IMG/VR virus record: IMGVR_UViG_3300028393_000035
Span: 1-64,000 of that record
Direction: 5' to 3' (one strand)
DNA: 64,000 nucleotides
Source of the DNA: a virus
A program made the translations under genes and the position numbers. Positions 1-64,000 of the stretch are shown here, one piece after another. A model generated the notes under the pieces. The model saw nothing but the letters and a program-made list of their open reading frames with translations, was not told where the DNA came from and did no database searches. How positions within the stretch are numbered: position 1 is the first letter of the stretch; every line of letters begins with the position of its first letter.

Positions 1-1231
1 TAAATGTTCCATTATAACTGCCCGAGCCTGCTGCACCAAAACCAGCAATAACGACAGTTTCACCAACATAAAAATTATGTGAATTTTTTGTATAAGTTAC
101 ATAGCCTGCTGATGGAGAACTTGCAGTTAAAGTAAGACCGGTAACATCAGCGGCGGGAGTTAAAGTTAATGTTGTGCCGCTAAGAGCGACCGTTCCATCA
201 GTATAAGTTTGTGTAATTGGCAAATTATCACTTTCCCTAAATAGGAAAAGAGAAATGTCGGCAGTTCCATCAAAAGGAACACCATTAATTTTTCTAGGGG
301 TGGCGAGCGCATTTGCTTTATCAATAGTTGCACCACTTTGAAGCATAGCAGTTGTAATAGTTCCAGAATCAGCAGATGTAATTACATTAGCATTAGCACC
401 TACATTAGGAAAGGTAATAGTTTTACCAGTAGCTGTTTGAGCAGATGCAATTGTTGTTGTACCGCCGCTGCTGCCAGTAATCTTAGGCGTAGTTAATGAA
501 GGAGAGGTACCGAATACAAGTGATCCAGTTCCAGTTTCATCGCTAATAGCTCCGGCTAAAGTTGCAGAGGTTCCTTGAGCAGTTGAACTAAAAGTAACAA
601 GGTCTCCTAATCCAAGATTGGTACGAGCAGTTGATGCAGTTGCTGTAAGCTCACTAAGGTTGTTACTGGTTCTAAGTACTCCTGCATCGTAAACCCATGC
701 TGAAACACCATCTGTAATAAACCTTCTAAATGCATAAGCGACTCCAATAACAACAGCAGCGGTGCCTCCATTAATTGTATCGCTACCAGACTTATTAATA
801 CTAATAGTTTTACTAGCGTCTACATTACTGCCAGCTTGAATAATAATTTCGGTACCGGCAGCAAGTGCGTTAGCCGCTGGCAATGTCACAGTGCGAGCAG
901 CGGTCAATGTTGCAGTTTGTCTAATAATTGAAGATTTAGTTGCAACAATTGTATAATCAGCATTGGTTGACCAATTAATATCATTGAAATCAGGTGGACG
1001 ACCATCTGATAAACGAGTGTCACTTGCCACCACAAATTTAGAAGAACTTGTGTCTGATGACGATGCAATAGCAGCAGTGGCAATACCGGCAAATGGAATT
1101 TTAACTCCGCCAGCGGTTGCGTGATCGTGCAAATCAATTCTTACAAAGTTATCAACCAATTCAGACGAATCATATGGATCAGTAAGACTGTTCCATAAAG
1201 TGAGCGCTAAATTAGTAGTAATCTGTGACAT
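1..1231 (-). CDS. Tail fibre protein (3' end outside window)
   Basis: About 410 codons are visible and the frame stays open to the left edge, so the C-terminus is missing. The start at 1231 follows an AGAGGA ribosome site. The N-terminus is a short alpha/collar-like region with a 'LHDHATAGGVKI' motif. It is followed by low-complexity Ser/Thr/Ala/Gly-rich beta sequence with phrases such as 'TPKITGSSGG', 'NVITSADSGTITTAML' and 'KINGVPFDGTADIS', which recur in long phage fibres. Just before the edge there is a 'HNFYVGETVVIAG' module also found in other tail proteins of this phage. It probably forms a host-binding fibre. It lies at the end of the lysis cluster, away from the main tail block. The family is assigned from sequence character only. 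Confidence 0.75.
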   Translation of the reverse strand, partial: MSQITTNLALTLWNSLTDPYDSSELVDNFVRIDLHDHATAGGVKIPFAGIATAAIASSSDTSSSKFVVASDTRLSDGRPPDFNDINWSTNADYTIVATKSSIIRQTATLTAARTVTLPAANALAAGTEIIIQAGSNVDASKTISINKSGSDTINGGTAAVVIGVAYAFRRFITDGVSAWVYDAGVLRTSNNLSELTATASTARTNLGLGDLVTFSSTAQGTSATLAGAISDETGTGSLVFGTSPSLTTPKITGSSGGTTTIASAQTATGKTITFPNVGANANVITSADSGTITTAMLQSGATIDKANALATPRKINGVPFDGTADISLFLFRESDNLPITQTYTDGTVALSGTTLTLTPAADVTGLTLTASSPSAGYVTYTKNSHNFYVGETVVIAGFGAAGSGSYNGTF

Positions 1232-1310
1232 TTATAAAATCCTCTTATATTAACTACTTGATCATGCCCGATAGAAAGCATTCATAGGACACAAAAGGAA
1301 TTGTATCATA

Positions 1311-1532
1311 TTACAATAAAATTTTCAAGGCAAGTTCGTGAGTACAACCAGCCTCAAGCATCTTATTAACTTTGTGCCATGAAAGAGGAAAACTGTAAGA
1401 ACAACCATTAATGACATCAACGTGCTTAGCCGCTGCAAGGGCCTTAGAATCTTTCTTAGAAAAACCAAGAGATTCAAACGTGGAAACCCGATGATCGGTA
1501 AGTTCGTCATTGCCAGTAGTGGTAGTTGACAT
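1311..1532 (-). CDS. Hypothetical 73-aa protein
   Basis: Small soluble protein of unknown function. A longer frame begins at 1571, but the internal ATG at 1532 has a strong GAGGAGA ribosome site about 9 bases upstream and is the better start. The protein starts with a Ser/Thr stretch and ends in a mixed helical region (from 'ESLGFSKKDSKALAAAKHVDVI'-like sequence to '...ALKILL'). No metal-binding or membrane motif is visible. It lies between the tail fibre and a coiled-coil protein gene in the lysis cluster and is probably cotranscribed with them. I do not recognise the family. Confidence 0.55.
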   Translation of the reverse strand: MSTTTTGNDELTDHRVSTFESLGFSKKDSKALAAAKHVDVINGCSYSFPLSWHKVNKMLEAGCTHELALKILL

Positions 1533-1592
1533 AACTTCTGTCTCCTCGTATTTGTATAGCTTCTTATTCATTAATTGCCGTTCTTTAGTATT

Positions 1593-2015
1593 TTACTTAT
1601 TTTGATTACGCCAGCGAAGCTTGAAACGATTATTGGTCGTCGTTGTATTATTAGATTCAAGCAATCTTTGATTTTTTTCATGATTAGAAGTTAAATCAGG
1701 ACTTGAATAACGATATTCGTCTTCCTTTGTATAAGGATGGGCAGGCCTATCTAATTGACCAAAGTAATCATCTGGCATAAAAACACCTTTAAGGTCAACC
1801 TTCTTGCCAATATTACGCTGACGAAAATAGCTAAGCTCTCTCTTAGTTGCCTCTAAAGCGATTGCCTGACTTTCTCCTTGATTGCGAAGAACATCAAGCT
1901 GATCCTGAAGGATGCTAATAGTATACTCTGCCTCCCAATACTTGCTTTCCATTAATTCAAGTTGATTAGACCAGTGCTTGGCTAACTCTTTCCAATACTT
2001 CTTATTCTTCTTCAT
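1593..2015 (-). CDS. Hypothetical 140-aa protein with N-terminal coiled coil
   Basis: The frame is open further upstream (to 2132), but that part overlaps the well-motivated upstream gene. The ATG at 2015 has an AAAGGA ribosome site, giving a 140-residue product that overlaps the previous gene by 14 bases. Residues 1-70 are rich in Lys, Glu, Leu and Gln and probably form an amphipathic coiled coil. The rest is polar and ends in an Asn/Thr-rich, basic tail. There is no signal peptide or membrane span. Its place after holin and endolysin suggests a role in lysis or a small accessory function, but the sequence gives no direct clue. Confidence 0.55.
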   Translation of the reverse strand: MKKNKKYWKELAKHWSNQLELMESKYWEAEYTISILQDQLDVLRNQGESQAIALEATKRELSYFRQRNIGKKVDLKGVFMPDDYFGQLDRPAHPYTKEDEYRYSSPDLTSNHEKNQRLLESNNTTTTNNRFKLRWRNQNK

Positions 2016-2382
2016 TATTTTCCTTTCTGCAACAACCGTCGCAGCCATGTATAGATACAACACTAGCGGCTCTAGGGCCAACATTACGAGACACCCAATT
2101 AATGTGATCTGGGTCGGGATGACCAACACCATGCTCGCAAATCCTCTCCATCATACCACAATCATCGCGCCAATGAGTGGGCCAATCTTTCATATTGTGA
2201 TCAGAGGGATTATGAATAGAGCAACCGTACTTGCTGCAATTTGCGGTTTCTTCATGAGTGTTAACAATTTTTTGTTTTGTGCCAGTAATATAAGTCATGC
2301 AAAACAGCATAGCAAAGTCCCAGCTATATTTCAAGCCGGGACCCGCTAGATAAGGATCACCCCCTAGGTAGTAGGAGAACAC
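2002..2382 (-). CDS. Cys/His-rich small protein, function unknown
   Basis: A Cys/His-rich sequence with segments 'CSKYGCSIHNPSDH', 'HWRDDCGMMERICEHGVGHPDPDH' and a C-terminal 'HGCDGCC'. The spacing suggests one or two zinc sites. I recall short proteins of this look from actinobacteriophages, but no function is known to me. The 2382 start is a GTG. An ATG at 2298 (beginning 'MTYITGTKQK') would give a 98-residue protein that keeps all Cys/His motifs and may be the true start. Neither start has a strong ribosome site. Confidence 0.6.
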   Translation of the reverse strand: MFSYYLGGDPYLAGPGLKYSWDFAMLFCMTYITGTKQKIVNTHEETANCSKYGCSIHNPSDHNMKDWPTHWRDDCGMMERICEHGVGHPDPDHINWVSRNVGPRAASVVSIHGCDGCCRKENNEEE

Positions 2383-2388
2383 CCCCTA

Positions 2389-2595
2389 CTATGCCTTGGG
2401 GGGCAATGCTGAACGAATACCAACTGCTGATGCAAAAGCAATAACAGTTGTAAGAATCTTCTGTGCTGTCGTAGTAGCTGAGCCGCCAAGTACGCCAGAC
2501 TGAATAATAAACGTAGCCGCACCAACGATAATGCCAAAAGCAAATGATACCTTTGCCTTTGTGAGGTGACTGAGCCAATTAGTAAACTTTGTCAT
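2389..2595 (-). CDS. Holin-like two-span membrane protein
   Basis: A 68-residue protein that starts at the ATG at 2595, five bases after a perfect AAAGGAGGT ribosome site. A longer TTG-started frame reads through that site and is not credible. A short basic N-terminus is followed by two hydrophobic segments (about residues 14-35 'SFAFGIIVGAATFIIQSGVL' and 43-60 'ILTTVIAFASAVGI'), with a Thr/Gly turn between them. Size, topology and position 190 bases downstream of the endolysin fit a class II holin that releases the endolysin through the membrane. The strong ribosome site suggests high late expression. Other small phage membrane proteins can look the same. Confidence 0.7.
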   Translation of the reverse strand: MTKFTNWLSHLTKAKVSFAFGIIVGAATFIIQSGVLGGSATTTAQKILTTVIAFASAVGIRSALPPKA

Positions 2596-2629
2596 ATTAC
2601 CTCCTTTCAAATATTAGTGTCTGTAGTAA

Positions 2630-2702
2630 TGCCATGGACAGGGTTCGAACCTGTATAAAACCGATTATGAGTCGGGTGCCTAAACCATTCAGCCACCATG
2701 GC
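2630..2702 (-). tRNA. tRNA with CAT anticodon (elongator Met or Ile2)
   Basis: A 73-nt cloverleaf. Acceptor GCCATGG pairs with CCATGGC, discriminator A. Anticodon loop CTCATAA reads CAT. The T arm is ACAGG-TTCGAAC-CCTGT. The first base pair is G-C, unlike the initiator tRNA at 4737-4809. Whether it is elongator Met or lysidine-modified Ile2 cannot be settled by eye. The adjacent tRNA-Ile(TAT) already reads AUA, which slightly favours Met. It lies 3 nt after tRNA-Ile and must be processed from the endolysin transcript. Confidence 0.9.
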
Positions 2703-2705
2703 CAT

Positions 2706-2776
2706 AGTCCTGCCGGGAGTCGAACCCGAGTCTGACACCTTATAAGAGTGTTGTGCTAACCGTTACACCACAGGAC
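2706..2776 (-). tRNA. tRNA-Ile(TAT)
   Basis: A 71-nt cloverleaf. Acceptor GTCCTGT pairs with GCAGGAC (one G-U pair). Anticodon stem ACACT/GGTGT encloses loop CTTATAA, anticodon TAT, which reads the rare codon AUA. The T arm has the TTCGA motif. It starts 10 bases downstream of the endolysin stop codon with no promoter between, so it is part of the endolysin transcript. It probably helps translate the AT-rich phage genes. Confidence 0.93.
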
Positions 2777-2786
2777 GATGTAACGA

Positions 2787-4136
2787 TTATATCAGAAAAC
2801 TCATGTCACAGTTGCCAATACCGCGAGCTTGCTTAGGCTCAATGCTGCCGGTAGTGCCATCCGTGTACTGACAAGCCCATAGATGCGATTTAGCAATTGC
2901 TGGGACGTTTGCCTGAGGATTCTTTGTATAGGCTGCATGCCAATATCTAAGAGGGTTACGAGTGTGGTCTGCGGGCCACTTAGTAATGGAAGCATCAAGG
3001 TATGGACCGTAGCTGTAAAGTACGCGAACCGTGTAGCCAAGGCGATAACAAGCCTCTACAAAATCAGCAACCCACTTGTCGCCGTTCTTGCCTTCAAATT
3101 TAGGATCTTCCCAATCAAGAACAAGGCGATCACTTGAATTAAGCTTACCAGCCGCCTTAATAGCGTCAGTAAAATTCTTTGCCTCTGCGAGGGGTGTATT
3201 ATTGCTTGGGCGAGCAAAATGATAAACAAAGCGAGTAAGACCAACATGACCTGCTTCACGGAAACGTGTTACAAAAGCCTGATCCTTAAAAGTTGCCCCC
3301 TCTGATGCCTTTAAAGCAATGAGTGGATAACCACCAAGTTTATACTGAGCAGCATTGAAAGGATCGTCTGCATAGATATCAGCAAAATGCTTTTCCTTAG
3401 GTTTAGCAGGAGTAGGAGGTTTAGGGGTTGGCTTAGGCTTAACTGGAGGTTTGACTGGAGGCTTGGGTGCTGGTTTTACAGGGCCAGCCTTAACAAGACC
3501 ATTTAATGCCTTCCAAGTACCAGCGCCAACAACACCATCAGCTTTGAGACCATAAGCCTTTTGAAATTTCTTTACCTGTTCAGTTGTACGACCACCAAAA
3601 CCAGCATTGTTAATTGGGTAAAGAGCAGGCCAATAACCATGCTTTTTAAGAAGTTTCTTTAGAAAGATGACGTAAGGACCCTTATCGTCTTGCTTAATAA
3701 TAGGATTGACCTTATACTTATCAACTGCTGAATAATGACCCTCCTTCCACTTAAAGTGCCAAGCTTCAGAAGGAGCATCACTCCACTCTTTCTTAAACCC
3801 AAAACTAGGGCCATAATTAGCAATAAGTTTTTGAGTCTGATAAGGAACGTCCAATGCAAGGCCTAAACCATGATTAGATGTACCGGGTTGAGCAGCAAGG
3901 TTGCCACCAGCCTGATAACGTTCCCAAGCAGCCCACTGACTCCAATTATTAGCTCGCCAATCACCGGGTTTACCAAGAGGGCGATAAGAGTCATTAACTT
4001 CCACTGTTTGATTGTGAACCTCTTTGCAATAACGAGCAAAAGCGTTCCATGCATCAGCGGCGTCATGACGAAGGCGACCTCCGCCAGTAATGTTAGTCAA
4101 TTCGCTGTCTTTAAGTTTACCGTTGGCGCTCATCAT
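2787..4136 (-). CDS. Endolysin: VanY-type peptidase + peptidoglycan-binding + GH25 muramidase
   Basis: A 449-residue, three-part lysin. Residues ~15-145 are a VanY/M15-like D,D-peptidase with 'SYRPLG', zinc ligands in 'GTSNHGLGLALD' (H89, D96) and 'EAWHF' (E124, H127). Residues ~150-213 are a PG_binding_1 domain ('GFGGRTTEQVKKFQKAYGL'). A Pro/Lys linker (~218-248) leads to a GH25 lysozyme domain (~250-449) with 'KASEG' and 'VLDWED' (D341, E343), the expected catalytic acids. It therefore can cut both peptide and glycan bonds of peptidoglycan at lysis. The start has an AGAGGT site. The holin is downstream. There is no signal peptide, so export depends on the holin. Confidence 0.93.
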   Translation of the reverse strand: MMSANGKLKDSELTNITGGGRLRHDAADAWNAFARYCKEVHNQTVEVNDSYRPLGKPGDWRANNWSQWAAWERYQAGGNLAAQPGTSNHGLGLALDVPYQTQKLIANYGPSFGFKKEWSDAPSEAWHFKWKEGHYSAVDKYKVNPIIKQDDKGPYVIFLKKLLKKHGYWPALYPINNAGFGGRTTEQVKKFQKAYGLKADGVVGAGTWKALNGLVKAGPVKPAPKPPVKPPVKPKPTPKPPTPAKPKEKHFADIYADDPFNAAQYKLGGYPLIALKASEGATFKDQAFVTRFREAGHVGLTRFVYHFARPSNNTPLAEAKNFTDAIKAAGKLNSSDRLVLDWEDPKFEGKNGDKWVADFVEACYRLGYTVRVLYSYGPYLDASITKWPADHTRNPLRYWHAAYTKNPQANVPAIAKSHLWACQYTDGTTGSIEPKQARGIGNCDMSFLI

Positions 4137-4163
4137 ATATTAACCTCTTGAAGTAGATGATTA

Positions 4164-4637
4164 TTAAGCCGTCATTTTGTTAGCGTACTTAGCCCATTGA
4201 ACATCAGACCTAGCAACAAGTGACTCAATGCTCTCGTTGTTAACAATCCAAGAACCATCATTACTAAATTCGCAATAAATGACAGATTCAACAACGCCAA
4301 GCAACTGACGACTACAAGAAATACAAGGTCTAGAACTAGTTGCAAAATTGCCCGTTCTGGTCAAAGTGACAATGCAAATGGTGTCTGCATTGTGATGATC
4401 TTTAGGAAGATTTAGCAAAGCATGATGTTCGGCATGAACAGAAGCAATAGCCATACCGCCGTCATGCTTATGAGCGCAACCCTTAGCTAAAATTTCGCAC
4501 TTCTTATCACTCTTAAAAACAACTGCTCCGGTTCTATGTCTCTTATGAGTAGAACGCATAGCTTGCTTAGTAGCCTCGTCCCAAATAGACATTGGAGCAT
4601 ATTCTGTCAATAGACTTGTTGATGGAATGTTTTTCAT
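4164..4637 (-). CDS. Deoxycytidylate/cytidine deaminase family protein
   Basis: A 157-residue zinc deaminase. The signature 'HAE' (H68, E70) and 'PCISC' (C105, C108) are both present, as in dCMP deaminases, which feed dUMP to thymidylate synthesis. The start at 4637 is chosen because a TTGCCC-17-TATACT promoter ends 6 bases before this ATG. The longer frame (to 4676) would begin inside the promoter/terminator element. There is no ribosome site, so the message appears leaderless. It is the first gene of the unit that continues into endolysin, tRNAs and holin. Substrate (dCMP or other) cannot be told from sequence alone. Confidence 0.85.
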   Translation of the reverse strand: MKNIPSTSLLTEYAPMSIWDEATKQAMRSTHKRHRTGAVVFKSDKKCEILAKGCAHKHDGGMAIASVHAEHHALLNLPKDHHNADTICIVTLTRTGNFATSSRPCISCSRQLLGVVESVIYCEFSNDGSWIVNNESIESLVARSDVQWAKYANKMTA

Positions 4638-4643
4638 ACCATC

Positions 4644-4672
4644 AGTATAACACAAAGCCCCCGGCGGGGCAA
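4644..4672 (-). promoter_or_regulatory. Promoter for the deaminase/lysis unit (leaderless)
   Basis: Reading the minus strand, -35 TTGCCC (4672-4667), a 17-base spacer and -10 TATACT (4649-4644) are followed by 6 bases and then the ATG at 4637. The predicted +1 is at or within a base of that ATG. The -35 box lies in the loop-side half of the terminator hairpin at 4654-4690. Confidence 0.7.
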
Positions 4673-4690
4673 CCACGAACCGGGGGCTTT
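4654..4690 (-). terminator. Hairpin terminator after tRNA-fMet, overlapping the next promoter
   Basis: An 11-bp perfect stem, AAAGCCCCCGG / CCGGGGGCTTT, with a 15-base loop. The T run after the hairpin in the minus direction is short (TTTGTGTT); on the plus strand it is TTTATTAT. It separates the tRNA-fMet transcript from the deaminase promoter, whose -35 lies inside it. Confidence 0.7.
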
Positions 4691-4701
4691 ATTATATAAA
4701 G

Positions 4702-4733
4702 CCCGGTAAGCTTCAGTGAGAGGTTTATCCGGG
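4702..4733 (-). terminator. Second hairpin directly after tRNA-fMet
   Basis: On the minus strand CCCGG-A-TAA pairs with TTA-CCGGG (8 bp, one bulged base, 15-base loop), followed by CTTTATATAAT. It starts 4 bases after the tRNA 3' end. It may be a weak terminator or a 3'-processing signal, in tandem with the stronger hairpin at 4654-4690. Confidence 0.45.
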
Positions 4734-4736
4734 GAA

Positions 4737-4809
4737 TAGCGGAGGCGGGATTCGAACCACACGACCTCTTGGATATGAACCAAGCGAGCTACCACTGCTC
4801 CACTCCGCG
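4737..4809 (-). tRNA. Initiator tRNA-fMet(CAT)
   Basis: A 73-nt cloverleaf very close to bacterial initiator tRNA. It begins CGCGG, and the first position cannot pair (C1 against U72), the hallmark that directs formylation and excludes elongation. The D arm GGAGCAG...GGTAGCTC and 'AGGTCGT' variable region also match initiators. Anticodon loop TTCATAT reads CAT. The anticodon stem CTTGG/CCAAG has two, not three, consecutive G-C pairs, which is atypical. It has its own strong promoter (4817-4845) that would start transcription at or next to the mature 5' end. Confidence 0.9.
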
Positions 4810-4816
4810 ATGTATT

Positions 4817-4845
4817 ATTATAACATAGTTGTAATAAATTTTCAA
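4817..4845 (-). promoter_or_regulatory. Consensus promoter of tRNA-fMet
   Basis: Minus strand: -35 TTGAAA (4845-4840), 17-base spacer, -10 TATAAT (4822-4817), then 7 bases to C1 of the tRNA at 4809. This is the closest match to the sigma-70/HrdB-type consensus found in the window. The predicted start leaves at most a two-base tRNA leader. Confidence 0.75.
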
Positions 4846-4892
4846 GTTAAAGGGCCACCTACGCTTTTCCGCTTGCGTATAATGGATCATTG

Positions 4893-4925
4893 TCTATAAA
4901 TTAATTCCATTTTTTCATTTATAGA
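4893..4925. other. AT-rich inverted repeat in the tRNA intergenic region
   Basis: TCTATAAAT (4893-4901) and ATTTATAGA (4917-4925) form a 9-bp perfect inverted repeat with a 15-base loop. The surrounding 4810-4973 stretch contains no credible gene. Function unknown; a protein-binding site or weak terminator is possible. Confidence 0.4.
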
Positions 4926-4947
4926 TTAGGCGGTTTCATCAGTATCT

Positions 4948-4966
4948 ATTATAACACTCATGAGTG
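4948..4966 (-). promoter_or_regulatory. -10-like TATAAT next to a 12-bp palindrome (possible operator)
   Basis: A perfect palindrome CACTCATGAGTG (4955-4966) lies one base upstream of a minus-strand TATAAT (4953-4948). No good -35 is visible at 16-18 bases, so it may be an activator-dependent or repressed promoter. It lies between tRNA-Leu and tRNA-fMet. Confidence 0.35.
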
Positions 4967-4973
4967 ACCCTAG

Positions 4974-5056
4974 TACTCAGGAAGGGATTCGAACCCTTAA
5001 GGCCGCGTGGCCGGGAGATTTTGAGTCTCCTGTGTATACCGTTCCACCACCTGAGC
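4974..5056 (-). tRNA. tRNA-Leu(CAA)
   Basis: An 83-nt class II tRNA. Acceptor GCTCAGG pairs with CCTGAGT (G-U first pair). Anticodon stem GGAGA/TCTCC with loop CTCAAAA, anticodon CAA (codon UUG). There is a long variable arm around GGCC...GGCC and a T arm with TTCGAAT. It follows the 52-codon ORF by 6 bases and is probably cotranscribed with it. Confidence 0.93.
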
Positions 5057-5062
5057 AAGTTA

Positions 5063-5221
5063 TTAACCTACAACTGATACTAGCATATATGTAGAGACCA
5101 TAGACCAAACAACTGCTACAACTACTCTATGCCATGTATGCTTGCAAAAACCACGGGCATAATAACCGCCAATGGCAGCCAGTCCTTCAAAGATCAAATG
5201 CGTTAGATAATTTGTAAACAT
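5063..5221 (-). CDS. Small membrane protein (52 aa)
   Basis: A short frame that begins at the ATG at 5221, after an AAAGGA ribosome site with 6-base spacing, and ends at 5063. The product starts 'MFTNYLTHLIFEGLAAIGGYY' and has a second hydrophobic stretch from residue 32 to the C-terminus ('HRVVVAVVWSMVSTYMLVSVVG'), so one or two membrane spans are likely. The good ribosome site and the neat fit between the glycosidase gene and tRNA-Leu support it as real. No known family recognised. Possible roles (holin-like, exclusion) are guesses. Confidence 0.6.
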   Translation of the reverse strand: MFTNYLTHLIFEGLAAIGGYYARGFCKHTWHRVVVAVVWSMVSTYMLVSVVG

Positions 5222-5266
5222 TGACTTTCCTTTGTATTGACTTTACTACAGTGCAATATAGCATAC

Positions 5267-8188
5267 TTAGGTTCGTCCTTCTAGGGCAAGTAGTCCAGTA
5301 GCATACCCAAATCCGCCATTTCCATAAATAACGTCCGATTGCCTAGGATTAAAGTTATACAAACAACTTACATAATTTGTCGCACTTAACGCAATATTTA
5401 TTGGGTTAGATGGCGTGACGCTAATTGTGACTGTATTGCCATTTTTTGCAGTAATAATTGCACCCTTAGATGGAAAATTAGAAATCGTTCCATTTGCAAA
5501 AATATTAGAATTTACAGTCCACGTTGAAGGTATTCCCGCACTAAAAGTAAGCACATTTCCAGAACTTGTTAAAGTACCAGTTTTAATATCCGTATTTGAT
5601 GTTTTAGATTTAGAATTATAATAATAAATTAAACCTCTTGCATTTTCAACGCCCGGATTTAATCCATTTGTATAATCGGTTGCCCATTTGTAATACATTA
5701 CTTGGTCAATTGTCCAATTTTTAGTGTAAGAATATTTGTATTTATCTGTGACTAATTCAACGTAACTTTTAGAATATTTTTTAGTTAATGAATCGTAAAT
5801 TGGTGCTGCTTGTACGAACGGACCAACATATTGATTTTGACGAGTTTCGGTTGAATCAGCAGGACTTCCATGTTCGCTAATAATATAATTTGGAAAATTT
5901 TGTATTTCTGGTATTGTATTTCCAGACGCATTAATTAATTTAAAATAATTAGGTTCAATAATATCTGGAAGTAAAGTTCTTGTAATATTTGAAATCATGC
6001 GATAAGAATCGCTTGGATCTGTATTTTTTGCAGTTCTATATGTATTGCCTGAAAATTTATCAAATTTATTTTTACCATTTCCAAATTTAGGTTCAAAAAT
6101 AGCCTGATACGGCGAATTTTTTCCAATTGATTCGGTATTAGCATAAGTAGGAGCAATATAATTTGCGTCTGTGCCCTCGGCCATAGCTCCTAAAACAATT
6201 TTTGCTTTTGAATCAATTGAATGAGCCTCTAATTTAATTTTTTCAACAAGATCAATTACAGAAGGTGCCCAAGTGTAACCTTTATCAAGCAAAGTTTGCG
6301 TTTTAGTTGTTATCCTACATATATCAAAAATTTTATTAGTTACTGTTGACAAAGAAGGAAGGTCGCTCTTTTTGTCCCTATGCATCACAATTAATTCAGA
6401 ACTGCTAATAAATTTAATTTTATAAGCTCCTGAAAATCCGGAAACGTTTCCATTTTCTCCAATGCTAATTTCATCTCCTACATTGTATTTAGTAAAATAA
6501 CTTGCCAAATTTTTAAGTCCAGTAAATTTATAGCAAATTTGTCCGCTTGATGTATAAACTGTTGCATTTCCTGCTTCACCTATTTTTGTAACGCCGCTTA
6601 TTACCGTTTCATTTTTTCTGTGCTGAGGCCAGTTTGTTGCCATGTCTTCAGCTATAAAACAAAAACTGCGATTGATATCTTTAATATACGCAAAAATAGC
6701 ATTAGAATTATTTTGCAAATTAAATTCGTTATAAATTTGCCAATTAATAATTTTTGGATATTTTAATTTAATAGATATTGGTGTTCCGGAATATGTAGTT
6801 GTAATTGTGTTAGTAAGCGTAATATTTTTGCCGTTAATTGAAGAGACTCGGGTGTTTGGCAAAATATTAAATAAATTTTGATTTGTTTGAGCGGTTACTT
6901 CTTCAACAGTCATTCCAACAACTATGTTGGCAGCATCATTTACAGTTATAACATTAGTTACATCCGATGTTGTCCAAGATGCCGTTCTTGACAACGAATA
7001 ATTTCCTTCCCAAATTGCATCATTCCAAAAATTTCCGTTATTACCATATTTGTTTAATACAGCATTTGCAAAAGTGACAAAATTATTATAATTTTTTGGA
7101 ACAGTTCCGCCTTTGCGTTTAACATGTATTAAAAATATATTAAAATCATTTAAAGTTTCAAAAACAAATTGATCTGAAATTTGTCCCGGTGCCCCCGGTG
7201 TTCCGGTATTACTATATAATTTTTTATTAGTTGTTAATCCTTGATAATTGTTTTCATAAAATTGATTAATACCTGCGGTCATATTCAAAGACTGTGTTGG
7301 AGCAGCGTAGCTTCCAATATTTGCAGTTAAAGATTTATCAAATGTAATTGTATAAGCATTTGTACCCTTAGTTACATTCATAACTTTTGTTCCAGATTGA
7401 AAACCAGTTCCTGACAATATCATTCCCGTTTGAATCATAAATGCACGATTCATGTCTTCTACAACAACAGTTTTTGAATTATTATATCCGTTAGCTGTAA
7501 CTCGGACGCCTTGATATGGTAAGTATGAACCCGATTCAGAAGAATCTCTTGTTGAAAATGGGTTAGACAAATCTAGCCTATAATCATAGTCAACTTCCCA
7601 TGATGGAGGACCGCTTAATCGTGGCATTAACATAATGCCATTTTTGCTTGCCATATAAATAAACGCATCTAAATTATATTTAGAATTTGACCCCGCCGTT
7701 GTCCATGAATAAGTGTGACTTGTTCCAGATGGTTGAACCTTTTCAATAGCGTCCCAAGGCAACGAGAATCTTAAAGATTCAACTCCACTGGCTGCCATAG
7801 ATTCAATCTGGTATTCAACACTAAATGGATTTGTGTAAAAATTAACATACCCTCCGTCAATATCATTTGCTAAAGGCGAAGAAATTGTAATTCCATTTGC
7901 ATTGCCAGAAACTGTTATTGAATTTACTTTTGTTGGTATTGTAGAACTATCGACTGGAAGAATGTTAACTCCGGAAACATACTGACCAACTTTTACTCCT
8001 AATGAGGCCGGAGTACCTGATAGCGTCAGAGTAGTTGAACCTTTTAAACCAGTAACCCTAATTGATATCTTGACACCACCATTGTCAGTAGCATACAAAG
8101 AAAATCCATCATCAATATAGTTGGGAACTCCGCCTGACAAGACGTTGATATTGTTTCCTGCTGTTCCGTATGGTATTAATCTTGGCAT
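5267..8188 (-). CDS. Tail-associated glycoside hydrolase (clan GH-A-like TIM barrel)
   Basis: A 973-residue protein. From about residue 125 it reads like a clan-A glycosidase: 'SGVESLRFSLPWDAIE', 'YNLDAFIYMASKNGIMLMPRL', then 'NWQIYNEFN' with putative acid/base E488 and 'IISEHGSPAD' with putative nucleophile E772. The spacing between the two glutamates (284 residues) is large and implies an insertion. Inserted and flanking beta repeats of the form 'vGmxVxGxni...tkVxsI...itis' occur about four times (near residues 60, 250, 430 and 900). It probably degrades a host surface glycan during adsorption. The start overlaps the previous stop by one base (TAATG). The exact GH family cannot be named by eye. 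Confidence 0.65.
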   Translation of the reverse strand: MPRLIPYGTAGNNINVLSGGVPNYIDDGFSLYATDNGGVKISIRVTGLKGSTTLTLSGTPASLGVKVGQYVSGVNILPVDSSTIPTKVNSITVSGNANGITISSPLANDIDGGYVNFYTNPFSVEYQIESMAASGVESLRFSLPWDAIEKVQPSGTSHTYSWTTAGSNSKYNLDAFIYMASKNGIMLMPRLSGPPSWEVDYDYRLDLSNPFSTRDSSESGSYLPYQGVRVTANGYNNSKTVVVEDMNRAFMIQTGMILSGTGFQSGTKVMNVTKGTNAYTITFDKSLTANIGSYAAPTQSLNMTAGINQFYENNYQGLTTNKKLYSNTGTPGAPGQISDQFVFETLNDFNIFLIHVKRKGGTVPKNYNNFVTFANAVLNKYGNNGNFWNDAIWEGNYSLSRTASWTTSDVTNVITVNDAANIVVGMTVEEVTAQTNQNLFNILPNTRVSSINGKNITLTNTITTTYSGTPISIKLKYPKIINWQIYNEFNLQNNSNAIFAYIKDINRSFCFIAEDMATNWPQHRKNETVISGVTKIGEAGNATVYTSSGQICYKFTGLKNLASYFTKYNVGDEISIGENGNVSGFSGAYKIKFISSSELIVMHRDKKSDLPSLSTVTNKIFDICRITTKTQTLLDKGYTWAPSVIDLVEKIKLEAHSIDSKAKIVLGAMAEGTDANYIAPTYANTESIGKNSPYQAIFEPKFGNGKNKFDKFSGNTYRTAKNTDPSDSYRMISNITRTLLPDIIEPNYFKLINASGNTIPEIQNFPNYIISEHGSPADSTETRQNQYVGPFVQAAPIYDSLTKKYSKSYVELVTDKYKYSYTKNWTIDQVMYYKWATDYTNGLNPGVENARGLIYYYNSKSKTSNTDIKTGTLTSSGNVLTFSAGIPSTWTVNSNIFANGTISNFPSKGAIITAKNGNTVTISVTPSNPINIALSATNYVSCLYNFNPRQSDVIYGNGGFGYATGLLALEGRT

Positions 8189-8571
8189 TAATTATTATTT
8201 TTAATATATTGATGAACTTCTTTAGACAATTGATGAATCTCATTAGACATATTTATTAATTTTTGAAGTTCAATTGCTTGCAAACCAATAAGTTGATTTG
8301 TGTTTTGATCTGTCTCAAGATCAATTTGATCTCTTTTGCGATCTAGCGCCGCAATTTGCTCTCTATGTTCTTCGGCCCTTCTAGTAGCCATACCAACAAG
8401 AAGAGAAACAAAAACAGCTTCCATAGAAATAAAATCTAAAAATAGATGGTGATCGCCACCTTCAGAAAACCAAGCCGTTGCATATATTGCAACATGTAAC
8501 ATAAAACTTTGCCATGTAAAAATAAGTTTAGAAAAACAAACTGCAAAATTGTCCATTATTTTAGAAATCAT
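8188..8571 (-). CDS. DUF1003-like membrane protein
   Basis: A 127-residue protein with two hydrophobic segments (about 12-35 and 45-62) followed by a polar helical region. The phrase 'FLDFISMEAVFVSLLVGMATRRAEEHREQIAALDRKRDQ' resembles the DUF1003 pattern, in which a second membrane span leads into a charged helix. In phages such proteins are of unknown role. A holin-like or envelope function is possible. It lies between tRNA-Tyr and the glycosidase, whose start codon overlaps its stop. An alternative start is the ATG at 8556; neither has a strong ribosome site. Confidence 0.5.
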   Translation of the reverse strand: MISKIMDNFAVCFSKLIFTWQSFMLHVAIYATAWFSEGGDHHLFLDFISMEAVFVSLLVGMATRRAEEHREQIAALDRKRDQIDLETDQNTNQLIGLQAIELQKLINMSNEIHQLSKEVHQYIKNNN

Positions 8572-8603
8572 CTTATATATTATAAGTTTGATTTATCTAA
8601 AAG

Positions 8604-8685
8604 TGGTGGGAGAAGGATTCGAACCTTCGAAGTCTGAGACAGCGGATTTACAGTCCGCCCCGTTTGGCCGCTTCGGTATCCCACC
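8604..8685 (-). tRNA. tRNA-Tyr(GTA)
   Basis: An 82-nt class II tRNA. Acceptor GGTGGGA pairs with TCCCACC, discriminator A. Anticodon stem GCGGA/TCCGC with loop CTGTAAA, anticodon GTA. It has a long variable arm and a T arm GAAGG-TTCGAAT-CCTTC. It lies 29 bases downstream of tRNA-Arg on the same transcript. Confidence 0.95.
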
Positions 8686-8714
8686 ATAGTCTGCATAAAT
8701 TGTAAATGTACTAG

Positions 8715-8787
8715 CACCCCCGGCAGGATTCGAACCTGCGACAAACTGGATAGAAGCCAGATACTCTGTCCACTGAGCTACGGAGGC
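8715..8787 (-). tRNA. tRNA-Arg(TCT)
   Basis: A 73-nt cloverleaf. Acceptor GCCTCCG pairs with CGGGGGT (two G-U pairs), discriminator G. Anticodon loop CTTCTAT reads TCT (codon AGA, common in AT-rich genes). The T arm is GCAGG-TTCGAAT-CCTGC. A promoter immediately upstream would start transcription exactly at the first base of the tRNA. Confidence 0.92.
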
Positions 8788-8793
8788 CTTGAC

Positions 8794-8822
8794 AGTATAG
8801 CAAAACAAGAAAGGCTCCGCAA
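8794..8822 (-). promoter_or_regulatory. Promoter of the tRNA-Arg/Tyr unit
   Basis: Minus strand: -35 TTGCGG (8822-8817), 17-base spacer, -10 TATACT (8799-8794), then 6 bases to G1 of tRNA-Arg at 8787. The -35 lies in the loop and 3' arm of the terminator hairpin at 8810-8832. Confidence 0.7.
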
Positions 8823-8832
8823 GGGAGCCTTT
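8810..8832 (-). terminator. Terminator of the ribonucleotide reductase gene
   Basis: A 9-bp stem AAAGGCTCC / GGAGCCTTT with a 5-base loop. On the minus strand it is followed by a T-rich stretch (CTTGTTTTG). It lies 33 bases after the ribonucleotide reductase stop codon. Confidence 0.8.
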
Positions 8833-8864
8833 CCATACTTCTTGTCTATATAATTAGACTAAGC

Positions 8865-10544
8865 TTAAATGCCGCAGGCCCCTCCCACACATTTGGCTTC
8901 ATCTTCCTCGTATACGACGCCAACCTTATCTTTAGCCTCTTCATAAGTGGAGATGGTAAAGGGTTGTCCGCCTCTTGACCCGTCAGGGTAACAAGTGATT
9001 CCACGCAATTGCGGTAGGTAGCCATACAGAAGATCTGCAAAATCAGCAACCTCTGTTGGGTCTGTGATTGGGTACGGAAGATTAATTGTTGAAGAAATGC
9101 CGTGATCGACATACTGCTGCATCCATGCCTGCATTGCGATCCTGCGCTCAACATCAAATGCAAGGGTATACGCATCCTCAATAGCTTCTGGGTCAACGCC
9201 CTCATCAATAAGGCGCTTGGCAGTAGGATCAATTACATACTGATAATTGACAATATCTTCTCCATTTGCCTGAGCTTCCTTGTAACGCCTCTTAAAGGCC
9301 ACACAGAAAATAGGTTCAACACCAGTGGTAGTTTCAGCAATGATACCGATTGTGCCAGTAGGAGCAATTGCACGGGTCTTAACAGGAGTATTAAGACTAT
9401 GCTTAGAAGCCCAATCGCTAGCAAAACGAGTTGATTGAGTGTAAACATCAAGCCAATCACCAAGTTCTGCGTCAGGAGCATACTTTTTGCCATTCTTAAG
9501 AAGCCATTCATGAACACCCATAACGCCTAGACCAAGACGACGATTCTTTGCACGAACTTCCTTAACCTTGTCATATGGAAGGTGCGAATAAACGGTTCCA
9601 GCAAGAAGGAACAAAGTGCCATACTTAACTACTTCGCGCATTTCATCAATATCAGTAATGCGAGCAAGGTTAATTGAACCAAGATTGCAAATATCTGAAT
9701 CGTCGCGTGAAGTTACCTCGCAGCAAGCGTTCCTGAGTGTTTCACCAGCGTTCTCACCAATGTCTACACTGAATCCGGGTTCAGCAGTCTTAACCATGTA
9801 CTGAACGCCAAGATGATAAATGTGATGAGCAAGCTTATGCTTCTCATGATTAGAATCCTCATAAGCCGCAAAGAATTCATCATCAAGAAGAATTGACACA
9901 TTGGTAAATTCCATATCTGCTGGGAAGTTAAAATCAACAGCCTTGATGTCTCTTACTTCCTGCCTCCAATCCTTAATACGAATAAACTCTTCACAGTCCG
10001 GATGTGACCAATTAAGGCCAGCCCAAATAGCTGAACGACGGGCGCCACCCTGCATTACACCGCGACCAATTTCATTAACCATCTTCATAAGAGGAATAGG
10101 GCCAGAAGCAACACCGCCAGTTCTCTTAATAGGAGTATTTGATGGACGAATATCGCTGTAATCAACACCAATACCAGCACCAGTCTGTAGTGCCATAGCT
10201 GACTTAGCTAGAAGATCAGCCCAACCCTCCCTTGAATCCTCTGCCTTAAGCAAAAGGCAATTCTGAGTCTGATGAAGATCTCTACCGGAAGCATAAAGAT
10301 AACGACCACCGGGAAGAAACTTACGATCTTTTACAAAATTATAAAGTTTGTCAAATTCTTCACTATCAGTTGAATAACCAAGAGCGCCAAGAACATTCTC
10401 AACTACACGATAGGCAGTATCAGACCAATCTTCGGTTACATTACCATTTTCATCTTTCCAAGCATACTTGGATTCATAGATAGTTTGAGCAAATTCACTC
10501 ATCTCAGTAGATGAAACATTACTACTTTCTTTTACTAAATTCAT
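8865..10544 (-). CDS. nrdJ: Class II (adenosylcobalamin-dependent) ribonucleotide reductase
   Basis: A 559-residue reductase that makes deoxyribonucleotides for phage DNA synthesis. The class II catalytic signature 'NACCE' followed by 'DICNLGSINLARI' is present, as is 'RAIAPTGTIGIIAETTTGVEP'. The first active-site cysteine is in 'QNCLLLKAE', and the redox pair is at the extreme C-terminus ('KCVGGACGI'). There is no radical-tyrosine subunit or activase nearby, consistent with class II, which needs B12 and no oxygen. The protein is shorter than cellular class II enzymes and lacks an N-terminal ATP cone. The start has an AAAGGA ribosome site. A ~340-base structured region lies upstream (10545-10890) and a terminator downstream. 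Confidence 0.92.
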   Translation of the reverse strand: MNLVKESSNVSSTEMSEFAQTIYESKYAWKDENGNVTEDWSDTAYRVVENVLGALGYSTDSEEFDKLYNFVKDRKFLPGGRYLYASGRDLHQTQNCLLLKAEDSREGWADLLAKSAMALQTGAGIGVDYSDIRPSNTPIKRTGGVASGPIPLMKMVNEIGRGVMQGGARRSAIWAGLNWSHPDCEEFIRIKDWRQEVRDIKAVDFNFPADMEFTNVSILLDDEFFAAYEDSNHEKHKLAHHIYHLGVQYMVKTAEPGFSVDIGENAGETLRNACCEVTSRDDSDICNLGSINLARITDIDEMREVVKYGTLFLLAGTVYSHLPYDKVKEVRAKNRRLGLGVMGVHEWLLKNGKKYAPDAELGDWLDVYTQSTRFASDWASKHSLNTPVKTRAIAPTGTIGIIAETTTGVEPIFCVAFKRRYKEAQANGEDIVNYQYVIDPTAKRLIDEGVDPEAIEDAYTLAFDVERRIAMQAWMQQYVDHGISSTINLPYPITDPTEVADFADLLYGYLPQLRGITCYPDGSRGGQPFTISTYEEAKDKVGVVYEEDEAKCVGGACGI

Positions 10545-10890
10545 AACTTTTCCTTTTTAAGTTTTTATTTGGTAGTGATTATATTCTTTGTTTATTGTTT
10601 GTCTTTAGTGGAAGCTTGAGTTAATACTATTAATCAATATAACCCCTGTTGTAGCCCTTCATCACAAGATGACACCGCCTCCCTGCTATCTACAATGTAG
10701 CAGATAGCAACACCTACCCATCTGACGGGTTAAGTGACGTTTGGCAAAATGTCGAGCTATTGGCTCTTTATTTTCAACGCCCGCTTCTCAGCGATGACGA
10801 GGATAACACACAAAAATAATAATTGCAAGCCAAGTTGATATAAAAACTAAATTCTTTGCAAAACAATGTTGAATGTGCTAAATTACTCAC
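10545..10890. promoter_or_regulatory. Divergent control region with multiple hairpins; candidate RNA leader of nrdJ
   Basis: No gene is credible in this 346-base stretch between the divergent nrdJ and replication operons. Inverted repeats visible are TTAATA-C-TATTAA (10621-10633), TCATC-ACAA-GATGA (about 10660-10674), GCTATCT-N10-AGATAGC (about 10683-10707) and an ACCC/GGGT stem near 10716-10731. If transcribed leftward these give a row of hairpins ahead of nrdJ. The plus-strand promoter for the replication operon occupies the right end. No complete cobalamin riboswitch consensus is recognisable by eye. Confidence 0.45.
10856..10884 (+). promoter_or_regulatory. Promoter of the replication operon (leaderless)
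   Basis: -35 TTGCAA (10856-10861), 17-base spacer, -10 TAAATT (10879-10884), then 6 bases to the ATG at 10891. There is no ribosome site. The spacing from -10 to ATG is the same as at the deaminase gene. Confidence 0.65.
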
Positions 10891-11196
10891 ATGGAAATCA
10901 AACCTTATCAAATTTGCGTATCCGCAGATGGCTGGTATCCCATTCGAATTGAGTCCAGCAATCAAGATCAATATTACACTGTCATGGTGTCTCCTTGGGG
11001 GGAACAGAATGATCACATTTGCGAATGCGCAGGATATACATATCGCGGTTCATGCCGCCATCAAGAAGCGGCTCAACGATATCGATGCGCTTGGAAAGAA
11101 AACGAGTCAGACGTAAAACAAACGGAAGATAAAAGAGAGGAAATGATTTGTCCTAGATGTGGTGGACCCACTAAATGGGCAATTGAGGTAAAATGA
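10891..11196 (+). CDS. SWIM zinc-finger protein
   Basis: A 101-residue protein with a SWIM-type zinc motif, C44-E-C46-x8-C55-R-H57, and a further C87-P-R-C90 zinc knuckle near the C-terminus. SWIM domains bind DNA or protein. A small phage protein of this type at the head of a replication operon may be a regulator. The N-terminal 40 residues form a probable beta sheet before the motif. The start follows a promoter by 6 bases with no ribosome site, so the mRNA appears leaderless. The stop overlaps the next start by four bases (ATGA). Exact role unknown. Confidence 0.65.
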   Translation: MEIKPYQICVSADGWYPIRIESSNQDQYYTVMVSPWGEQNDHICECAGYTYRGSCRHQEAAQRYRCAWKENESDVKQTEDKREEMICPRCGGPTKWAIEVK

Positions 11197-11738
11197 ACGA
11201 AGAACTTATTAATATAACTAGCGAACTTGGCGCTTCTTACAAAGAGGCCAAGAAGTGGGATAAATCAAAGAACGAGTGCAGAAAGAAGTTTTTTGAAATT
11301 GCTGAACAGCAGCATGGCACTTTGGCAGAAAAGATTGTCGCTGTTTCAGCAGCAAGTTTGGGCGATGCTATTTCACAAGCTGAAAAGTTGCATCCATCTT
11401 GGACTCCTCTTTCGGCAACAGAGACCGATAATGGATTTGATGTTAGAATTAGAGAAAACCCTGCATTTATGCCTTTTACTTTTGTAAACGATGAAGATGG
11501 CATGGTTTATCAAAAGCAGGTTGTTTCTGGACCCGTCATGTTTGATGACGAACGCTTTGAAAAAGATCACCCAACGCTTTATTATGTGGTGACTCATGTG
11601 CCAGAACCAAAGCGCGAACTTAGACCTTTAGAAGATCTTTCAGATGAGCAAATTGCTATCATTCAAGATTATATCTACGAAGGTAAGCCAGTTATTAAAC
11701 TTGCCGCCCCTAGAAAAGCTAAGGAAGACGAGATTTAA
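11193..11738 (+). CDS. Hypothetical 181-aa protein
   Basis: A soluble acidic protein of unknown function, coupled to the SWIM gene by an ATGA overlap and abutting the next gene. The N-terminal ~70 residues look helical with many Lys/Glu ('SYKEAKKWDKSKNECRKKFF'). The middle looks like beta sheet ('FTFVNDEDGMVYQKQVVSG'), and a 'LEDLSDEQIAIIQDYIY' helix is near the end. No catalytic motif is apparent. Its place in the replication operon suggests an early DNA-metabolism accessory role. Confidence 0.6.
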   Translation: MNEELINITSELGASYKEAKKWDKSKNECRKKFFEIAEQQHGTLAEKIVAVSAASLGDAISQAEKLHPSWTPLSATETDNGFDVRIRENPAFMPFTFVNDEDGMVYQKQVVSGPVMFDDERFEKDHPTLYYVVTHVPEPKRELRPLEDLSDEQIAIIQDYIYEGKPVIKLAAPRKAKEDEI

Positions 11739-11999
11739 ATGACAGGTAAATTTTCTTTCACCATTACAGACCTTGCTCGTTTTTTGGGTAAATCGTCTGT
11801 TACATTGAGAGGCTGGGAAAGAAAAGGTCTTTTTGATTTTCCCAGAGATCCAAGTGGTGATCGTAAATTTACTACTACTGATATTAGAGATGCGGCTCGC
11901 AAGGCAAGAGAATTAAAACGCATTTCTAATCAAAGGTTGCAATACATAGAGGCGTCTGTTACGATGCTTGAACTTATCGAAAGAGAGAATAATAAATGA
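11739..11999 (+). CDS. MerR-like helix-turn-helix DNA-binding protein
   Basis: An 86-residue protein with a winged-helix/MerR-type head: 'TITDLARFLGKSSVTLRGWERKGLF' followed by 'DPSGDRKFTTTDIRDAARKAREL' and a C-terminal helix that could mediate dimerisation. Such small proteins act as transcription regulators or as excisionase/TorI-like DNA-bending proteins. There is no integrase in the window, which favours a regulator. It starts directly after the previous stop and overlaps the next gene by four bases. Confidence 0.7.
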   Translation: MTGKFSFTITDLARFLGKSSVTLRGWERKGLFDFPRDPSGDRKFTTTDIRDAARKARELKRISNQRLQYIEASVTMLELIERENNK

Positions 12000-12649
12000 G
12001 AATAGGATTAATTGGCGTACCCGGTTCTGGCAAGACATTCCTTGCAGAATCATTAAAATCTGCATTTGAAAAAATTAATAACGAAGAACATTTGCCAGTT
12101 GCAATTGTAGATGGGTATGTAGAAGAATTACAAGATGAAGTTGATTTAGCTCTCAGTTGGATGGGAACGTATATTGGCAATTCACACATTGCTTTAAAAC
12201 GAGAAAGCAAAGAAAGAATTGCCGCAAAAGATCACAATGTTGTTATTAGTTGCGGAACTTTGTTTGAAACTTCATCATATACTGTTCAATATATGGATAG
12301 TCAATACCAGTTTATAGAAGATGATAATCAAGAAGCAAAATACGATTTTGTTTTAAAAATAGAAGCAATTACAAGATTTTTAGCCTGCTTATATGCGGAC
12401 ACTTTAAATTACGATTACATTTTTTATCTACCACCAGTTGAAGAGATTGAAGATGTGCGAATTAAAGAATTAGAGAAAAATTTGCAAGCGGCTTTTACCG
12501 GATTTAACCTATACCCGGTAACTAAGCTTTTTGTAGAGGGTGCTAATATGTTGGAAGTTACTGAAAATCGTGTCAAGGCTGTATTAAACGAGGTATTAAA
12601 TGCAAATAACATTAAGGAACAAGACGTACAACCTGAAGAATCTAACTGA
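11996..12649 (+). CDS. P-loop NTPase / nucleotide-kinase-like protein
   Basis: A 217-residue protein that begins directly with a beta strand and Walker A motif 'GVPGSGKT' (residues 7-14), as in small kinases and AAA_28/NadR-like NTPases. A 'DHNVVISCGTLFE' strand and 'YDYIFYLPPVEEI' strand fit the P-loop core. The C-terminal segment 'GANMLEVTENRVKAVLNEVL' resembles the LID/C-terminal helix region of deoxynucleotide or nicotinamide riboside kinases. Substrate unknown. The last 50 bases overlap the start of the loader gene, which is coupled. Confidence 0.6.
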   Translation: MRIGLIGVPGSGKTFLAESLKSAFEKINNEEHLPVAIVDGYVEELQDEVDLALSWMGTYIGNSHIALKRESKERIAAKDHNVVISCGTLFETSSYTVQYMDSQYQFIEDDNQEAKYDFVLKIEAITRFLACLYADTLNYDYIFYLPPVEEIEDVRIKELEKNLQAAFTGFNLYPVTKLFVEGANMLEVTENRVKAVLNEVLNANNIKEQDVQPEESN

Positions 12650-13430
12650 TCAAGAGTATAATTTGGCTATCAAGCTTGCAAAAAGCAAGCAACCATTAGA
12701 TCAGTGTCCAACTTGTGATTCTAAAATGGAGGCTATTCCCGGCTCCGGTGGAGTCAGAGAACGAGTTAATGGAAAGTACCGTTACATGGGAGAAGAGTAT
12801 CCATGTGAATGTGATGCTCAAATTGCTCTTAGAGCTAGGTACTTAGTAGCAAACATTGGTGAACAGTACCAACGTTTGTCATGGGACGAATGGGACGGTT
12901 GCGAAGATACTAGGAATGTAGTTGATACATATCTTGGTAGCTGGGAAAAGTTTTTTAAGCAGGGAATTGGTATTGAGTTTTACAGCTCCGCACTTGGAAC
13001 GGGTAAAACTTTTGCATCTACTCACATTGGTAAAGAGTTGATTAAAAAGGGTCAATCTGTTTATTTTATTCCGTTTATTGAAATGGTTGCAGCGTTTGAT
13101 AGACAGGATTCTGATTACATTGCAGGCAAAATTAGAGAATCAGGATTTGTAATCCTTGACGAAGTAACACCTCCAAATTCAGAGGCACAAAGGGCGTTTT
13201 TCTCAGTTCAGCTAGAAGCCCTTATTCGTCATCGAACAAATAATAACCTTCCTACAATAATGACAACGAATATGAGTCAAGAGATGCTAAACTCATCTTA
13301 CCCGCGCATTTATTCGCTGTTGTCTGCAAAGCAGATTAGGCAGGAAGTGAAGGGAACCGATAGGCGAGAGTTTATCGGAGTACAGGAAATGGAAATTATT
13401 GCAAACGGAGAAACGAGACCTATCACATGA
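12600..13430 (+). CDS. DnaC/IstB-like helicase loader ATPase with zinc motif
   Basis: A 276-residue AAA+ protein. Residues ~36-71 carry a CPTC...CEC zinc motif (C36, C39, C69, C71), followed by an ATPase core with Walker A 'LGTGKT' (132-137), Walker B 'FVILDEV' and sensor 'TIMTTN'. This domain order matches DnaC-type loaders that place the replicative helicase on DNA. The helicase gene follows directly (4-base overlap), which supports the assignment. The start has a GAGGT site and lies within the preceding gene, a 50-base overlap. Some phage members serve as general DnaA/DnaC-like ATPases. Confidence 0.78.
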   Translation: MQITLRNKTYNLKNLTDQEYNLAIKLAKSKQPLDQCPTCDSKMEAIPGSGGVRERVNGKYRYMGEEYPCECDAQIALRARYLVANIGEQYQRLSWDEWDGCEDTRNVVDTYLGSWEKFFKQGIGIEFYSSALGTGKTFASTHIGKELIKKGQSVYFIPFIEMVAAFDRQDSDYIAGKIRESGFVILDEVTPPNSEAQRAFFSVQLEALIRHRTNNNLPTIMTTNMSQEMLNSSYPRIYSLLSAKQIRQEVKGTDRREFIGVQEMEIIANGETRPIT

Positions 13431-14674
13431 GTATTACCGCGCCGTATCTTGATCTTGACGAAGAGATCCTTCATCATCTATCAGTTCCTGAATCGATTGG
13501 TTACATTCAGGCAGAACAAATTACTTCCGGTCTAATTGAAGATCAGTCAGTAAAAACTGTTTTTGATTGGCAAATGAATTACATTCGTGAGTATGGCAAA
13601 CATGCTACTCCAGCAGTAATTCAAGATGAATTTGGAATCGCTATATCTGAACCAGAGACCGTTATTGGGGATCTGATTAACAGACTTAGAGAACGTCATA
13701 TTCGCACATATGGTCGTGATATTATTCGTAACCTTGCTGAGATTGCAAATACGGAACCGCTTGCAGTATCTAAGGAAATGCTCAAGGCGGGTCGCGATCT
13801 TGCTGACCTAACACTTAAGCGCGGAGAAGTATTTGGTTCAGGCGATTATCATCGCGCAATGGCAATGTATGACAAGAGGGCGCTTAAGGGTAGAGGTCCA
13901 AGTCTTGGATTCCGTGAAATTGATGATCATTTTAATGGAATGCAGGGAGTAACTTTCCTAATCGCCGCTCCTAAAACTTATAAAAGTTGGATGACCATTA
14001 AGATGGTGCTGAATAACATCACTACTGAAGATGAGCATTTTCCATACTTGTACTCACTAGAACTTCCTGCCAATGAGAGCGATATGCGCCTTCGTTGCAT
14101 GGCTGCAAATGTTCCCTACTGGAAGTACCTTAAGAATTCTCTTATGCCAGAGGATAGGCGAGCAATTGAGGATGCATCTGAGCTAATGGATGAACGCGGT
14201 CAGTTCAGGATTGAAAAACCAGATCAGGGCGAGCGTGGAGTTCAGCGCATGGTAGAACGAGCAATTAATGCCGGTGCTAGCTGCATCTTTATTGATCAGC
14301 TTCAGTACATTGAAAATCGCAAGGGTCTAAACCTTGGTGCGCAAAACAACACTGGTGATTATTTTGAGGTAGTGAATGATCTTCGTAACTACTCTGATCA
14401 AATTCCTATTTTTGTAGTTCATCAGTTCAATCGTTCGGTTATGAATGCAAGCGAAATGCCGGAAATGCAGCAGGGTAAGGGTTCATCTGCAATTGAAGAA
14501 GTGGCAACCCTTTCACTTGGACTTTGGGCAAGCAAGGAAATGCGCAAGAGTAATACATTGCAGATTGGCACACTCGCATCTCGTAACTATTCGTACCAAA
14601 ATTGGGAAGTAGGAGTTCAGCTTTCTCACGGATGTCGGTTTGATATGATTGGTGCAGTGATCGACGATGAGTGA
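13427..14674 (+). CDS. DnaB-like replicative helicase (RecA-fold)
   Basis: A 415-residue protein. The N-terminal ~130 residues are helical, as in DnaB. The RecA-like core starts near 160 ('SLGFREIDDHFNGMQGVTFLIAAPKTYKSWMT'-type sequence). The P-loop is 'APKTYKS' (181-187), which lacks the usual glycine before Lys and resembles the 'PKxYKSW' form of AAA_25/RepA-like helicases. Walker B is 'IFIDQLQYI', and 'VVHQFNR' fits motif H3. It would unwind the phage replication fork together with the primase and DnaE nearby. It follows the loader with a 4-base overlap. Confidence 0.8.
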   Translation: MSITAPYLDLDEEILHHLSVPESIGYIQAEQITSGLIEDQSVKTVFDWQMNYIREYGKHATPAVIQDEFGIAISEPETVIGDLINRLRERHIRTYGRDIIRNLAEIANTEPLAVSKEMLKAGRDLADLTLKRGEVFGSGDYHRAMAMYDKRALKGRGPSLGFREIDDHFNGMQGVTFLIAAPKTYKSWMTIKMVLNNITTEDEHFPYLYSLELPANESDMRLRCMAANVPYWKYLKNSLMPEDRRAIEDASELMDERGQFRIEKPDQGERGVQRMVERAINAGASCIFIDQLQYIENRKGLNLGAQNNTGDYFEVVNDLRNYSDQIPIFVVHQFNRSVMNASEMPEMQQGKGSSAIEEVATLSLGLWASKEMRKSNTLQIGTLASRNYSYQNWEVGVQLSHGCRFDMIGAVIDDE

Positions 14675-14870
14675 GTATCGTCAACAAAGAGCGTATGATC
14701 TAGCTTTGTCTTGTCGGCGCTGTGGACATCCTACTGACGCACAATTTAACCCAAAGACATCAAAGTGGATTACTTGGTGTGAATGCGGTAAAACAGGAAG
14801 TCATTTAGGATCTGATATTGATAAAGAAATTCAAGAACTTATTAAGACTATTCCTAATAAACGCAAGTGA
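14667..14870 (+). CDS. Zinc-ribbon small protein
   Basis: A 67-residue protein with 'CRRCGHP' and 'WCECGKTG', four cysteines spaced as in a zinc ribbon, followed by a short helical tail rich in Lys/Glu. It overlaps the helicase stop by 8 bases and the primase start by 4, so it is translated as part of the helicase-primase set. It could aid DNA or RNA binding by that complex; no direct evidence. Confidence 0.6.
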   Translation: MSEYRQQRAYDLALSCRRCGHPTDAQFNPKTSKWITWCECGKTGSHLGSDIDKEIQELIKTIPNKRK

Positions 14871-15877
14871 AAAAATACTTTGACATTGTAAACACCATTG
14901 ATGTTGATGAGTTTGAGAACGCCATTGGTTTTGAGCCAATGGGTCGAAGCGAAAATGGTGAGGATTGGGGTCAATGCCCAGATCCGTGGAGCATGCACAA
15001 GCATGGCGATAGAACCGGCAAATTTTCAATCAATAGAGAAAAGAGGGTTTTTAATTGCTTTGTTTGTGGTGGCGGTAGCTTGCTTTCATTGACTATGGCT
15101 GTACGCGATTGCACTGAAAGTGATGCAATTAATTGGCTTCATCAATTTTCATCTAAAGTCAATCAAACTAATGAGGGTTTTCTTGAAGAGATCAGTCGAA
15201 TGTTGACTGATAAAGAGATTGAAGAGAAACCGAGCCTACCTTGGTTTAATCAAAACGTATTAAAGCAATGGGAAGGTCAAGATCATGAATGGTTTACAGA
15301 GCGTGGCATTACTGATCAAGTTCGACTTGAATATCATTTGGGAGTAAATACTAAAACGATAAGATCAAATAAAGATCAAACTTTTGAGTCTACGTCAATT
15401 GTTTTGCCGCATTTTTGGCAAGGCAAATTGGTAGGTTGGCAAAACCGTTGGATTGGTGAACGTCCTAAGTGGGTTCCTAAATACACAAATACTGGAGACT
15501 TTCCTAAGAAACCTACGCTTTATGGATTTGATCAAGTCGTTGACGCTAACCAGCCAGTAGTAGTTGTAGAGTCAGTGCCAACGGTTTTGTATTTAGCATC
15601 TTTGGGCATCCCCGCAGTTGCAACATTCGGAGCGACTGTTAGCAAGGATCAAATGGAGATATTAAGAGGTTTTCAACATGGAGTTATTCTTGCTAGGGAT
15701 AATGATGACGCTGGTTGGAAATGGCATAACGATCTTTCTGTATATCTAGAAAGATATATTCCAGTAATGGAAATGGAAGTAGTTTGGGAAGATGATATTG
15801 GAGAAACAAAAATGGTTGAAAACCCAGATGTAACGGTTTGGCTTTATCATAACCCTGTTTATTCCAATGTTCTCTAA
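14867..15877 (+). CDS. DnaG-like primase (zinc finger + TOPRIM)
   Basis: A 336-residue primase. The N-terminal zinc-binding domain has 'CPDPWSMHKHG' (C37, H44 or H46) and 'FNCFVCGGG' (C64, C67), as in CHC2 fingers. A TOPRIM-like domain spans about residues 225-290, with 'VVVVESVPTVLYLASLG' supplying the acidic residue and 'ILARDNDDAGWKWH' the D-x-D motif. The start is a GTG that overlaps the previous TGA stop. It is shorter than bacterial DnaG and lacks its C-terminal helicase-binding domain. It would make RNA primers for DnaE. Confidence 0.82.
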   Translation: MKKYFDIVNTIDVDEFENAIGFEPMGRSENGEDWGQCPDPWSMHKHGDRTGKFSINREKRVFNCFVCGGGSLLSLTMAVRDCTESDAINWLHQFSSKVNQTNEGFLEEISRMLTDKEIEEKPSLPWFNQNVLKQWEGQDHEWFTERGITDQVRLEYHLGVNTKTIRSNKDQTFESTSIVLPHFWQGKLVGWQNRWIGERPKWVPKYTNTGDFPKKPTLYGFDQVVDANQPVVVVESVPTVLYLASLGIPAVATFGATVSKDQMEILRGFQHGVILARDNDDAGWKWHNDLSVYLERYIPVMEMEVVWEDDIGETKMVENPDVTVWLYHNPVYSNVL

Positions 15878-15890
15878 GGTAATACGTACA

Positions 15891-16055
15891 ATGCGTAAGT
15901 ATACAGGCACTGAAAAGACAGAGGTTTTATCTCCAGAAAATCATAAAGTGATTTCTGCTACACTTCGGCGTGTAGGTAAGACATCTATGCAGCAGCTTTC
16001 AGATGCAGAAAAACTTTCTTTATCAGACTCACTTGAATCTGATAAAGAAGTATGA
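15891..16055 (+). CDS. Hypothetical 54-aa protein carrying a hairpin in its coding sequence
   Basis: A short polar protein. A longer frame begins at 15867 inside the primase gene, but the ATG at 15891 has an AAGGT site about 9 bases upstream. The sequence is rich in Ser, Lys and Glu and has no recognisable domain. Its last codons contain a perfect 12-bp inverted repeat (16016-16049), so the region may matter as RNA rather than protein. It lies just upstream of the promoter of the next gene. Confidence 0.5.
   Translation: MRKYTGTEKTEVLSPENHKVISATLRRVGKTSMQQLSDAEKLSLSDSLESDKEV
16016..16049 (+). other. 12-bp perfect inverted repeat near the 3' end of a small ORF
   Basis: TTCTTTATCAGA (16016-16027) and TCTGATAAAGAA (16038-16049) pair perfectly around a 10-base loop. 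No T run follows directly, so it is not a classical terminator. It lies between the primase and the promoter at 16073, and may stabilise or process the mRNA. Confidence 0.6.
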
Positions 16056-16072
16056 TATATTTATAATTGTAA

Positions 16073-16102
16073 TTGGCAAAGAGCCTCATTGTAGGCCATA
16101 AT
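16073..16102 (+). promoter_or_regulatory. Internal promoter before the putative SSB gene
   Basis: -35 TTGGCA (16073-16078), 18-base spacer, -10 CATAAT (16097-16102). Unlike the leaderless promoters, it is followed by an AAAGGA ribosome site before the ATG at 16117. It could boost expression of the following highly expressed protein, polymerase and RecA. Confidence 0.5.
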
Positions 16103-16116
16103 ACAAAGGAAACAAT

Positions 16117-17106
16117 ATGCCGAATTATCAGCCCCGTAGGGGTCTTGGTGCAGTTGAGCAGGCAGCCCAGCGCAAGGGCGGAACAAAGCTTAGGGGTTTT
16201 GCTCCTGAGATTCGCTGGCGTGAAGATGGTGAAAAGAAGTACATTTTGGTTCTCTCTAGTTTTGATGGAGATGATCCTAATGGCGTAGTTGTTGCAGACC
16301 TACATGAGTTTATTCCTGTAGGAAAGGCAGAGAAGGCAAACGGTGAAACATACACCAAGTATGAATCATTTGTATCTCGCAAGGATCCACTTGCAGGAAG
16401 TGAAAGCTATGATGATCTTGAGGATCGTCTTGGCAACAAGCCTCGCACTCGCTGCATCGGTGTAGCTCTTGAACTTGAACCTGAGTTTGAGACAATTAAT
16501 GGTCGTAAGAAGCCTGTAAGGTTTTCTGTTAAGACAGATAGCTTTACTCGTAAGACTGATGACGGAACTGAAGAAGTTGGTCAGCCCGCAATTGGTCTAA
16601 TTGCACAGTCGGCAGCCCTTATGTGGTCGCCGCTTGGTTCAATTGATGAGTCACAGGGACCGCTATGCGACCTCCCGCTTGAAGTTGTTCGTGTTGGCAA
16701 GGACGTAAATTCTCGCTACAACTTTGTTCAGTTCCCGAATATGGAAGTTGATCTATCAGGACTTTTTAATAATCTTGATGGAATCACTTACATTTCAGAT
16801 GAACTTGATGAGGTCAAGGGTGAGCTTATTGCCAAGGGTGATATTGAGGCAGCACAGCTTGTTGGGCAGATCCTTATGGATAAGCGCCTAAATGAGCTTT
16901 CAGATAAGGCTCGCTATGAAGAGCTTGTAGGACCCATTGAGCATATTGAGCAGCGTTTTGGTGGTGCAGGGCGCAAGCCCAAGCCCGCTGCTGTTGCTAG
17001 CAAGCCCGCTCCAACTTCTACTACCTCTGGTGTAGAAGCGAGCCGCGAAGCGTTTGATCGCCTTCGCAAGAATATGGCTGCTAACAGCGCCAATGGCAAT
17101 TCATAA
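16117..17106 (+). CDS. Putative single-stranded DNA-binding protein
   Basis: A 329-residue protein between primase and DNA polymerase. The N-terminus is basic (PRRGLGAVEQAAQRKGG-like) and the body looks beta-rich ('KYILVLSSFDGDDPNGVVVADLHEFIPV'). The C-terminal ~50 residues are a flexible Ala/Pro/Thr/Ser linker and a final short helix. Location, size, an own promoter and ribosome site, and higher GC with few rare codons (suggesting high expression) fit a gp32-like SSB. No OB-fold signature is clear by eye and the tail is not acidic, so this is a contextual inference. Confidence 0.4.
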   Translation: MPNYQPRRGLGAVEQAAQRKGGTKLRGFAPEIRWREDGEKKYILVLSSFDGDDPNGVVVADLHEFIPVGKAEKANGETYTKYESFVSRKDPLAGSESYDDLEDRLGNKPRTRCIGVALELEPEFETINGRKKPVRFSVKTDSFTRKTDDGTEEVGQPAIGLIAQSAALMWSPLGSIDESQGPLCDLPLEVVRVGKDVNSRYNFVQFPNMEVDLSGLFNNLDGITYISDELDEVKGELIAKGDIEAAQLVGQILMDKRLNELSDKARYEELVGPIEHIEQRFGGAGRKPKPAAVASKPAPTSTTSGVEASREAFDRLRKNMAANSANGNS

Positions 17107-17125
17107 ATCGAATCTCCTTTTTGCC

Positions 17126-17353
17126 ATGGATCGCATCGATGATTTCGGTGCGGTCCATGCTAAGGAAGATTTAGAGAATAAACTTGATGCTCTAGAGATT
17201 ATGCTAGAGTCAATTGGTCTTGACGATTCCTCTGTACCATCAATGATGAATTGGATTCAAAGGAAGCATGGTCACGGACAAGAAGGTGGTTTTATTTTAG
17301 GAGTCATTATTGGTATAATGGCTTACGAACACATGATTGAACAGGAAAATTAA
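17126..17353 (+). CDS. Small protein with C-terminal hydrophobic segment
   Basis: A 75-residue protein. An earlier ATG at 17093 is in frame and overlaps the preceding gene, but the 17126 start gives a compact acidic protein ('MDRIDDFGAVHAKEDLENKLDAL'). A hydrophobic stretch 'GGFILGVIIGIMAYEHM' near the C-terminus could be a membrane span. Neither start has a good ribosome site, so coupling to the upstream gene is likely. It ends just before the DnaE start. Function unknown. Confidence 0.45.
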   Translation: MDRIDDFGAVHAKEDLENKLDALEIMLESIGLDDSSVPSMMNWIQRKHGHGQEGGFILGVIIGIMAYEHMIEQEN

Positions 17354-20300
17354 TTGACAAGTTTTGCACCAATCCACAACCATACAGAGTATTCTGCGCT
17401 TGACGGTCTTGCAACGGCTAGAGAGATTGCCATTCGTTGCAAAGACATCGGATGCACATGTTGCGGCATTACAGATCACGGTACAGTAAGCGGTCATCTT
17501 GAGTTTGCAAAAACAATGGCTGAGTTTGATATTAAACCCGTTTTTGGTTGTGAGCTTTACCATGGTGTTAAAACAGAGTTTGGAAAACATGAACGCGATC
17601 AGTCGCACTTTATTGCCGGTGCAATGACTGATGAAGGTCTGCGTAACTTGTGGCGACTTGTTGATGACGCATCAACTAATTATAGGTTTGTCGGTCGTGT
17701 CAATTGGGATATGCTTAAGCATCGCAGCGAAGGTCTTTTTGCAACCTCTGCTTGCATTCAAGGTTTGATTGCTCAAGGCATCATGCACAGTGATCCTTAT
17801 GAACCGCTTAACAAGTATCTTGATATTTTTGGTGATAACTTTTACATGGAAATCCATACTTATCCCGGTGATGAGCATATGGCTCTTAATACTATTCTTG
17901 TTAGTCTCGCGCAGGAAAGAGGTATTCCGCTTATTTATGCAACAGATGCCCACTTTGCTAGCCCAGATCAATATGAGCTTCATGATGCTTTTGTTGCTAT
18001 GCAAACTGGCGAAAGTGTTTACATGCCAACCGAAGAACGTAAGATGTGGCATCCAAAGAGTCTTTACATTCAAGATGAGGCGCAGATTCGTCAATCTTTG
18101 TCATACTTGCCTGAATCAGCAGTAGATGAGGCTCTTAGAAACTCACAGGAGCTTGCTGACAAATGTAACGCGCAGCTACCAGAGGTAAAGCGTCACTTGC
18201 CTACATTTATTCCTAAGGACTCTCCATGGACTCAGAATGAAGGATCGGCAGCAGAGCTGTTCTTTGATCTTGTTGAAAAGGGTCTTGAGCGTCGTTATGG
18301 AGTAGATGCACCTACGGAGGTTTGGGAAAGAGCCGGTCGTGAAATGGAAGTGTTTATTGATGCAGGTCTTGAGCATTACTTCCTACAAGCGTGGGATTTC
18401 TGCGAGTTTTGTAATAAGAATAACATTAAGCGTGGCCCCGGTCGTGGTTCTGCCGCAGGCGCAATTGTGTCATACGCTCTTGGCATTACAGACATTGATC
18501 CGCTTAAGTATGGATTGATCTTTGAACGCTTTTACAATCCCGGTCGTGAAGACGGTTATCCAGATATTGATAATGACTTCCCGGTTGCAGATCGCAAACG
18601 TGTTGGTCAATACCTTATGGATCGTTGGGGTAAGGAAAACGTAAGAACGATTGGTACTATTACAAGACTTAAGCCAAAGGCTGCACTTGATCGCACTTAC
18701 AAGGCTTGTAACATTTCTTATGAAGAAAAAGAAGATCTTAAGAAGATTGTAGATAAGGTGCCAGACATTGACATTCTTGGCGCTGACTCTGTTGGTTGGT
18801 CAGAAGATGTAGACCCCGGCAAAACTGTTTATGTTATGGATCACGTTGGACAAGAGATTCTTGATTGGGCTGACAATGATCGTCGTCGTTATTGGCTTGA
18901 CATTGTTGAAACAATTACATCCCGCATTTCAGGATATGGTGTTCATCCGTCTGGTGTTGTTGTGTCTGATGTTTCACTTAATGATGAACTTCCTTGTATG
19001 TGGAATGCAAAGCAAGAGGTTCAAGTAACTTGTTTCCCAATGACCGATGTTGATAAAAGAATGTTTGTCAAGCAAGACCTTCTTGGACTTCGTAACCTTG
19101 ATACTTTGCAAGAGTGGGAAAATGAATCGGGCAATGTAATTGATTGGTCTAATCTTGATGATGGTCCAGAAGAGATGTGGGAAATGCTTGATCAAGGTCT
19201 TACTCTAGGCGTATTCCAAATTGAAAATGGATACGCTCGTCAATTGTGCAAGGGGTTCAAGCCACGTTCAATTGAAGATCTTGGAATTATCGTTTCGCTT
19301 AACCGTCCCGGTCCTATTCGCTCTGGTGCGCCTGATTCATTTATTCGTCGTCGTAATGGAGACGAAGAAGTAGCATACGATCATCCGATCCTTGAAGATA
19401 TTCTTGAGCCTACTTACGGTTGGTTCTTGTATCAGGAGCAAGTCATCGCATTCTTTAACAAGCTTGGGTATTCGCTTTCTGAGTCTGATGCCGTTCGTAA
19501 GATTCTTGGTAAGAAGAAGCCAGAGCAAATGCTTGCGCTTTACAATGGCGAAGGTGAATGGAAAGATCGTGGATTTGTGCAGGTTGCGCTTGAGAACGGA
19601 ATTGATCAAGCAACACTTGACACTATTTGGAATAAGCTAGAGGATTTTGCTAAATACTCATTTAACAAATCTCATGCTATTGCTTACGCCGTTATTGCAT
19701 TTAGAACGCTGTACGCTAAATACACTGCACCAGCAGAGTTTCTAATGGCTTGCATTCGAACCAACTCAGATGCTGCTGGAAACTACGTTGCCGAAGGTCG
19801 TAGAATGGGCATTAATGTTATGCCTCCAGACATTCTTAGATCTGAAGCAACGATTGCAGTTATTGACGATCAGATTCTCTTTGGATTCTCTGATGTCAAT
19901 GGCGTAGGGGCTGCTGCTGCAAACAAGATTGTAGAAATTAGGCAAAAATATGATATTTCATCCCCTGAGAAACTGTCAGATGCTATTAGTCACGAACAGG
20001 ATCTTTGGGAATGGGCAAAGCAGGATGCAAAGAAAAAGGGCGAACCATTTAAAACAAGGTCGCCTAAGCAAACGATTATGGCTAATAGACTTCCTACGCT
20101 TTATGATGCTGGCGCATGGGATAACTATGAAGATAGGGATATCCTTTTGTCAGAGAGGCAAAAGATGGAGCGTCAGTTACTAGGAGTCATTCTTACAGAT
20201 GAAAGTCATGAGATCTTTCAGGCGCACCAAGAGGTTATTGACGAATGCGACAGCTATTCAGATCTTGATTACAGTCAAGAAAATGAAAGTGTTACAATCC

Positions 20301-20524
20301 CCGGTACAATTACAAGCGTGGTTGAAAAGCTCACAAAGAAGGATAGTAAACCAATGGGTATTATTACCATTGAGTATCAGGGCGACGCCGTAGAATTTGT
20401 TATCTTCCCGAATGATTGGAGTAGATACAAGTTTATGCGCAAGGAAATGGCGGTTGGAATATTTAACTTGACAAAAACCGCCAGAGGTGTTAAATTTAAT
20501 AATGCAGAACTTCTAAGGAAATAA
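17354..20524 (+). CDS. dnaE: DNA polymerase III alpha subunit (DnaE type)
   Basis: A 1056-residue replicative polymerase. The N-terminal PHP domain retains its metal-binding motifs ('HNHTEYSALDG', 'TDHGTVSGHLEF', 'FGCELYHG', 'SHFIAGA', 'TSACIQG', 'ATDAHF'), so it may proofread by itself. The polymerase core has 'RGPGRGSAAGAIVSYALGITD' and the catalytic 'PDIDNDF' (403-409), followed by 'SGYGVHPSGVVVS' and a helix-hairpin-helix region with an OB-like C-terminus. It is slightly shorter than bacterial DnaE (~1160). The start codon is TTG directly after the previous stop. No epsilon exonuclease gene is in the window. Confidence 0.93.
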   Translation: MTSFAPIHNHTEYSALDGLATAREIAIRCKDIGCTCCGITDHGTVSGHLEFAKTMAEFDIKPVFGCELYHGVKTEFGKHERDQSHFIAGAMTDEGLRNLWRLVDDASTNYRFVGRVNWDMLKHRSEGLFATSACIQGLIAQGIMHSDPYEPLNKYLDIFGDNFYMEIHTYPGDEHMALNTILVSLAQERGIPLIYATDAHFASPDQYELHDAFVAMQTGESVYMPTEERKMWHPKSLYIQDEAQIRQSLSYLPESAVDEALRNSQELADKCNAQLPEVKRHLPTFIPKDSPWTQNEGSAAELFFDLVEKGLERRYGVDAPTEVWERAGREMEVFIDAGLEHYFLQAWDFCEFCNKNNIKRGPGRGSAAGAIVSYALGITDIDPLKYGLIFERFYNPGREDGYPDIDNDFPVADRKRVGQYLMDRWGKENVRTIGTITRLKPKAALDRTYKACNISYEEKEDLKKIVDKVPDIDILGADSVGWSEDVDPGKTVYVMDHVGQEILDWADNDRRRYWLDIVETITSRISGYGVHPSGVVVSDVSLNDELPCMWNAKQEVQVTCFPMTDVDKRMFVKQDLLGLRNLDTLQEWENESGNVIDWSNLDDGPEEMWEMLDQGLTLGVFQIENGYARQLCKGFKPRSIEDLGIIVSLNRPGPIRSGAPDSFIRRRNGDEEVAYDHPILEDILEPTYGWFLYQEQVIAFFNKLGYSLSESDAVRKILGKKKPEQMLALYNGEGEWKDRGFVQVALENGIDQATLDTIWNKLEDFAKYSFNKSHAIAYAVIAFRTLYAKYTAPAEFLMACIRTNSDAAGNYVAEGRRMGINVMPPDILRSEATIAVIDDQILFGFSDVNGVGAAAANKIVEIRQKYDISSPEKLSDAISHEQDLWEWAKQDAKKKGEPFKTRSPKQTIMANRLPTLYDAGAWDNYEDRDILLSERQKMERQLLGVILTDESHEIFQAHQEVIDECDSYSDLDYSQENESVTIPGTITSVVEKLTKKDSKPMGIITIEYQGDAVEFVIFPNDWSRYKFMRKEMAVGIFNLTKTARGVKFNNAELLRK

Positions 20525-21604
20525 ATGACAGAAAACACTAAAAAAGCACAGGATCTAGCAGCCAGTCTTCAAAAGAAGTACGGAGAAAAGGCTGGATCAA
20601 TTGGAAGTACTAAATGGCCCCTTGACGTAATTCCAACAGGTTCATTGAGCCTTGATTACTCTCTTGGAGTAGGAGGGTGGCCAGTAGGTCATCTCATTGA
20701 AGTATTTGGTCCACCGGACATTGGTAAGTCATCTGTGATTGGTCTTAATGCTATTGCTAATGCACAGAAGATGGGTAAGTTCTGCGCCATTGTTGCTGTA
20801 GAACCCGGATTTGATGAAGAGTGGGCAAGAAAACATGGAGTCAATACTGACGATCTTGCTATTGCTCGTCCAGACAATGGACAAGATGCGTTTAATATGC
20901 TTGCGCAGATTGTTAATACGCCGGGAGTAGGCTTTGTTCTTTTTGATTCAGTTGGCGCATTGCTTCGTGAGTCAGAGGCAGAGGTTGATGGTAAGCCTGC
21001 TCAGGGTGGTCGCTCTGGACTAATCACTTGGGGCGTTCATAATGTTCTTCAGCCTGCATGGAAGAACAACGTTTCAATCATGTTTATTAACCAAATCAGA
21101 GACAAGATGAATTCTCGTATGCCGGGTGTTGTTGATTCTCCGGGCGGTCATGCTCTTAAGCACACTTGCAGCATTCGTGTTCAACTTAAGGCTGCCGAGT
21201 ATTATCGTGAAAAGATTGGCAAAGAAGATGTAGAAGTTGGTCATAGACTTAAGGCTACTATTCTTCGTAACAAATTCAGTGAAGGATCAAGGCGTACAGC
21301 AGAGTTTGATTACTACAAGATGACTACGCCGATTCATGAAGTTGGTATTGATAAGGGCGCAGACATTATTGATGTGGCCACTAGGCTTGGTTGTATTCAA
21401 CCAGCAGGCGCTTGGTATAAGCACCCTTCGTTTCCCGGAGAAAAGAATCAGATTCAAGGTAAAGCTGCCGTTGGTGAGTTTGTTATGAACAACCCTAAGA
21501 TCCAAGAGCAGTTGCGTCAAGAAGTACTTGAAGCAATGATTAAGGAAACTGGTCCGATTGATAACGTCAAGCCAATAGAGGACGTTATTGAAAATGGCTC
21601 GTAA
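20525..21604 (+). CDS. recA: RecA recombinase
   Basis: A 359-residue RecA. It has an N-terminal helix ('DLAASLQKKYGEKAGSIG'), 'IPTGSLSLDYSLGVGGWPVGHLIEVFGP', Walker A 'GPPDIGKS' (62-69), Walker B 'VGFVLFDSV', and the loop 2/DNA-binding stretch ending in 'INQIRDKMNSRMPG' and 'SPGGHALKH'. It would drive homologous recombination and recombination-dependent replication with the RuvC-like and RecB-like nucleases downstream. It starts directly after the polymerase stop. The Walker A variation (PDI in place of ESS) is mild and Lys/Ser are retained. Confidence 0.95.
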   Translation: MTENTKKAQDLAASLQKKYGEKAGSIGSTKWPLDVIPTGSLSLDYSLGVGGWPVGHLIEVFGPPDIGKSSVIGLNAIANAQKMGKFCAIVAVEPGFDEEWARKHGVNTDDLAIARPDNGQDAFNMLAQIVNTPGVGFVLFDSVGALLRESEAEVDGKPAQGGRSGLITWGVHNVLQPAWKNNVSIMFINQIRDKMNSRMPGVVDSPGGHALKHTCSIRVQLKAAEYYREKIGKEDVEVGHRLKATILRNKFSEGSRRTAEFDYYKMTTPIHEVGIDKGADIIDVATRLGCIQPAGAWYKHPSFPGEKNQIQGKAAVGEFVMNNPKIQEQLRQEVLEAMIKETGPIDNVKPIEDVIENGS

Positions 21605-21962
21605 AGGAACTAATAAAGCAAGGTCGGTAGAACATGAAGAGTTTATTGCAAAGTGTTATCAGGGTCGTAGATCCCCAAGTTCAGGTGCAGCGGATCATGA
21701 TGCTGGCGATGTCAAGGTCGGCAGCGCTAGAATTGGCGGCATACTCTTTGAATGCAAGACCACAGGAGATGCTGAGAAACCTGCTAAGACAACCTTAGTA
21801 ACTAGGATGGAAAAGATCGCAGACGAAGCTTGGGCGGCAGGTTTAGAACCGGCCCTTGCTCTTCGTTTTTATAAACCAGACTCACGACTAGCAGACAGTA
21901 AAGGATTTATTGATCTGGTAGTTCGTAGGGTCGCTGATGATACGGAATCATATGGCAATTAA
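21594..21962 (+). CDS. Putative Holliday-junction-resolvase-like PD-(D/E)xK nuclease
   Basis: A 122-residue protein with the restriction-fold pattern: a basic N-terminus, 'RRSPSSGAADHDAGDVKV' (loop plus the first Asp) and 'GGILFECKTTGD' (E-x-K). This spacing resembles Hjc/VRR-type endonucleases. It starts inside the end of recA at ATG 21594, in preference to a TTG two codons earlier, and lies between RecA and another nuclease of the same superfamily. It probably cuts recombination or replication intermediates; substrate unknown. Confidence 0.6.
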   Translation: MARKGTNKARSVEHEEFIAKCYQGRRSPSSGAADHDAGDVKVGSARIGGILFECKTTGDAEKPAKTTLVTRMEKIADEAWAAGLEPALALRFYKPDSRLADSKGFIDLVVRRVADDTESYGN

Positions 21963-22695
21963 ACTTACAAAGCACAGCATGGCTCGCAAGCTTGTTACTA
22001 AGACAAAGCTTGCCGTTCACCTTGATCGCATTATTGAACAGAAGGGCGATTTTGAATGGACATACAATTATGAATCAAAGAAGGGCGATGATGCTTGGCA
22101 TCCATCCGGCGATTGCACACTAACTCCTAGAGAGCTATTTGATAAAGTTACTGGAGCAACTGAGCGTGATCCTATTGGCGCAGGTCTTAGAAAAACCTTT
22201 CAGGTTGGCCACTTTTGGCATGGCTATCTACAAGAGATCGTAGTCAATCAACTTGGGTACGCCGATGCAGATGCAATTGAGCGTCCCGGTCAAAAGGTTT
22301 GGGCAGAAGAAAACGGCAAGCCCAAGGCATATCATTGGTGTAGAGGATCTGCCGACGTTGCTCCAATTAGCATTCCCGGCCAAGGCGAGTTTCTTGTTGA
22401 CTTTAAGACAATGGGCAGTTTTGATTTCAAGCGCTCAACATTGCCAGATTGGTCCGCAGCTAAGTATGAGTGTCAGATGAATATCTACATGGATTTCTTT
22501 GATCTTGAACAAACAATTGTTCTTTGTATTAACAAGAATTCTCCACATGAGTTTAAAGAGTTCATTTTTAATCGAAACCAACCGTTAATTGATACCATTT
22601 ATGAAAAGTGGCATTACGTCAGTGATTGTTTGGACAATGGAAATATTCCAGATCCATCTGAAAATTGGGAGCTTCCCATTAGAGGGTCTTTGTGA
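21937..22695 (+). CDS. RecB/Cas4-like PD-(D/E)xK exonuclease
   Basis: A 252-residue nuclease. The core runs from 'FQVGHFWHGYLQEIVV' (motif I with His) through 'CRGSADVAPISIPGQGEFLVDFKTM' (D...D-F-K-T) to 'AAKYECQMNIYMDFF' (motif with Gln), the order seen in RecB-type nucleases of the PDDEXK_1 group. The four-cysteine iron-sulfur cluster of Cas4/AddB is not apparent. With RecA it could resect DNA ends. The 21937 start has an AGGG site; an in-frame ATG at 21952 is the alternative. It overlaps both neighbours. Confidence 0.7.
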   Translation: MIRNHMAIKLTKHSMARKLVTKTKLAVHLDRIIEQKGDFEWTYNYESKKGDDAWHPSGDCTLTPRELFDKVTGATERDPIGAGLRKTFQVGHFWHGYLQEIVVNQLGYADADAIERPGQKVWAEENGKPKAYHWCRGSADVAPISIPGQGEFLVDFKTMGSFDFKRSTLPDWSAAKYECQMNIYMDFFDLEQTIVLCINKNSPHEFKEFIFNRNQPLIDTIYEKWHYVSDCLDNGNIPDPSENWELPIRGSL

Positions 22696-23237
22696 GAGTT
22701 TTAGCATTTGATCCCGGCGCTGATCGCATGGGTTATGCTTTACTTGAAACTGGACCCAAAGAAGTTTTTTCAGGAACTGAGTCTTTTCCAACATCCGGCA
22801 TTAAAGGTGTTTTAAAAGAAGATCAAGAGACTTATCAAGATCATAAACTTAGGATTATTGAATATTGGGCGCATACAGCAAATGATTTGATTAAATTATT
22901 TAAACCTGATATGATAGCCAATGAGATTGTTCCTCCGACTGGAGGAAATATTGGAAATCTTATTCACAGACAAAAAGCCATGACCGCAATTACTGCGGTA
23001 CAGGTGGTAGCCATTCAAAGTGGTATTGAAATCAAGCAAATTGCAGCATCAACAGTTAAAAAGAACATTGGTGGTAGTGGAAAGGCTACAAAGGTTGCCG
23101 TTAGAAACGGTGTCATTGAGCTTCTTCCGTCCACAGAACGGTTTAAACCAGAGTGGAAGAAAGTGTTCGATCATTGCGATGCATTCGCAGTTGGCCTTAC
23201 AGCATTAGGATATAAAATTGAAAAAAGAACTAAGTGA
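22692..23237 (+). CDS. RuvC-like Holliday junction resolvase
   Basis: A 181-residue RNase H-fold protein. The first strand carries 'VLAFDPGADRMGYALLE' (D7), the second acidic site is in 'MIANEIVPP' (E78) and the C-terminal acid pair is in 'FDHCDAFAVGL' (D160, D163), matching the catalytic D-E-D-D set of RuvC. It begins with a GTG that overlaps the preceding stop. It would resolve four-way junctions made by RecA before packaging. Adjacent to two PD-(D/E)xK nucleases, it gives the phage a full recombination set. Confidence 0.82.
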   Translation: MRVLAFDPGADRMGYALLETGPKEVFSGTESFPTSGIKGVLKEDQETYQDHKLRIIEYWAHTANDLIKLFKPDMIANEIVPPTGGNIGNLIHRQKAMTAITAVQVVAIQSGIEIKQIAASTVKKNIGGSGKATKVAVRNGVIELLPSTERFKPEWKKVFDHCDAFAVGLTALGYKIEKRTK

Positions 23238-23601
23238 ACCAATTCCAAAGCATCGGGTATTAAGAGAAGTATATAGACACTATTATACTTTTAAAGAATT
23301 ATACGCAAGTCAAGGAACCCATGTCATTGAGCATTCGTATTGGGTATATAATGATGATGGCACAAAAAGCAAAGAGACCATTAACATCTCACTATGGGAT
23401 TTAGATCATGGATTGCAAACCCTGTCTGCTCGTAAGCGAGAAGCAGTTTACTATAATGTCATTTTAGACAAGAAGCAAAAAGATGTTGCTGACATCATGG
23501 GTATCACAACAGTTTCAGTTGGTCAGTATGTAGAGCAGGCCATGATGCAATTAGCAGAAGAGTACTTTGCAGAGGAGAAGGTTGAAAATGGCGTGGCATA
23601 G
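23218..23601 (+). CDS. Sigma-70 region 4-like transcription factor
   Basis: A 127-residue protein. The C-terminal half ('LSARKREAVYYNVILDKKQKDVADIMGITTVSVGQYVEQAMMQLAEEYF'-type, split here for length) shows the 'L...R..A' entry, 'KDVADIMGIT' and 'VGQYVEQAM' helix-turn-helix of sigma region 4. Regions 2 and 3 are absent, and the N-terminal half ('RHYYTFKELYASQGTHVIEHS') is unfamiliar. It may redirect host RNA polymerase to late promoters or act as an HTH repressor. The start is TTG within the end of the RuvC-like gene. It is placed late in the early operon, as expected for a late switch. Confidence 0.68.
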   Translation: MKKELSEPIPKHRVLREVYRHYYTFKELYASQGTHVIEHSYWVYNDDGTKSKETINISLWDLDHGLQTLSARKREAVYYNVILDKKQKDVADIMGITTVSVGQYVEQAMMQLAEEYFAEEKVENGVA

Positions 23602-24064
23602 TCGATGGAATAATTACGAAGAAGGTCTTGAGTATGAAGACGGTCGTAAGTACACCAATACCCAACTTAATCAATTAGCAGATGATTTTCTTAGGGAAGA
23701 TGCTAAGAATGAAATTTGTCGTGAATGCGAAGAGCAGGGCAAGGAAACAGGTAATTTTAATCCGACCTCTCAAAGCGTTGCAGACGAAGAGGGCAATGAG
23801 TTAATCATTGACTTTCCTGAGTTTGAATGCAAGAATGGTCACAAGTGGTATCAGGGCGAAGGCAAGGTCAAGGGAATCAAGGGCGATGCTCCAATTCTTT
23901 TTGAAGAGCATCTTCATCAGCGTCGTCGTAGAGAAATTTACACTACTATTGGAACGCCAGATCCTTCTATTGTCGCAGGAATTTACAATAGAACTCACCC
24001 AGATGGTCGTAAGGTCAACAGTCCCGAACAACGTAAATCTAATGGAGCCTCATACTATCGCTAG
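23588..24064 (+). CDS. Hypothetical zinc-binding protein (158 aa)
   Basis: The start at ATG 23588 has an AGAAGG site, and it overlaps the sigma-like gene by 14 bases. An N-terminal tyrosine/acid-rich segment is followed by 'EICRECEEQGKETG' and 'FECKNGHKWYQGEG', which together supply three Cys and a His for a zinc ribbon. A basic helix 'HQRRRREIYTTIG' follows. The C-terminus is polar. Such phage proteins often accompany transcription or packaging genes, but I do not recognise a family. Confidence 0.55.
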   Translation: MAWHSRWNNYEEGLEYEDGRKYTNTQLNQLADDFLREDAKNEICRECEEQGKETGNFNPTSQSVADEEGNELIIDFPEFECKNGHKWYQGEGKVKGIKGDAPILFEEHLHQRRRREIYTTIGTPDPSIVAGIYNRTHPDGRKVNSPEQRKSNGASYYR

Positions 24065-24083
24065 TGTTACGCGGTATTAAATT

Positions 24084-24677
24084 ATGCCTCAATTTAATAA
24101 ACCACAATTTGATAACAACAAGCCTGAAAAGGTTGTAGTTAAGACCCCTGTGCATCACAGAGATCCTAGGTGCAATGTTTGCTCTAGTGATTTCTCTAAA
24201 GCCATTGATCGAATGATTGCGCTTGGCACAAGTTATTCTGAGATTAGTAGGATCTTTGATATTAATCGTCAGTCTATTGGTCGTCATGCTAAAAACCATT
24301 TGAATTATGAAGAGGCTGCCATTCGCCAGATTATTGCTGCCGAAGCAGAAGAGGCTCAGGCTAATGTTGAAGAGGGCATTAATGGAGCTATTGCTAGGCG
24401 TGTATATATTGATGTAGCTATTCAGAAGGGTTTTGAAGCTCTTCTCAATGGCGATGTTCCAGTTGAGGTTAAGGATGTTGCTACACTGATCCAGCTTAAG
24501 GAAAAGATGGACTCTGGAACAGAAGGCGCAGCCCTTGATGAGATTAGAACTCAGTTCAATGCTTTCATGCAGGCTATTAGAGAAGTTGCTCCTCCAGAGA
24601 TGTGGGAAAAGATTCTTGGTCGAACCAAAGAACTGTTGCAAACTCCGGGCTTGCCCGCTGCTAAACAAGAGCAATGA
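24084..24677 (+). CDS. HTH DNA-binding protein with Cys pair; terminase-small-subunit-like or regulator
   Basis: A 197-residue protein. Near the N-terminus 'HHRDPRCNVCSS' leads into a helix-turn-helix 'AIDRMIALGTSYSEISRIFDINRQSIGRHAKNHL'. The remaining ~120 residues are almost all helical with many Ala/Glu. The layout, a DNA-binding head and a helical oligomerisation body, is like small terminase subunits, but large terminase is not adjacent. A transcription regulator is equally likely. It overlaps the helicase gene by four bases. Confidence 0.55.
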   Translation: MPQFNKPQFDNNKPEKVVVKTPVHHRDPRCNVCSSDFSKAIDRMIALGTSYSEISRIFDINRQSIGRHAKNHLNYEEAAIRQIIAAEAEEAQANVEEGINGAIARRVYIDVAIQKGFEALLNGDVPVEVKDVATLIQLKEKMDSGTEGAALDEIRTQFNAFMQAIREVAPPEMWEKILGRTKELLQTPGLPAAKQEQ

Positions 24678-26569
24678 AACTACTTACATCCGAATTACTA
24701 TTTGAACTTGATGAGAAGGGCGAGGATCACAGAAGCAATTTTGTAATCCTTGACCCTCATCCTGATTTTGTAGATCAATGGCTCGTTAATGCTTTTGATG
24801 AATCTTTCTTTTATGAAGTTGATGAATACATTGGCAGGTACAGGTCTGTATCAACAGCACGGATTGATGGATTTCTTTCTCTTTGCAAAGATCTAAACAA
24901 AGAAGTGGTTTGGACGCAAGATCCAACGCCAAATATTGATCAGTATTTATCATTAGATAATGTACCCGAAGTTAAGATTGAATCGCCATTTGATAATACG
25001 ATCAATGGTTTTCTTCCTTTTCAGGTTCAAGGGTTTAACTTTCTTAAAGATCTTAAGGGCGGAGTAGTTGAATGGTCTACTGGAACAGGCAAAACTGTTA
25101 TCGCTTCAGCACTGCTCAAATATCACTACGACCAAGACAATTTTGACTTAGCATTGTTTGTGGTAAAGAGCCACAACACTATTAACACCCAGAGAAGCCT
25201 AGAGAGGCTTGTAGGAATTGATTCAACCGTCATTCGGGGTAATAGAGCTAAAAGAGAAAAACTTTATTCAGAGGTCTCTTCTGATAAGACAGTACTCATT
25301 CTCAACTATGAGAAGTTTAGAGTAGACACAGAAGAACTGAAGAACATAATCGGAGGCAAGCGCGTCTTTATCATTTGGGATGAGATGCCAACTAAACTAA
25401 AAACCAGATCGTCCCAAAATTATAAAGGTGTAGTTGAGTGTCTTTATACGACACCACCCCCGCAAGTATCGAAAGATAAAGAGCGGGCTGAGCTACGGCA
25501 ATACATGCTGTCAGCAACACCAATTGAAAACAATCCAGAGGATTTTTTCAACTGCATTAGGATTATTGATCCAGATGTTTACGGAACAGTCAAAGAGTTT
25601 CGTAACGAATACGTCGCAAGGTACGATTACTTTGATCGCAATAAACCAGCGGCATGGCACAACCTAGACAAAATGGGACTTAAGGCTTCTCATATTGTTC
25701 ATCAGGTAGATAAGCACGATCAAGACATTGCAAAGATGTTTCCTAATGTTATATCTGAGCCATACTTTATTGATTGGAATGATAAGCAGCGCAGTCTTTA
25801 TGATTCAGTGCGCAAAGAAGCTCGTAAGGTTGATCCGGACGACGTAAACATCCTTGCAATTATTACAATACTTCAGATGATCTGCAATATGCCATCAATG
25901 GTTCTTAATTCTGCTGCTGCATTTGAAGCATTTGAGGCGGCAGTGCAAGAGGCATTTGATTTGGGTGCCAGTGCGCCTGACAAGTCGGGATCAGAGGTTG
26001 CAGCTAAGCTAATGGATGTTATTAAACCTGAGAAGTTTACTAATGATGGTCATGCAAAGTTAGAGGTGCTTAAATCTCTTATTACAGAAACGCACCCTGA
26101 CGAAAAGATAACTGTATTTTCTGCATTCAATAATGGATTAATGCCAGATTTGCGCAAGTACTTTGACGAGTGGGGCGTATCTCATGTTTACTATGGCGGC
26201 ACGGCAAAGCAGAGACAAGAGGCAGAGGATAAGTTTAAGACAAATCCAAATATTCAAGTGTTTTTGTCTTCGGATGCAGGTTCAGATTCTATTAACCTTG
26301 AAGTTGGTTCCGTATGCATTCATTACGACTTGCCATGGAAGTGGTCTACTTATACTCAGCGCGAGAATCGCATTCACCGAGTAACATCTAACTTTGAAAC
26401 CGTCAGATTTTACACACTGCTAATGGCAAACTCAGTAGAAGACAGAAAACTTAAAGTTGTTCTTGACAAAATGGGATATCATGATGCCATCTTTAAGGGA
26501 GCTATTGCCGATCAAGCAATTAGCCAAAGGATGAGCAAAAAAGACTTTATGTATATTCTGGGAAATTAA
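24674..26569 (+). CDS. SNF2-family DEAD/H helicase
   Basis: A 631-residue superfamily 2 helicase. The N-terminal ~110 residues are unfamiliar. Then 'LPFQVQGFNFLKDLKGGVVEW' precedes Walker A 'STGTGKT' (135-141), motif II is 'IIWDEMP' and motif III 'MLSATPIENNPEDFFN'. The second RecA lobe has 'KITVFSAFNNGL', 'VFLSSDAGSDSINLEVGSVCIHYDLPW' and the arginine motif 'YTQRENRIHRV'. It probably remodels DNA during replication or recombination (UvsW-like role). It is the last gene of the plus-strand operon and its stop overlaps that of the convergent structural gene. Confidence 0.88.
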   Translation: MKLLTSELLFELDEKGEDHRSNFVILDPHPDFVDQWLVNAFDESFFYEVDEYIGRYRSVSTARIDGFLSLCKDLNKEVVWTQDPTPNIDQYLSLDNVPEVKIESPFDNTINGFLPFQVQGFNFLKDLKGGVVEWSTGTGKTVIASALLKYHYDQDNFDLALFVVKSHNTINTQRSLERLVGIDSTVIRGNRAKREKLYSEVSSDKTVLILNYEKFRVDTEELKNIIGGKRVFIIWDEMPTKLKTRSSQNYKGVVECLYTTPPPQVSKDKERAELRQYMLSATPIENNPEDFFNCIRIIDPDVYGTVKEFRNEYVARYDYFDRNKPAAWHNLDKMGLKASHIVHQVDKHDQDIAKMFPNVISEPYFIDWNDKQRSLYDSVRKEARKVDPDDVNILAIITILQMICNMPSMVLNSAAAFEAFEAAVQEAFDLGASAPDKSGSEVAAKLMDVIKPEKFTNDGHAKLEVLKSLITETHPDEKITVFSAFNNGLMPDLRKYFDEWGVSHVYYGGTAKQRQEAEDKFKTNPNIQVFLSSDAGSDSINLEVGSVCIHYDLPWKWSTYTQRENRIHRVTSNFETVRFYTLLMANSVEDRKLKVVLDKMGYHDAIFKGAIADQAISQRMSKKDFMYILGN

Positions 26570-27018
26570 GACGAAGGCGTATAAAGATAAATAGTTTTAT
26601 ACGCCCGCACATGACGTTGATATTGATCAATTGCTGTTAAGGTTGCAATAAAACAAGTTGTAGTTGTTGAAACGGGAACTAATCCAGAATCGTAAGTATG
26701 ATATATAGATCCATCATTACCCGCAGCCAAAGGACTCATTATTAAAGCGGTGCGCCCGTCTCCAAAACTCCATTTATGTTGGATAATTTTGTTATTTGAT
26801 GGTAAGTTAGCAAAATTAGGAGTAAACTTAATTGGAGTATTAACCGGCACTGTAAAGGCTTGTCCGCCCGAAAGAAGATTGAATGTTTGACTACCATTAG
26901 TCGCTCCACTTTTACCATTCCACGATAAAACGTAATCAGACAAAGTTCCACCATCTTTAGTAATAGAAAAACCAATTGATGGAGGATAAGTGCCAATTGT
27001 ATTAATTACTGAACTCAT
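26566..27018 (-). CDS. Virion protein with PKD/Ig-like domain
   Basis: A 150-residue protein whose second half has the PKD pattern: 'IIQHKWSFGDGRTA', 'SIYHTYDSG' and 'FIATLTAIDQYQRHVRAYKTIYL'. Such Ig-like beta sandwiches decorate phage capsids and tails and weakly bind host surface sugars. It is the last gene of the leftward structural block and overlaps the preceding gene by four bases. It may sit at the tip of the tail fibre/baseplate proteins upstream. Confidence 0.65.
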   Translation of the reverse strand: MSSVINTIGTYPPSIGFSITKDGGTLSDYVLSWNGKSGATNGSQTFNLLSGGQAFTVPVNTPIKFTPNFANLPSNNKIIQHKWSFGDGRTALIMSPLAAGNDGSIYHTYDSGLVPVSTTTTCFIATLTAIDQYQRHVRAYKTIYLYTPSS

Positions 27019-29783
27019 GATATGTTATCTTTCCAAATAAAATTACCGGGCGTTGCGTACTTAGGTTGAACATCAAAAAGATGAATTTCAACAAATTGAT
27101 TTAATGCTTGAGCGCGAACTTGCAATTCAGTGTCAGATTTTGCAAATACCATTCCGTCATTACTATTCATAGTATCTGTAAATTTATTAACTGGTATCAA
27201 ATTGACAAAGTGGTTATTAATCCAGTCTCTGTCTCCAATTTCCCAACCGCCATCTATAAAAGAACGACCTTGCCAATTAATAGCGCGTTGTTTAACAGAG
27301 ACGTTCTTAATACTCCAAGCGCTACTATTGTTATAACCATCTTCTACAATAACTAGGCTATAATTACCCGGTAAAACTTTATCGCTGTAAGGAGTTAATT
27401 TAATTGATTGCCATTGACCCAATGTAAAAGAGGGAACGTTTAATTCAAATAATTTATTACGATCTCTATCATATAAAAATGCAGCAATGTTATTATCAGT
27501 AGATGAAAAATTAAGATCAAAAGTTATATAAATATCTTCAAAATTTTCAATTTTAAATTTATTAGTTTCTACGCCTTGCCAAGCACTAGTGTTAGCATCA
27601 CTAATTGTATAAATTTTAATTGGTTTTTTAATATCTTTATTATCAATTTTTGCTGAAAGTGCGCCAGTGTTCGTCGTCCATTGATTTGATTTAAGATCTT
27701 CTGTAATTAATTCTTTTTCATCAGTTTGATTGGCAAAAATTTGAGCACCCTTGACAGGTGTAATACTATTCATAATGCTAGATTTATATTCACCATAAAT
27801 CATGCGATTTGAACGTATGCTTTGAATTTGAGTTTGACCGTCCTTTAGATCTGCCGACCAACCAAATGACCCCCGAGTATTATGAAAAAACATGCTTTCA
27901 ATAACTCCAGTATCATAAAACGGAACGAGTTCATTATTTTTTAATTCAAATAATTTACATTGAATTGTGTTATCAAGTACTGTTGCTTTAAAAACAAGAA
28001 CTTTGTTAGTTTGCCAATAAGACAATGCATTTGTAATATTAAACACAAATAAAGAAGATAGTTCATCATTTATTCTAATTGTAAATTGTAAATTGTTGTC
28101 GTTTTTATACCATTCAAGGGTGGTCGCCAAATAAGCAATATTTTTTGTAGTAATTTGTTCAATTTGAGATTGAAGTTGACCGGCTGCACTGGCTGCACTA
28201 TTTGGATTTTCCTGATAAATTTGAGTAGTAGAAGGAGTACATTTGCCACTCAAAGATGAAGTTGCAAATGTGCCCGGAATAACGCTCAAATCAACTTGAG
28301 TTTTTCCACTTGAGTTTTCTGAATTGCTTGCGTTTACTTGATATGTGCCTGATAACGGAGATGGCAACGTTAAACTTGCTTTATTTCCGGGAATTTTACT
28401 TAAATCTTTTTGAGTAATTTGAATATCATTTGGAACCGCATCATTTACATTAGATAAACTATTTAAATCTCTTTGCAATTTTTTATTTAACTCTAGTTGA
28501 GTTACCGGTCTTCCGTCATTTCTAAAATAAAAAGAAAATACATTTGGTTCAATAGATGTTGAATTATTACCAATAGACGTACTGGTATTAATAACTGCAT
28601 AAACGGATCCATTTAAAATTTTAGGATCATTATCTGATGTACCACCCTGATCATCAAAAGTCCTATATAACAATGGCCATCTTGAAGGCAAATTGCTACT
28701 ATTTGGATTTATTGGATAATTAAAATTATAATAAACAACGCTTTCACCTGCAACATGATCTTTTAAAGTTCCTAGGGATCCATCTGATGCAATTGTATAA
28801 TTACTATTATATACTCCGCGAGTAATTCCAGTTAATGTATTAGAACTACCTTTTCCGGTGTAACTAATGTATTCAGAATTACTTACTAATATTATTCCAC
28901 TAGTAGGAAAATTAGAAGTATCGGCAAGAGTAATTGAAGTTGGCGCAGCGGTGTTAATTGCGCTTCCTAATGTGCTAGAGATAAGTGCGCCATTAGGCGG
29001 GACGGTTTTAACTACAACCTTTTCAAGTGTGTTAATATCAAGCGGAGCGTACTTCCAATCTGATGAAACGCATCGCACAGCCGCACAAGAAAAAGTGTCG
29101 GTGCCAGTTGACAATTGAATTGTAAATTTAATACCTGTTATTAAACCTTTATTTGTATTAGTTAAATTTAATACATTAGTTAATAAATTTAAAGGTATTC
29201 TAAATTCGACATTGTTATTAGGAGACTCGTTAGTATAAGTTGTCCCTACTGCATCAAAAGTAATTACGTCTGTTTGATTTACATCAAATCCACTAGCGGT
29301 AGTATCAGTAGTTAATGATATAGACGAATTAGTTTTATCAATAGCGCTGGGAACACTTGGCAATGAAACAAGAATGTAATCGGTCGATTGATACGCATTA
29401 ATATCAATTGAACTATTTTTAGAATAAACCGTTGTAGGCGTAGCACTACAACTGAATTGTAATTTTTTCCAACCTCCTGTGGTTACAATGCTTCCAGCGC
29501 TCCAAGTTTCTCCGGCCCTAACCAAAATTTGAGCATTGATATTATCCATAGACACGGTTGCCAATTGATCCATTGTTTTTGAAGACAGATCAACAATATA
29601 TGGATTTTTATAAACGGCTGGATAAAAAGATTTTAAATCAGTGTGTTTTTGATTAATTAAGCTAATTCTTTGACCAATGTCGGCAGTTCCATAATTTGAC
29701 CATTGACCGAATGCGCTATCAAAGTAATCAGAAATAATTTCTTGTTGATTGGCTTTAGCGGTATCGTATGTAATATAACTCAT
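27015..29783 (-). CDS. Large tail/baseplate-associated protein
   Basis: A 922-residue protein. A longer GTG-started frame to 29795 exists, but ATG 29783 forms an ATGA overlap with the preceding gene. The N-terminus ('MSYITYDTAKANQQEIISDYFD') is followed by beta-rich repeats, a 'FPTSGIILVSNSEYISYTG' module shared with the sheath and baseplate J, and a middle region with lectin-like strands ('WYKNDNNLQFTIRINDEL'). Near the C-terminus 'WSIKNVSVKQRAINWQGRSFIDGGWEIGDRDWINNH' suggests a carbohydrate-binding jelly roll. It probably forms a receptor-binding structure. Assigned by context and composition. Confidence 0.6.
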   Translation of the reverse strand: MSYITYDTAKANQQEIISDYFDSAFGQWSNYGTADIGQRISLINQKHTDLKSFYPAVYKNPYIVDLSSKTMDQLATVSMDNINAQILVRAGETWSAGSIVTTGGWKKLQFSCSATPTTVYSKNSSIDINAYQSTDYILVSLPSVPSAIDKTNSSISLTTDTTASGFDVNQTDVITFDAVGTTYTNESPNNNVEFRIPLNLLTNVLNLTNTNKGLITGIKFTIQLSTGTDTFSCAAVRCVSSDWKYAPLDINTLEKVVVKTVPPNGALISSTLGSAINTAAPTSITLADTSNFPTSGIILVSNSEYISYTGKGSSNTLTGITRGVYNSNYTIASDGSLGTLKDHVAGESVVYYNFNYPINPNSSNLPSRWPLLYRTFDDQGGTSDNDPKILNGSVYAVINTSTSIGNNSTSIEPNVFSFYFRNDGRPVTQLELNKKLQRDLNSLSNVNDAVPNDIQITQKDLSKIPGNKASLTLPSPLSGTYQVNASNSENSSGKTQVDLSVIPGTFATSSLSGKCTPSTTQIYQENPNSAASAAGQLQSQIEQITTKNIAYLATTLEWYKNDNNLQFTIRINDELSSLFVFNITNALSYWQTNKVLVFKATVLDNTIQCKLFELKNNELVPFYDTGVIESMFFHNTRGSFGWSADLKDGQTQIQSIRSNRMIYGEYKSSIMNSITPVKGAQIFANQTDEKELITEDLKSNQWTTNTGALSAKIDNKDIKKPIKIYTISDANTSAWQGVETNKFKIENFEDIYITFDLNFSSTDNNIAAFLYDRDRNKLFELNVPSFTLGQWQSIKLTPYSDKVLPGNYSLVIVEDGYNNSSAWSIKNVSVKQRAINWQGRSFIDGGWEIGDRDWINNHFVNLIPVNKFTDTMNSNDGMVFAKSDTELQVRAQALNQFVEIHLFDVQPKYATPGNFIWKDNIS

Positions 29784-32281
29784 GAAACTGACCACCCATC
29801 AGAGGACGAAGTAAAATCAGAATAGGCGTAATTTTTATTATCGCCCGGAACAAATTTATAAAGTTCCTGATCACTAATTACGGTGTGGTTATTGCGTTCA
29901 AATCTAATTTCTTTGATTTTAACAAAGTAAGCTTTATTGTTTTCAAACTTAGCATAGGCTTCCATGTAAGCGTGTCTACAAGTTGGATAAAAATACATTG
30001 TGGGCATACTTTTTTCTAAAAGCAAATGATTGCGGTCTGTACTAGATACATCTACAGTATTTGCCCTTGCAGAAGAAAGACGTTCAACTGAATAATTGAA
30101 ATACTCTTCAATTGATTTTAAGTTAGCTGCTTTGCCAACTACTCCATCTAACCTAGCATTATAACCGGGATGTTTTTGAAATTGATCAAAAGATGCCTTA
30201 ATGTTAGTTAAACTAGTTAAATCGTAATCTTGCAATTCAACAGTTGCATTTTTTAAAAGATTGGTAACAATATTGTTTTGACTGTTAGTGTCCTCAATTA
30301 CAACTGGGGCGCGAGTTGTGTTTATAATGTCGCCCCTGTAGTAGTTAAAAGCTAATTTTAACAAATCGTATCTAAGATTTGTTTGACCTGCAATAAACGG
30401 ATCTTCTGTTTTGTTATACTGCATATCATAAATTGATAGAAAATAATTAACAACCCAACTGGGGTATTTGTAATAATAAATAGGTTTAGCGTTTTTGCCG
30501 GGGTTGTAATACTCTGCCTGCAAAGAAGAAAATTCTATTTTGATATACTTGGCAGTAATTGGGTTAGGCAAAATATAACTTTGACGAGTAGTTGCCTTGA
30601 AAGTTTTAGGAACGTGATGCCACAAAAGATTATTCCAAGAATCAGTATCCGTCCCCGGACCATTATCATCAGTTGAATAGTAAACATTAAAGTTAACACC
30701 GGGAGAAGCCGAATCAAGATAAACCGCATCGACTACAGCAGAATCGCCAGTAGCATCAGAAACGTCAAAATAAAGACTTTCAACTCCATATTTTGATGGA
30801 TTAGGCTTAGAGGACCAAAAATCATTATCGCCAGCTAATAACCCTTCAACATTGTAATTAGAAACAACTGATCTAAATTTATTAGATAAAAAGTCGGTTC
30901 CTTCGTTTGCTACTGCCGCAAGTACTCTTATCATTGCTGATGATGTGGCACCAGACACAAGCGCAGTGTTATCCGCCTTATAAGCAGTTGCGTTACTTGG
31001 CAATGCGCTAGGCGTATTATAATAAATTTTATTAATTCCTGCGCCTTCAATAACAATTTTAAATTTTTGCCCAACCCAATTATCAGATATTTCAACTGGT
31101 TTAAATTTGATGTCTAGCCATTGATCACCTGTAGTTGAAGCAGTTGCCTCTCCCTCAACAACGCCAACCCAGCCAACCTCAGAATCATATCTTGCATCAA
31201 CTGCAAGTGGTTCTTTATAATAAGCTTCGCCTTCATCAAAAGATATATTCGAATGAATGATCTCAGTTATTGTTCTTTTAGTTATCGGTGCCCAAATCTC
31301 TGAATAATATTCATCAAGAAAAGGTCCCTTTATATATTTTGTTTGATTTTTTAAATGCAAATAACCTTTAAAACCTTCTCGAATTCCTTTTTTACCTTTT
31401 TGACCATATACTATTCTTTGATACTCATCTTTAGTACGTTGATTAATGTCATACACATTTATAATCATTTTATTTTTTTTAAAATGTACATTTTTAACTG
31501 TTAATTCATCATATAATATATTATTTGCTTTTAACCTTTTATCTAACCTTACTAACAAACTATTTTTTGGTATTTTAATTTTTTTGTCGTAAACAAAAGT
31601 TCCATGCCACCAAGCTGTACTAGATAAATCATCATAATTTATCAATTTCCATTTATAACTAATCTCATCTTTGTCTAATAAAGTTCCAATTTTGATATAA
31701 GGAACGCCATTATTTTTTAAATATTTTGAACTACGAGGCGGCCTAGCAATTTTTGCAACGGTTGTACTTTGATTACCCGAAGTTGTATTAGCAACTTTGA
31801 ATGTGGTTGTAGAAGGAACATCAGTAATAATAAATGGACCGTTAAATCCTGTAGTTGTAAATCCTTCAATGTTTACATAATCTCCAACTTCTAGTTGATG
31901 TTTAGTAATAGTGGTGTAAGTAACTTTAGTCCCACTATCACTACTAATTGCATTAGTAATATCAATAGAGGTTAAGTACCTAGGGTTTAAAGATTTGTCA
32001 TATCTATAAATACGATATTTGACTTTGCTATTAGCTGTAGCATTAAGATAAACCTGTGCTCCGGTTAAGTCAGGAGTTTTATCAACTCTGGTATAATCAT
32101 TCGGCAGATAAAATTCTTGCGTTAATGATGTAATGTTTGCAAAAGATGATCTCTTGTTTTGTTCTACAACAACGCCGCTAAGATTTTTAGTTATATCATT
32201 GGCTGTTTCGGCAGGAGGACATACGGCAACATGCGCCCCACCCTTTATGTATAATTTTGAACTTCCCGTTTTGTCTGCCAT
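29780..32281 (-). CDS. Tail protein with discoidin-like beta domains
   Basis: An 833-residue beta-rich protein of the baseplate/fibre group. Residues ~114-170 hold a 'HQLEVGDYVNIEGF...FNGPFIITDV' module also found in neighbouring tail proteins. A later region 'AVYLDSASPGVNFNVYYSTDDNGPG...TAKYIKIEFSSLQ' looks like an F5/8 type C (discoidin) sugar-binding fold. The C-terminal part has helical stretches with many Tyr. It overlaps its neighbours by 1 and 4 bases. It probably links the baseplate to receptor-binding parts. Confidence 0.6.
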   Translation of the reverse strand: MADKTGSSKLYIKGGAHVAVCPPAETANDITKNLSGVVVEQNKRSSFANITSLTQEFYLPNDYTRVDKTPDLTGAQVYLNATANSKVKYRIYRYDKSLNPRYLTSIDITNAISSDSGTKVTYTTITKHQLEVGDYVNIEGFTTTGFNGPFIITDVPSTTTFKVANTTSGNQSTTVAKIARPPRSSKYLKNNGVPYIKIGTLLDKDEISYKWKLINYDDLSSTAWWHGTFVYDKKIKIPKNSLLVRLDKRLKANNILYDELTVKNVHFKKNKMIINVYDINQRTKDEYQRIVYGQKGKKGIREGFKGYLHLKNQTKYIKGPFLDEYYSEIWAPITKRTITEIIHSNISFDEGEAYYKEPLAVDARYDSEVGWVGVVEGEATASTTGDQWLDIKFKPVEISDNWVGQKFKIVIEGAGINKIYYNTPSALPSNATAYKADNTALVSGATSSAMIRVLAAVANEGTDFLSNKFRSVVSNYNVEGLLAGDNDFWSSKPNPSKYGVESLYFDVSDATGDSAVVDAVYLDSASPGVNFNVYYSTDDNGPGTDTDSWNNLLWHHVPKTFKATTRQSYILPNPITAKYIKIEFSSLQAEYYNPGKNAKPIYYYKYPSWVVNYFLSIYDMQYNKTEDPFIAGQTNLRYDLLKLAFNYYRGDIINTTRAPVVIEDTNSQNNIVTNLLKNATVELQDYDLTSLTNIKASFDQFQKHPGYNARLDGVVGKAANLKSIEEYFNYSVERLSSARANTVDVSSTDRNHLLLEKSMPTMYFYPTCRHAYMEAYAKFENNKAYFVKIKEIRFERNNHTVISDQELYKFVPGDNKNYAYSDFTSSSDGWSVS

Positions 32282-34176
32282 TAGACGATATTCCTTCCAA
32301 CCCTAAGGTTTTTAACAACAATTGGCCATGGGCTAGCCTCAGCAGGAGTCTTAGATGTATCAACAAGAAATCGTTCTTGATTTAAATAAACATCGGTATT
32401 TCTTGTAAATTTAATTTTTACAAATCTGCCAAAAACCATATCAAATGTAAAAGCTGAAATTCCCCACTTGTTTAAACTAGTTCCTTGATAATCTAACAAT
32501 GTATGATTTGGATACAGTGGATCAAACACAACTGGTTGATAAGTCCAGACGTTTTTAACTACTTTGACCTTGGTTATATTTGCTGTTTGAGACGGATTAG
32601 CAATATTTCCCTGTACAGTAAATGATGATGTAGTTGGGGTACCTCTAATGGTAAACGTTCCATTGTAACAAGTTGCCCCGCTAACTTCTGTAATAGTTAC
32701 AGAATCACCAACTTGCAAATTATGATCGCTTACAAATGTGTATGTGTAAGTTGTGCTTCCCGCTTCACTACCACAAGTGATTGAAGAAAGGTTAGGCAAA
32801 GATGTGTCTTGAATATCATCCGCATATGAAATTTCAATATCAATGGGAGCATTAAGTATTTCAAATATCAAAAAGTTTACACTTTGAGTACTGCCTAAAT
32901 CAATTATTAAATAATCATCGCCCGAAGTTTTTAATTCAGATATCCAAAGTTTATCACGTTGATAAGTAACTGTCGGAACATTATTAAGACTCAAATAATC
33001 AATTGGATATTCATGGTTAACAAAGCTTGTATTTGTATTTGCGTTTTGACGAGTGACAGAGATAGGTTCAGGATAATCCGCCAATGCTTTGTCCGCAGAC
33101 CACACAGCTCCGCTAGAAAGGTTTTTTAAAGCAGGAAACTTTGTAATTAATGCTGAATAATTATCTAAACTACCAACGGCGTATGACGAAGCAGTAACAA
33201 GATTTGGTTTATAAAATCCTTGATAGTGTTGCTGAAAATCATTATGATTTCTAGGAGCTTCTTTCTCAACATCTGCTTCAACCCAATAGATAGAATTAAA
33301 ATCATTGCCAGATTGAGTCGGCCAATTAATATTACTATTTCCTGTAACAAATTTAGTAACTTGATAAAATTCACTACTAGCGGAAACTGATTTGATATCT
33401 ATAGGGTGAGAATCTGCCTGTCCTAAACTAGTATTTAAAACAGTGTTCATTGGCTTAAGGTTTTCAACAGCATCCCGAAGTAAGCGCATAGTTTGCGCAT
33501 CAACTTCTTTAAGATTTTCAGCATTAGCAAAAACGCTAAGAACTTCATTAATGCTATCTGATTTTAAATTAGAGGGGGCAGGATCATTAGGAACGACTGT
33601 AAACTCTTCAGTGTTATAATATCCATTCCTATTTGCATTAATATTAAAATTATAATTTAATATTTGATCTGTATGCTGATTAAAAATGTGTTGATAATTT
33701 TCAATAATTCTTGTATTGTAACCAAGCGCTGATTTAGCGGCTAATCTCATTCCCTCAACTGTTGGTCCCAATCGTGCAGCATAAAAATAATCAATCGCTC
33801 TTTGTCTGTATGCTTCATCAAGAGATTTAATCAAAGCCCAAGAGTCAGCATCAAGAATGTTTTTTGAATTTTCTAAATACGATTCATCAAAATTTCTTGC
33901 AAATCGAAATGGGTTGCCGTACAATTTGTCAAGCTGATCAAAATTAAATCCATGTTCTTCTAATTGAAGTCGTGCATAAAAATAATTTAACTTTAAAAAG
34001 CTAACTCCAGCGGGACCAATTAAAGTATATAAAAATTTGTAAAGCCTAGAATCGGGCGAAGTATTAAAAACTTCTTCTGGAAAATTGTCTAGATAACTAA
34101 CAATGTTACCAGAGCTAGTTAATGCTTCAACTAAATACTGTTCATCTACTAGGGCATCATAAGTTGGTCTACTCAT
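32281..34176 (-). CDS. Baseplate/tail protein, gpI-like position
   Basis: A 631-residue protein coded directly after the J-like baseplate protein (4-base overlap), the place where tail protein I occurs in P2-like gene orders. The N-terminal ~170 residues are helical ('YLDNFPEEVFNTSPDSRLYKFLYTLIGPAG', 'DEAYRQRAIDYFYAARLGPTVEGMRLAAKSALGY'), as in gpI-type proteins. The rest is beta-rich with a discoidin-like strand pattern and a 'HNLQVGDSVTITEV' module (around residues 480-530). It probably connects wedge and fibre. Confidence 0.62.
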   Translation of the reverse strand: MSRPTYDALVDEQYLVEALTSSGNIVSYLDNFPEEVFNTSPDSRLYKFLYTLIGPAGVSFLKLNYFYARLQLEEHGFNFDQLDKLYGNPFRFARNFDESYLENSKNILDADSWALIKSLDEAYRQRAIDYFYAARLGPTVEGMRLAAKSALGYNTRIIENYQHIFNQHTDQILNYNFNINANRNGYYNTEEFTVVPNDPAPSNLKSDSINEVLSVFANAENLKEVDAQTMRLLRDAVENLKPMNTVLNTSLGQADSHPIDIKSVSASSEFYQVTKFVTGNSNINWPTQSGNDFNSIYWVEADVEKEAPRNHNDFQQHYQGFYKPNLVTASSYAVGSLDNYSALITKFPALKNLSSGAVWSADKALADYPEPISVTRQNANTNTSFVNHEYPIDYLSLNNVPTVTYQRDKLWISELKTSGDDYLIIDLGSTQSVNFLIFEILNAPIDIEISYADDIQDTSLPNLSSITCGSEAGSTTYTYTFVSDHNLQVGDSVTITEVSGATCYNGTFTIRGTPTTSSFTVQGNIANPSQTANITKVKVVKNVWTYQPVVFDPLYPNHTLLDYQGTSLNKWGISAFTFDMVFGRFVKIKFTRNTDVYLNQERFLVDTSKTPAEASPWPIVVKNLRVGRNIV

Positions 34177-37100
34177 AGTACGCTATTCCAAGTATTTTGA
34201 GACTTAACCCTAATAGTCATAACCGATGATATGTCAGTGACTCCGCCAGATAACACTCCTTCCGGAAGGGCTGCAAGTTCGTCATCACCAATTTGAAAAT
34301 CTTCATTATATGCGCCATAACCAGTATTAACATTTATTCCTACGACCGCTAATACGTCCTTATCGGTTTTACTATTATATGTAATTGTAATCGGATAATT
34401 AAATGATGGATCAACTTTAAAATCTACGGAACTTGAAGCAGTAATCAATGTATAATTACTATTCATTTTAGCCGTAAATCCAATTTTGTTTACGGTGTCA
34501 ACCTTCCAAGAGTTTGTATCGGTAGAAGGGTTGGCTCCAACATTGTTATCAACAAGAGATTGATAGTATGTAGATCCATACAATACAACATCGTTCATTG
34601 AATAACTGAAATTTGCATCGTATATTTGAATTCTAAAATCATCAAATTCAATTACTTCAGGTTCATTTTTACCGTACTGAACTTTAAAATTACTTACGAC
34701 ATAATTTTTGCTTATATTAGTTAAAGCTGTATTAATTGCTGGAGGAACTTCACCGGTTAAAGTTACAGATCCATCATCAATATATGAAAGTTCATCATAA
34801 ATTTCATCTAGTAAAAGACTTCCACTTGTCCATGAATTAGATGTATTGCGATAAATTTTATAACCAGTGGCTTCATTAACTCTATCCCAAGTTAATTTAA
34901 TTGACCTACTTGTTACCGATGGAGTCACAGTAACATAACTTGATGCAGTAGTTTGACCATTTGCATTAATTGCAGTAATTTTATAATAATAAGCCACATT
35001 TAGTAATGCGCCAGTGGAATATTCAACGGCAGTTAAATTACTTGGAGCAAGAAGACCGGTTGCGTCTTGTTTTGGCAAATATGGAAGGTAAAGATTATAC
35101 TGCGTTGCCGTGCGACCATCTCCAATGTTAATCAAATCAAGTACTGGTTTACTAATCGATTGACCGTATTTATTTGTTTCAGTTAACCTAACCCGTGAAC
35201 TTTCAGTGTTATCGTACTCGGTTTTATTTTGATCTAATACGTCTTTAGACCAACGCACATTGTCAACTCCGCCAACGTTATGAATAGTTTGAATAATGTC
35301 TGATAATTGAATTTCATTTCCAAAATAAACATTGTCAAAATACCTCATTAAAGCAAGTCGAATTGATTCATTGACCGATGCTTTGTTAGCGCCAGTTGAA
35401 TACATTACAGTAATATCGGGTTTAAAATATCTTACTTTGGCTTTATGAGCAAGAACGTCGGTAGTTACTTGTTTATTTGTTTCTAATAAAGATTGAAGCG
35501 CGATAATATTACTATCATATTGATAATTATTAACATCGATAGAGGGATCAATAGTTGATAACAATAATGCAATGGTAGAATTGGCGTTATGCGAATTTAC
35601 ATAACTGCCATTTGCACCCCTGAGTTTAATTTGAAGCAGTGAACTTGGTTTATTTGGAAGCAAGGAGTATTGAATTTGCTCTGAATCTATAAGCAAGTAA
35701 TCATTGTCAGGAAATTGCCTTGTTGTGGTTGACGCAACTTCCATCAAAACATTTACAATTGCACCAGAAGCAGTAATTGCAGCAGCCGTAGTTCCAAATT
35801 GCCCCCTATTGATGCCGGTAAATGTATTTGACGTTTTTGCACTGTAACTAATAATTTCACTGCCAATTAAAATATATCCTGAGGCTGGGAATGGATCAGT
35901 TGAAGTAACTTTGATTGCAGTTAAGTTAGTAGCTGCTATGGTAACCAAAGTCACTTTGCCCGTATTAGCATCTCCGGTCAAAGTTCCAGTTATACTGTAC
36001 TTGATTGTACTACCGGCGGTTCCGGTAGTACAAACTGCTGAAGTTAAATTAAGTGCTGTACTTCCTGTAATTCCACTAATTTTAATTGTGTCGCCAACAT
36101 TTAAATTATGAGCGGCTGAAGTTGTCAATGTGGCAGTGCCGTCCGTTGCTGACGAAGTTGATACTGATATTTGATTACCGGAATCAGAAGCATTGGTAGT
36201 TGTTGATACGGCAGAAGAATTTGGCAACGCGGTTGCTAACGTAGCCATTGATAAAGAACTAGTGTTAATGTATGGACCTGTATATGGACCGCCGGTAACA
36301 TCTCCTGAACCCTGCGACGGAATAGTTGTAGACCATTCAATGCCGTTCCTCGCCCTTATTGTTCCATTTAAATCTGTTACCTCTTCTACTAACCAATAAT
36401 GTTCATCTTTATTAAAAGTTCCATTACTTAAACTAATTTGATCTGGCAAATCGATAACTGGTTGATGATATAAAGGAGTTAATACATTTCCTTTAACGGG
36501 TCGCCTACCCGGCTCACCCATTCGTCTATAATTATCAATATAAAACGCGCTAGTCGTATCATCAGTAAATTGAAATGTTGGAACAGAACTTCCGGGACGA
36601 GGAATTGTTACATTGCCGGTCGTTGCATCCTCTCCATTAACGTAAACATCAACGCAATTTAAAATGTTTCGATCATAGTCATTGCGAGATGCTGTAGACA
36701 TATAAGAATGTTCAAATAAAAGAACGTCGCCCGGAGCGATTGCGTTACTTGGACGGGTGCTAATATTGCCTATATAAACATTGGTAAATGTTATATTGGG
36801 TTGATACAATACTGGGGACTCAGTTGAGGTAGGATCAACCGTCCCAATATTGCGAGCGGCGTCACCCTTGTTTTTATCTTGAGGTAAGATGTTTAAAAGA
36901 TAATCATAACCGGAAGTATAATAAATTGGCGACAAACCTGAATCATTAGCAACAAAATATGGTAAATTATCATAAATATGTTTCGAATTATTATTATTTG
37001 ATAAATTAGTTGTAAATTGATGAATTTTATCAGATGGACCATTGCCTCCCGACGTTGTATCAGAAACGCTGGGAACTTGAATGTATTCGCTATATTTAGA

Positions 37101-37775
37101 AATTGGACCGACGACATTTGCTTTCTTTGATTTAGTCGAAAGCGCAAGTGATAAAAATTGATCTTTGGTACCAGCGAGGTTTCTAAAAGGACCGGCGGTA
37201 GTAAACCTTGCTTTAAGTTCAGTGTCTGACTCGCTATCTGTTCCACCGGTAATTGGGTATTCGTTATTTACCGCAGTAATGCCATAAACGGGCGCTCCAA
37301 CTGTTTCAGTAATAGTATTTGCAGCCACATTACCAATGATGCCGCCTTGAATAGCTTCAATAGGGGCAATAACTTCAGTAGTTCCGGCCTGCAATGTTAC
37401 AGTTGTGGTAGTTCTAAATACTACGCTTGTATTTCCATCACCACCATTAGGGGTAAAGACTGTGGTGCCAGATCGAATAATAACTGGATTTGTTGTAGCG
37501 GTTTCTCTTGAAAATGTTACGTAACCCGTTGCGCGATTACCAGCTTGACGACCAAATCCAAGAATGGCCAGCATATTGTCAAGATCAGTTCCAAATTTTG
37601 CATCAATATCAAATGCCCCATTTAACACATTAAGATCGACTTGAGCATCTGCTATTGCTTGCGCAACAGTATCAATAATCCTACGCTCTGGGGTTCCCAC
37701 TTCCGCAGAAATAGAAGGATCAAGCGCCCTTAATTGGGTAATCATACTTTGTGAAATTTGATCTTGTGTAGCCAT
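34173..37775 (-). CDS. Baseplate J-like (gp6/gp47 family) protein with added beta domains
   Basis: A 1200-residue baseplate wedge protein. The N-terminal 250 residues match the baseplate-J pattern: 'VAQAIADAQVDLNVLNGAFDIDAKFGTDLDNMLAILGFGR', 'RSGTTVFTP', 'GGIIGNVAANTITE', 'GGTDSESDTELKARF'. The middle carries a 'HNLNVGDTIKISGITG' module (~residue 558) and two 'FPxxxYxLIxSExIxY' modules (~637 and ~695). A later J-like segment ('TVMYSTGANKASVNESIRLALMRYFDNVYFGNEI') is followed by a fibronectin type III domain ('APSNLTAVEYSTG...ATGYKIYRN'). It is much longer than typical J proteins (~300-400), because of these insertions. It follows gp25 in the usual order. Confidence 0.85.
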   Translation of the reverse strand: MATQDQISQSMITQLRALDPSISAEVGTPERRIIDTVAQAIADAQVDLNVLNGAFDIDAKFGTDLDNMLAILGFGRQAGNRATGYVTFSRETATTNPVIIRSGTTVFTPNGGDGNTSVVFRTTTTVTLQAGTTEVIAPIEAIQGGIIGNVAANTITETVGAPVYGITAVNNEYPITGGTDSESDTELKARFTTAGPFRNLAGTKDQFLSLALSTKSKKANVVGPISKYSEYIQVPSVSDTTSGGNGPSDKIHQFTTNLSNNNNSKHIYDNLPYFVANDSGLSPIYYTSGYDYLLNILPQDKNKGDAARNIGTVDPTSTESPVLYQPNITFTNVYIGNISTRPSNAIAPGDVLLFEHSYMSTASRNDYDRNILNCVDVYVNGEDATTGNVTIPRPGSSVPTFQFTDDTTSAFYIDNYRRMGEPGRRPVKGNVLTPLYHQPVIDLPDQISLSNGTFNKDEHYWLVEEVTDLNGTIRARNGIEWSTTIPSQGSGDVTGGPYTGPYINTSSLSMATLATALPNSSAVSTTTNASDSGNQISVSTSSATDGTATLTTSAAHNLNVGDTIKISGITGSTALNLTSAVCTTGTAGSTIKYSITGTLTGDANTGKVTLVTIAATNLTAIKVTSTDPFPASGYILIGSEIISYSAKTSNTFTGINRGQFGTTAAAITASGAIVNVLMEVASTTTRQFPDNDYLLIDSEQIQYSLLPNKPSSLLQIKLRGANGSYVNSHNANSTIALLLSTIDPSIDVNNYQYDSNIIALQSLLETNKQVTTDVLAHKAKVRYFKPDITVMYSTGANKASVNESIRLALMRYFDNVYFGNEIQLSDIIQTIHNVGGVDNVRWSKDVLDQNKTEYDNTESSRVRLTETNKYGQSISKPVLDLINIGDGRTATQYNLYLPYLPKQDATGLLAPSNLTAVEYSTGALLNVAYYYKITAINANGQTTASSYVTVTPSVTSRSIKLTWDRVNEATGYKIYRNTSNSWTSGSLLLDEIYDELSYIDDGSVTLTGEVPPAINTALTNISKNYVVSNFKVQYGKNEPEVIEFDDFRIQIYDANFSYSMNDVVLYGSTYYQSLVDNNVGANPSTDTNSWKVDTVNKIGFTAKMNSNYTLITASSSVDFKVDPSFNYPITITYNSKTDKDVLAVVGINVNTGYGAYNEDFQIGDDELAALPEGVLSGGVTDISSVMTIRVKSQNTWNSVL

Positions 37776-37776
37776 A

Positions 37777-38226
37777 TTATAAAGATACTGATAGTTTTAT
37801 TGGATAAGCTTCGGGGTTTGCTTTTGCAGTTATGAAATTAATTTCAACATTAGCAGCGGTTAAATTTTGCTCTAATTTAGTAATTTGAAAATCTATTACT
37901 ACTTCTCTGGCAGTTAAAGTTGCCTTACCAAATGACATTTTATCTACTTTGGCTCTTGATAATTGACGAGCTTTATAACGATTGACAACTGCTGCTATTT
38001 CTGTTTCAATTTGTAAATGTAAATCGTTAAGAGAATTTGGCGTAGTTCCTATAATTTTATTTTCTAAACTACTGCCGTAATTTTCATTGAATCGATTAGA
38101 TCCTCTTTTTTCAAGTAATTCGCATTTAATATCTTGCATTAATTTTTGTTCATTGGCAACTTTGGCAAGGCCTTTGCTGCCAAGGGCTAAATCACCGTCT
38201 TCTGTTAATCCTATGCTCCAAGTCAT
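37777..38226 (-). CDS. Baseplate wedge protein, gp25/gpW family
   Basis: A 149-residue protein with the gp25 features: an N-terminal 'GLTEDGDLALGSKGLAKVANEQKLMQDIKCELLEKRGSN'-like region (split in sense: 'DLALGSKGLAKV', 'KLMQDIKCELLEKRGSN'), 'FNENYGSSLENKIIG' and a C-terminal beta sheet. gp25 proteins initiate sheath assembly on the baseplate. It abuts the J-like gene downstream, the classic W-J order, and follows the spike-like gene. Confidence 0.85.
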   Translation of the reverse strand: MTWSIGLTEDGDLALGSKGLAKVANEQKLMQDIKCELLEKRGSNRFNENYGSSLENKIIGTTPNSLNDLHLQIETEIAAVVNRYKARQLSRAKVDKMSFGKATLTAREVVIDFQITKLEQNLTAANVEINFITAKANPEAYPIKLSVSL

Positions 38227-38253
38227 ATCTATATATTACATGATAGAAGTTGG

Positions 38254-38757
38254 TTAACCTACAGCGCTCCAACCAATATTTGATTCGCCAGATGTTTTTG
38301 CATACAAGGTGCTTCCTGCCGCACCATCTTTTCTAAGAAATAAACTACCAATCGGTGCTGTAGTAACGCCCTCAGGACCTCCGGTTCCTATAACAATCTT
38401 AATCGACCCAACTTCAATTACATTAGTTTTATCTATTGTTACCAAAGATGATCCGCTAGGAGTCTTAATAACTTCAGCCGCAACCTTGGCTTCTCCGGGA
38501 GCTAAATGCACAACTTGAGTGTCATCAACATTATCAAATTTAGTATCAAGTTTCCAATACCCTCCATCTTGACGGACGATCCAATATTCACCTTCTTTGG
38601 GCCAAACAAAAAATGATGGAACGTCAAATAATGAAATTTGAATATTACCTCCGTCTTTTAATTGAGCTTCAATTTTGCGGGTATCCGTATGCACTGTATG
38701 AATTCGCGCAGAATGCCTAGGACCAAACGCAGGATTAATATGATTGCGAATTGACAT
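38254..38757 (-). CDS. Baseplate spike/OB-fold protein (gpV-like candidate)
   Basis: A 167-residue beta-rich protein between the hub gene and gp25. The N-terminal half ('RIHTVHTDTRKIEAQLKDGGNIQISLFDVPSFFVWPKEGEY', read as several strands) suggests an OB-fold as in spike proteins. The C-terminal ~50 residues ('GSLFLRKDGAAGSTLYAKTSG') resemble short beta-helical or fibre-like ends. Position fits a central spike or tail-needle hub component. No His-x-His iron-binding tip is visible. Confidence 0.55.
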   Translation of the reverse strand: MSIRNHINPAFGPRHSARIHTVHTDTRKIEAQLKDGGNIQISLFDVPSFFVWPKEGEYWIVRQDGGYWKLDTKFDNVDDTQVVHLAPGEAKVAAEVIKTPSGSSLVTIDKTNVIEVGSIKIVIGTGGPEGVTTAPIGSLFLRKDGAAGSTLYAKTSGESNIGWSAVG

Positions 38758-38760
38758 TAT

Positions 38761-40263
38761 TTATTTCTTATCCGATTTAGATGGATCTTTATCCGTTGCA
38801 TCTTTAAATGTACCAACGGCATCTGTAGTAGGCCAAGCTCTAATCATTCCTGCATGAACCCAAGATTTATCTGGATCTGCTGGAGTCCCGTCTCCATTTT
38901 TATATGCCGCAGGAGCCATTAACTCCGCTGTAGTGGTGAAACCATTTTCATACGAGCAGTTATGAGTCACAGAACTGACATAGCACTGCAATCCATGTTC
39001 GGGAAACGCTACGATACCGCCGGGAAAAAGCTCGGGCATAAATGTAAATTGAAATTGAGTTTTAAATTGTTGAGACCAATATAAACAAAATTTTTGATAT
39101 GCTAAAAATGCTTCATAAATTGGTGCCCTAACCATAGGGGCTGGCTCATAATGCGGTCTTGCTCCGTATTTGCGCAAAAAGTTAATTGCATCTTCTTGTT
39201 TAACAAGCGTCGGATATTTTTTAGGATCTACGCCTTTAAGATCACCTTTTGCATCTACGCCATTAAGAAAGTCGGCCATAAAAGCATTGAATACACTAAC
39301 CACTCCGCCTGTATTTATTTTATCATAAACATCTACGTTGCCACTACCACTGGCCGCACCAGATGGAGGTCCAACAATATCTCCAACTACATAAACGTGA
39401 GTATATAATTCATCATCTGATAATTCGATGCTGCCACTAATAATTTCAATATCTTCAATAAACCAATAAGGAGTTTTTCCTAAACCGCCAAAGTAATCTG
39501 GGTAAAAAGCAAAAAAGTCTCCACTCGGAGTGGACATGAACTGCCTTAGACAAGCCATGGACAATTGCTGAATAAAAGGCATTAGAGGAGTATCATTCAT
39601 TAAACTTCTTTGACCAGTTAATGAATTTGATTCTATTGTGCTAACGAATCCGGGCATAGAAAAAAATGTTGAATAAGCAGCAGCTTTAGCAATTGCCCCA
39701 ACGTCAATGGTTTCTCCGCTTGGTTGAGTACCGGGTAAAATTGTTTGATCCGTTGGAGTACCAGTAGGATCACTAGCAATTGGATTACCGTTTTCGTCTG
39801 CATTGCCAAGTGAAAAATCTACAAATTTTCTTGGGGAAACGGCTCCGTTTGTTGTAGGTTCACCGCCTAGTGCAAACTCAGGTTTCATAACTACGCGAAC
39901 CCGATTACTTTGAGTAACCCATCCTTCGGAAACGCCTTTATTAACCGGTTTCCATTGTCCGTCACCAAGATTTACACTTGACGAAATGGGACCCAAAGCA
40001 ATACTGTCGTTTTCTTTAAAAATACCAATGGTTTCTTTAAATTGAAGGATCAGTGTTCTTTCATTGGCGTTATTCATGCCCCAAGTCCATCGAGATTTAA
40101 CTGGGGCGCTGATGGTAATGGTACCATTGCTAATACCATAAATTTGACTTTTCATTAATCCATGGGCTGCGCTTTGATTTCCATACTCAGTAATTGTATG
40201 TAAACCAGATGAAGTTGCATTTGGAAATATTGGTGCTGGTTTTTTAGCTTGTGATCCGGGCAT
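38761..40263 (-). CDS. Baseplate hub-like protein
   Basis: A 500-residue protein downstream of the three wall-enzyme hub proteins and upstream of the spike candidate. The N-terminus contains beta segments ('GISNGTITISAPVKSRWTWGMNN', 'RTLILQFKETIGIF'), and the middle is helical ('IQQLSMACLRQFMSTPSGDFFAFYPDYFGG'). The phrase 'FFAFYPDYFG' followed by strands is typical of late-control D/gp27-type hub proteins, in which beta barrels frame the tail tube exit. No enzymatic motif. Probably part of the central hub together with the paralogues at 40318-44600. Confidence 0.6.
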   Translation of the reverse strand: MPGSQAKKPAPIFPNATSSGLHTITEYGNQSAAHGLMKSQIYGISNGTITISAPVKSRWTWGMNNANERTLILQFKETIGIFKENDSIALGPISSSVNLGDGQWKPVNKGVSEGWVTQSNRVRVVMKPEFALGGEPTTNGAVSPRKFVDFSLGNADENGNPIASDPTGTPTDQTILPGTQPSGETIDVGAIAKAAAYSTFFSMPGFVSTIESNSLTGQRSLMNDTPLMPFIQQLSMACLRQFMSTPSGDFFAFYPDYFGGLGKTPYWFIEDIEIISGSIELSDDELYTHVYVVGDIVGPPSGAASGSGNVDVYDKINTGGVVSVFNAFMADFLNGVDAKGDLKGVDPKKYPTLVKQEDAINFLRKYGARPHYEPAPMVRAPIYEAFLAYQKFCLYWSQQFKTQFQFTFMPELFPGGIVAFPEHGLQCYVSSVTHNCSYENGFTTTAELMAPAAYKNGDGTPADPDKSWVHAGMIRAWPTTDAVGTFKDATDKDPSKSDKK

Positions 40264-40317
40264 GATTAAACTACCTTTACTTGTCTTTTATTAATTGAGC
40301 GATATTGAAACATTTGA

Positions 40318-41457
40318 TTAATCAACTAATCTAATTTCCACATTACCCGTACCGTCTTGGGTAAAGTTTAAAGCATCCGCAGCGTCTCTCCATAAATCAA
40401 TAGCTCTATTGGGACTGCCGCTTCCGTATCCTCTATCGGTTTTTGATGCAATAATAGATTTTCCTTTGTATCTAATTTCGACTTTTGTAAACATTGGCAA
40501 TTCGCCAGATCGACCAAAAAGAGCAGCCATGTAACCTTGATTGGTAGCCAAACCATTACTTGTTGCAGTACCCAACTCTGCATAATTATAAAGCCCACCG
40601 GGAGCATTACCCAATTTTCCTGACGCTCCGGGAGGTGGATCATCAAACCAAGAGGCCTCTGTTGTCTTCCATCCTGACCCCCCAGTTGAAGGTTGAGCGG
40701 CACCTCCGCCTCCTCCACTTGTTGTAGTTGAAGTTGAAAATTTACCATAATCACCACGACCAATAATTTCTCTGACAAATTTGGCAACTTCTTCGTTAAT
40801 GTTTGAGTTATCTTTTTTGAATTCATCAAAAAGGTTTCCAACAACTTTTTCTATGTTACGAGGAAGTGATTGAATGTAAATATTATCATTGTTCCAACCG
40901 CCAATTTCATTAAGAACTCCATAAAGAAGATTACCAATACTGGAATCATTTAATCTATTAACTTTATTAATTTTTTGATTATCAGTATCTGCCGTACCAG
41001 CTTTACCATTAGACTTATCTAAGTTCCAACCGTAAGCTTTCATAAAATCGTTTACAAAAGAAAGTCCCGGATCAAAGTAAGTGTAATTTAATCGCTTTAA
41101 TGTACAAGAAGCTTTAATTTTGGCGGTCCCCGGAAACAATTGAACATCGGGAGTTGTGTCGCAATAACCTGTAAATACCTGAATGGGCTTGCCCGCAATT
41201 CTTTCAAGGATAATTGTTATCGGATCCATTGGATGAAAAACGGGAAGAACTTTGCCATCAGCTTCGCGTTCTGTAAACAAGAACCTAGGTTTATTGTCTT
41301 TAAGTACTTTTGGATTGCGAAATTCTAATTCAGCCGTACTGATGTTATCAATGACTCTGTAAACGTCACATTTGATTATGTACGGACTTAAATCGACTAT
41401 GCCAGAGTCAGTTTTGATCCAAGCTTTGATTGATGGAGAGTAAACTAATCTTTTCAT
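40318..41457 (-). CDS. Hub paralogue A: docking domain + RlpA/expansin-like double-psi beta-barrel
   Basis: A 379-residue protein. Residues 1-243 are the shared docking domain ('MKRLVYSPSIKAWIKTDSG', 'VFHPMDPITIILERIAGKPI', 'LKRLNYTYFDPG', 'LLYGVLNEIGGWNNDNIYI'). A Gly/Ser linker leads to a ~117-residue double-psi beta-barrel: 'ASWFDDPP', 'NYAELGTATSNGLATNQGYMAALFG', 'SKTDRGYGSGSPNRAIDLWRDAADAL'. The aspartate of 'TDRG' (D341) of RlpA-type lytic transglycosylases is kept, but the 'AAH' histidine is not seen, so activity is uncertain. It is the last of three tandem paralogues and likely sits at the tail tip to open the cell wall. Confidence 0.75.
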   Translation of the reverse strand: MKRLVYSPSIKAWIKTDSGIVDLSPYIIKCDVYRVIDNISTAELEFRNPKVLKDNKPRFLFTEREADGKVLPVFHPMDPITIILERIAGKPIQVFTGYCDTTPDVQLFPGTAKIKASCTLKRLNYTYFDPGLSFVNDFMKAYGWNLDKSNGKAGTADTDNQKINKVNRLNDSSIGNLLYGVLNEIGGWNNDNIYIQSLPRNIEKVVGNLFDEFKKDNSNINEEVAKFVREIIGRGDYGKFSTSTTTSGGGGGAAQPSTGGSGWKTTEASWFDDPPPGASGKLGNAPGGLYNYAELGTATSNGLATNQGYMAALFGRSGELPMFTKVEIRYKGKSIIASKTDRGYGSGSPNRAIDLWRDAADALNFTQDGTGNVEIRLVD

Positions 41458-42735
41458 TTAAAAACCTTGAATGTGTCTAGGTGTAAATCCTTCTGTTGTA
41501 TGTGCATGCCACCATACAGTGTGCCCAGCGGGTGCGCTACTAGCAGTTCCAACAAATCTATTAGCAGCATCCGAATTGGCTAATTCAAAAAATACATGGC
41601 CACTGGGTCCAGCAGGCCCCTTTGTCCAAACAGTAAGATACTGTCCTCTACCCGGCTCTCCCCAAGTTAAAAATTCATCAGAGCTTGGAGCGTAATTAAA
41701 ACCTAATTTACCAATAAAATGAAGCATATAAGATACAAAGCTAGAGCAGTCAAACATTAAAGCACCGTCGCCGTCTACAGGAGGATTATTAAGATAATTG
41801 CCCTCTCTTTCACTACTAGCTCCTCCCGGTATATCGCCATCTCCACCAGAAACGTATCTTGTTTTGGCAGAAACAATTCTGTCAACTTCAGCTTTCCAAC
41901 GTCTAATTAGATCTGGAGCCTGCGACGGTAAGACTGGAGTAGGACCTGCGGCAGTACTAGAATCTGCAAGTGGTTGAGTAGACAATTGTCCGTATCCACC
42001 ACTACCAATAATACCCTTGACAAATTTGGCAACTTCCTCGTTGACTTTAGAATTGTCTTTTTTAAATTCATCAAAAAGATTTCCAACGACTTTGGCTATG
42101 TTGCCGGGGATCGGTTGAATATAAATATTATTGTTATTCCATCCGCCAATTTCATTAAGCGCAGCATAAAGTAAATTGCCAATACTGGAATCATGTAATT
42201 GAACTGATGAAGTTGGCACTTGTTTTGGATTTTCATCTTTTGTTGCTTGTTTTTCATTAACCGCAGTACCATTAGATACATTAATTATCCAACCATAATT
42301 GCGCATAAAATCTTGTACAAAATTTAATCCCGGATCAAAGTAGGTGTAGTTTAATCTTTTTAAAGTGCAAGACGCTTTGATACGAGCGGTACCCGGAAAT
42401 AACTGTACATATGGAGTTGTGTCACAATAGCCAGTAAAAACCTGAATGGGTTTACCCGCAATACGTTCAAGTACAATAGTTATTGGATCCATAGGATGAA
42501 AAACCGGTCTTATTGAAGTGCTACCATCTGAACCCGTATATTCGTTTTCAGTAAACAAAAATCTTGGTTTACCATTTTTAAGCACTTTTGGATTACGAAA
42601 TTGAATTTCAGCATTGCTAAGGTCATCAACTTTTCTTACAACCGTGCATTCGGTTACATATGGACTCAAATCAATAACCCCCGAGTCTGTTTTTACCCAA
42701 ACCTTGATTGACGGGGAGTAAGCTAATCTTTTCAT
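41458..42735 (-). CDS. Hub paralogue B: docking domain + NlpC/P60 (C40) peptidase
   Basis: A 425-residue protein. Residues 1-254 are the shared docking domain. After a Pro/Ala linker and a short helix ('APDLIRRWKAEVDRIVSA') comes an NlpC/P60-like domain with catalytic Cys330 in 'ALMFDCSSFVSYML', the 'EFLTWGEPGRGQYLTVW' segment and His380 in 'SGHVFFEL'. Such enzymes cut peptide bonds in peptidoglycan stems. The same subfamily pattern occurs in the two plus-strand genes at 56039-57347. The start overlaps the stop of paralogue C by one base. Confidence 0.8.
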   Translation of the reverse strand: MKRLAYSPSIKVWVKTDSGVIDLSPYVTECTVVRKVDDLSNAEIQFRNPKVLKNGKPRFLFTENEYTGSDGSTSIRPVFHPMDPITIVLERIAGKPIQVFTGYCDTTPYVQLFPGTARIKASCTLKRLNYTYFDPGLNFVQDFMRNYGWIINVSNGTAVNEKQATKDENPKQVPTSSVQLHDSSIGNLLYAALNEIGGWNNNNIYIQPIPGNIAKVVGNLFDEFKKDNSKVNEEVAKFVKGIIGSGGYGQLSTQPLADSSTAAGPTPVLPSQAPDLIRRWKAEVDRIVSAKTRYVSGGDGDIPGGASSEREGNYLNNPPVDGDGALMFDCSSFVSYMLHFIGKLGFNYAPSSDEFLTWGEPGRGQYLTVWTKGPAGPSGHVFFELANSDAANRFVGTASSAPAGHTVWWHAHTTEGFTPRHIQGF

Positions 42736-44600
42736 TACTGCCCGCCTTGAATCGCTTTTGCTTTATTTATAATTTTATTTATCGGCAGGTTTCCCGGACA
42801 GTCTGGATGATCTCCGCCTCTTGATCCTAATTCGCCGTGTCCACAAATTCCATTTGTTGTAGACCTAACAAGCGGAATGTTAAATTTAGTAGACCAATAG
42901 GCAACCCATTGAGCAGATTTATTAATTTGCGCATCTGTAAATGCAGATACACTTTGACTTGCATATCCTATATGCTCAATTCCTAATGAATCTTTTGATC
43001 TATACCCGCAATGATGAGCTTGATTTTGATCATTAACAAAGCGAGCAGAGTTACCTTCATTATCAACTCCAACATGAACGGAAATTCCTCGATTTGGTAT
43101 GCCGTGCGCAGTCGCCCAATCACTTCTTCTCATTAATCCATCTTTCAAGTTTCGCAAATCTGCCGTTCCAGCAATATTATCAGTTTGAGTAACATGCAAA
43201 ACAATAATTTTTGGATTATTATTTGATTCCCAATAATTTAAACCGTCTCCATTTTGAGGAATTGGAAGACTTATATGCTCAGGCTCTGAACCCGGATTAG
43301 AAGCTGTTGCAACAGGTCTTAATGTGTTAACAACATCTGCAATAGTTTTTGCAAATACTAACTTGCCATGAGTAGTTGGATGAGGCTGATTATTTGGATC
43401 AATTTCTGCTTTTGAAGCCCAATCAGCAATTGACAAATTAGAATGTTTTGAATGTGCTTCTCTAATTGCTTCATTAACATGATTATTAGTTGTTACAGTA
43501 ACAAAAACTGCTTTTCGATTAGATCCAATATTAGCCATCGCTTTATCAATAGATCTTAAAAAGGTAGCTTTAGAATTATCTTCATCGTTTGTACCAAGTG
43601 CAACAATAACTATTCCGCCAAGAGATAATTTATTATTTTTTAAGATTTTTAATCCAGAATCTCCGCCCATAGTCGAAGATCCATAACCATCTGGACCCCA
43701 TGCCATATGTTTTGAATTTTCTGCATAAATAGTAATTCCCGGCATTGCAGCTTCAAGTTCGGTTCTACTCATGTTAGTAATACTGTCTCCAACCATGGTT
43801 ACTCCTGTTCCAGTAACGCCGTTAGAATCAGTGCTATTGCTAAGTAATTTACCGTAATCTCCATTGCCAATAATTTCTCTAACGAATTTGGCAATTTCTT
43901 CGTTAACGTTTTTATTATCTTTGGCAAATTCATCAAAAAGTTTTCCTACTATTTGAGATATGTTATTAGGAAGTGATTGAATATAAATATTGTCATTGTT
44001 CCAACCACCAATTTCGTTTAATACGGCATAAAGTAAATACCCAATGCTAGAATCATTTACATTGGTTGATTTAACAGCTTTACTGATTTGAGAATCTGTG
44101 ATGACACTGGCAGTACCGCTATTTCCTGCCCCGCCTTTTTTAACAACTCCATTTCCTCCTAATTGCCAACCATATTGACTCATAAAATCCATAACAAAAG
44201 GAAGTCCCGGATCAAAATATGTATAGTTTAATCGTTTAAGTGTGCAAGAAGCAGTTAACCGCGCAGTACCCGGAAATAGTTGAACATATGGAACGGTATC
44301 GCAGTAACCAGTAAAAACCTGAATGGGTTTACCTGCTATGCGTTCAAAGATGACTGTTATTGGATCCATTGGATGGAAAACTGGCCCAATGTTTCCATCT
44401 TTTTGAACTCTTTGAGTAAACAAAAATCTTGGTTTTCCATCTTGTAAAACTTTGGGATTGCGAAATACAACGTCTAAAGAACTAAGATCGTTTACTTTAC
44501 GCTGAACCCTGCACTCTGTAATGTGAGGACTTAAATCAACAACACCAAAGTCTGTTTTTACCCAAATCTTTACTGATGGGCTATACACTAGTCTTTTCAC
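42735..44600 (-). CDS. Hub paralogue C: docking domain + SGNH esterase + Amidase_2
   Basis: A 621-residue protein. Residues 1-254 are the shared docking domain. Residues ~264-430 are an SGNH/GDSL hydrolase: 'VTMVGDSITN' (S273), 'IVIVALGTNDED' (N338) and 'NNQPHPTTHGK' (H407). Residues ~440-612 are an N-acetylmuramoyl-L-alanine amidase: 'IIVLHVTQT' (H469), 'QAHHCGYRS', 'GICGHGELG' (H588) and 'DHPDCPG' (D600/C601), the zinc ligand pattern of Amidase_2. It can in principle remove ester (for example O-acetyl) groups and cleave the glycan-peptide link. It is the first and largest of the three paralogues. Confidence 0.82.
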   Translation of the reverse strand: MKRLVYSPSVKIWVKTDFGVVDLSPHITECRVQRKVNDLSSLDVVFRNPKVLQDGKPRFLFTQRVQKDGNIGPVFHPMDPITVIFERIAGKPIQVFTGYCDTVPYVQLFPGTARLTASCTLKRLNYTYFDPGLPFVMDFMSQYGWQLGGNGVVKKGGAGNSGTASVITDSQISKAVKSTNVNDSSIGYLLYAVLNEIGGWNNDNIYIQSLPNNISQIVGKLFDEFAKDNKNVNEEIAKFVREIIGNGDYGKLLSNSTDSNGVTGTGVTMVGDSITNMSRTELEAAMPGITIYAENSKHMAWGPDGYGSSTMGGDSGLKILKNNKLSLGGIVIVALGTNDEDNSKATFLRSIDKAMANIGSNRKAVFVTVTTNNHVNEAIREAHSKHSNLSIADWASKAEIDPNNQPHPTTHGKLVFAKTIADVVNTLRPVATASNPGSEPEHISLPIPQNGDGLNYWESNNNPKIIVLHVTQTDNIAGTADLRNLKDGLMRRSDWATAHGIPNRGISVHVGVDNEGNSARFVNDQNQAHHCGYRSKDSLGIEHIGYASQSVSAFTDAQINKSAQWVAYWSTKFNIPLVRSTTNGICGHGELGSRGGDHPDCPGNLPINKIINKAKAIQGGQ

Positions 44601-44605
44601 GATAA

Positions 44606-45520
44606 TTAATTTCCGTTTGCGTCTGTTAAATCAAATTGACTATTAATTCCAATTTGTACACCATTTCCACGATGGTTGATTTGTGCGCCCGTAAAAGCTG
44701 TATCTGATATGCCACCGTTTGCGCTAATGTGCTTACCATTACTGATGGCATCGTTATATTGACCCTGAAGAATATTTTTTCTAATTTGAGCGCCATTTTT
44801 TGCTCCAAAGTCATCCTTGCGAAAAAGAGTCATCCAGTCCGTAATTTTAGATCCTGAACTTAAATCATTACCAAAAATGCCTTTATTTCCATCGGATTGG
44901 GCAATAACAAAATCAATGGTAAATTGAGGAGCAAAATTAAATTTAGTTCCGCCAGCAGCAATAGACTTAATGTAACCCTCTAATTGCATACCCTTTCTTG
45001 CACCCTTTTGATTTCTGGGTCGTCCCTCTACAGACCGTGGATTCATAATTAATGTTACGGTAGGAAGGGGAATTGTTGAATCGTCGCCATAATGTTTTAA
45101 ATAAAGATTTGATTTTTCACTGGCATTTGATTGAGGTCGTATATCACCATTCACATTTAAAGCTTCTGAATGAGATTCTCTAACAAAAGCGGCTAATTTG
45201 TTATACTCTCTTTGATTTGGCATTATTCCAGCCATTTTTAAAATAGGTTGATCAAATGAATGAGGGTAAAATTCTCTTTTCCAACGACTTTGACCAGTGC
45301 TACCAGTCATAGAAAAATCAATTGAAGCTTCTTCTACCCAAAGGTTCAAGTATTTATTATTTGTTTTAATAAGTCGAACGGTCCAATTATCTAATTTATT
45401 AGGATCGACATCGGGCGTACTAACTGCATATCCTGTGTCAACTCTAGGACCAGCTTGCCTATTTAATTTAGCTGCATTCTCAGCAGAATAAGGAATGGGA
45501 TCAATTGGATTATTAGCCAT
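44606..45520 (-). CDS. Tail protein between tape measure and hub
   Basis: A 304-residue protein. A longer frame (to 45832) overlaps the upstream gene and reads as Leu-rich nonsense. ATG 45520 has a GAGGAC site 13 bases upstream. The sequence contains 'NWTVRLIKTNNKYLNLWVEEASIDFSMTGSTGQSRWKREFYPHSF' (read as beta strands), 'IPLPTVTLIMNPRS' and a polar C-terminus. It overlaps the previous gene by 8 bases. It probably forms a tail-tube/baseplate adaptor (LysM-like gp53 or distal-tube role possible); not recognisable more precisely. Confidence 0.55.
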   Translation of the reverse strand: MANNPIDPIPYSAENAAKLNRQAGPRVDTGYAVSTPDVDPNKLDNWTVRLIKTNNKYLNLWVEEASIDFSMTGSTGQSRWKREFYPHSFDQPILKMAGIMPNQREYNKLAAFVRESHSEALNVNGDIRPQSNASEKSNLYLKHYGDDSTIPLPTVTLIMNPRSVEGRPRNQKGARKGMQLEGYIKSIAAGGTKFNFAPQFTIDFVIAQSDGNKGIFGNDLSSGSKITDWMTLFRKDDFGAKNGAQIRKNILQGQYNDAISNGKHISANGGISDTAFTGAQINHRGNGVQIGINSQFDLTDANGN

Positions 45521-46292
45521 TATTTTTATTGTCCTCAGATGGAGCTTTTCCATCACCGTTTTTACCGTTTCCAGTATTTTGAAACGCAGCGTTATATGCA
45601 GGTTTAGACCAATTGGCTCCCAATGCCTCCGTTGCTGCTGCACCGCTTGAACCGGGAAGCCAAGATTTAATAAACGAGTTATATGGGCCATTTGCACCAC
45701 TAAGCTCGCTATAATAATCTTGAGTTGCGCCAGCCTTATAAGCCTTGCCCGTGTTAGGAGTTGTCCAAGGGTTAAATTGATGAAATCCGATACGAGCCGT
45801 AGCGGTTCCAAAAGGTTTAAAACTAGGATCATCGACTTGAGCTTGAGCTTCTGTTTTAATTAACTGCTCAAAACTTTCTGGACTTTCAACAACTGCCGCG
45901 CTAATACTCCAAGTAGGAGCAACGACATCTTTACCATACCTAAATCCGGGCGCTGATTTAGGTTGAATAAGAAATTTCCAACCGCGAGCTGGATATTCAA
46001 AAGTAACAGGTGTGGTATCATAAGCCTGTGTTTTACCCTGAGTGGCAAGCTGCATGTAGGAAACAAACCATTGATAAATTGTTTCCATTTTACTGTATGA
46101 TGAAATGGTTCCTGTGATGGTCATGTCCTCAATAAACATTGAAAGAATTTGAACAACTTCGCCGCCAAAAGTTTGATAATTTTGAGTATTTAATCCATAA
46201 GACCAAACAATAGAATCAGGGTTGACTGATAATTTTAAATCAGGCAAAGCTTGAGTTGGATGAGAAAATATAATTTTTGCAGTATTAGCCAT
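45513..46292 (-). CDS. Tail/baseplate structural protein
   Basis: A 259-residue protein downstream of the tape measure. The N-terminal 'IIFSHPTQALPDLKLSVNPDSIVWSYGLNTQ' and 'TFGGEVVQILSMFIEDMTITGTISSYSKM' read as beta strands and resemble distal tail/baseplate initiator proteins. The C-terminal 80 residues are Gly/Asn/Ser-rich and probably flexible. The start could also be the GTG at 46301, which makes a GTGA overlap with the tape measure stop. Function by position only. Confidence 0.55.
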   Translation of the reverse strand: MANTAKIIFSHPTQALPDLKLSVNPDSIVWSYGLNTQNYQTFGGEVVQILSMFIEDMTITGTISSYSKMETIYQWFVSYMQLATQGKTQAYDTTPVTFEYPARGWKFLIQPKSAPGFRYGKDVVAPTWSISAAVVESPESFEQLIKTEAQAQVDDPSFKPFGTATARIGFHQFNPWTTPNTGKAYKAGATQDYYSELSGANGPYNSFIKSWLPGSSGAAATEALGANWSKPAYNAAFQNTGNGKNGDGKAPSEDNKNNG

Positions 46293-46297
46293 TATTA

Positions 46298-48172
46298 TCA
46301 CGTATTATTTTTTCCGCCGCCGTCTTTTCCTTGAGCGTCCTTAAGTCCCCTAGCAGCTTGCGCAGCAGTGTCTAATGAATTAACCAATTTATCAAAATTG
46401 TCTCTAGATATGTCTTGTTTATTATCTGGTCCGCGAGCTTTGTCTAAATCTCTTAATAATTTCTTTTCCCAATCAGCATTTAATATCCAATCGTGTCCTC
46501 CGCGTCTGCGATCTTTAGCAACTCCGGAGGTTACCAAATCCCTTTTAATTTCCTCCATTTGCTTAGGATCTTTGATTCCTGCACTCTTAAGAATTTTATT
46601 AATTTCGCTCTCGTTGGCCTGCTTTCCAGACACTGCGGGTAAATCATACCAACTTCCAGAATGAGTTTTAATACCTTTAACATTTGCAATTATTTCGCCG
46701 TTTTTATTTTTATTAAAATATTTTGATTCTGCTTTATCAATTGCAGATCTTTGCGGCGCATAATCAATAACATTTTTTATTTCTTCGGGCGAATAACCTT
46801 GAAAACCATAAAGATTAATCATATCACTAATTGCTAATTCTCCGGGTTTAGAATTTAAAAATTTGGAATTAACCTGTCCAATGGATTTACCAGTTAAATT
46901 TTGAAAAACAGATCCCATGGCGGATGTTAAAGCCCGTTGTTGTTCCGAAGGGGACATAGCGCCAGCTTGATAAGGCATGTAACCCATTTTCATAACTTGC
47001 TGTTGCGCCATGGGGTTATTCATTAGCGTTTGCAAATTTTTTGTAGGATCTATTCCCGGCATTGTGCGAGCCAATTCCGCTCCTTGAGGAATTGAATAAG
47101 CGGACGATACGCCTGATTGCCCTGCAAGTTGAGCATATGCTCCAAGTTGCTGTGTTAATTGTTCAGTCGAAACATTTGCACCTGCTGCTACTGCGTTAAG
47201 ATTATTAATAGTGCGAGTCAAATGAGCCACTTCATTTACGTTTCCAAATCGCAAAGTTTGATCTAATAGCGCACCCGCCTGCTGAGGTCTAATTGAAGGA
47301 TTAAAACGAGTAATGTTTTCTAATGCCATTTCACCTGTTTTAAATTGATTATTATTAAAATTAAATCCCATTCCCATTAAAGTGTTATCTATTTCTGCCA
47401 TTTGCTGCATATTAACGCCAGATCGAACAGCCTGACCCATTTGATGAAACTTCATATCCAACCCTTTTTCAAAAGCGCTATTAAAAGGATTTCTAAAACC
47501 AAACCCTCCAATTTCAATATTGCCGCCTACTTCACCACCAATTTGAGTTGCCCCATAATTTGATAAACCCTGCATGGCGCGATAAGTAGGTTGAACGTAT
47601 TGCTGAAACATCTTTTTGCCAGCTTCGTAATTAGGAATGACCTCATTGGCAAAAAAGTTTGCTCTGCGGCCAGATCGTATATATGCTTTTTGCTCATCAC
47701 TATCTGGCTCAGCCCTAGCCGCCTTTTCTAAATTTCTAAGCATTGCTGCTTTAGCTAAGTTTTGAGCAGTAATTCCGCCTTTTAATGGACCAAAGCTAGG
47801 AGGAATAGTATAATATTGTTGACCAAAAACGTCTTCAAAGGGTTTATCGCCGCGCAAACCGGCTCCAACTCTACCCAAAAGGCTTTTAGCATCTGAAGCA
47901 TGCTTGGATGGTCCATCACCAGCGCTTACCGGAGCATCTGGTGCTGTTGCCTCTTCCCACCTTTTCCAACTAATATCTTCTGCTTGCTTAGCTCTTTTTT
48001 CATATCCAAAGGTACTGGCACGACTACTAGTTAAATCATCAAACCTTTTTCTTTCACTGCTCTCAGTAAACCGTGCAATTAGGTTATCTAACTCAGGGCC
48101 GCCCAAAGCCTGTTTAAGTCCCCTTTCAACGGCGGCTGCAATTTCATCAATATTTGGATTATCTTCGGGCAT
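46298..48172 (-). CDS. Putative tape measure protein
   Basis: A 624-residue protein that lies between the tail assembly chaperone-like genes and the distal tail genes, where the tape measure is expected. It is predominantly helical with Gln/Ala/Met-rich segments ('AMLRNLEKAARAEPDSDEQ', 'MAEIDNTLMGMGFNFNNNQF', 'TEQLTQQLGAYAQLAGQSG'). It would set a rather short tail. There is no peptidase domain, which fits with the wall enzymes being on the hub instead. Charged, Gly/Lys-rich C-terminus. The start has an AGAAGA site. Confidence 0.6.
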   Translation of the reverse strand: MPEDNPNIDEIAAAVERGLKQALGGPELDNLIARFTESSERKRFDDLTSSRASTFGYEKRAKQAEDISWKRWEEATAPDAPVSAGDGPSKHASDAKSLLGRVGAGLRGDKPFEDVFGQQYYTIPPSFGPLKGGITAQNLAKAAMLRNLEKAARAEPDSDEQKAYIRSGRRANFFANEVIPNYEAGKKMFQQYVQPTYRAMQGLSNYGATQIGGEVGGNIEIGGFGFRNPFNSAFEKGLDMKFHQMGQAVRSGVNMQQMAEIDNTLMGMGFNFNNNQFKTGEMALENITRFNPSIRPQQAGALLDQTLRFGNVNEVAHLTRTINNLNAVAAGANVSTEQLTQQLGAYAQLAGQSGVSSAYSIPQGAELARTMPGIDPTKNLQTLMNNPMAQQQVMKMGYMPYQAGAMSPSEQQRALTSAMGSVFQNLTGKSIGQVNSKFLNSKPGELAISDMINLYGFQGYSPEEIKNVIDYAPQRSAIDKAESKYFNKNKNGEIIANVKGIKTHSGSWYDLPAVSGKQANESEINKILKSAGIKDPKQMEEIKRDLVTSGVAKDRRRGGHDWILNADWEKKLLRDLDKARGPDNKQDISRDNFDKLVNSLDTAAQAARGLKDAQGKDGGGKNNT

Positions 48173-48182
48173 ATAAATCTTC

Positions 48183-48211
48183 TTGATTATTAAGGGGTCG
48201 TATGTTACTAT
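48183..48211 (+). promoter_or_regulatory. Promoter of the plus-strand membrane protein gene
   Basis: -35 TTGATT (48183-48188), 17-base spacer, -10 TACTAT (48206-48211), then 9 bases to the ATG at 48221, with no ribosome site. The predicted transcript has a leader of zero to three bases. Confidence 0.55.
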
Positions 48212-48220
48212 CTAACTACT

Positions 48221-48538
48221 ATGAACACATTTGAACATCAAGCTATTAAAACAGCGAAAGCATTTAGCATTGAAGGAGAGATAAGTTGGAGTCAACTTAT
48301 TATTCTTTCACCTATTATTATACCTACCGCAATTGTTTGGGGAATCCTTGATTTTGTATTTGGCACTTTGCCAGATATGCTATTAGGTTTTGAACCACCA
48401 TCTTCTCAACCAAAACGAACTCCAGAAGAAATGCAATTACTTCATCAGAAGTATCTTCAAAAGCAAGAAGCACTTAAGCAAAAGAGAATTGATGAAATTA
48501 AAGCAGATCTTTGGCCTGAAAAATACTCTAATCGATAA
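48221..48538 (+). CDS. Plus-strand single-span membrane protein inside the tail operon
   Basis: A 105-residue protein encoded opposite to its neighbours. Residues ~25-57 are hydrophobic ('LIILSPIIIPTAIVWGILDFVFG'), giving one or a hairpin membrane span. The C-terminal half is a charged coiled-coil-like tail ('MQLLHQKYLQKQEALKQKRIDEI'). A promoter directly upstream and the lack of a ribosome site suggest independent, leaderless expression. It overlaps the convergent gene by 11 bases. Own promoter plus reversed orientation is the profile of a moron gene, perhaps for superinfection exclusion. This is an inference. Confidence 0.6.
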   Translation: MNTFEHQAIKTAKAFSIEGEISWSQLIILSPIIIPTAIVWGILDFVFGTLPDMLLGFEPPSSQPKRTPEEMQLLHQKYLQKQEALKQKRIDEIKADLWPEKYSNR

Positions 48539-48749
48539 CCCCAACTTGTTTAAGTTCACGCATTAATTTATTAAAATCAGACGTACTATCTGGAACAACA
48601 TGCTCTAATTCCTCTTCAGGGGCGTATTGAGCCTCTTCTCCAAATAGTTTACTATACAGTTGAGGGTTATTAGCAAATACGTTATTTTTTAATTCATCTT
48701 CTCTTAATTCATGTTGCATTTGCTCATCGCGCTGCATCATATACATCAT
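48528..48749 (-). CDS. Tail assembly chaperone-like small protein
   Basis: A 73-residue, highly charged and helical protein (many Glu/Gln/Met) directly after the 181-residue gene. The upstream stop and this start overlap as ATGA. In many phages two overlapping genes before the tape measure encode the tail assembly chaperones, sometimes joined by frameshift. Here no slippery heptamer is visible near the junction, so simple translational coupling is more likely. Confidence 0.5.
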   Translation of the reverse strand: MMYMMQRDEQMQHELREDELKNNVFANNPQLYSKLFGEEAQYAPEEELEHVVPDSTSDFNKLMRELKQVGVID

Positions 48750-49291
48750 GAGTCTGCGTTGAACGGAATTAAGTCCTCCGGACCTTCCTCCAGATAATCC
48801 ATTATCTCCGCTTCCGATGTTGAATCGGCCCTCTTTATCGAGGAGTCGGGCGAGGCCATAAAGGAAATCCGACCCTCTTTCGATAAATTTTCCATTTCTC
48901 TTAAAATGGATTCTTGTCTTTCTATTAATTCTACATATTTCATATAAATGTAATTAATGGTAGGTTCATACCAATTCTTGCTTACATACTGAAATCTTGC
49001 TCTAGCAAAATCCTTCTTATTAGGACCAGCTTGAGGACAAAAGTCTTCATTTCCGTCAACAGAAATTAATGCCATACCAACTTGAGCAGCGACCCAAGCC
49101 TTGGCCTGAGAGATAGAATCTTTGTAGTCCTTAGCTGCATAACCTGCAACCATTTCATCTTCAAGTTTTAATGTGCGAATCACAAATTCGTGACCGCAAA
49201 ACTCAAAAGAATCTTCTAAAAACCCTAGCCATAAAAGACCATCAACGTCATCAGCGACTTCATCAGGGAAGCCGTCATTACTTTCCATCAT
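48746..49291 (-). CDS. Tail assembly chaperone-like protein
   Basis: A 181-residue protein between the tail tube and the tape measure. 'FEFCGHEFVIRTLKLEDEMVAGYAAKDYKDSISQAKAWVAAQ' (strand then helices) resembles gpG-like chaperone folds. The C-terminal 50 residues are acidic and probably unstructured. It would bind the tape measure during tail assembly. The start has an AAAGGAG site. Confidence 0.55.
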   Translation of the reverse strand: MMESNDGFPDEVADDVDGLLWLGFLEDSFEFCGHEFVIRTLKLEDEMVAGYAAKDYKDSISQAKAWVAAQVGMALISVDGNEDFCPQAGPNKKDFARARFQYVSKNWYEPTINYIYMKYVELIERQESILREMENLSKEGRISFMASPDSSIKRADSTSEAEIMDYLEEGPEDLIPFNADS

Positions 49292-49351
49292 AAAACACTC
49301 CTTTAACTTTCCGCCTAAACGGAATCTTACTTATAAATTAAAGGACGGATC

Positions 49352-49969
49352 TTAAGTAAATGACGTAGTTGTTGAGTTACTGACTCCACCAAGATTGGCA
49401 GATCTAGTACCATCAACAACAGGGTTAACTCCACCGCGAGTCATGTAAGTGTAATTAACAGAAATTTGCTTAATGATTTCCATTGTACCGACAGAGATAC
49501 GCTCACCATCAATAACATTAGAAATAACGCAGTTGTGATATTCTTCTGTATAAGGAGCCATTTTCTTGCCGCGAATTGCAGGTGGGCGAACATACTTAAC
49601 GATACGGATAGGATTAGGAGTATTAGCTACTGCACGGAAGATTCCAACAATATCAACTGGACCCTTGCCAGTACCAGTAATTTTAGAATCGCCACCAAGA
49701 TAAGATGCAAGGCGTTCCCAAACCTGCGCTCCATAAAGTTCATAAAGCTCAAGAGTAATCTGACCCATATTAGCAGCCTGAGGAGTAATAAGCTCAACAG
49801 GATAAGGCTCATCCATTGGGTGAATTGGCACGGTAGGAGCGACTGGAGTAGGAGAGGTATGCTCAATCTGCTGAGCAAAAAGAATTGGCTTGTTTTCCCA
49901 TGTGAAAACGGTAAAACCTGAGCCTGCTACTCTTGCGCGATTTTGTGCTCCATTAAGTGGTCCAGCCAT
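49352..49969 (-). CDS. Tail tube protein
   Basis: A 205-residue protein directly after the sheath gene, the usual place for the tube. The sequence is beta-rich: 'SGFTVFTWENKPILFAQQIEHTS', 'YPVELITPQAANMGQITLELYELYG', 'VISNVIDGERISVGTMEIIKQISVNYTYM'. The last phrase, a strand pair with 'G...I..IS..YT', is typical of myovirus tube subunits. It forms stacked hexameric rings inside the sheath. Fewer rare codons than neighbours, consistent with high expression. Confidence 0.82.
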   Translation of the reverse strand: MAGPLNGAQNRARVAGSGFTVFTWENKPILFAQQIEHTSPTPVAPTVPIHPMDEPYPVELITPQAANMGQITLELYELYGAQVWERLASYLGGDSKITGTGKGPVDIVGIFRAVANTPNPIRIVKYVRPPAIRGKKMAPYTEEYHNCVISNVIDGERISVGTMEIIKQISVNYTYMTRGGVNPVVDGTRSANLGGVSNSTTTSFT

Positions 49970-49972
49970 TTA

Positions 49973-51823
49973 TTATGCTCCTATATTTGTTTGGTTAGTC
50001 GTGGTAACCGAAGTAATTCCACTAGTTAAGTCAACGGCAAACTTGATATTTACATAATTAACTGCAAACGCTGGACGATAATTAAATCTAATGCCGATTT
50101 GTGTAGGATCAATAGAATCAAACTGACCCTGAACCGAATCAAATTGAACAATAACGCCGTCATCTTGAAGAGTTCTAAGTGTTGATGCAATAGTGGTAGC
50201 AATTGTAAGAGGTGCAGAATCGTCAGCAATAGTGCTACCAATAACTTGAGTATCAATTGTTTGACGAAGAGACCTGATCATGTAATGCTTTGCACGAATT
50301 GCATTAAGCTCTGCCTTGGCAACTGAAGTTTTATCAGTTGTTAGAGCGTGACGAACAAAGATTGAATTGTCATTTTTATTTTGTTCAATAACAAAGAGTC
50401 CTACGCCTGAATCTTGAGTCTTCTGTGGCTTTGTGCTAGTGTCAACTATCTTCTTAAATCCAGCCAAAGTTTTTCTTGTCAAAGAAATTTGAGGTTCATA
50501 AGAAACAACCTTGCCTGCAACTGCTGCGGCTGCATACTGACCACCAAGAATTACTGAGGTGGTTGCGCTAGCTGTTGATGGGCGCTCAAATTTAGTTTGA
50601 GCAATAAATACCATGCGCTCATTGAAACTTGTATTATTAGAAGTATATGCTTGAAGGCTTATTAGATGACTTCTAACAGTGTCTCTGCTTGCATAAGTGC
50701 TGCCCGATGGAGGATTGGTTGAATCTTCACCAATCACACCAATGATGAGTTGATCATAGTTTGAATCCATAAAGGCGATGTGACCTTGCAAGGACTGAAA
50801 AATATTTAATTGCGCCGTATCATTTAAAACTGAAGAGCTTCCAGTTCCATAATTGTAAGTTGCATTTTGTCCAATAACTGGAACAATGATTCCAATGTTT
50901 TCTTCATTTTGAAGCGCTCTAAACGTCTTGTTCCATGTGTTTGATGTATTTATACTGTCACTATTAGCTGGCTGAGTACGAGTAGGCATTGGACCAGTAA
51001 TATCCTCAGTGTTATAAAAAAGTGGCTGAAGTACAAGGTCTTGAGCGCCATTTTCAATAGCAATCTTTGCAGCTAAAGTCAGTGGAGAGTTGACGGTCAC
51101 TCCATCATCTGCAATTGCCTTACCAAAACGAGTTTCAATGTTTGAAAAATCGTTTCCAGATACATAATAAGGTGTAAAATAATCTGATGGTGTGTATGTA
51201 TATGTTACATATACTTGACGATTATCAGGAATGACAAAACCGTATTTAACTTGAGAGCTAGCCGCTGTATGAACAGCCGCCGTAGTATTATTTGCTCCGC
51301 GAGTTAAACCAGTAAATGTAATTGTACCGGCATTTAAAGTTGCAGAAGTGTACTGAATTTGTTCGTTATCTACGATAACCGCTCCGCCCGTGCTGGGGAA
51401 AGGACTTAACACAGAGGCGGTAGCCGTCATTGTAGTTGCGGTTGCGCTTAGTGTTGTGTCTGCAAGGGGAATGGAAGTAACCGATGCAACGCGAGCAATG
51501 GTGTGATCTGTAGCATTAAAAGTATAAGAACCCGGAATGTATCCACCGTTTGAAGTATAAGCCGCATTTGAACTTTGGGCGCTACTTGAATCATAATCAG
51601 CTACAAATGTAATGCTTGTTGGGGTCATTAAATCTGTCGCTTTGACTCCTTTAAGCGAAGACGCTGTAGTACCGCTTAAAGTTACGGCTTCAGTGACTGT
51701 TACGCTACCACTAGCGGGTCCAACAAGGCAAAGTAAGTCGGGCGTAGCAATAATTGGGTTGATACCAGCCTGAGTAGTCTCAGTGATGGTTACGCCGGGT
51801 GGTCTAATGTAAGCTCTGGCCAT
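49973..51823 (-). CDS. Tail sheath protein
   Basis: A 616-residue sheath subunit. The N-terminus 'RAYIRPPGVTITETTQAG' with 'PDLLCLVGPASGS' is the standard sheath opening. The C-terminal domain has 'RHALTTDKTSVAKAELNAIRAKHYMIRSLRQTIDTQ' and 'FNYRPAFAVNYVNIKFAVDLTSG', matching the conserved contractile domain. An insertion around residues 140-190 ('FPSTGGAVIVDNEQIQY', 'FTGLTRGANN') is shared with other virion proteins. It contracts to drive the tube through the cell envelope, which defines this phage as a myovirus. Confidence 0.93.
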   Translation of the reverse strand: MARAYIRPPGVTITETTQAGINPIIATPDLLCLVGPASGSVTVTEAVTLSGTTASSLKGVKATDLMTPTSITFVADYDSSSAQSSNAAYTSNGGYIPGSYTFNATDHTIARVASVTSIPLADTTLSATATTMTATASVLSPFPSTGGAVIVDNEQIQYTSATLNAGTITFTGLTRGANNTTAAVHTAASSQVKYGFVIPDNRQVYVTYTYTPSDYFTPYYVSGNDFSNIETRFGKAIADDGVTVNSPLTLAAKIAIENGAQDLVLQPLFYNTEDITGPMPTRTQPANSDSINTSNTWNKTFRALQNEENIGIIVPVIGQNATYNYGTGSSSVLNDTAQLNIFQSLQGHIAFMDSNYDQLIIGVIGEDSTNPPSGSTYASRDTVRSHLISLQAYTSNNTSFNERMVFIAQTKFERPSTASATTSVILGGQYAAAAVAGKVVSYEPQISLTRKTLAGFKKIVDTSTKPQKTQDSGVGLFVIEQNKNDNSIFVRHALTTDKTSVAKAELNAIRAKHYMIRSLRQTIDTQVIGSTIADDSAPLTIATTIASTLRTLQDDGVIVQFDSVQGQFDSIDPTQIGIRFNYRPAFAVNYVNIKFAVDLTSGITSVTTTNQTNIGA

Positions 51824-51881
51824 AAGTAAATACTCTTTCAGAAATTATGAGTTAGTGAATTGAAGAAAGAAAGGTCTGGAC

Positions 51882-52559
51882 CTAAGTCCATTCCGATCCA
51901 TGCGGTAATCCGGTTGGTATTTTGTCTATACCCTTGATATATGGATATAGAAAAACTTTAGAAACATATTCGTATGAAGCATCTTGTGGAAGACTGTAAA
52001 ACTCTCCCCAAATATCAACACGATAAGACGTTGAATAACTAAGATCGTTTTCTGCTCCCCAAGGAACAGGTGTTGAAGTTTCATTAAACCCTTGTATTCT
52101 ATCAGCATTGATATTAATAAAATGACCAATTGAATCAGGAAATGCATCAGAGTCAGCAGGGTAAATTCGTTCAAAAAAGTTATTTGTATAATCTGCAAGG
52201 TCGCCCATTGCAATAGTCTGAACAATGGTGTCAGCAATTAAATCCCGATCTAACGATGATAATGCATAAATCATGAATTCAATATTACCTTTATAAAAGT
52301 AATGTTTAAATTTCCAAACTTTATTATCGGCATCAGCAATTGCTTCTTCATGACCTACGCCAGCATTAAAAATTTCGCTTTCGTATAATCTAATTACGAT
52401 TGCTGGAAAAGATTGCCTTTCTTTAGGCATATCAATAACAACTTTAGTTTCTTGTAATTTAGGATCTACATGTTCATGAAAAACAGGTTTTAATGATTCA
52501 ACCAAAGCTGTTTTAATATAAGTCTTGTACTTAATTGTTTTTTCGGGTAAATAAGTCAT
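51882..52559 (-). CDS. Tail terminator/connector-like protein
   Basis: A 225-residue protein upstream of the sheath. 'TYIKTALVESLKPVFHEHVDPKLQETKVVIDMPKERQSFPAIVIRLYESE' (helix then strands) is like tail completion/terminator proteins that cap the tube. 'FYKGNIEFMIYALSSLDRDLIADTIVQTI' continues the fold. It overlaps the next upstream gene by four bases. Function inferred from position and fold impression. Confidence 0.55.
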   Translation of the reverse strand: MTYLPEKTIKYKTYIKTALVESLKPVFHEHVDPKLQETKVVIDMPKERQSFPAIVIRLYESEIFNAGVGHEEAIADADNKVWKFKHYFYKGNIEFMIYALSSLDRDLIADTIVQTIAMGDLADYTNNFFERIYPADSDAFPDSIGHFININADRIQGFNETSTPVPWGAENDLSYSTSYRVDIWGEFYSLPQDASYEYVSKVFLYPYIKGIDKIPTGLPHGSEWT

Positions 52560-53347
52560 CGATCAATCTCAACATTCATTAAAATATGATTGGTTGGTAA
52601 AAGTGTAATTGGGTACTGTTGATTAACCGTGTGACGATTGCCAAAATCGGCACCCTTTTCCTTTTTACCCCTACGATCAAGCCCACGAATAGTTACTGGG
52701 TTAGTCATTTTTGCTTGATATCTACGATCCGAATCTACAACGTGGCCATAATCATCTAATTCAACATTAATAATTAAATCACCATCGTTTACAGCAGGAA
52801 ACCAACCCATCGTAACATCGGCTGTTTGAACCTGCATCATTGCGCCTTGAGGTGTCAATGTAAAAAAGTCCTGCGGAGCATCTGGCTCAATTAAATAAGT
52901 CACAATGCTGGGACCAAATCCACGATATTTTGGAGCCTTAGGCCAACTGGCATCAGGGGTATAATCCGATCTTACAATTTCGCCAGTTGAAAGGTTAATC
53001 CACTCATCATCTGATTTTTCTCTTGAAACAAAACCGTTACCCCAAGAAAGGTCATCATTGTTGCGAGTTTGACCATAAATAGAATCGTAATTTGGAGAGC
53101 GCTCTGCATATCCGCTTTCAACATCTTTAATAGTTAACATTTTTTTAATAATTACAGGTTGACCCATACGGCGCATCATGTCATGAACTTGACGACGAAG
53201 ACGTTTAATGTCTTGAGGGCAATTTTCTTCGCCAACATATTTGGTGGCATATAAAAGGTTGTTATAAACTTTGGTATAAAAACCTAATGACACTGCAAGA
53301 TTTGCAGTTGCATTTAATAAGGAAGTTTTAGTATAATTAGTTGGCAT
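52556..53347 (-). CDS. Neck/head-tail joining protein candidate
   Basis: A 263-residue protein. The N-terminal helices contain 'CPQDIKRLRRQVHDMMRRMGQPVIIKKMLTIKDVE'. The C-terminal part is beta-rich with 'LIEPDAPQDFFTLTPQGAMMQVQTADVTMGWFPAVNDGDLIINVEL' strands. Between connector and tail terminator genes, such proteins complete the neck. It overlaps the next gene by four bases. Not recognised at family level. Confidence 0.5.
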   Translation of the reverse strand: MPTNYTKTSLLNATANLAVSLGFYTKVYNNLLYATKYVGEENCPQDIKRLRRQVHDMMRRMGQPVIIKKMLTIKDVESGYAERSPNYDSIYGQTRNNDDLSWGNGFVSREKSDDEWINLSTGEIVRSDYTPDASWPKAPKYRGFGPSIVTYLIEPDAPQDFFTLTPQGAMMQVQTADVTMGWFPAVNDGDLIINVELDDYGHVVDSDRRYQAKMTNPVTIRGLDRRGKKEKGADFGNRHTVNQQYPITLLPTNHILMNVEIDR

Positions 53348-53356
53348 GTCAACCCC

Positions 53357-53818
53357 TTATCCAAGGGTTAACGTTAAACTATTCGCTAGAATTGTAAATG
53401 TGTCGCCGGTAGTTAAAGTAATTGATGTGGACAAAGGTCCAAACCAAAGAAGATTGCCTGATCCAACTGTTAAATTATCAAAAATGCATATAGTAGTAAT
53501 ATTACTGCTTAAACCACCCGTCCAATTAGATCCAATGACTGGGCTGACTCCCCATTTAATTTCTGCGCTATTTTTAATTGAAGATGAATTAGTTAAATCA
53601 GTGCTTGCAGTTGAATCGCCCCAAGTAATTGATTTGCGCGTATAACCAGTGCCAGATACTTCTACTCCATCTTCTGCTGTAGTATCAAGGTAGTTTACTG
53701 ATGGCGGCGTTATAAAAAGAGCGGCATAAGTGCTACCGGGCGGAGTAAAACCAGTTACAGACTTGCCTACACTGTAACCAAGTAAACCTTTTTCTAAATA
53801 TTTTGTAATGTTTGCCAT
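53357..53818 (-). CDS. Small beta-rich virion protein
   Basis: A 153-residue protein. The ATG at 53818 is preferred over a TTG-started extension. The sequence 'FTPPGSTYAALFITPPSVNYLDTTAEDGVEVSGTGYTRKSITWGDS' and 'SAEIKWGVSPVIGSNWTGGLSSNITTICIFDN' is a pattern I recall from small phage fibre/minor tail proteins. It may form a neck fibre or whisker. No ribosome site is evident. Confidence 0.55.
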   Translation of the reverse strand: MANITKYLEKGLLGYSVGKSVTGFTPPGSTYAALFITPPSVNYLDTTAEDGVEVSGTGYTRKSITWGDSTASTDLTNSSSIKNSAEIKWGVSPVIGSNWTGGLSSNITTICIFDNLTVGSGNLLWFGPLSTSITLTTGDTFTILANSLTLTLG

Positions 53819-53841
53819 TGTATATATTAAGTGTCGTAATA

Positions 53842-54738
53842 CTACCAATAACCGCGTCCAACCGACCTTGCTCGCATAGGAGCAGGAATAAGACGACCGG
53901 CTTTGGCGGAAACAAGAAGTTTGCTATGACCAAGCTGAAGAAAGCCACGCTTGTAAAGAGCAACCCAACGATCATACTGAGCCTTTTCAAGAGTATGCAT
54001 TGTTTCCCAGCGCTGAAGATAATCGCGACGATCTTGATAGGCAACTTGCGCACCAGTCGGCATAGGTTGTTCAACATAAGAGCGCATGATGTGACGAAGA
54101 ACTTGAATAAAGATGCCCTGAACAAGAAGTGGATAAGTATCAGTAACGGTATTATCCGCATTTACAAAAGTGCTAATACCTAAAGCGGTAGGGGGATTTT
54201 GATAATTAATGTCAAAAAGGGCATCTGCAATAAATTTTTCCATTTTTTCTTCACGAAAAAAGTGCAAAGTCATATCTTGAACCCAAGGACCTTCGTTTTC
54301 AGCATCAAAGCAATCTTCAAGTTTAGTCCAAACTCCATCTGCTACAACGCGAATTGGAGTATCAACAATTTCAAATGGATCAAAAACTTCAAAATCAACC
54401 CTTGTTGATTGAGTAGTGCCATCAACAAGTTCAAAGGTTGCAACTGCAATATAATGACCTAAACGAGTAGTGTCATCATAAATTAAAACTCCGGTGCCAT
54501 CTTCTAAAACTTCTCCATCCATAGTTACTTTTTCAGCAGGATTTGCATACTCTGAATTCTTTTTATTATCTGATGGATCATCATTTGCGCGACTAGCGGG
54601 CAGTTGAATAGTAAAGGTCACCGATCCAAGATCTTCATAAGAATATAATTGGTCTTTATCGTCATAAAGACGAGCAACAAGGCGGGCAGAATCGCCCAAT
54701 GCAACAATCTTAAGTTGTCTATCATAACCAAGGCTCAT
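53842..54738 (-). CDS. Head-tail connector-like structural protein
   Basis: A 298-residue protein. The start at ATG 54738 lacks a ribosome site, and a longer TTG frame adds only seven residues. The N-terminal half is a beta domain ('LKIVALGDSARLVARLYDDKD', 'GSVTFTIQLPAS', 'TRVDFEVFDPFEIV'), and the C-terminal half is helical with basic patches ('YQDRRDYLQRWETMHTLEKAQYDRWVALYKRGF'). The helical part recalls connector (gp6/gp15-like) proteins. It follows a strong terminator, so it starts a new transcription unit, perhaps leaderless too (weak TAATAG four bases before the ATG). Confidence 0.5.
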   Translation of the reverse strand: MSLGYDRQLKIVALGDSARLVARLYDDKDQLYSYEDLGSVTFTIQLPASRANDDPSDNKKNSEYANPAEKVTMDGEVLEDGTGVLIYDDTTRLGHYIAVATFELVDGTTQSTRVDFEVFDPFEIVDTPIRVVADGVWTKLEDCFDAENEGPWVQDMTLHFFREEKMEKFIADALFDINYQNPPTALGISTFVNADNTVTDTYPLLVQGIFIQVLRHIMRSYVEQPMPTGAQVAYQDRRDYLQRWETMHTLEKAQYDRWVALYKRGFLQLGHSKLLVSAKAGRLIPAPMRARSVGRGYW

Positions 54739-54777
54739 GCAACTATTAACTGTTGGCAATAAGGAATCTTAAAATAA

Positions 54778-54802
54778 AAAGAGCCGCACAAGGCGGCTCT
54801 TT
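54778..54802 (-). terminator. Terminator between head accessory and connector genes
   Basis: A 10-bp stem AAAGAGCCGC / GCGGCTCTTT with loop ACAAG. On the minus strand it is followed by a run of T (TTTTTATTTT). It lies about 20 bases after the stop of the Ala/Lys-rich protein gene. Confidence 0.88.
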
Positions 54803-54821
54803 CATTAAAACATTGATAAAT

Positions 54822-55163
54822 TTACTTATTTGACTCTTCAGTTGCAGGCGCAGTTTTCTTAGCGGCAGCCTTCTTAGGAGCGGCCTTCTTGACCTCTTCC
54901 TTAACTACTTCTACAGTTTCTTCAACTTTTGCTGCAACTTCTTCTACCTTTTCAACAACTGTTTCTGCAACAGCCTGTACTGCCTCTGTTGAATCAACAG
55001 CAAACTGCTTAAGCTTATTTGTAACTTCTTTCAATTGTTCATCATAAGAAGCTAAATCTGCCTTTGCCCAATCAATTAGTCGAACAAGACCATCTAAACG
55101 AGCTTTAAGCGCATCTTCAGTAATTAACTGATCAATTTCAATTTTTTTACTAAAAGTGTCCAT
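54822..55163 (-). CDS. Coiled-coil protein with Lys/Ala/Pro-rich histone-like tail
   Basis: A 113-residue protein. Residues ~18-90 form a long helix with heptad-like spacing rich in Val/Glu ('LKEVTNKLKQFAVDSTEAV', 'VVEKVEEVAAKVEE'). The tail 'KKAAPKKAAAKKTAP' (92-106) looks like the nucleic-acid-binding tails of histone H1 or actinobacterial HupB. It lies among head genes and may help condense DNA or act as an internal head protein. This role is an inference. A terminator follows. Confidence 0.6.
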   Translation of the reverse strand: MDTFSKKIEIDQLITEDALKARLDGLVRLIDWAKADLASYDEQLKEVTNKLKQFAVDSTEAVQAVAETVVEKVEEVAAKVEETVEVVKEEVKKAAPKKAAAKKTAPATEESNK

Positions 55164-55182
55164 ATTTTTCCTTGTTTATAAA

Positions 55183-55755
55183 TTAGTTACTATAATAATC
55201 AGTTCCATCACTACCGGGAACTGCAACAACGCGAGGGCCAACGCTACTGCGAGTAATCTCAGTCGCTCTTTCCTCATTTGGACGACCCTCTACTTCATTA
55301 AGATGACCGATTGTAATACTTTTTTCTGTATTTGACTTATCTAGACCTGTGAAATTACCAGCGTTACCAAGCTGATCGGTAAGAATGTCTTCTGGGCGAG
55401 GTTGTGATAAAGTGGATGCATTAGTCATCTGCTTTTCACGAATTTCCTGCGCATCAGCGGCAGAAATGACCTCGTAAAGACTACCAAGGTTATTAAGGAA
55501 GATAGGATCGTCTAGCTCATCCTTACTAATTGCGGTCATGTCATTGCGCTGACCTCTAGGAGCAAGTTCAATCTTGCGACCAGTATCAAATGTAACGCGA
55601 ACATTAACGCCGCGAACATTGCGAACATACTTGTTTGTTGACGTACTCCTCTTAGGAGCAGCCTTGGGTTTTGCGGCAGGCTTGCGAGTTGCAGCAATCT
55701 TTGCTCCAACGGGTTCAGCAGCCTGACCATTTGGGGTTAGCTTCTTAGGTGGCAT
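55183..55755 (-). CDS. Virion-associated protein with basic N-terminus
   Basis: A 190-residue protein. The N-terminal 40 residues are basic and Ala/Pro-rich ('AATRKPAAKPKAAPKRSTST'). Then comes a small beta domain ('VRNVRGVNVRVTFDTGRKIELAPRGQRND', 'DDPIFLNNLGSLYEVIS'). The second half is acidic and probably unstructured. The beta core resembles short head-fibre or capsid accessory proteins of actinophages. It has a GAGAGA site. It is the first gene of the unit that ends at the terminator 54778-54802. Confidence 0.55.
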   Translation of the reverse strand: MPPKKLTPNGQAAEPVGAKIAATRKPAAKPKAAPKRSTSTNKYVRNVRGVNVRVTFDTGRKIELAPRGQRNDMTAISKDELDDPIFLNNLGSLYEVISAADAQEIREKQMTNASTLSQPRPEDILTDQLGNAGNFTGLDKSNTEKSITIGHLNEVEGRPNEERATEITRSSVGPRVVAVPGSDGTDYYSN

Positions 55756-55852
55756 AATTTATTCTCTCTTTCTATAACAATATAAGACTTGACTTAAAAC
55801 TACAACGAGACTTGCCACTGATTAAGACAGGGATTCGATATAGTAATTAGGG

Positions 55853-55925
55853 AAGCCAAACCAAAGCTTGCTCGTTTTGACTATCTGATATAGTCTACGT
55901 ATAAGCTACAGTTTGGCTTTTTATA
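55853..55925 (+). ncRNA. Candidate structured RNA or attenuator: extended three-helix hairpin with T run
   Basis: Plus strand: helix 1 AAGCCAAAC (55853-55861) with GTTTGGCTT (55911-55919); a symmetric 3x3 internal loop; helix 2 AGCTT (55865-55869) with AAGCT (55903-55907); an internal loop of 9 and 7 bases; helix 3 GACTAT (55879-55884) with ATAGTC (55890-55895), loop CTGAT. TTTTTATAT follows, as in an intrinsic terminator. No coding gene reads into it on this strand. A weak -10 (TATAGT, 55839-55844) lies 9 bases before it. It may be a small RNA or a control element of the downstream enzyme genes. Confidence 0.45.
55877..55905 (+). promoter_or_regulatory. Promoter upstream of the secreted NlpC/P60 gene
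   Basis: -35 TTGACT (55877-55882), 17-base spacer, -10 TATAAG (55900-55905). The boxes overlap helices 3 and 2 of the hairpin at 55853-55925. Expected start is near 55912. Downstream there is a ~125-base leader with a small AGCCC/GGGCT stem (about 55964-55992) and then the ribosome site AAGGA. Confidence 0.65.
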
Positions 55926-56038
55926 TAATCCAACGAAAGGAGTTGTTTCCACTGGTCTCACTCAGCCCGTTAAGTTGTTAAGTAAGAGGGCTTGCGAAGT
56001 CAATGTAGGACAAATGAGTGTGTTCCAAGGATGTATTT

Positions 56039-56689
56039 ATGCTTAATCATAAAACACTAATATTATTCGCGCTAGTTGCGGCGATAGCACTTGCTATGAT
56101 TTGCCCATCAAATGCGAAAGCGGATCTTCCGCAAGCAAATAAAGAAGTTGTTCAATTGTTTGACAATGGTGGGGTTATTCCAGAGCAAAAACCCCCCGCC
56201 CCAATTGAAAAATGGACCGGCAAAGTAAGAATTGCTGGAATAATAAAGAAGATCAATACCGATAGCCCTTCTAAGCCTGTTGTAGAGGGTTCTAAGGCAA
56301 TTGTATATAAAGGAGAGGCCTATGCTCCAAAAGACGCACCTAAAATTGTAAAAGGCGTTATTTGGGCTGGCAACAAAATTCGTAATTTGCCCTATGTTTG
56401 GGGCGGAGGTCACGGATCATTTAGCGCATCTGGGTATGACTGCTCTGGATCAGTATCATATGCCCTTCATGGAGCTAAATTACTAGATACAACAATGACA
56501 TCCGGTGACCTAGCATCATGGGGTAGATCGGGTCCGGGTAAATGGATTACTATTTACGCCAATTCGGGTCATGTATACATGCATGTAGCCGGTATTAGGT
56601 TTGATACATCAGGAGCCAATCCTTCAAGGTGGCAGTCTGATTTAAGACCTAGTTCTGAATATTTGCTTAGACATCCAAGTAATTTATAA
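56039..56689 (+). CDS. Secreted NlpC/P60-like peptidase
   Basis: A 216-residue protein. The ATG at 56039 has an AAGGA site; an upstream GTG (56018) is in frame but lacks support. Residues 1-28 are a Sec signal peptide ('LILFALVAAIALAMICPSNAKA', cleavage probably after AKA). A spacer region is followed by a C40 peptidase domain: 'LPYVWGGGHGSFSASGYDCSGSVSYAL' (Cys135) and 'ITIYANSGHVYMHVAG' (His178). It is expressed from its own promoter against the structural operon and followed by a terminator. It may modify the host wall from outside the membrane, before lysis or to exclude other phages. Confidence 0.8.
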   Translation: MLNHKTLILFALVAAIALAMICPSNAKADLPQANKEVVQLFDNGGVIPEQKPPAPIEKWTGKVRIAGIIKKINTDSPSKPVVEGSKAIVYKGEAYAPKDAPKIVKGVIWAGNKIRNLPYVWGGGHGSFSASGYDCSGSVSYALHGAKLLDTTMTSGDLASWGRSGPGKWITIYANSGHVYMHVAGIRFDTSGANPSRWQSDLRPSSEYLLRHPSNL

Positions 56690-56693
56690 ATTT

Positions 56694-56721
56694 AAGGCCC
56701 TCGCAAGAGGGCCTTTTCTTT
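56694..56721 (+). terminator. Terminator after the secreted NlpC/P60 gene
   Basis: GGCCCTC-GCAA-GAGGGCC (7-bp GC-rich stem, tetraloop; 56696-56713) followed by TTTTCTTT. It lies four bases after the stop codon region. Confidence 0.92.
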
Positions 56722-56774
56722 ACACTTTAATCTATTTTTTAATATATGATCAACTTAATTAACAAAGGGTAACT

Positions 56775-57347
56775 ATGGCAAAGAAAATAGGCGTAAACGA
56801 CAATGGCAGGGCTTGGATTAGTCCAGCTATAATTAAAACTCATCTTCCTTTAGGACCGGGACCATGGCGAACAGATTATAAAAATCCAACGGTAAGCGTT
56901 AAAGACATTAATTCACACAGTTACAAAGTTTTAAAAGATATTATTAATAGAGGTAATGCTATTTGTTTTAGGCCTTATAGAATGGGCGGAGGTCATGGTT
57001 TAAATTTAAATAACCATGGAGCGGTTAAGCGAAACGGCGCATGGGACTGTTCATCATCGGCTTCATGCATATTGCATCCTCATTTATATAAACCAAGTCT
57101 TGCTTGCGTCTCAGACACTTTTGCAACACTGCAAGGGTTTACGTCTAGAGGTCGTGTCAATAAACAAAAGTCTATTGTAATATATGCAAATTCAGAGCAT
57201 GTGTTTTTAGATATATGGTGGCAAGGAAGCAGAATCACTTGGGATAATTGGGGTGGCAGGGGTAGTCACACTCCATGGTACCCATCATCAGGCAGTCCTG
57301 ATAGTCCATCTGCTTACAAATATAAAATTGTACACAAAAATTTATAA
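56775..57347 (+). CDS. Cytoplasmic NlpC/P60-like protein
   Basis: A 190-residue protein homologous to its neighbour: 'RMGGGHGLNLNNHG', 'NGAWDCSSSASCIL' (Cys92), 'SDTFATLQGFTSRGR' and 'IVIYANSEHVFLDIWW' (His142). It has no signal peptide, so it acts in the cytoplasm, is released at lysis or is packed in the virion. The start has an AAAGGG site. It lies between two terminators, so it has its own promoter, perhaps TTTACA ... TATATG near 56720-56748 (weak). The substrate is presumably peptidoglycan-like, but the Ser-rich Cys loop differs from standard P60 enzymes. Confidence 0.7.
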   Translation: MAKKIGVNDNGRAWISPAIIKTHLPLGPGPWRTDYKNPTVSVKDINSHSYKVLKDIINRGNAICFRPYRMGGGHGLNLNNHGAVKRNGAWDCSSSASCILHPHLYKPSLACVSDTFATLQGFTSRGRVNKQKSIVIYANSEHVFLDIWWQGSRITWDNWGGRGSHTPWYPSSGSPDSPSAYKYKIVHKNL

Positions 57348-57365
57348 AATAATATAAATACAAAT

Positions 57366-57398
57366 AAAAAGGCCCCCATTTCTGGGGGCCTTTTCTTT
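57366..57398. terminator. Bidirectional terminator between convergent NlpC/P60 and capsid genes
   Basis: AAAAAGGCCCCC / GGGGGCCTTTTC: stem GGCCCCC (57371-57377) with GGGGGCC (57384-57390), loop ATTTCT, T runs on both strands. It can end the plus-strand enzyme gene and the leftward major capsid transcript. Confidence 0.92.
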
Positions 57399-57420
57399 AC
57401 CTCAAAGAGGAAAACTAGGA

Positions 57421-58488
57421 TCAGGCGAGGCCTGAGATGTCTAGCTTCTTGCTTGTTGTAGTGGTTGTGTAATCAGAGATTGCACCGCCCTTAACAATAC
57501 GTGAAAGGCCGCGAGCGTTAAGGATAAGCATACCAATAAGCTCGTCCATGACCCAACCCTTCCAGAATGTTTCAACATTGTGGTTCTCTTCAACGTCAAG
57601 TGAGTACATGACGGGCATAACACCGACGTAATCAGGCTCAGCGGTAAGGAATACCTCGCCCTGTGGGACGATGATTGAGCGCTGGATCTGGAATTCACCG
57701 AATGTGGTGATCTTCTCTCCACCGAATACCTTATCCTTGAACTCAAAGCCAGTTACGTTAAGATCCCAGTTGTAGAAATCGCGAGCGTCAGCAGGGTGAA
57801 TGATGACACGGCGAGCTTCAAGCTGGTTGATCTCGATCTGTGAAACAGCGCTGTAAAAGTCGCTAGGCTCAAGTGGGTTACCAGCACCGATAAGAACGGT
57901 CTGCTCACCTGATGAACCAGCGGCAATACCAGTCTGAATACCACCGGTTGGGGCGGTACCAACTGTGTTATTGTTACGTGCAGTACCAAGCTCAGCAATA
58001 GCAGCCTCAAGAAGAAGGATAAGACGGGCGTCCTCCTGCTTCTGGATTGCCTGACGGCTCTCGTCCTGCGCGAATTCAACAGCGTTTACGCGAAGGTAGT
58101 AGAGATCTTCCTTACGGATACGAGGGAACGTAGCGATACGGAAAAGCTGAGGGAAAGCCTGCTTGCCCTCAAATGGTGTGATCTTAACTTCCGAGTCGGT
58201 CTGGTTAAGGATATAAGCCCTGCCCAGATCGTCAAGGATGTCGTAAGGCATAAGTGGACCGCGCTCAAGAGTATCTTCAATAAGAACATTACGAGTAATA
58301 CCCTCATAACGAAGACGAATCTGAATGGGACCGATCATACCCTGACCGATGCGGCGCATTGCGTTCGATGAATCCTTTAGGATTGACTGAAGCTTCTGAG
58401 CCTTTGCTTCCTTGGTAAGCTTAGGTGCGTTAGCAAGCTTAGCCTCGTAGTCGGCTGATGAAACAGCCTTGCGTGATGTAATTTCCAT
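57421..58488 (-). CDS. Major capsid protein
   Basis: A 355-residue protein. The start at ATG 58488 is 11 bases after AAAGGA; an ATG nine bases earlier is too close to it. The N-terminal ~50 residues are helical and charged and may be removed by the maturation protease. The rest has the HK97-like flow: 'ESRQAIQKQEDARLILLLEAAIAEL' (spine helix), 'ARRVIIHPADARDFYNWDLN', 'GFEFKDKVFGGEKITTFGEFQIQRSIIVPQGEVFLTAEPDYVGVMPVMYSLDVEENHNVETFWKGW' in several strands. Higher GC and codon regularity than other late genes fit very high expression. It is followed by a terminator. Confidence 0.88.
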   Translation of the reverse strand: MEITSRKAVSSADYEAKLANAPKLTKEAKAQKLQSILKDSSNAMRRIGQGMIGPIQIRLRYEGITRNVLIEDTLERGPLMPYDILDDLGRAYILNQTDSEVKITPFEGKQAFPQLFRIATFPRIRKEDLYYLRVNAVEFAQDESRQAIQKQEDARLILLLEAAIAELGTARNNNTVGTAPTGGIQTGIAAGSSGEQTVLIGAGNPLEPSDFYSAVSQIEINQLEARRVIIHPADARDFYNWDLNVTGFEFKDKVFGGEKITTFGEFQIQRSIIVPQGEVFLTAEPDYVGVMPVMYSLDVEENHNVETFWKGWVMDELIGMLILNARGLSRIVKGGAISDYTTTTTSKKLDISGLA

Positions 58489-58506
58489 ATTAATCATATT
58501 CCTTTC

Positions 58507-59136
58507 TTATACCATTAGGTCCACGATAATACGGGATGTGCTAGGTACTTCAATTAAACGAGCGACTGGAATTGAACCAACGCCATCGTCGGTATTACGA
58601 ACAGCATCGTCATTAGCATAGCTACGAGTGCCGGGCTTAGCAGTAACGGGAGTAGTTGTAAGACGACCATCGGCACCGGCATAAAGGTAAACGTTACCAC
58701 TGGTACCATCTACTGTTGGTGCTGCAATAGTGCCAAAGGCAGGAGCAAGAATCTCAAAAGTTGAATCAGGACCGCGCCAAGCGCCAACCTGATTCTGTAG
58801 TGAGTCACCTGCAAAACCTTCATCAAGGTCTCCACCAACAAAGTTGGCAAGAAGGCCAAATGGACGCTCGCCTACTGCTCCAGTGGCGATTGTTACCTGA
58901 TCAGTTCCCTTAACGCGAACAAGAACGATACCGGCAGGAACTGAGTTAGCTCCTGAACCAGCGGCCTTGTATGCGCCAGAAGGAATCTGAAGCGAACCAT
59001 CAGCGGCACGAAATCCTGCTGAGCCGTCTGACTTTGTGTACAGAGTCGCAGCATAAGGCGTAGCCTGAGTATTTGCATACAATGGCCGACAAGTGCGCTT
59101 CTGATACTTATTAGCTAGATTCTTTAGTCTAAGCAT
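58507..59136 (-). CDS. Capsid decoration/head protein
   Basis: A 209-residue protein directly upstream of the capsid gene. The start at ATG 59136 has a TAGGA site. A basic N-terminus ('LRLKNLANKYQKRTCRP') is followed by a beta-rich, Gly/Ala-rich body with 'SGAYKAAGSGANSVPAGIVLVRVKGTDQVTIATGAVGERPFGLLANFVGG' and 'YLYAGADGRLTTTP' phrases, which resemble head decoration proteins of the gpD kind. Codon use is like that of the capsid gene. A ~115-base untranslated gap with small hairpins lies upstream. Confidence 0.65.
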   Translation of the reverse strand: MLRLKNLANKYQKRTCRPLYANTQATPYAATLYTKSDGSAGFRAADGSLQIPSGAYKAAGSGANSVPAGIVLVRVKGTDQVTIATGAVGERPFGLLANFVGGDLDEGFAGDSLQNQVGAWRGPDSTFEILAPAFGTIAAPTVDGTSGNVYLYAGADGRLTTTPVTAKPGTRSYANDDAVRNTDDGVGSIPVARLIEVPSTSRIIVDLMV

Positions 59137-59193
59137 ATTATGTATTTTCCTATTTTGTCTTTGTGATTTTAGTTTCACGCCTTGTGGGCGCTA

Positions 59194-59220
59194 CGCCGTT
59201 TCAATTGTTTCTAGACGGCG
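59194..59220 (-). other. Hairpin between protease/scaffold and decoration genes
   Basis: CGCCGT (59194-59199) and ACGGCG (59215-59220) form a 6-bp stem with a 15-base loop, next to a smaller CGCC/GGCG stem (59178-59190). No T run follows on the minus strand. It could be an RNA processing or stability element before the highly expressed head genes. Confidence 0.4.
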
Positions 59221-59253
59221 GATTGTAAAAATAAAGTATTATTTCCTTTTTTC

Positions 59254-61950
59254 TTACATAAACAGAGCAGAATCATCAGAATCTGCTTGAGTTGTTGCAG
59301 GAGCAGTACTTGCCTCCCTAACTAGAGACGGAAGTCTCTTAGCTGTCCGCGCCGACTTCTTAAGGCCCGCTGTCTTAACGCGATTAGCGTAAGCCAGTGA
59401 AGCCTCAACAATTGCGGGCGCTGCCTTTTCAAGCTCAGCAACTCTTGCATACTTCTGTGAAGCGTCAAGAATGCCAAGTTCGATCTCAGTATCAGCCAGC
59501 TTGAAAGCTGACATGATGTGAGCGGTGCTATCATTACCATCACCAAAAGCGTGATCCTTAGAATCAACACCAGTTGGGTAAAATTCCTTACTATTCTGAT
59601 CGTGGTAAAAACTCTTGCTTGAAGGGTCTACTGGATCAGCTTGACGAGTAACCGCGCTATTGCCATCTGGGAAAGTAGCCGTTGGGCCAGAATCCTGAGT
59701 GGTAATTGCATATGGTCCCTTGTCATCTGTTACACTAATGCGGTCATCGGCCTTACCAATTGGATCGGAAGGCTCTGCACCGCGAACATCTGATACAACC
59801 CATGATGAAGCCTTTGCTGCTGGCTCATGCATTGTAAGAGGCGTAGCGCTATCTGAATTAAATACCTGATAGCTACTTACGTCAGTTACAGGGTCATGCT
59901 GACCAAGTGAGTCACCCTTATCGCCATGGAAAGTATCCGTATGGATAGCTTCAATGTTCTTTGAGTGTTCATCGCCCTGATCAACTTCTACTGTCTTTTC
60001 ATCGCCAGTGCCAACACCGGAAATGCCACCGATATCGGTAACATTAACCTGAGCGTCAGCCTTGGATGCGTCTTCATTTGAAGCTCCACCAACGCCACCA
60101 GTTCCGACTACATCAGTATTGTAGTCAGGCTTGGCAACAGCCGGTGCGCTTGTCATTGCGTCAGCGATATGTGTTTCCATGTTGTTCCTTTTTCTGTTAC
60201 CAGCAGCCGCAAGGAAATCCGATGCGGTGCGAACTGATGATGTGACGGGCTTTTGAGGGTCCTTCACAACATAGTCTTGCGGCTCATTAGACGCTGGTGG
60301 CGTCTGAACCGGAAGTATTGGTCGTTCAATTTTATTGATTTGTGAAATTTTTGTATCGGATACTGTCCATCCGGCATCTGTTACATGAGAGAGCGTAGGC
60401 AAATTATTAGTATCAACGTCTAAAGTTGATAAAGATTCTTCATTTGCCTCTTCTGATTCGTCATGCCTTTTAGCGGCAGTAAGATCAGGATCGCCAAAAC
60501 CTTCAGGTTCTGCTTCATAACCACAAACGTCGCACTGTGGACCATCCATAATTTCGCCACAAATATCGCAAACCTTATCCTCGCGCAAAGTATCTACTTC
60601 TTCAGGAGCGCGAGTTTTAGTGATCTGTGGCTTATCATTAGAAGTTTTTTCACTCTTATCATGACCGACCTCTTTGCCAACAACGGATTCGGCCCAAGAA
60701 CGACCTGAATCTCCGCCCCAAAGCATCCAAGCAGTCTTCCAAGGTGAGTTGCCCTTGCCGCCATCATCTGGGCGAGTCTTGTCATGACGCTCAAAGAATG
60801 AATGCATACGCTTAACATGATCAAGGCTTAGAGCCTTGCCTGAAGCGATATCATGAGCGCGACCCTTGGTTGCAGATTCAAGACCGTCGCCAGCCTCGCC
60901 AGCTTCAACCATTTCAAGGCCGCGCTTAGCATTGTTCTGTACGGACTCTGGTGGAACAAATCCTTCAGATGAGTTCTTTTCCTGTTTATTCTTTTTCTTA
61001 TTCATTGTTGCGTAAAAAACTTCCTTGCCTTTTTCTTCACCATACTGATCAATCATTGAATCGTAAGCCTTCTTAGCAGCACCTGTGCCGCCAAAGTATT
61101 TGTCATACTCACTAATTGGAGCAAATTTATTCATTGAAGCTTCCTTTACATTTGAGCGAACCTCGCGGATAAGAGCAGTCTCATCGGCGGGATCAAATAC
61201 TGCTGAAATCTCAAAGAACTTAATGCCGTAGCAATCCTCATATGATTTCTTTGAAGTTTTATGACCCGTCTCAGGATCGATGTAATCGCACATAGCGCCC
61301 TTCATGCGAACATGGTTACAAAATTCATCAGGAGTAGTAGCAGAGTTTTTGCAAATATTGCAAACGGAGCGCTCAACGTCGCATCCCATTGAGAATCCAT
61401 CAATGCCGCTCTTAGCATTCTTTGATCCATCAATGATTGCCTTAGCAAGCTTGGGAAATGATTTAGCATCAACTTCAAGAAGAAGCTCAACCCAAGTTGG
61501 AGGAGTATGATTAGCTGGGGCATCGCGATAATAAGAATCTTTTTGAGCAGCAGTCTTATGATCGTCTACATGAAGCTTGGCATCAACAATGACTCCACGG
61601 GCGCGTGAAGGATCAGAGTTATGATGATCGACAAAGATTGGCTTGCCAAGGAAAGTAGAAAAACCATACTGATCGCTGGCATTAGCATTAACAGTAAATC
61701 CGCCAGTAGAAGAAGTATGACGATCAAAAACATCTTGGCCGCCAGCAAGCTCTACTGAGGGCCAACCATCATGATTTTTATTAACCCTTGAAGAAATGGC
61801 ACGAATACGAGCGTAAAGATAACCATCTTCAGTACGATAATCCTCAAAAGCAGCAATCTTAGAAAGAGAAGCAGAAGCGTCGCGCTCTGCGGAACCCTTG
61901 ATCTCTAAAACTTTGCTAACCTCTAAAGAGGCGTATTTTGTGAATGCCAT
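59254..61950 (-). CDS. Prohead maturation protease fused to scaffold-like region
   Basis: An 898-residue protein. The N-terminal ~260 residues look like a phage capsid protease ('RISSRVNKNHDGWPSVEL'-type entry, 'GKPIFVDHHNSDPSRARGVIVDA', 'GIDGFSMGCDVE', 'FFEISAVFDPADET'). His in 'VDHHN' and Ser in 'GFSMGC' are plausible catalytic residues. Residues ~320-440 hold a 'FVPPESVQNNAKRGLEM ... WMLWGGDSGRSWAES' domain seen in other phage proteases. Then come a zinc ribbon ('CDICGEIMDGPQCDVCGYE') and a long acidic, low-complexity region that ends in an Ala-rich helix, probably the scaffold. A CNIC...C cluster also lies in the protease part. Confidence 0.75.
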   Translation of the reverse strand: MAFTKYASLEVSKVLEIKGSAERDASASLSKIAAFEDYRTEDGYLYARIRAISSRVNKNHDGWPSVELAGGQDVFDRHTSSTGGFTVNANASDQYGFSTFLGKPIFVDHHNSDPSRARGVIVDAKLHVDDHKTAAQKDSYYRDAPANHTPPTWVELLLEVDAKSFPKLAKAIIDGSKNAKSGIDGFSMGCDVERSVCNICKNSATTPDEFCNHVRMKGAMCDYIDPETGHKTSKKSYEDCYGIKFFEISAVFDPADETALIREVRSNVKEASMNKFAPISEYDKYFGGTGAAKKAYDSMIDQYGEEKGKEVFYATMNKKKNKQEKNSSEGFVPPESVQNNAKRGLEMVEAGEAGDGLESATKGRAHDIASGKALSLDHVKRMHSFFERHDKTRPDDGGKGNSPWKTAWMLWGGDSGRSWAESVVGKEVGHDKSEKTSNDKPQITKTRAPEEVDTLREDKVCDICGEIMDGPQCDVCGYEAEPEGFGDPDLTAAKRHDESEEANEESLSTLDVDTNNLPTLSHVTDAGWTVSDTKISQINKIERPILPVQTPPASNEPQDYVVKDPQKPVTSSVRTASDFLAAAGNRKRNNMETHIADAMTSAPAVAKPDYNTDVVGTGGVGGASNEDASKADAQVNVTDIGGISGVGTGDEKTVEVDQGDEHSKNIEAIHTDTFHGDKGDSLGQHDPVTDVSSYQVFNSDSATPLTMHEPAAKASSWVVSDVRGAEPSDPIGKADDRISVTDDKGPYAITTQDSGPTATFPDGNSAVTRQADPVDPSSKSFYHDQNSKEFYPTGVDSKDHAFGDGNDSTAHIMSAFKLADTEIELGILDASQKYARVAELEKAAPAIVEASLAYANRVKTAGLKKSARTAKRLPSLVREASTAPATTQADSDDSALFM

Positions 61951-61979
61951 ATCGCCTCTTAAGTGTGGGATAAACTAAA

Positions 61980-62156
61980 TTATTTAGTTACAATATCCCG
62001 AATTGACTTTTCTGCGTCATAAGTTAATGACTTAAAGGTAGCCTTGCAACCCTTTTCTTGACGCTCAGGGAGACCCCAAGATTCAATAAGACCTAGAACC
62101 CGACCCCGAAGAGTATTAAACTCTTTAATAATAATTTCTTCAGAGTCAAGGCTCAT
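61980..62156 (-). CDS. Small hypothetical head-region protein (58 aa)
   Basis: A short frame that fills the gap between two head genes. ATG 62156 lies one base after the upstream stop, suggesting translational coupling. The product is charged and helical ('MSLDSEEIIIKEFNTLRGRV', 'GLIESWGLPERQEKGCKATF', ending 'SIRDIVTK'). No family recognised. Its composition is protein-like and it fits the spacing of the operon exactly. Confidence 0.6.
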   Translation of the reverse strand: MSLDSEEIIIKEFNTLRGRVLGLIESWGLPERQEKGCKATFKSLTYDAEKSIRDIVTK

Positions 62157-62157
62157 T

Positions 62158-63159
62158 TTATCGAGTCACTAAAGCGTGAATATAATCCCCGTCACGCTTA
62201 ATGCGAGCAACGCGGAAACCCTTGTAAGTATTTTCAAGCTGAGCCTTAGCCATTCTAATGCTTACATCGCGATTAGGATCGGCCTTGGAGGCTGTAAATG
62301 ACATCACTGGGCCTGAAGCTGAAGGTGATGCAGGAGCCATTGCATTTGATCCTGTTGAAGCTCCGCAAGAGCATGGACGACCGGGAGGGCAAGTGCAGCT
62401 TTGACTGGCCATAGGAGCGCCTACTGGACCTGAGGCAGTGCCTGTAGCAGGAGTTGCGGGAGTCATTGGAGCATTAGCTTCGCGCTTGCTGTCGCAATGC
62501 TCGCAAGAACCCTTTTCGCATTCGCCTTCGCAATTAGCAGTCTTAACTGAAGCAAATGCGGGTGAGCCAACAGGGGTCATACCGGGCTTATTAGGAACCT
62601 CACCGGGCTTAAGCTTTGCGCCAGATCCGGGAGGAAGTGGATCTGGCTTTTTAGGACCCTTAGGTGCAGGTGCAGCAGGAAGATCAGCAGAAGGACCCTC
62701 TGGCATTTCATCCATATCTTCGCCCTTTTCGCTAATTCCAAGAGCATCAAGAAGAAGGTCAATCTTCTTTTCAAGTTCAGCAATCTTCTTATCCTCTGAG
62801 CGCTCATGCTTTTCTTCATGATCCTCATGCTCATGCTCTTCAATCTCTTCAAGAGGGGATTCGCTCATTTCGTGTTTATCCTCATGAAGATCGGCGGGCG
62901 ATTCATCAATATCTTCAAACGCGCCAGCGGCAGTCTTTTTGCAATGCTGACAACCCTTATCTTCGCAATGCTCGCAAGGCTTTACATCTTCGCTGGAAGT
63001 CTTAGGAACGAGGAGCTTGGCAACCCAATGACCACCTTGATTATGAATGCTAGCAATCTTGGTTCCGGGCTGGAACTGACGATGATTTTGAAGCGAAAGA
63101 AGAGCCTCATTTTGAGTGAGTCCTGAAGCGGACTTAACGATACGGGTTGTATAATTCAT
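62158..63159 (-). CDS. Acidic Cys/His-rich head-assembly protein
   Basis: A 333-residue protein. ATG 63159 follows AAAGGA (a GTG one codon earlier is in frame). The N-terminal ~55 residues form a small domain ('TTRIVKSASGLTQNEALLSL', 'GGHWVAKLLVP') that recurs in sense at the C-terminus ('YKGFRVARIKRDGDYIHALV'). Between them lie 'CEHCEDKGCQHCKK', a His/Glu-rich coiled coil ('EEIEEHEHEDHEEKHERSED'), Pro-rich linkers, 'CEGECEKGSCEHC' and 'CTCPPGRPCSCG'. The acidic helical core suggests a scaffold or capsid-assembly role; the Cys/His clusters suggest metal binding. It precedes the protease gene. Confidence 0.55.
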   Translation of the reverse strand: MNYTTRIVKSASGLTQNEALLSLQNHRQFQPGTKIASIHNQGGHWVAKLLVPKTSSEDVKPCEHCEDKGCQHCKKTAAGAFEDIDESPADLHEDKHEMSESPLEEIEEHEHEDHEEKHERSEDKKIAELEKKIDLLLDALGISEKGEDMDEMPEGPSADLPAAPAPKGPKKPDPLPPGSGAKLKPGEVPNKPGMTPVGSPAFASVKTANCEGECEKGSCEHCDSKREANAPMTPATPATGTASGPVGAPMASQSCTCPPGRPCSCGASTGSNAMAPASPSASGPVMSFTASKADPNRDVSIRMAKAQLENTYKGFRVARIKRDGDYIHALVTR

Positions 63160-63194
63160 CACTTGTTATCCTTTAGATTTAAGTTGTTTTAAAG

Positions 63195-63995
63195 TCAGCA
63201 ACCGAAAAGAAAATAATCGGGATCTGAATCGGCATAGTGAGTGCCTTCTAAATTAAGTTTGTCTGCATTGCGAGCTTCGCCATACTCATCAATAAGTTCG
63301 CGCTGCTGCATTGGAGTGTAATGTTTTCCAGCAACCTTACTTCCAATTTGAATATGAGGTGTTGAAAGGTCAGTTGATTCGCCGGGAACCGGCACTGGCT
63401 TAGAATCCATATTTTCTTCAATGCCAGCAGGATTCTCTTCTGATCCAAAATCAGTTGAAACAAAACGATAACCGTTAAGATCTGCTTCTTGACGATCAAT
63501 TTCAATTGTGGTACGAAGCCCGCCATTAGATTCAATTTCATAAACGATGGAATCGGGCTTAACTTCAACTACGCGACCAACATCTGGAATTTCATAGTTA
63601 TGAGCATAAATTTCATACTCTTTACCTTCTTCAAGAGGTTCGCCAGAATCGTCTGCCCAAGTATGAGTAGAATCATCCTCTTCCAATTCTTCAGGCTCGC
63701 TAAAAGAATCAACAGATCCGGGCATAACTTCCATTGGACCTTCATCAAGATTTAAAGCCTGATAAAAGCTAGAAGTTGTGCTTGTATCGGTTGAAGTACC
63801 ATCGGAAGGAATTAAGTTTTTATCATTCCATTTATGACCGCATGAACGGCATTCGCATTTACCAGTAGACTGATTTACAACACCAGTAGTGTGACCATCG
63901 CACTTAGGACATGTACTAGCGGCAGAATCAGCAGCATGCTTAAGAATAGATTTAAGCATATCGTTTCTTACGCTAGACATGATTGGAGGCGGCAT
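63195..63995 (-). CDS. Zinc-ribbon protein at the start of the head cluster (start uncertain)
   Basis: At least 262 residues; the frame is open to 63995 and may begin there, at ATG 63980, or outside the window. A zinc ribbon lies near the N-terminus ('CPKCDGHTTGVVNQSTGKCECRSCGHKW'-type, with CPKC and CRSC knuckles). A long acidic linker leads to a small beta domain ('GKEYEIYAHNYEIPDVGRVVEVKPDSIVYEI', as strands) and a polar C-terminus. Cotranscribed with the scaffold and protease genes. Function unknown; a portal-associated or assembly role is possible. Confidence 0.5.
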   Translation of the reverse strand: MPPPIMSSVRNDMLKSILKHAADSAASTCPKCDGHTTGVVNQSTGKCECRSCGHKWNDKNLIPSDGTSTDTSTTSSFYQALNLDEGPMEVMPGSVDSFSEPEELEEDDSTHTWADDSGEPLEEGKEYEIYAHNYEIPDVGRVVEVKPDSIVYEIESNGGLRTTIEIDRQEADLNGYRFVSTDFGSEENPAGIEENMDSKPVPVPGESTDLSTPHIQIGSKVAGKHYTPMQQRELIDEYGEARNADKLNLEGTHYADSDPDYFLFGC

Positions 63996-64000
63996 TGCAC

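Follow-up and report, generated by a model that had tools for sequence, protein, structure and literature searches.

The analysed window, 64,000 nucleotides from IMG/VR virus record IMGVR_UViG_3300028393_000035 (positions 1 to 64,000), carries a tail hub whose two halves are encoded by separate genes. The gene for the N-terminal half (N-half) is present in three adjacent copies, and each copy bears its own cell wall enzyme domain or domains. The split halves are homologous to the two parts of a fused protein found in related phages, and the attached enzymes are swapped between relatives. A hub built of three C-terminal halves (C-halves) and three N-halves, with the N types filling the N slots and several wall hydrolases carried at each tip, is the reading we consider probable.

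Three N-Halves with Different Enzyme Domains

Three adjacent open reading frames on the minus strand, which abut or overlap one another, encode P0001 (40318-41457, 379 aa), P0002 (41458-42735, 425 aa) and P0003 (42735-44600, 621 aa, with GTG as the start codon). They share an N-terminal domain of 245 to 257 residues, in agreement with a first sequence-only reading, which had described three consecutive genes with a common domain of ∼245 residues. The three domains are 70 to 72% identical in a codon alignment of 240 codons, and a search of the phage's own genome record with P0002 recovers the other two at 70% and 65% identity (E values of 2e-118 and 8e-112). The same reading had listed four identical stretches; FHPMDPIT, LKRLNYTYFDPG and GGWNN are common to all three proteins, but LERIAGKPIQVFTGYCDT is exact in two of the three domains, P0003 having F in place of the leading L with the remainder identical. 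All three match the N-terminal region of the family PHROG 2810 (positions ∼47-266) at 1e-29 or better. Copy 1 (43830..44600, P0003 residues 1-257) aligns with positions 48-266 (E value, 1e-35), copy 2 (41968..42735, P0002 residues 1-256) with positions 47-259 (5.5e-30) and copy 3 (40723..41457, P0001 residues 1-245) with positions 47-244 (1.5e-33). The N-half of P0003 matches the N profile at 1.3e-132.

The C-terminal domains, all likewise on the minus strand, are mutually unrelated. P0003 contains an SGNH/GDSL hydrolase-like domain (43251..43817, approximately residues 262-450) with GDSI, GTND and HPTTHG motifs, followed by an Amidase_2 domain (42738..43238, approximately residues 455-621) that matches PF01510 at 1e-15, above the Pfam cutoff. 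P0002 ends in an NlpC/P60-like peptidase domain (41461..41913, approximately residues 275-425) with DCSSFV and GHVFFE motifs and with relatives in the loci L014, L015, L034, L020, L019 and L022. P0001 ends in a double-psi beta-barrel (DPBB) domain of the RlpA-like lytic transglycosylase type (40321..40665, approximately residues 265-379; DRGY and RAIDL motifs), for which the match to DPBB_1 is weak (1.3e-5, under the Pfam cutoff). Pfam gives no match for the NlpC/P60-like domain of P0002 or the SGNH domain of P0003. The related L014 domain, 37% identical to that of P0002, matches NlpC/P60 at 0.008, and the related L015 domain, 55% identical to the SGNH domain of P0003, matches Lipase_GDSL_2 at 1.6e-4, both below the Pfam cutoff. 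The two putative assignments in the window are based on these relatives and on the intact motifs (DCSSFV..GHVF; GDSI..GTND..HPTTHG). Pfam, relatives and motifs together uphold the earlier description of unrelated DPBB, NlpC/P60 and SGNH plus Amidase_2 domains.

Two further genes of the window encode wall-directed candidates. A 223-aa NlpC/P60-like protein with a hydrophobic N terminus (56018-56689, plus strand, opposite to the array) shares 35% identity over 81 aa with the NlpC-like domain of P0002 and is possibly an endolysin or a source of hub enzymes. An endolysin-like protein with VanY, PG_binding_1 and GH25 regions is encoded at 2787-4136 on the minus strand.

The C-Half and the Fold of the Hub

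PHROG 2810, a family of 952 positions annotated as "virion structural protein," holds the N-half and then the C-half in this order. Its C-terminal region is present in P0004 (500 aa; gene 38761-40263, minus strand), where residues 185-475 (38839..39711) align with positions 651-920 at 2.5e-55. In the window and nine other contigs, the two regions lie on separate polypeptides rather than on one. Judged by this homology, P0004 is the second half of the hub protein whose first half is formed by the N-domains. The sequence-only reading had taken 38761-40263 for a separate, complete hub to which the N-domains dock; since the I3, Pupper and Phrappuccino phages carry both regions in one gene, as do most relatives, P0004 is better described as a C-half than as a separate dock, which corrects the annotation of a "500-aa hub" gene to half of a hub. 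The N-terminal extension of P0004 (39754..40263, minus strand, approximately residues 1-170) aligns with M23 peptidase domains placed equivalently in L036, L035 and L019, and a motif check found no HxxxD or HxH metal-binding motif in it. The presence of another complete hub outside this region was considered and rejected: in the 97-kb record, which is possibly incomplete, the P0004 region matches one place and no second C-half was found.

Structure models support a hub role for both halves. The AlphaFold2 model of the N-half (P0002) has a mean pLDDT of 75, with residues 11-120 at about 88 to 96, and that of P0004 has a mean pLDDT of 73. Modeled alone, as the sequence-only reading had proposed, the N-half matches hubs of contractile systems in a Foldseek search of the PDB (best E value, 3.5e-4; probability, 1.00). 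Its matches include 7b5h, 7aef, the E217 hub, the MuSo2 tail protein, VgrG and the pyocin hub; hubs and spikes from contractile systems rank highest, and some tube initiators and tail tube proteins also occur. The C-half matches the Milano hub (6.1e-6; probability, 1.00), Mu gp44 (1.0e-4), T4 gp27 (0.016) and also VgrG. Both halves are therefore predicted to have the gp27/gpD/VgrG-type tube-barrel hub fold, with TM-scores of the models to known hubs that are modest (about 0.2 to 0.4). Together with PHROG 2810, these matches bear out the earlier assignment of the common domain to the tail hub. The order of the halves is set by the fused relatives; hhalign comparisons with Mu gp44 and P2 gpD are collinear with the two-barrel order and nonsignificant. 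A PDB sequence search with the N and C profiles gave no significant match, and a profile comparison of the N-half with the C-half revealed no internal homology.

The hub genes are followed on the minus strand by probable baseplate genes. A short form of a probable OB-fold spike (gp5/gpV-like; 38254..38757) is assigned from its position after the hub and a weak match (2.9e-4) to phrog_2952, a minor tail protein family. The next genes encode a gp25-like sheath initiator or baseplate protein (37777..38226; phrog_2669, 2.1e-13) and a baseplate J/gp6-like wedge protein (34173..37775; PF04865, 9.7e-18). The probable spike has 167 aa in the window versus 574 aa in L002 (12050-13774) and 647 aa in L003 (12077-14020), two close relatives in which the extra length is a long fiber-like C-terminal part; the probable spike of L022 (11805-12683) contains a long collagen-like GPSGP repeat. 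On the other side of the array, the listed minus-strand frame 44606-45832 begins too early: relatives place its start at 45520 (MANNPIDP), where it overlaps the end of the upstream gene (45513-46301). In the relatives inspected, both split and fused, counterparts of the two genes lie directly upstream of the hub. The window also contains a class II (B12-dependent) ribonucleotide reductase-like gene (8865-10544) and six tRNA genes between 2630 and 8787, all on the minus strand.

Fused and Split Hubs in Related Phages

The sequence-only reading had proposed a search for the docking domain in other phage genomes, and such relatives exist in both forms. Profiles of both halves were applied to every locus that three viral_contigs scans and one genome scan had yielded. 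The fused form, with N-half, enzymes and C-half in one polypeptide, occurs in about 36 distinct IMG/VR contigs (e.g., L021-L033), and the split form occurs in 10, all metagenomic. Seven split contigs have three N-halves and one C-half (the window/L013, L014, L015, L034, L020, L035 and L036); L019 combines two N-halves with three C-halves, L040 has a single copy of each half, and L022 has a single copy of each in addition to one fused copy. Searches of the 10 split records over their whole length reproduce these counts, and separate copies of either half never exceed three. Three further viral_contigs scans yielded no additional split contig. In each of 211 matching cultured phage records, the N-half and the C-half match one place each, apart from one extra place in the first search, which used the whole of P0002; no N-half array was seen among them, and N-half, enzymes and C-half are apparently fused in all 211 (Bixzunavirus I3 and others). 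The hosts of the cultured relatives are Actinobacteria. Bacterial genomes contributed one fused relative, in one metagenome-assembled genome contig. A sequencing frameshift or other artifact as the cause of the split is rejected, as the architecture recurs in many independent contigs with their own start codons.

Exchange of the Attached Enzymes

The enzymes that the sequence-only reading had called interchangeable do differ among the N-halves of relatives and have been swapped between related phages. The SGNH plus Amidase_2, NlpC-like and DPBB set of the window compares with Amidase_2 plus SLT, NlpC-like and a third domain 55% identical to an L035 domain in L014; SGNH plus VanY, NlpC-like and a third domain without a Pfam match in L015; NlpC-like, SLT and SLT-like domains in L034; Amidase_2, a domain without a Pfam match and a DPBB-like domain in L036; and M23, an L014-like domain and SLT_3 in L035. 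In L019, an NlpC-like domain is attached to a C-half. The C-halves frequently carry an M23-type domain at the N terminus, with metal-binding motifs intact in L036 and in two L019 copies (the latter by alignment inspection) and missing from those of the window, L014, L015 and L040. The three C-half genes of L019 lie in a row (10143-14649) with M23, M23 and NlpC-like domains, a mirror image of the array in the window.

The first N-half of L020 has 246 aa and no enzyme at all, and its sister in the tree is the SLT-bearing N-half of L034. Because the next gene begins 10 bases downstream, the absence of an enzyme is a clean loss, and the retention of the bare domain suggests that the N-half is needed in itself.

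Age and Descent of the Copies

The fourfold-degenerate sites of the paralogues are only 35 to 61% identical. The copies are therefore old, with selection accounting for their conservation at the protein level, and a recent origin of the identical stretches by duplication or gene conversion is rejected on the same grounds. In the trees of both halves, L019, L040 and the arrays of three N-halves cluster, and L022 falls outside, beside its own fused copy. From this position of L022, at least two hub splits are likely. The N paralogues cluster by phage lineage and not by gene position, as expected if all of them face the same C-half. Strict orthology by position is rejected for L035/L036 (AU test, P values of 4e-6 or lower for all three copies). 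For the window and L015 it is borderline and not clearly rejected (P values of 0.05, 0.01 and 0.08), with slightly better agreement in position-specific residues (19, compared to at most 16 for other pairings). The window and L014 are orthologous copy by copy in the tree. Either a set of three N-halves was reached more than once or an older homogenization took place, the fourfold sites being too diverged to discriminate between the two.

Proposed Assembly of the Split Hub

In the T4 trimer, the homologous domains 1 and 3 of gp27 together make up a pseudo-sixfold torus (PMC3004832), and a ring of three N-halves and three C-halves is proposed on this basis. The hub protein of a contractile-tailed phage would have been split between its two tube-like halves, after which the N-half gene was presumably triplicated and each copy gained its own enzyme or enzymes. 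We infer that both halves co-assemble in one ring with a 3+3 stoichiometry: three copies of P0004 and three N-halves would rebuild the pseudo-sixfold ring for which relatives use three copies of one fused protein, and the three N types would occupy the three N slots, likely as a mixture. One tip could then present at the cell wall, during injection, the amidase and SGNH esterase-like domain of P0003 together with the NlpC/P60-like peptidase of P0002 and the DPBB lytic transglycosylase of P0001. Co-assembly is favored by the limit of three copies of either half, the age and conservation of the paralogues, the abutting or overlapping genes and the enzyme-free N-half of L020.

How the N slots are filled allows several arrangements. 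An obligate heterohexamer N1-C-N2-C-N3-C, which we advance tentatively, would break the threefold symmetry of the tip and give each virion one of each enzyme set; gene fission would here have allowed one half of the former homotrimer to diverge into three specialized subunits. The sequence itself imposes no such composition, since a single C-half gene makes all N slots alike, and if three N types were strictly required, the two N-halves and three C-halves of L019 would not be expected.

A comparably tentative place belongs to a statistical mixture, in which every N-half type has the same affinity for the C-half and the slots are occupied randomly, the enzyme set varying per virion. The three identical sites offered by a single C-half gene fit such filling, as do gene junctions close enough to give similar output and the lineage-specific residues shared by paralogues (LNYTYFDPG in all three N-halves of the window, LLYTYWDPG in all three of L015), which are expected if the same surface is bound. 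The ceiling of three N types is then unexplained, however, as two, four or five would be equally workable, and the retained enzyme-free N-half of L020 would merely dilute the enzymes. The likelihoods given to the mixture and to the 3+3 split hub as a whole overlap, because both share the split hub and differ just in the filling of the N slots. Taken together, the data lean to mixed rings without proving a fixed 1:1:1 composition.

It is improbable that the N-halves lie outside the ring, as collars, accessory rings or loose ejected lysins, with P0004 alone as the hub. P0004 by itself does give significant hub matches, and single tube-like domains are known from tube initiators and tail tube proteins, some of which are among the Foldseek matches of the N-half; yet its best structural matches are hub and spike proteins, and both halves form one polypeptide in most relatives. 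The sequence-only reading had offered a heterotrimer or alternative homotrimers, a choice that left out random mixtures, and the second option, in which each N-half and P0004 make a separate ring and virions fall into three classes by enzyme, is the least likely arrangement despite the failure of Serratia VgrG1 and VgrG2 to form heterotrimers under native conditions (PMC4924876), given that N and C barrels alternate in a gp27-type ring, where N-halves barely touch and sorting would be hard, and that an enzyme-free homotrimer in L020 would arm nothing.

Comparison with Known Hubs and Spikes

The closest known proteins are Bixzunavirus I3 gp141, Gordonia phage Pupper gp123 and Mycobacterium phage Phrappuccino gp82, which contain the same N-half and C-half. 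The I3-type neighborhood shares sheath, tape measure, hub, gp25-like and wedge genes with the window; its hub (PHROG 2810) differs in being one fused gene with the enzymes between the halves. T4 gp27-gp5, Mu gp44 and P2 gpD are trimeric hubs with two tube-like domains in a pseudo-sixfold ring (for T4, PMC3004832), but both domains come from one gene in a homotrimer, and the T4 lysozyme is located on gp5.

Multienzyme hubs are already known. Gp15 of cyanophage A-1(L) adds lysozyme, endoglucanase and peptidase to the barrel domain of the hub, with all enzymes on the single polypeptide of a homotrimer (PMC10966104). Bacillus phage 0305phi8-36 gp147 is homologous to gp27 but larger, and its peptidoglycan-cutting domains are exchangeable; it is encoded by a single gene with an unsplit hub part and, in the portions of that report consulted, no described hub-part paralogues (PMC2147016). 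Such phages string their enzymes on one chain because the solved phage hubs cited here are homotrimers. No hub split into half-genes, with one half triplicated and diversified in its enzymes, came up in the papers searched on hubs and tail lysins, a weak absence given the thin coverage of subscription journals. If the proposal is true, three N-half types are an alternative solution that places different enzymes on equivalent sites. The fused, split and triplicated forms and the mirror case with three C-halves would make up a natural series from homotrimer to hetero-oligomer.

The split hub parallels the VgrG spikes of the type VI secretion systems (T6SS) of Vibrio cholerae and Aeromonas, with three paralogous spike proteins whose effector domains are different or lacking (PMC8668125). 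The V. cholerae VgrGs are reportedly required together as a heterotrimer, VgrG2 being without an extension (as cited in PMC8668125), whereas the Aeromonas study concludes that several effectors are needed rather than a heterotrimer as such (PMC8668125). With the unmixed VgrG1 and VgrG2 of Serratia (PMC4924876), the T6SS provides precedent both ways. Every VgrG protein comprises a complete gp27+gp5 fusion and belongs to a bacterial secretion system, not to a virion; in contrast, the proteins of the array hold the N-half only, with the C-half and the probable spike encoded by separate genes.
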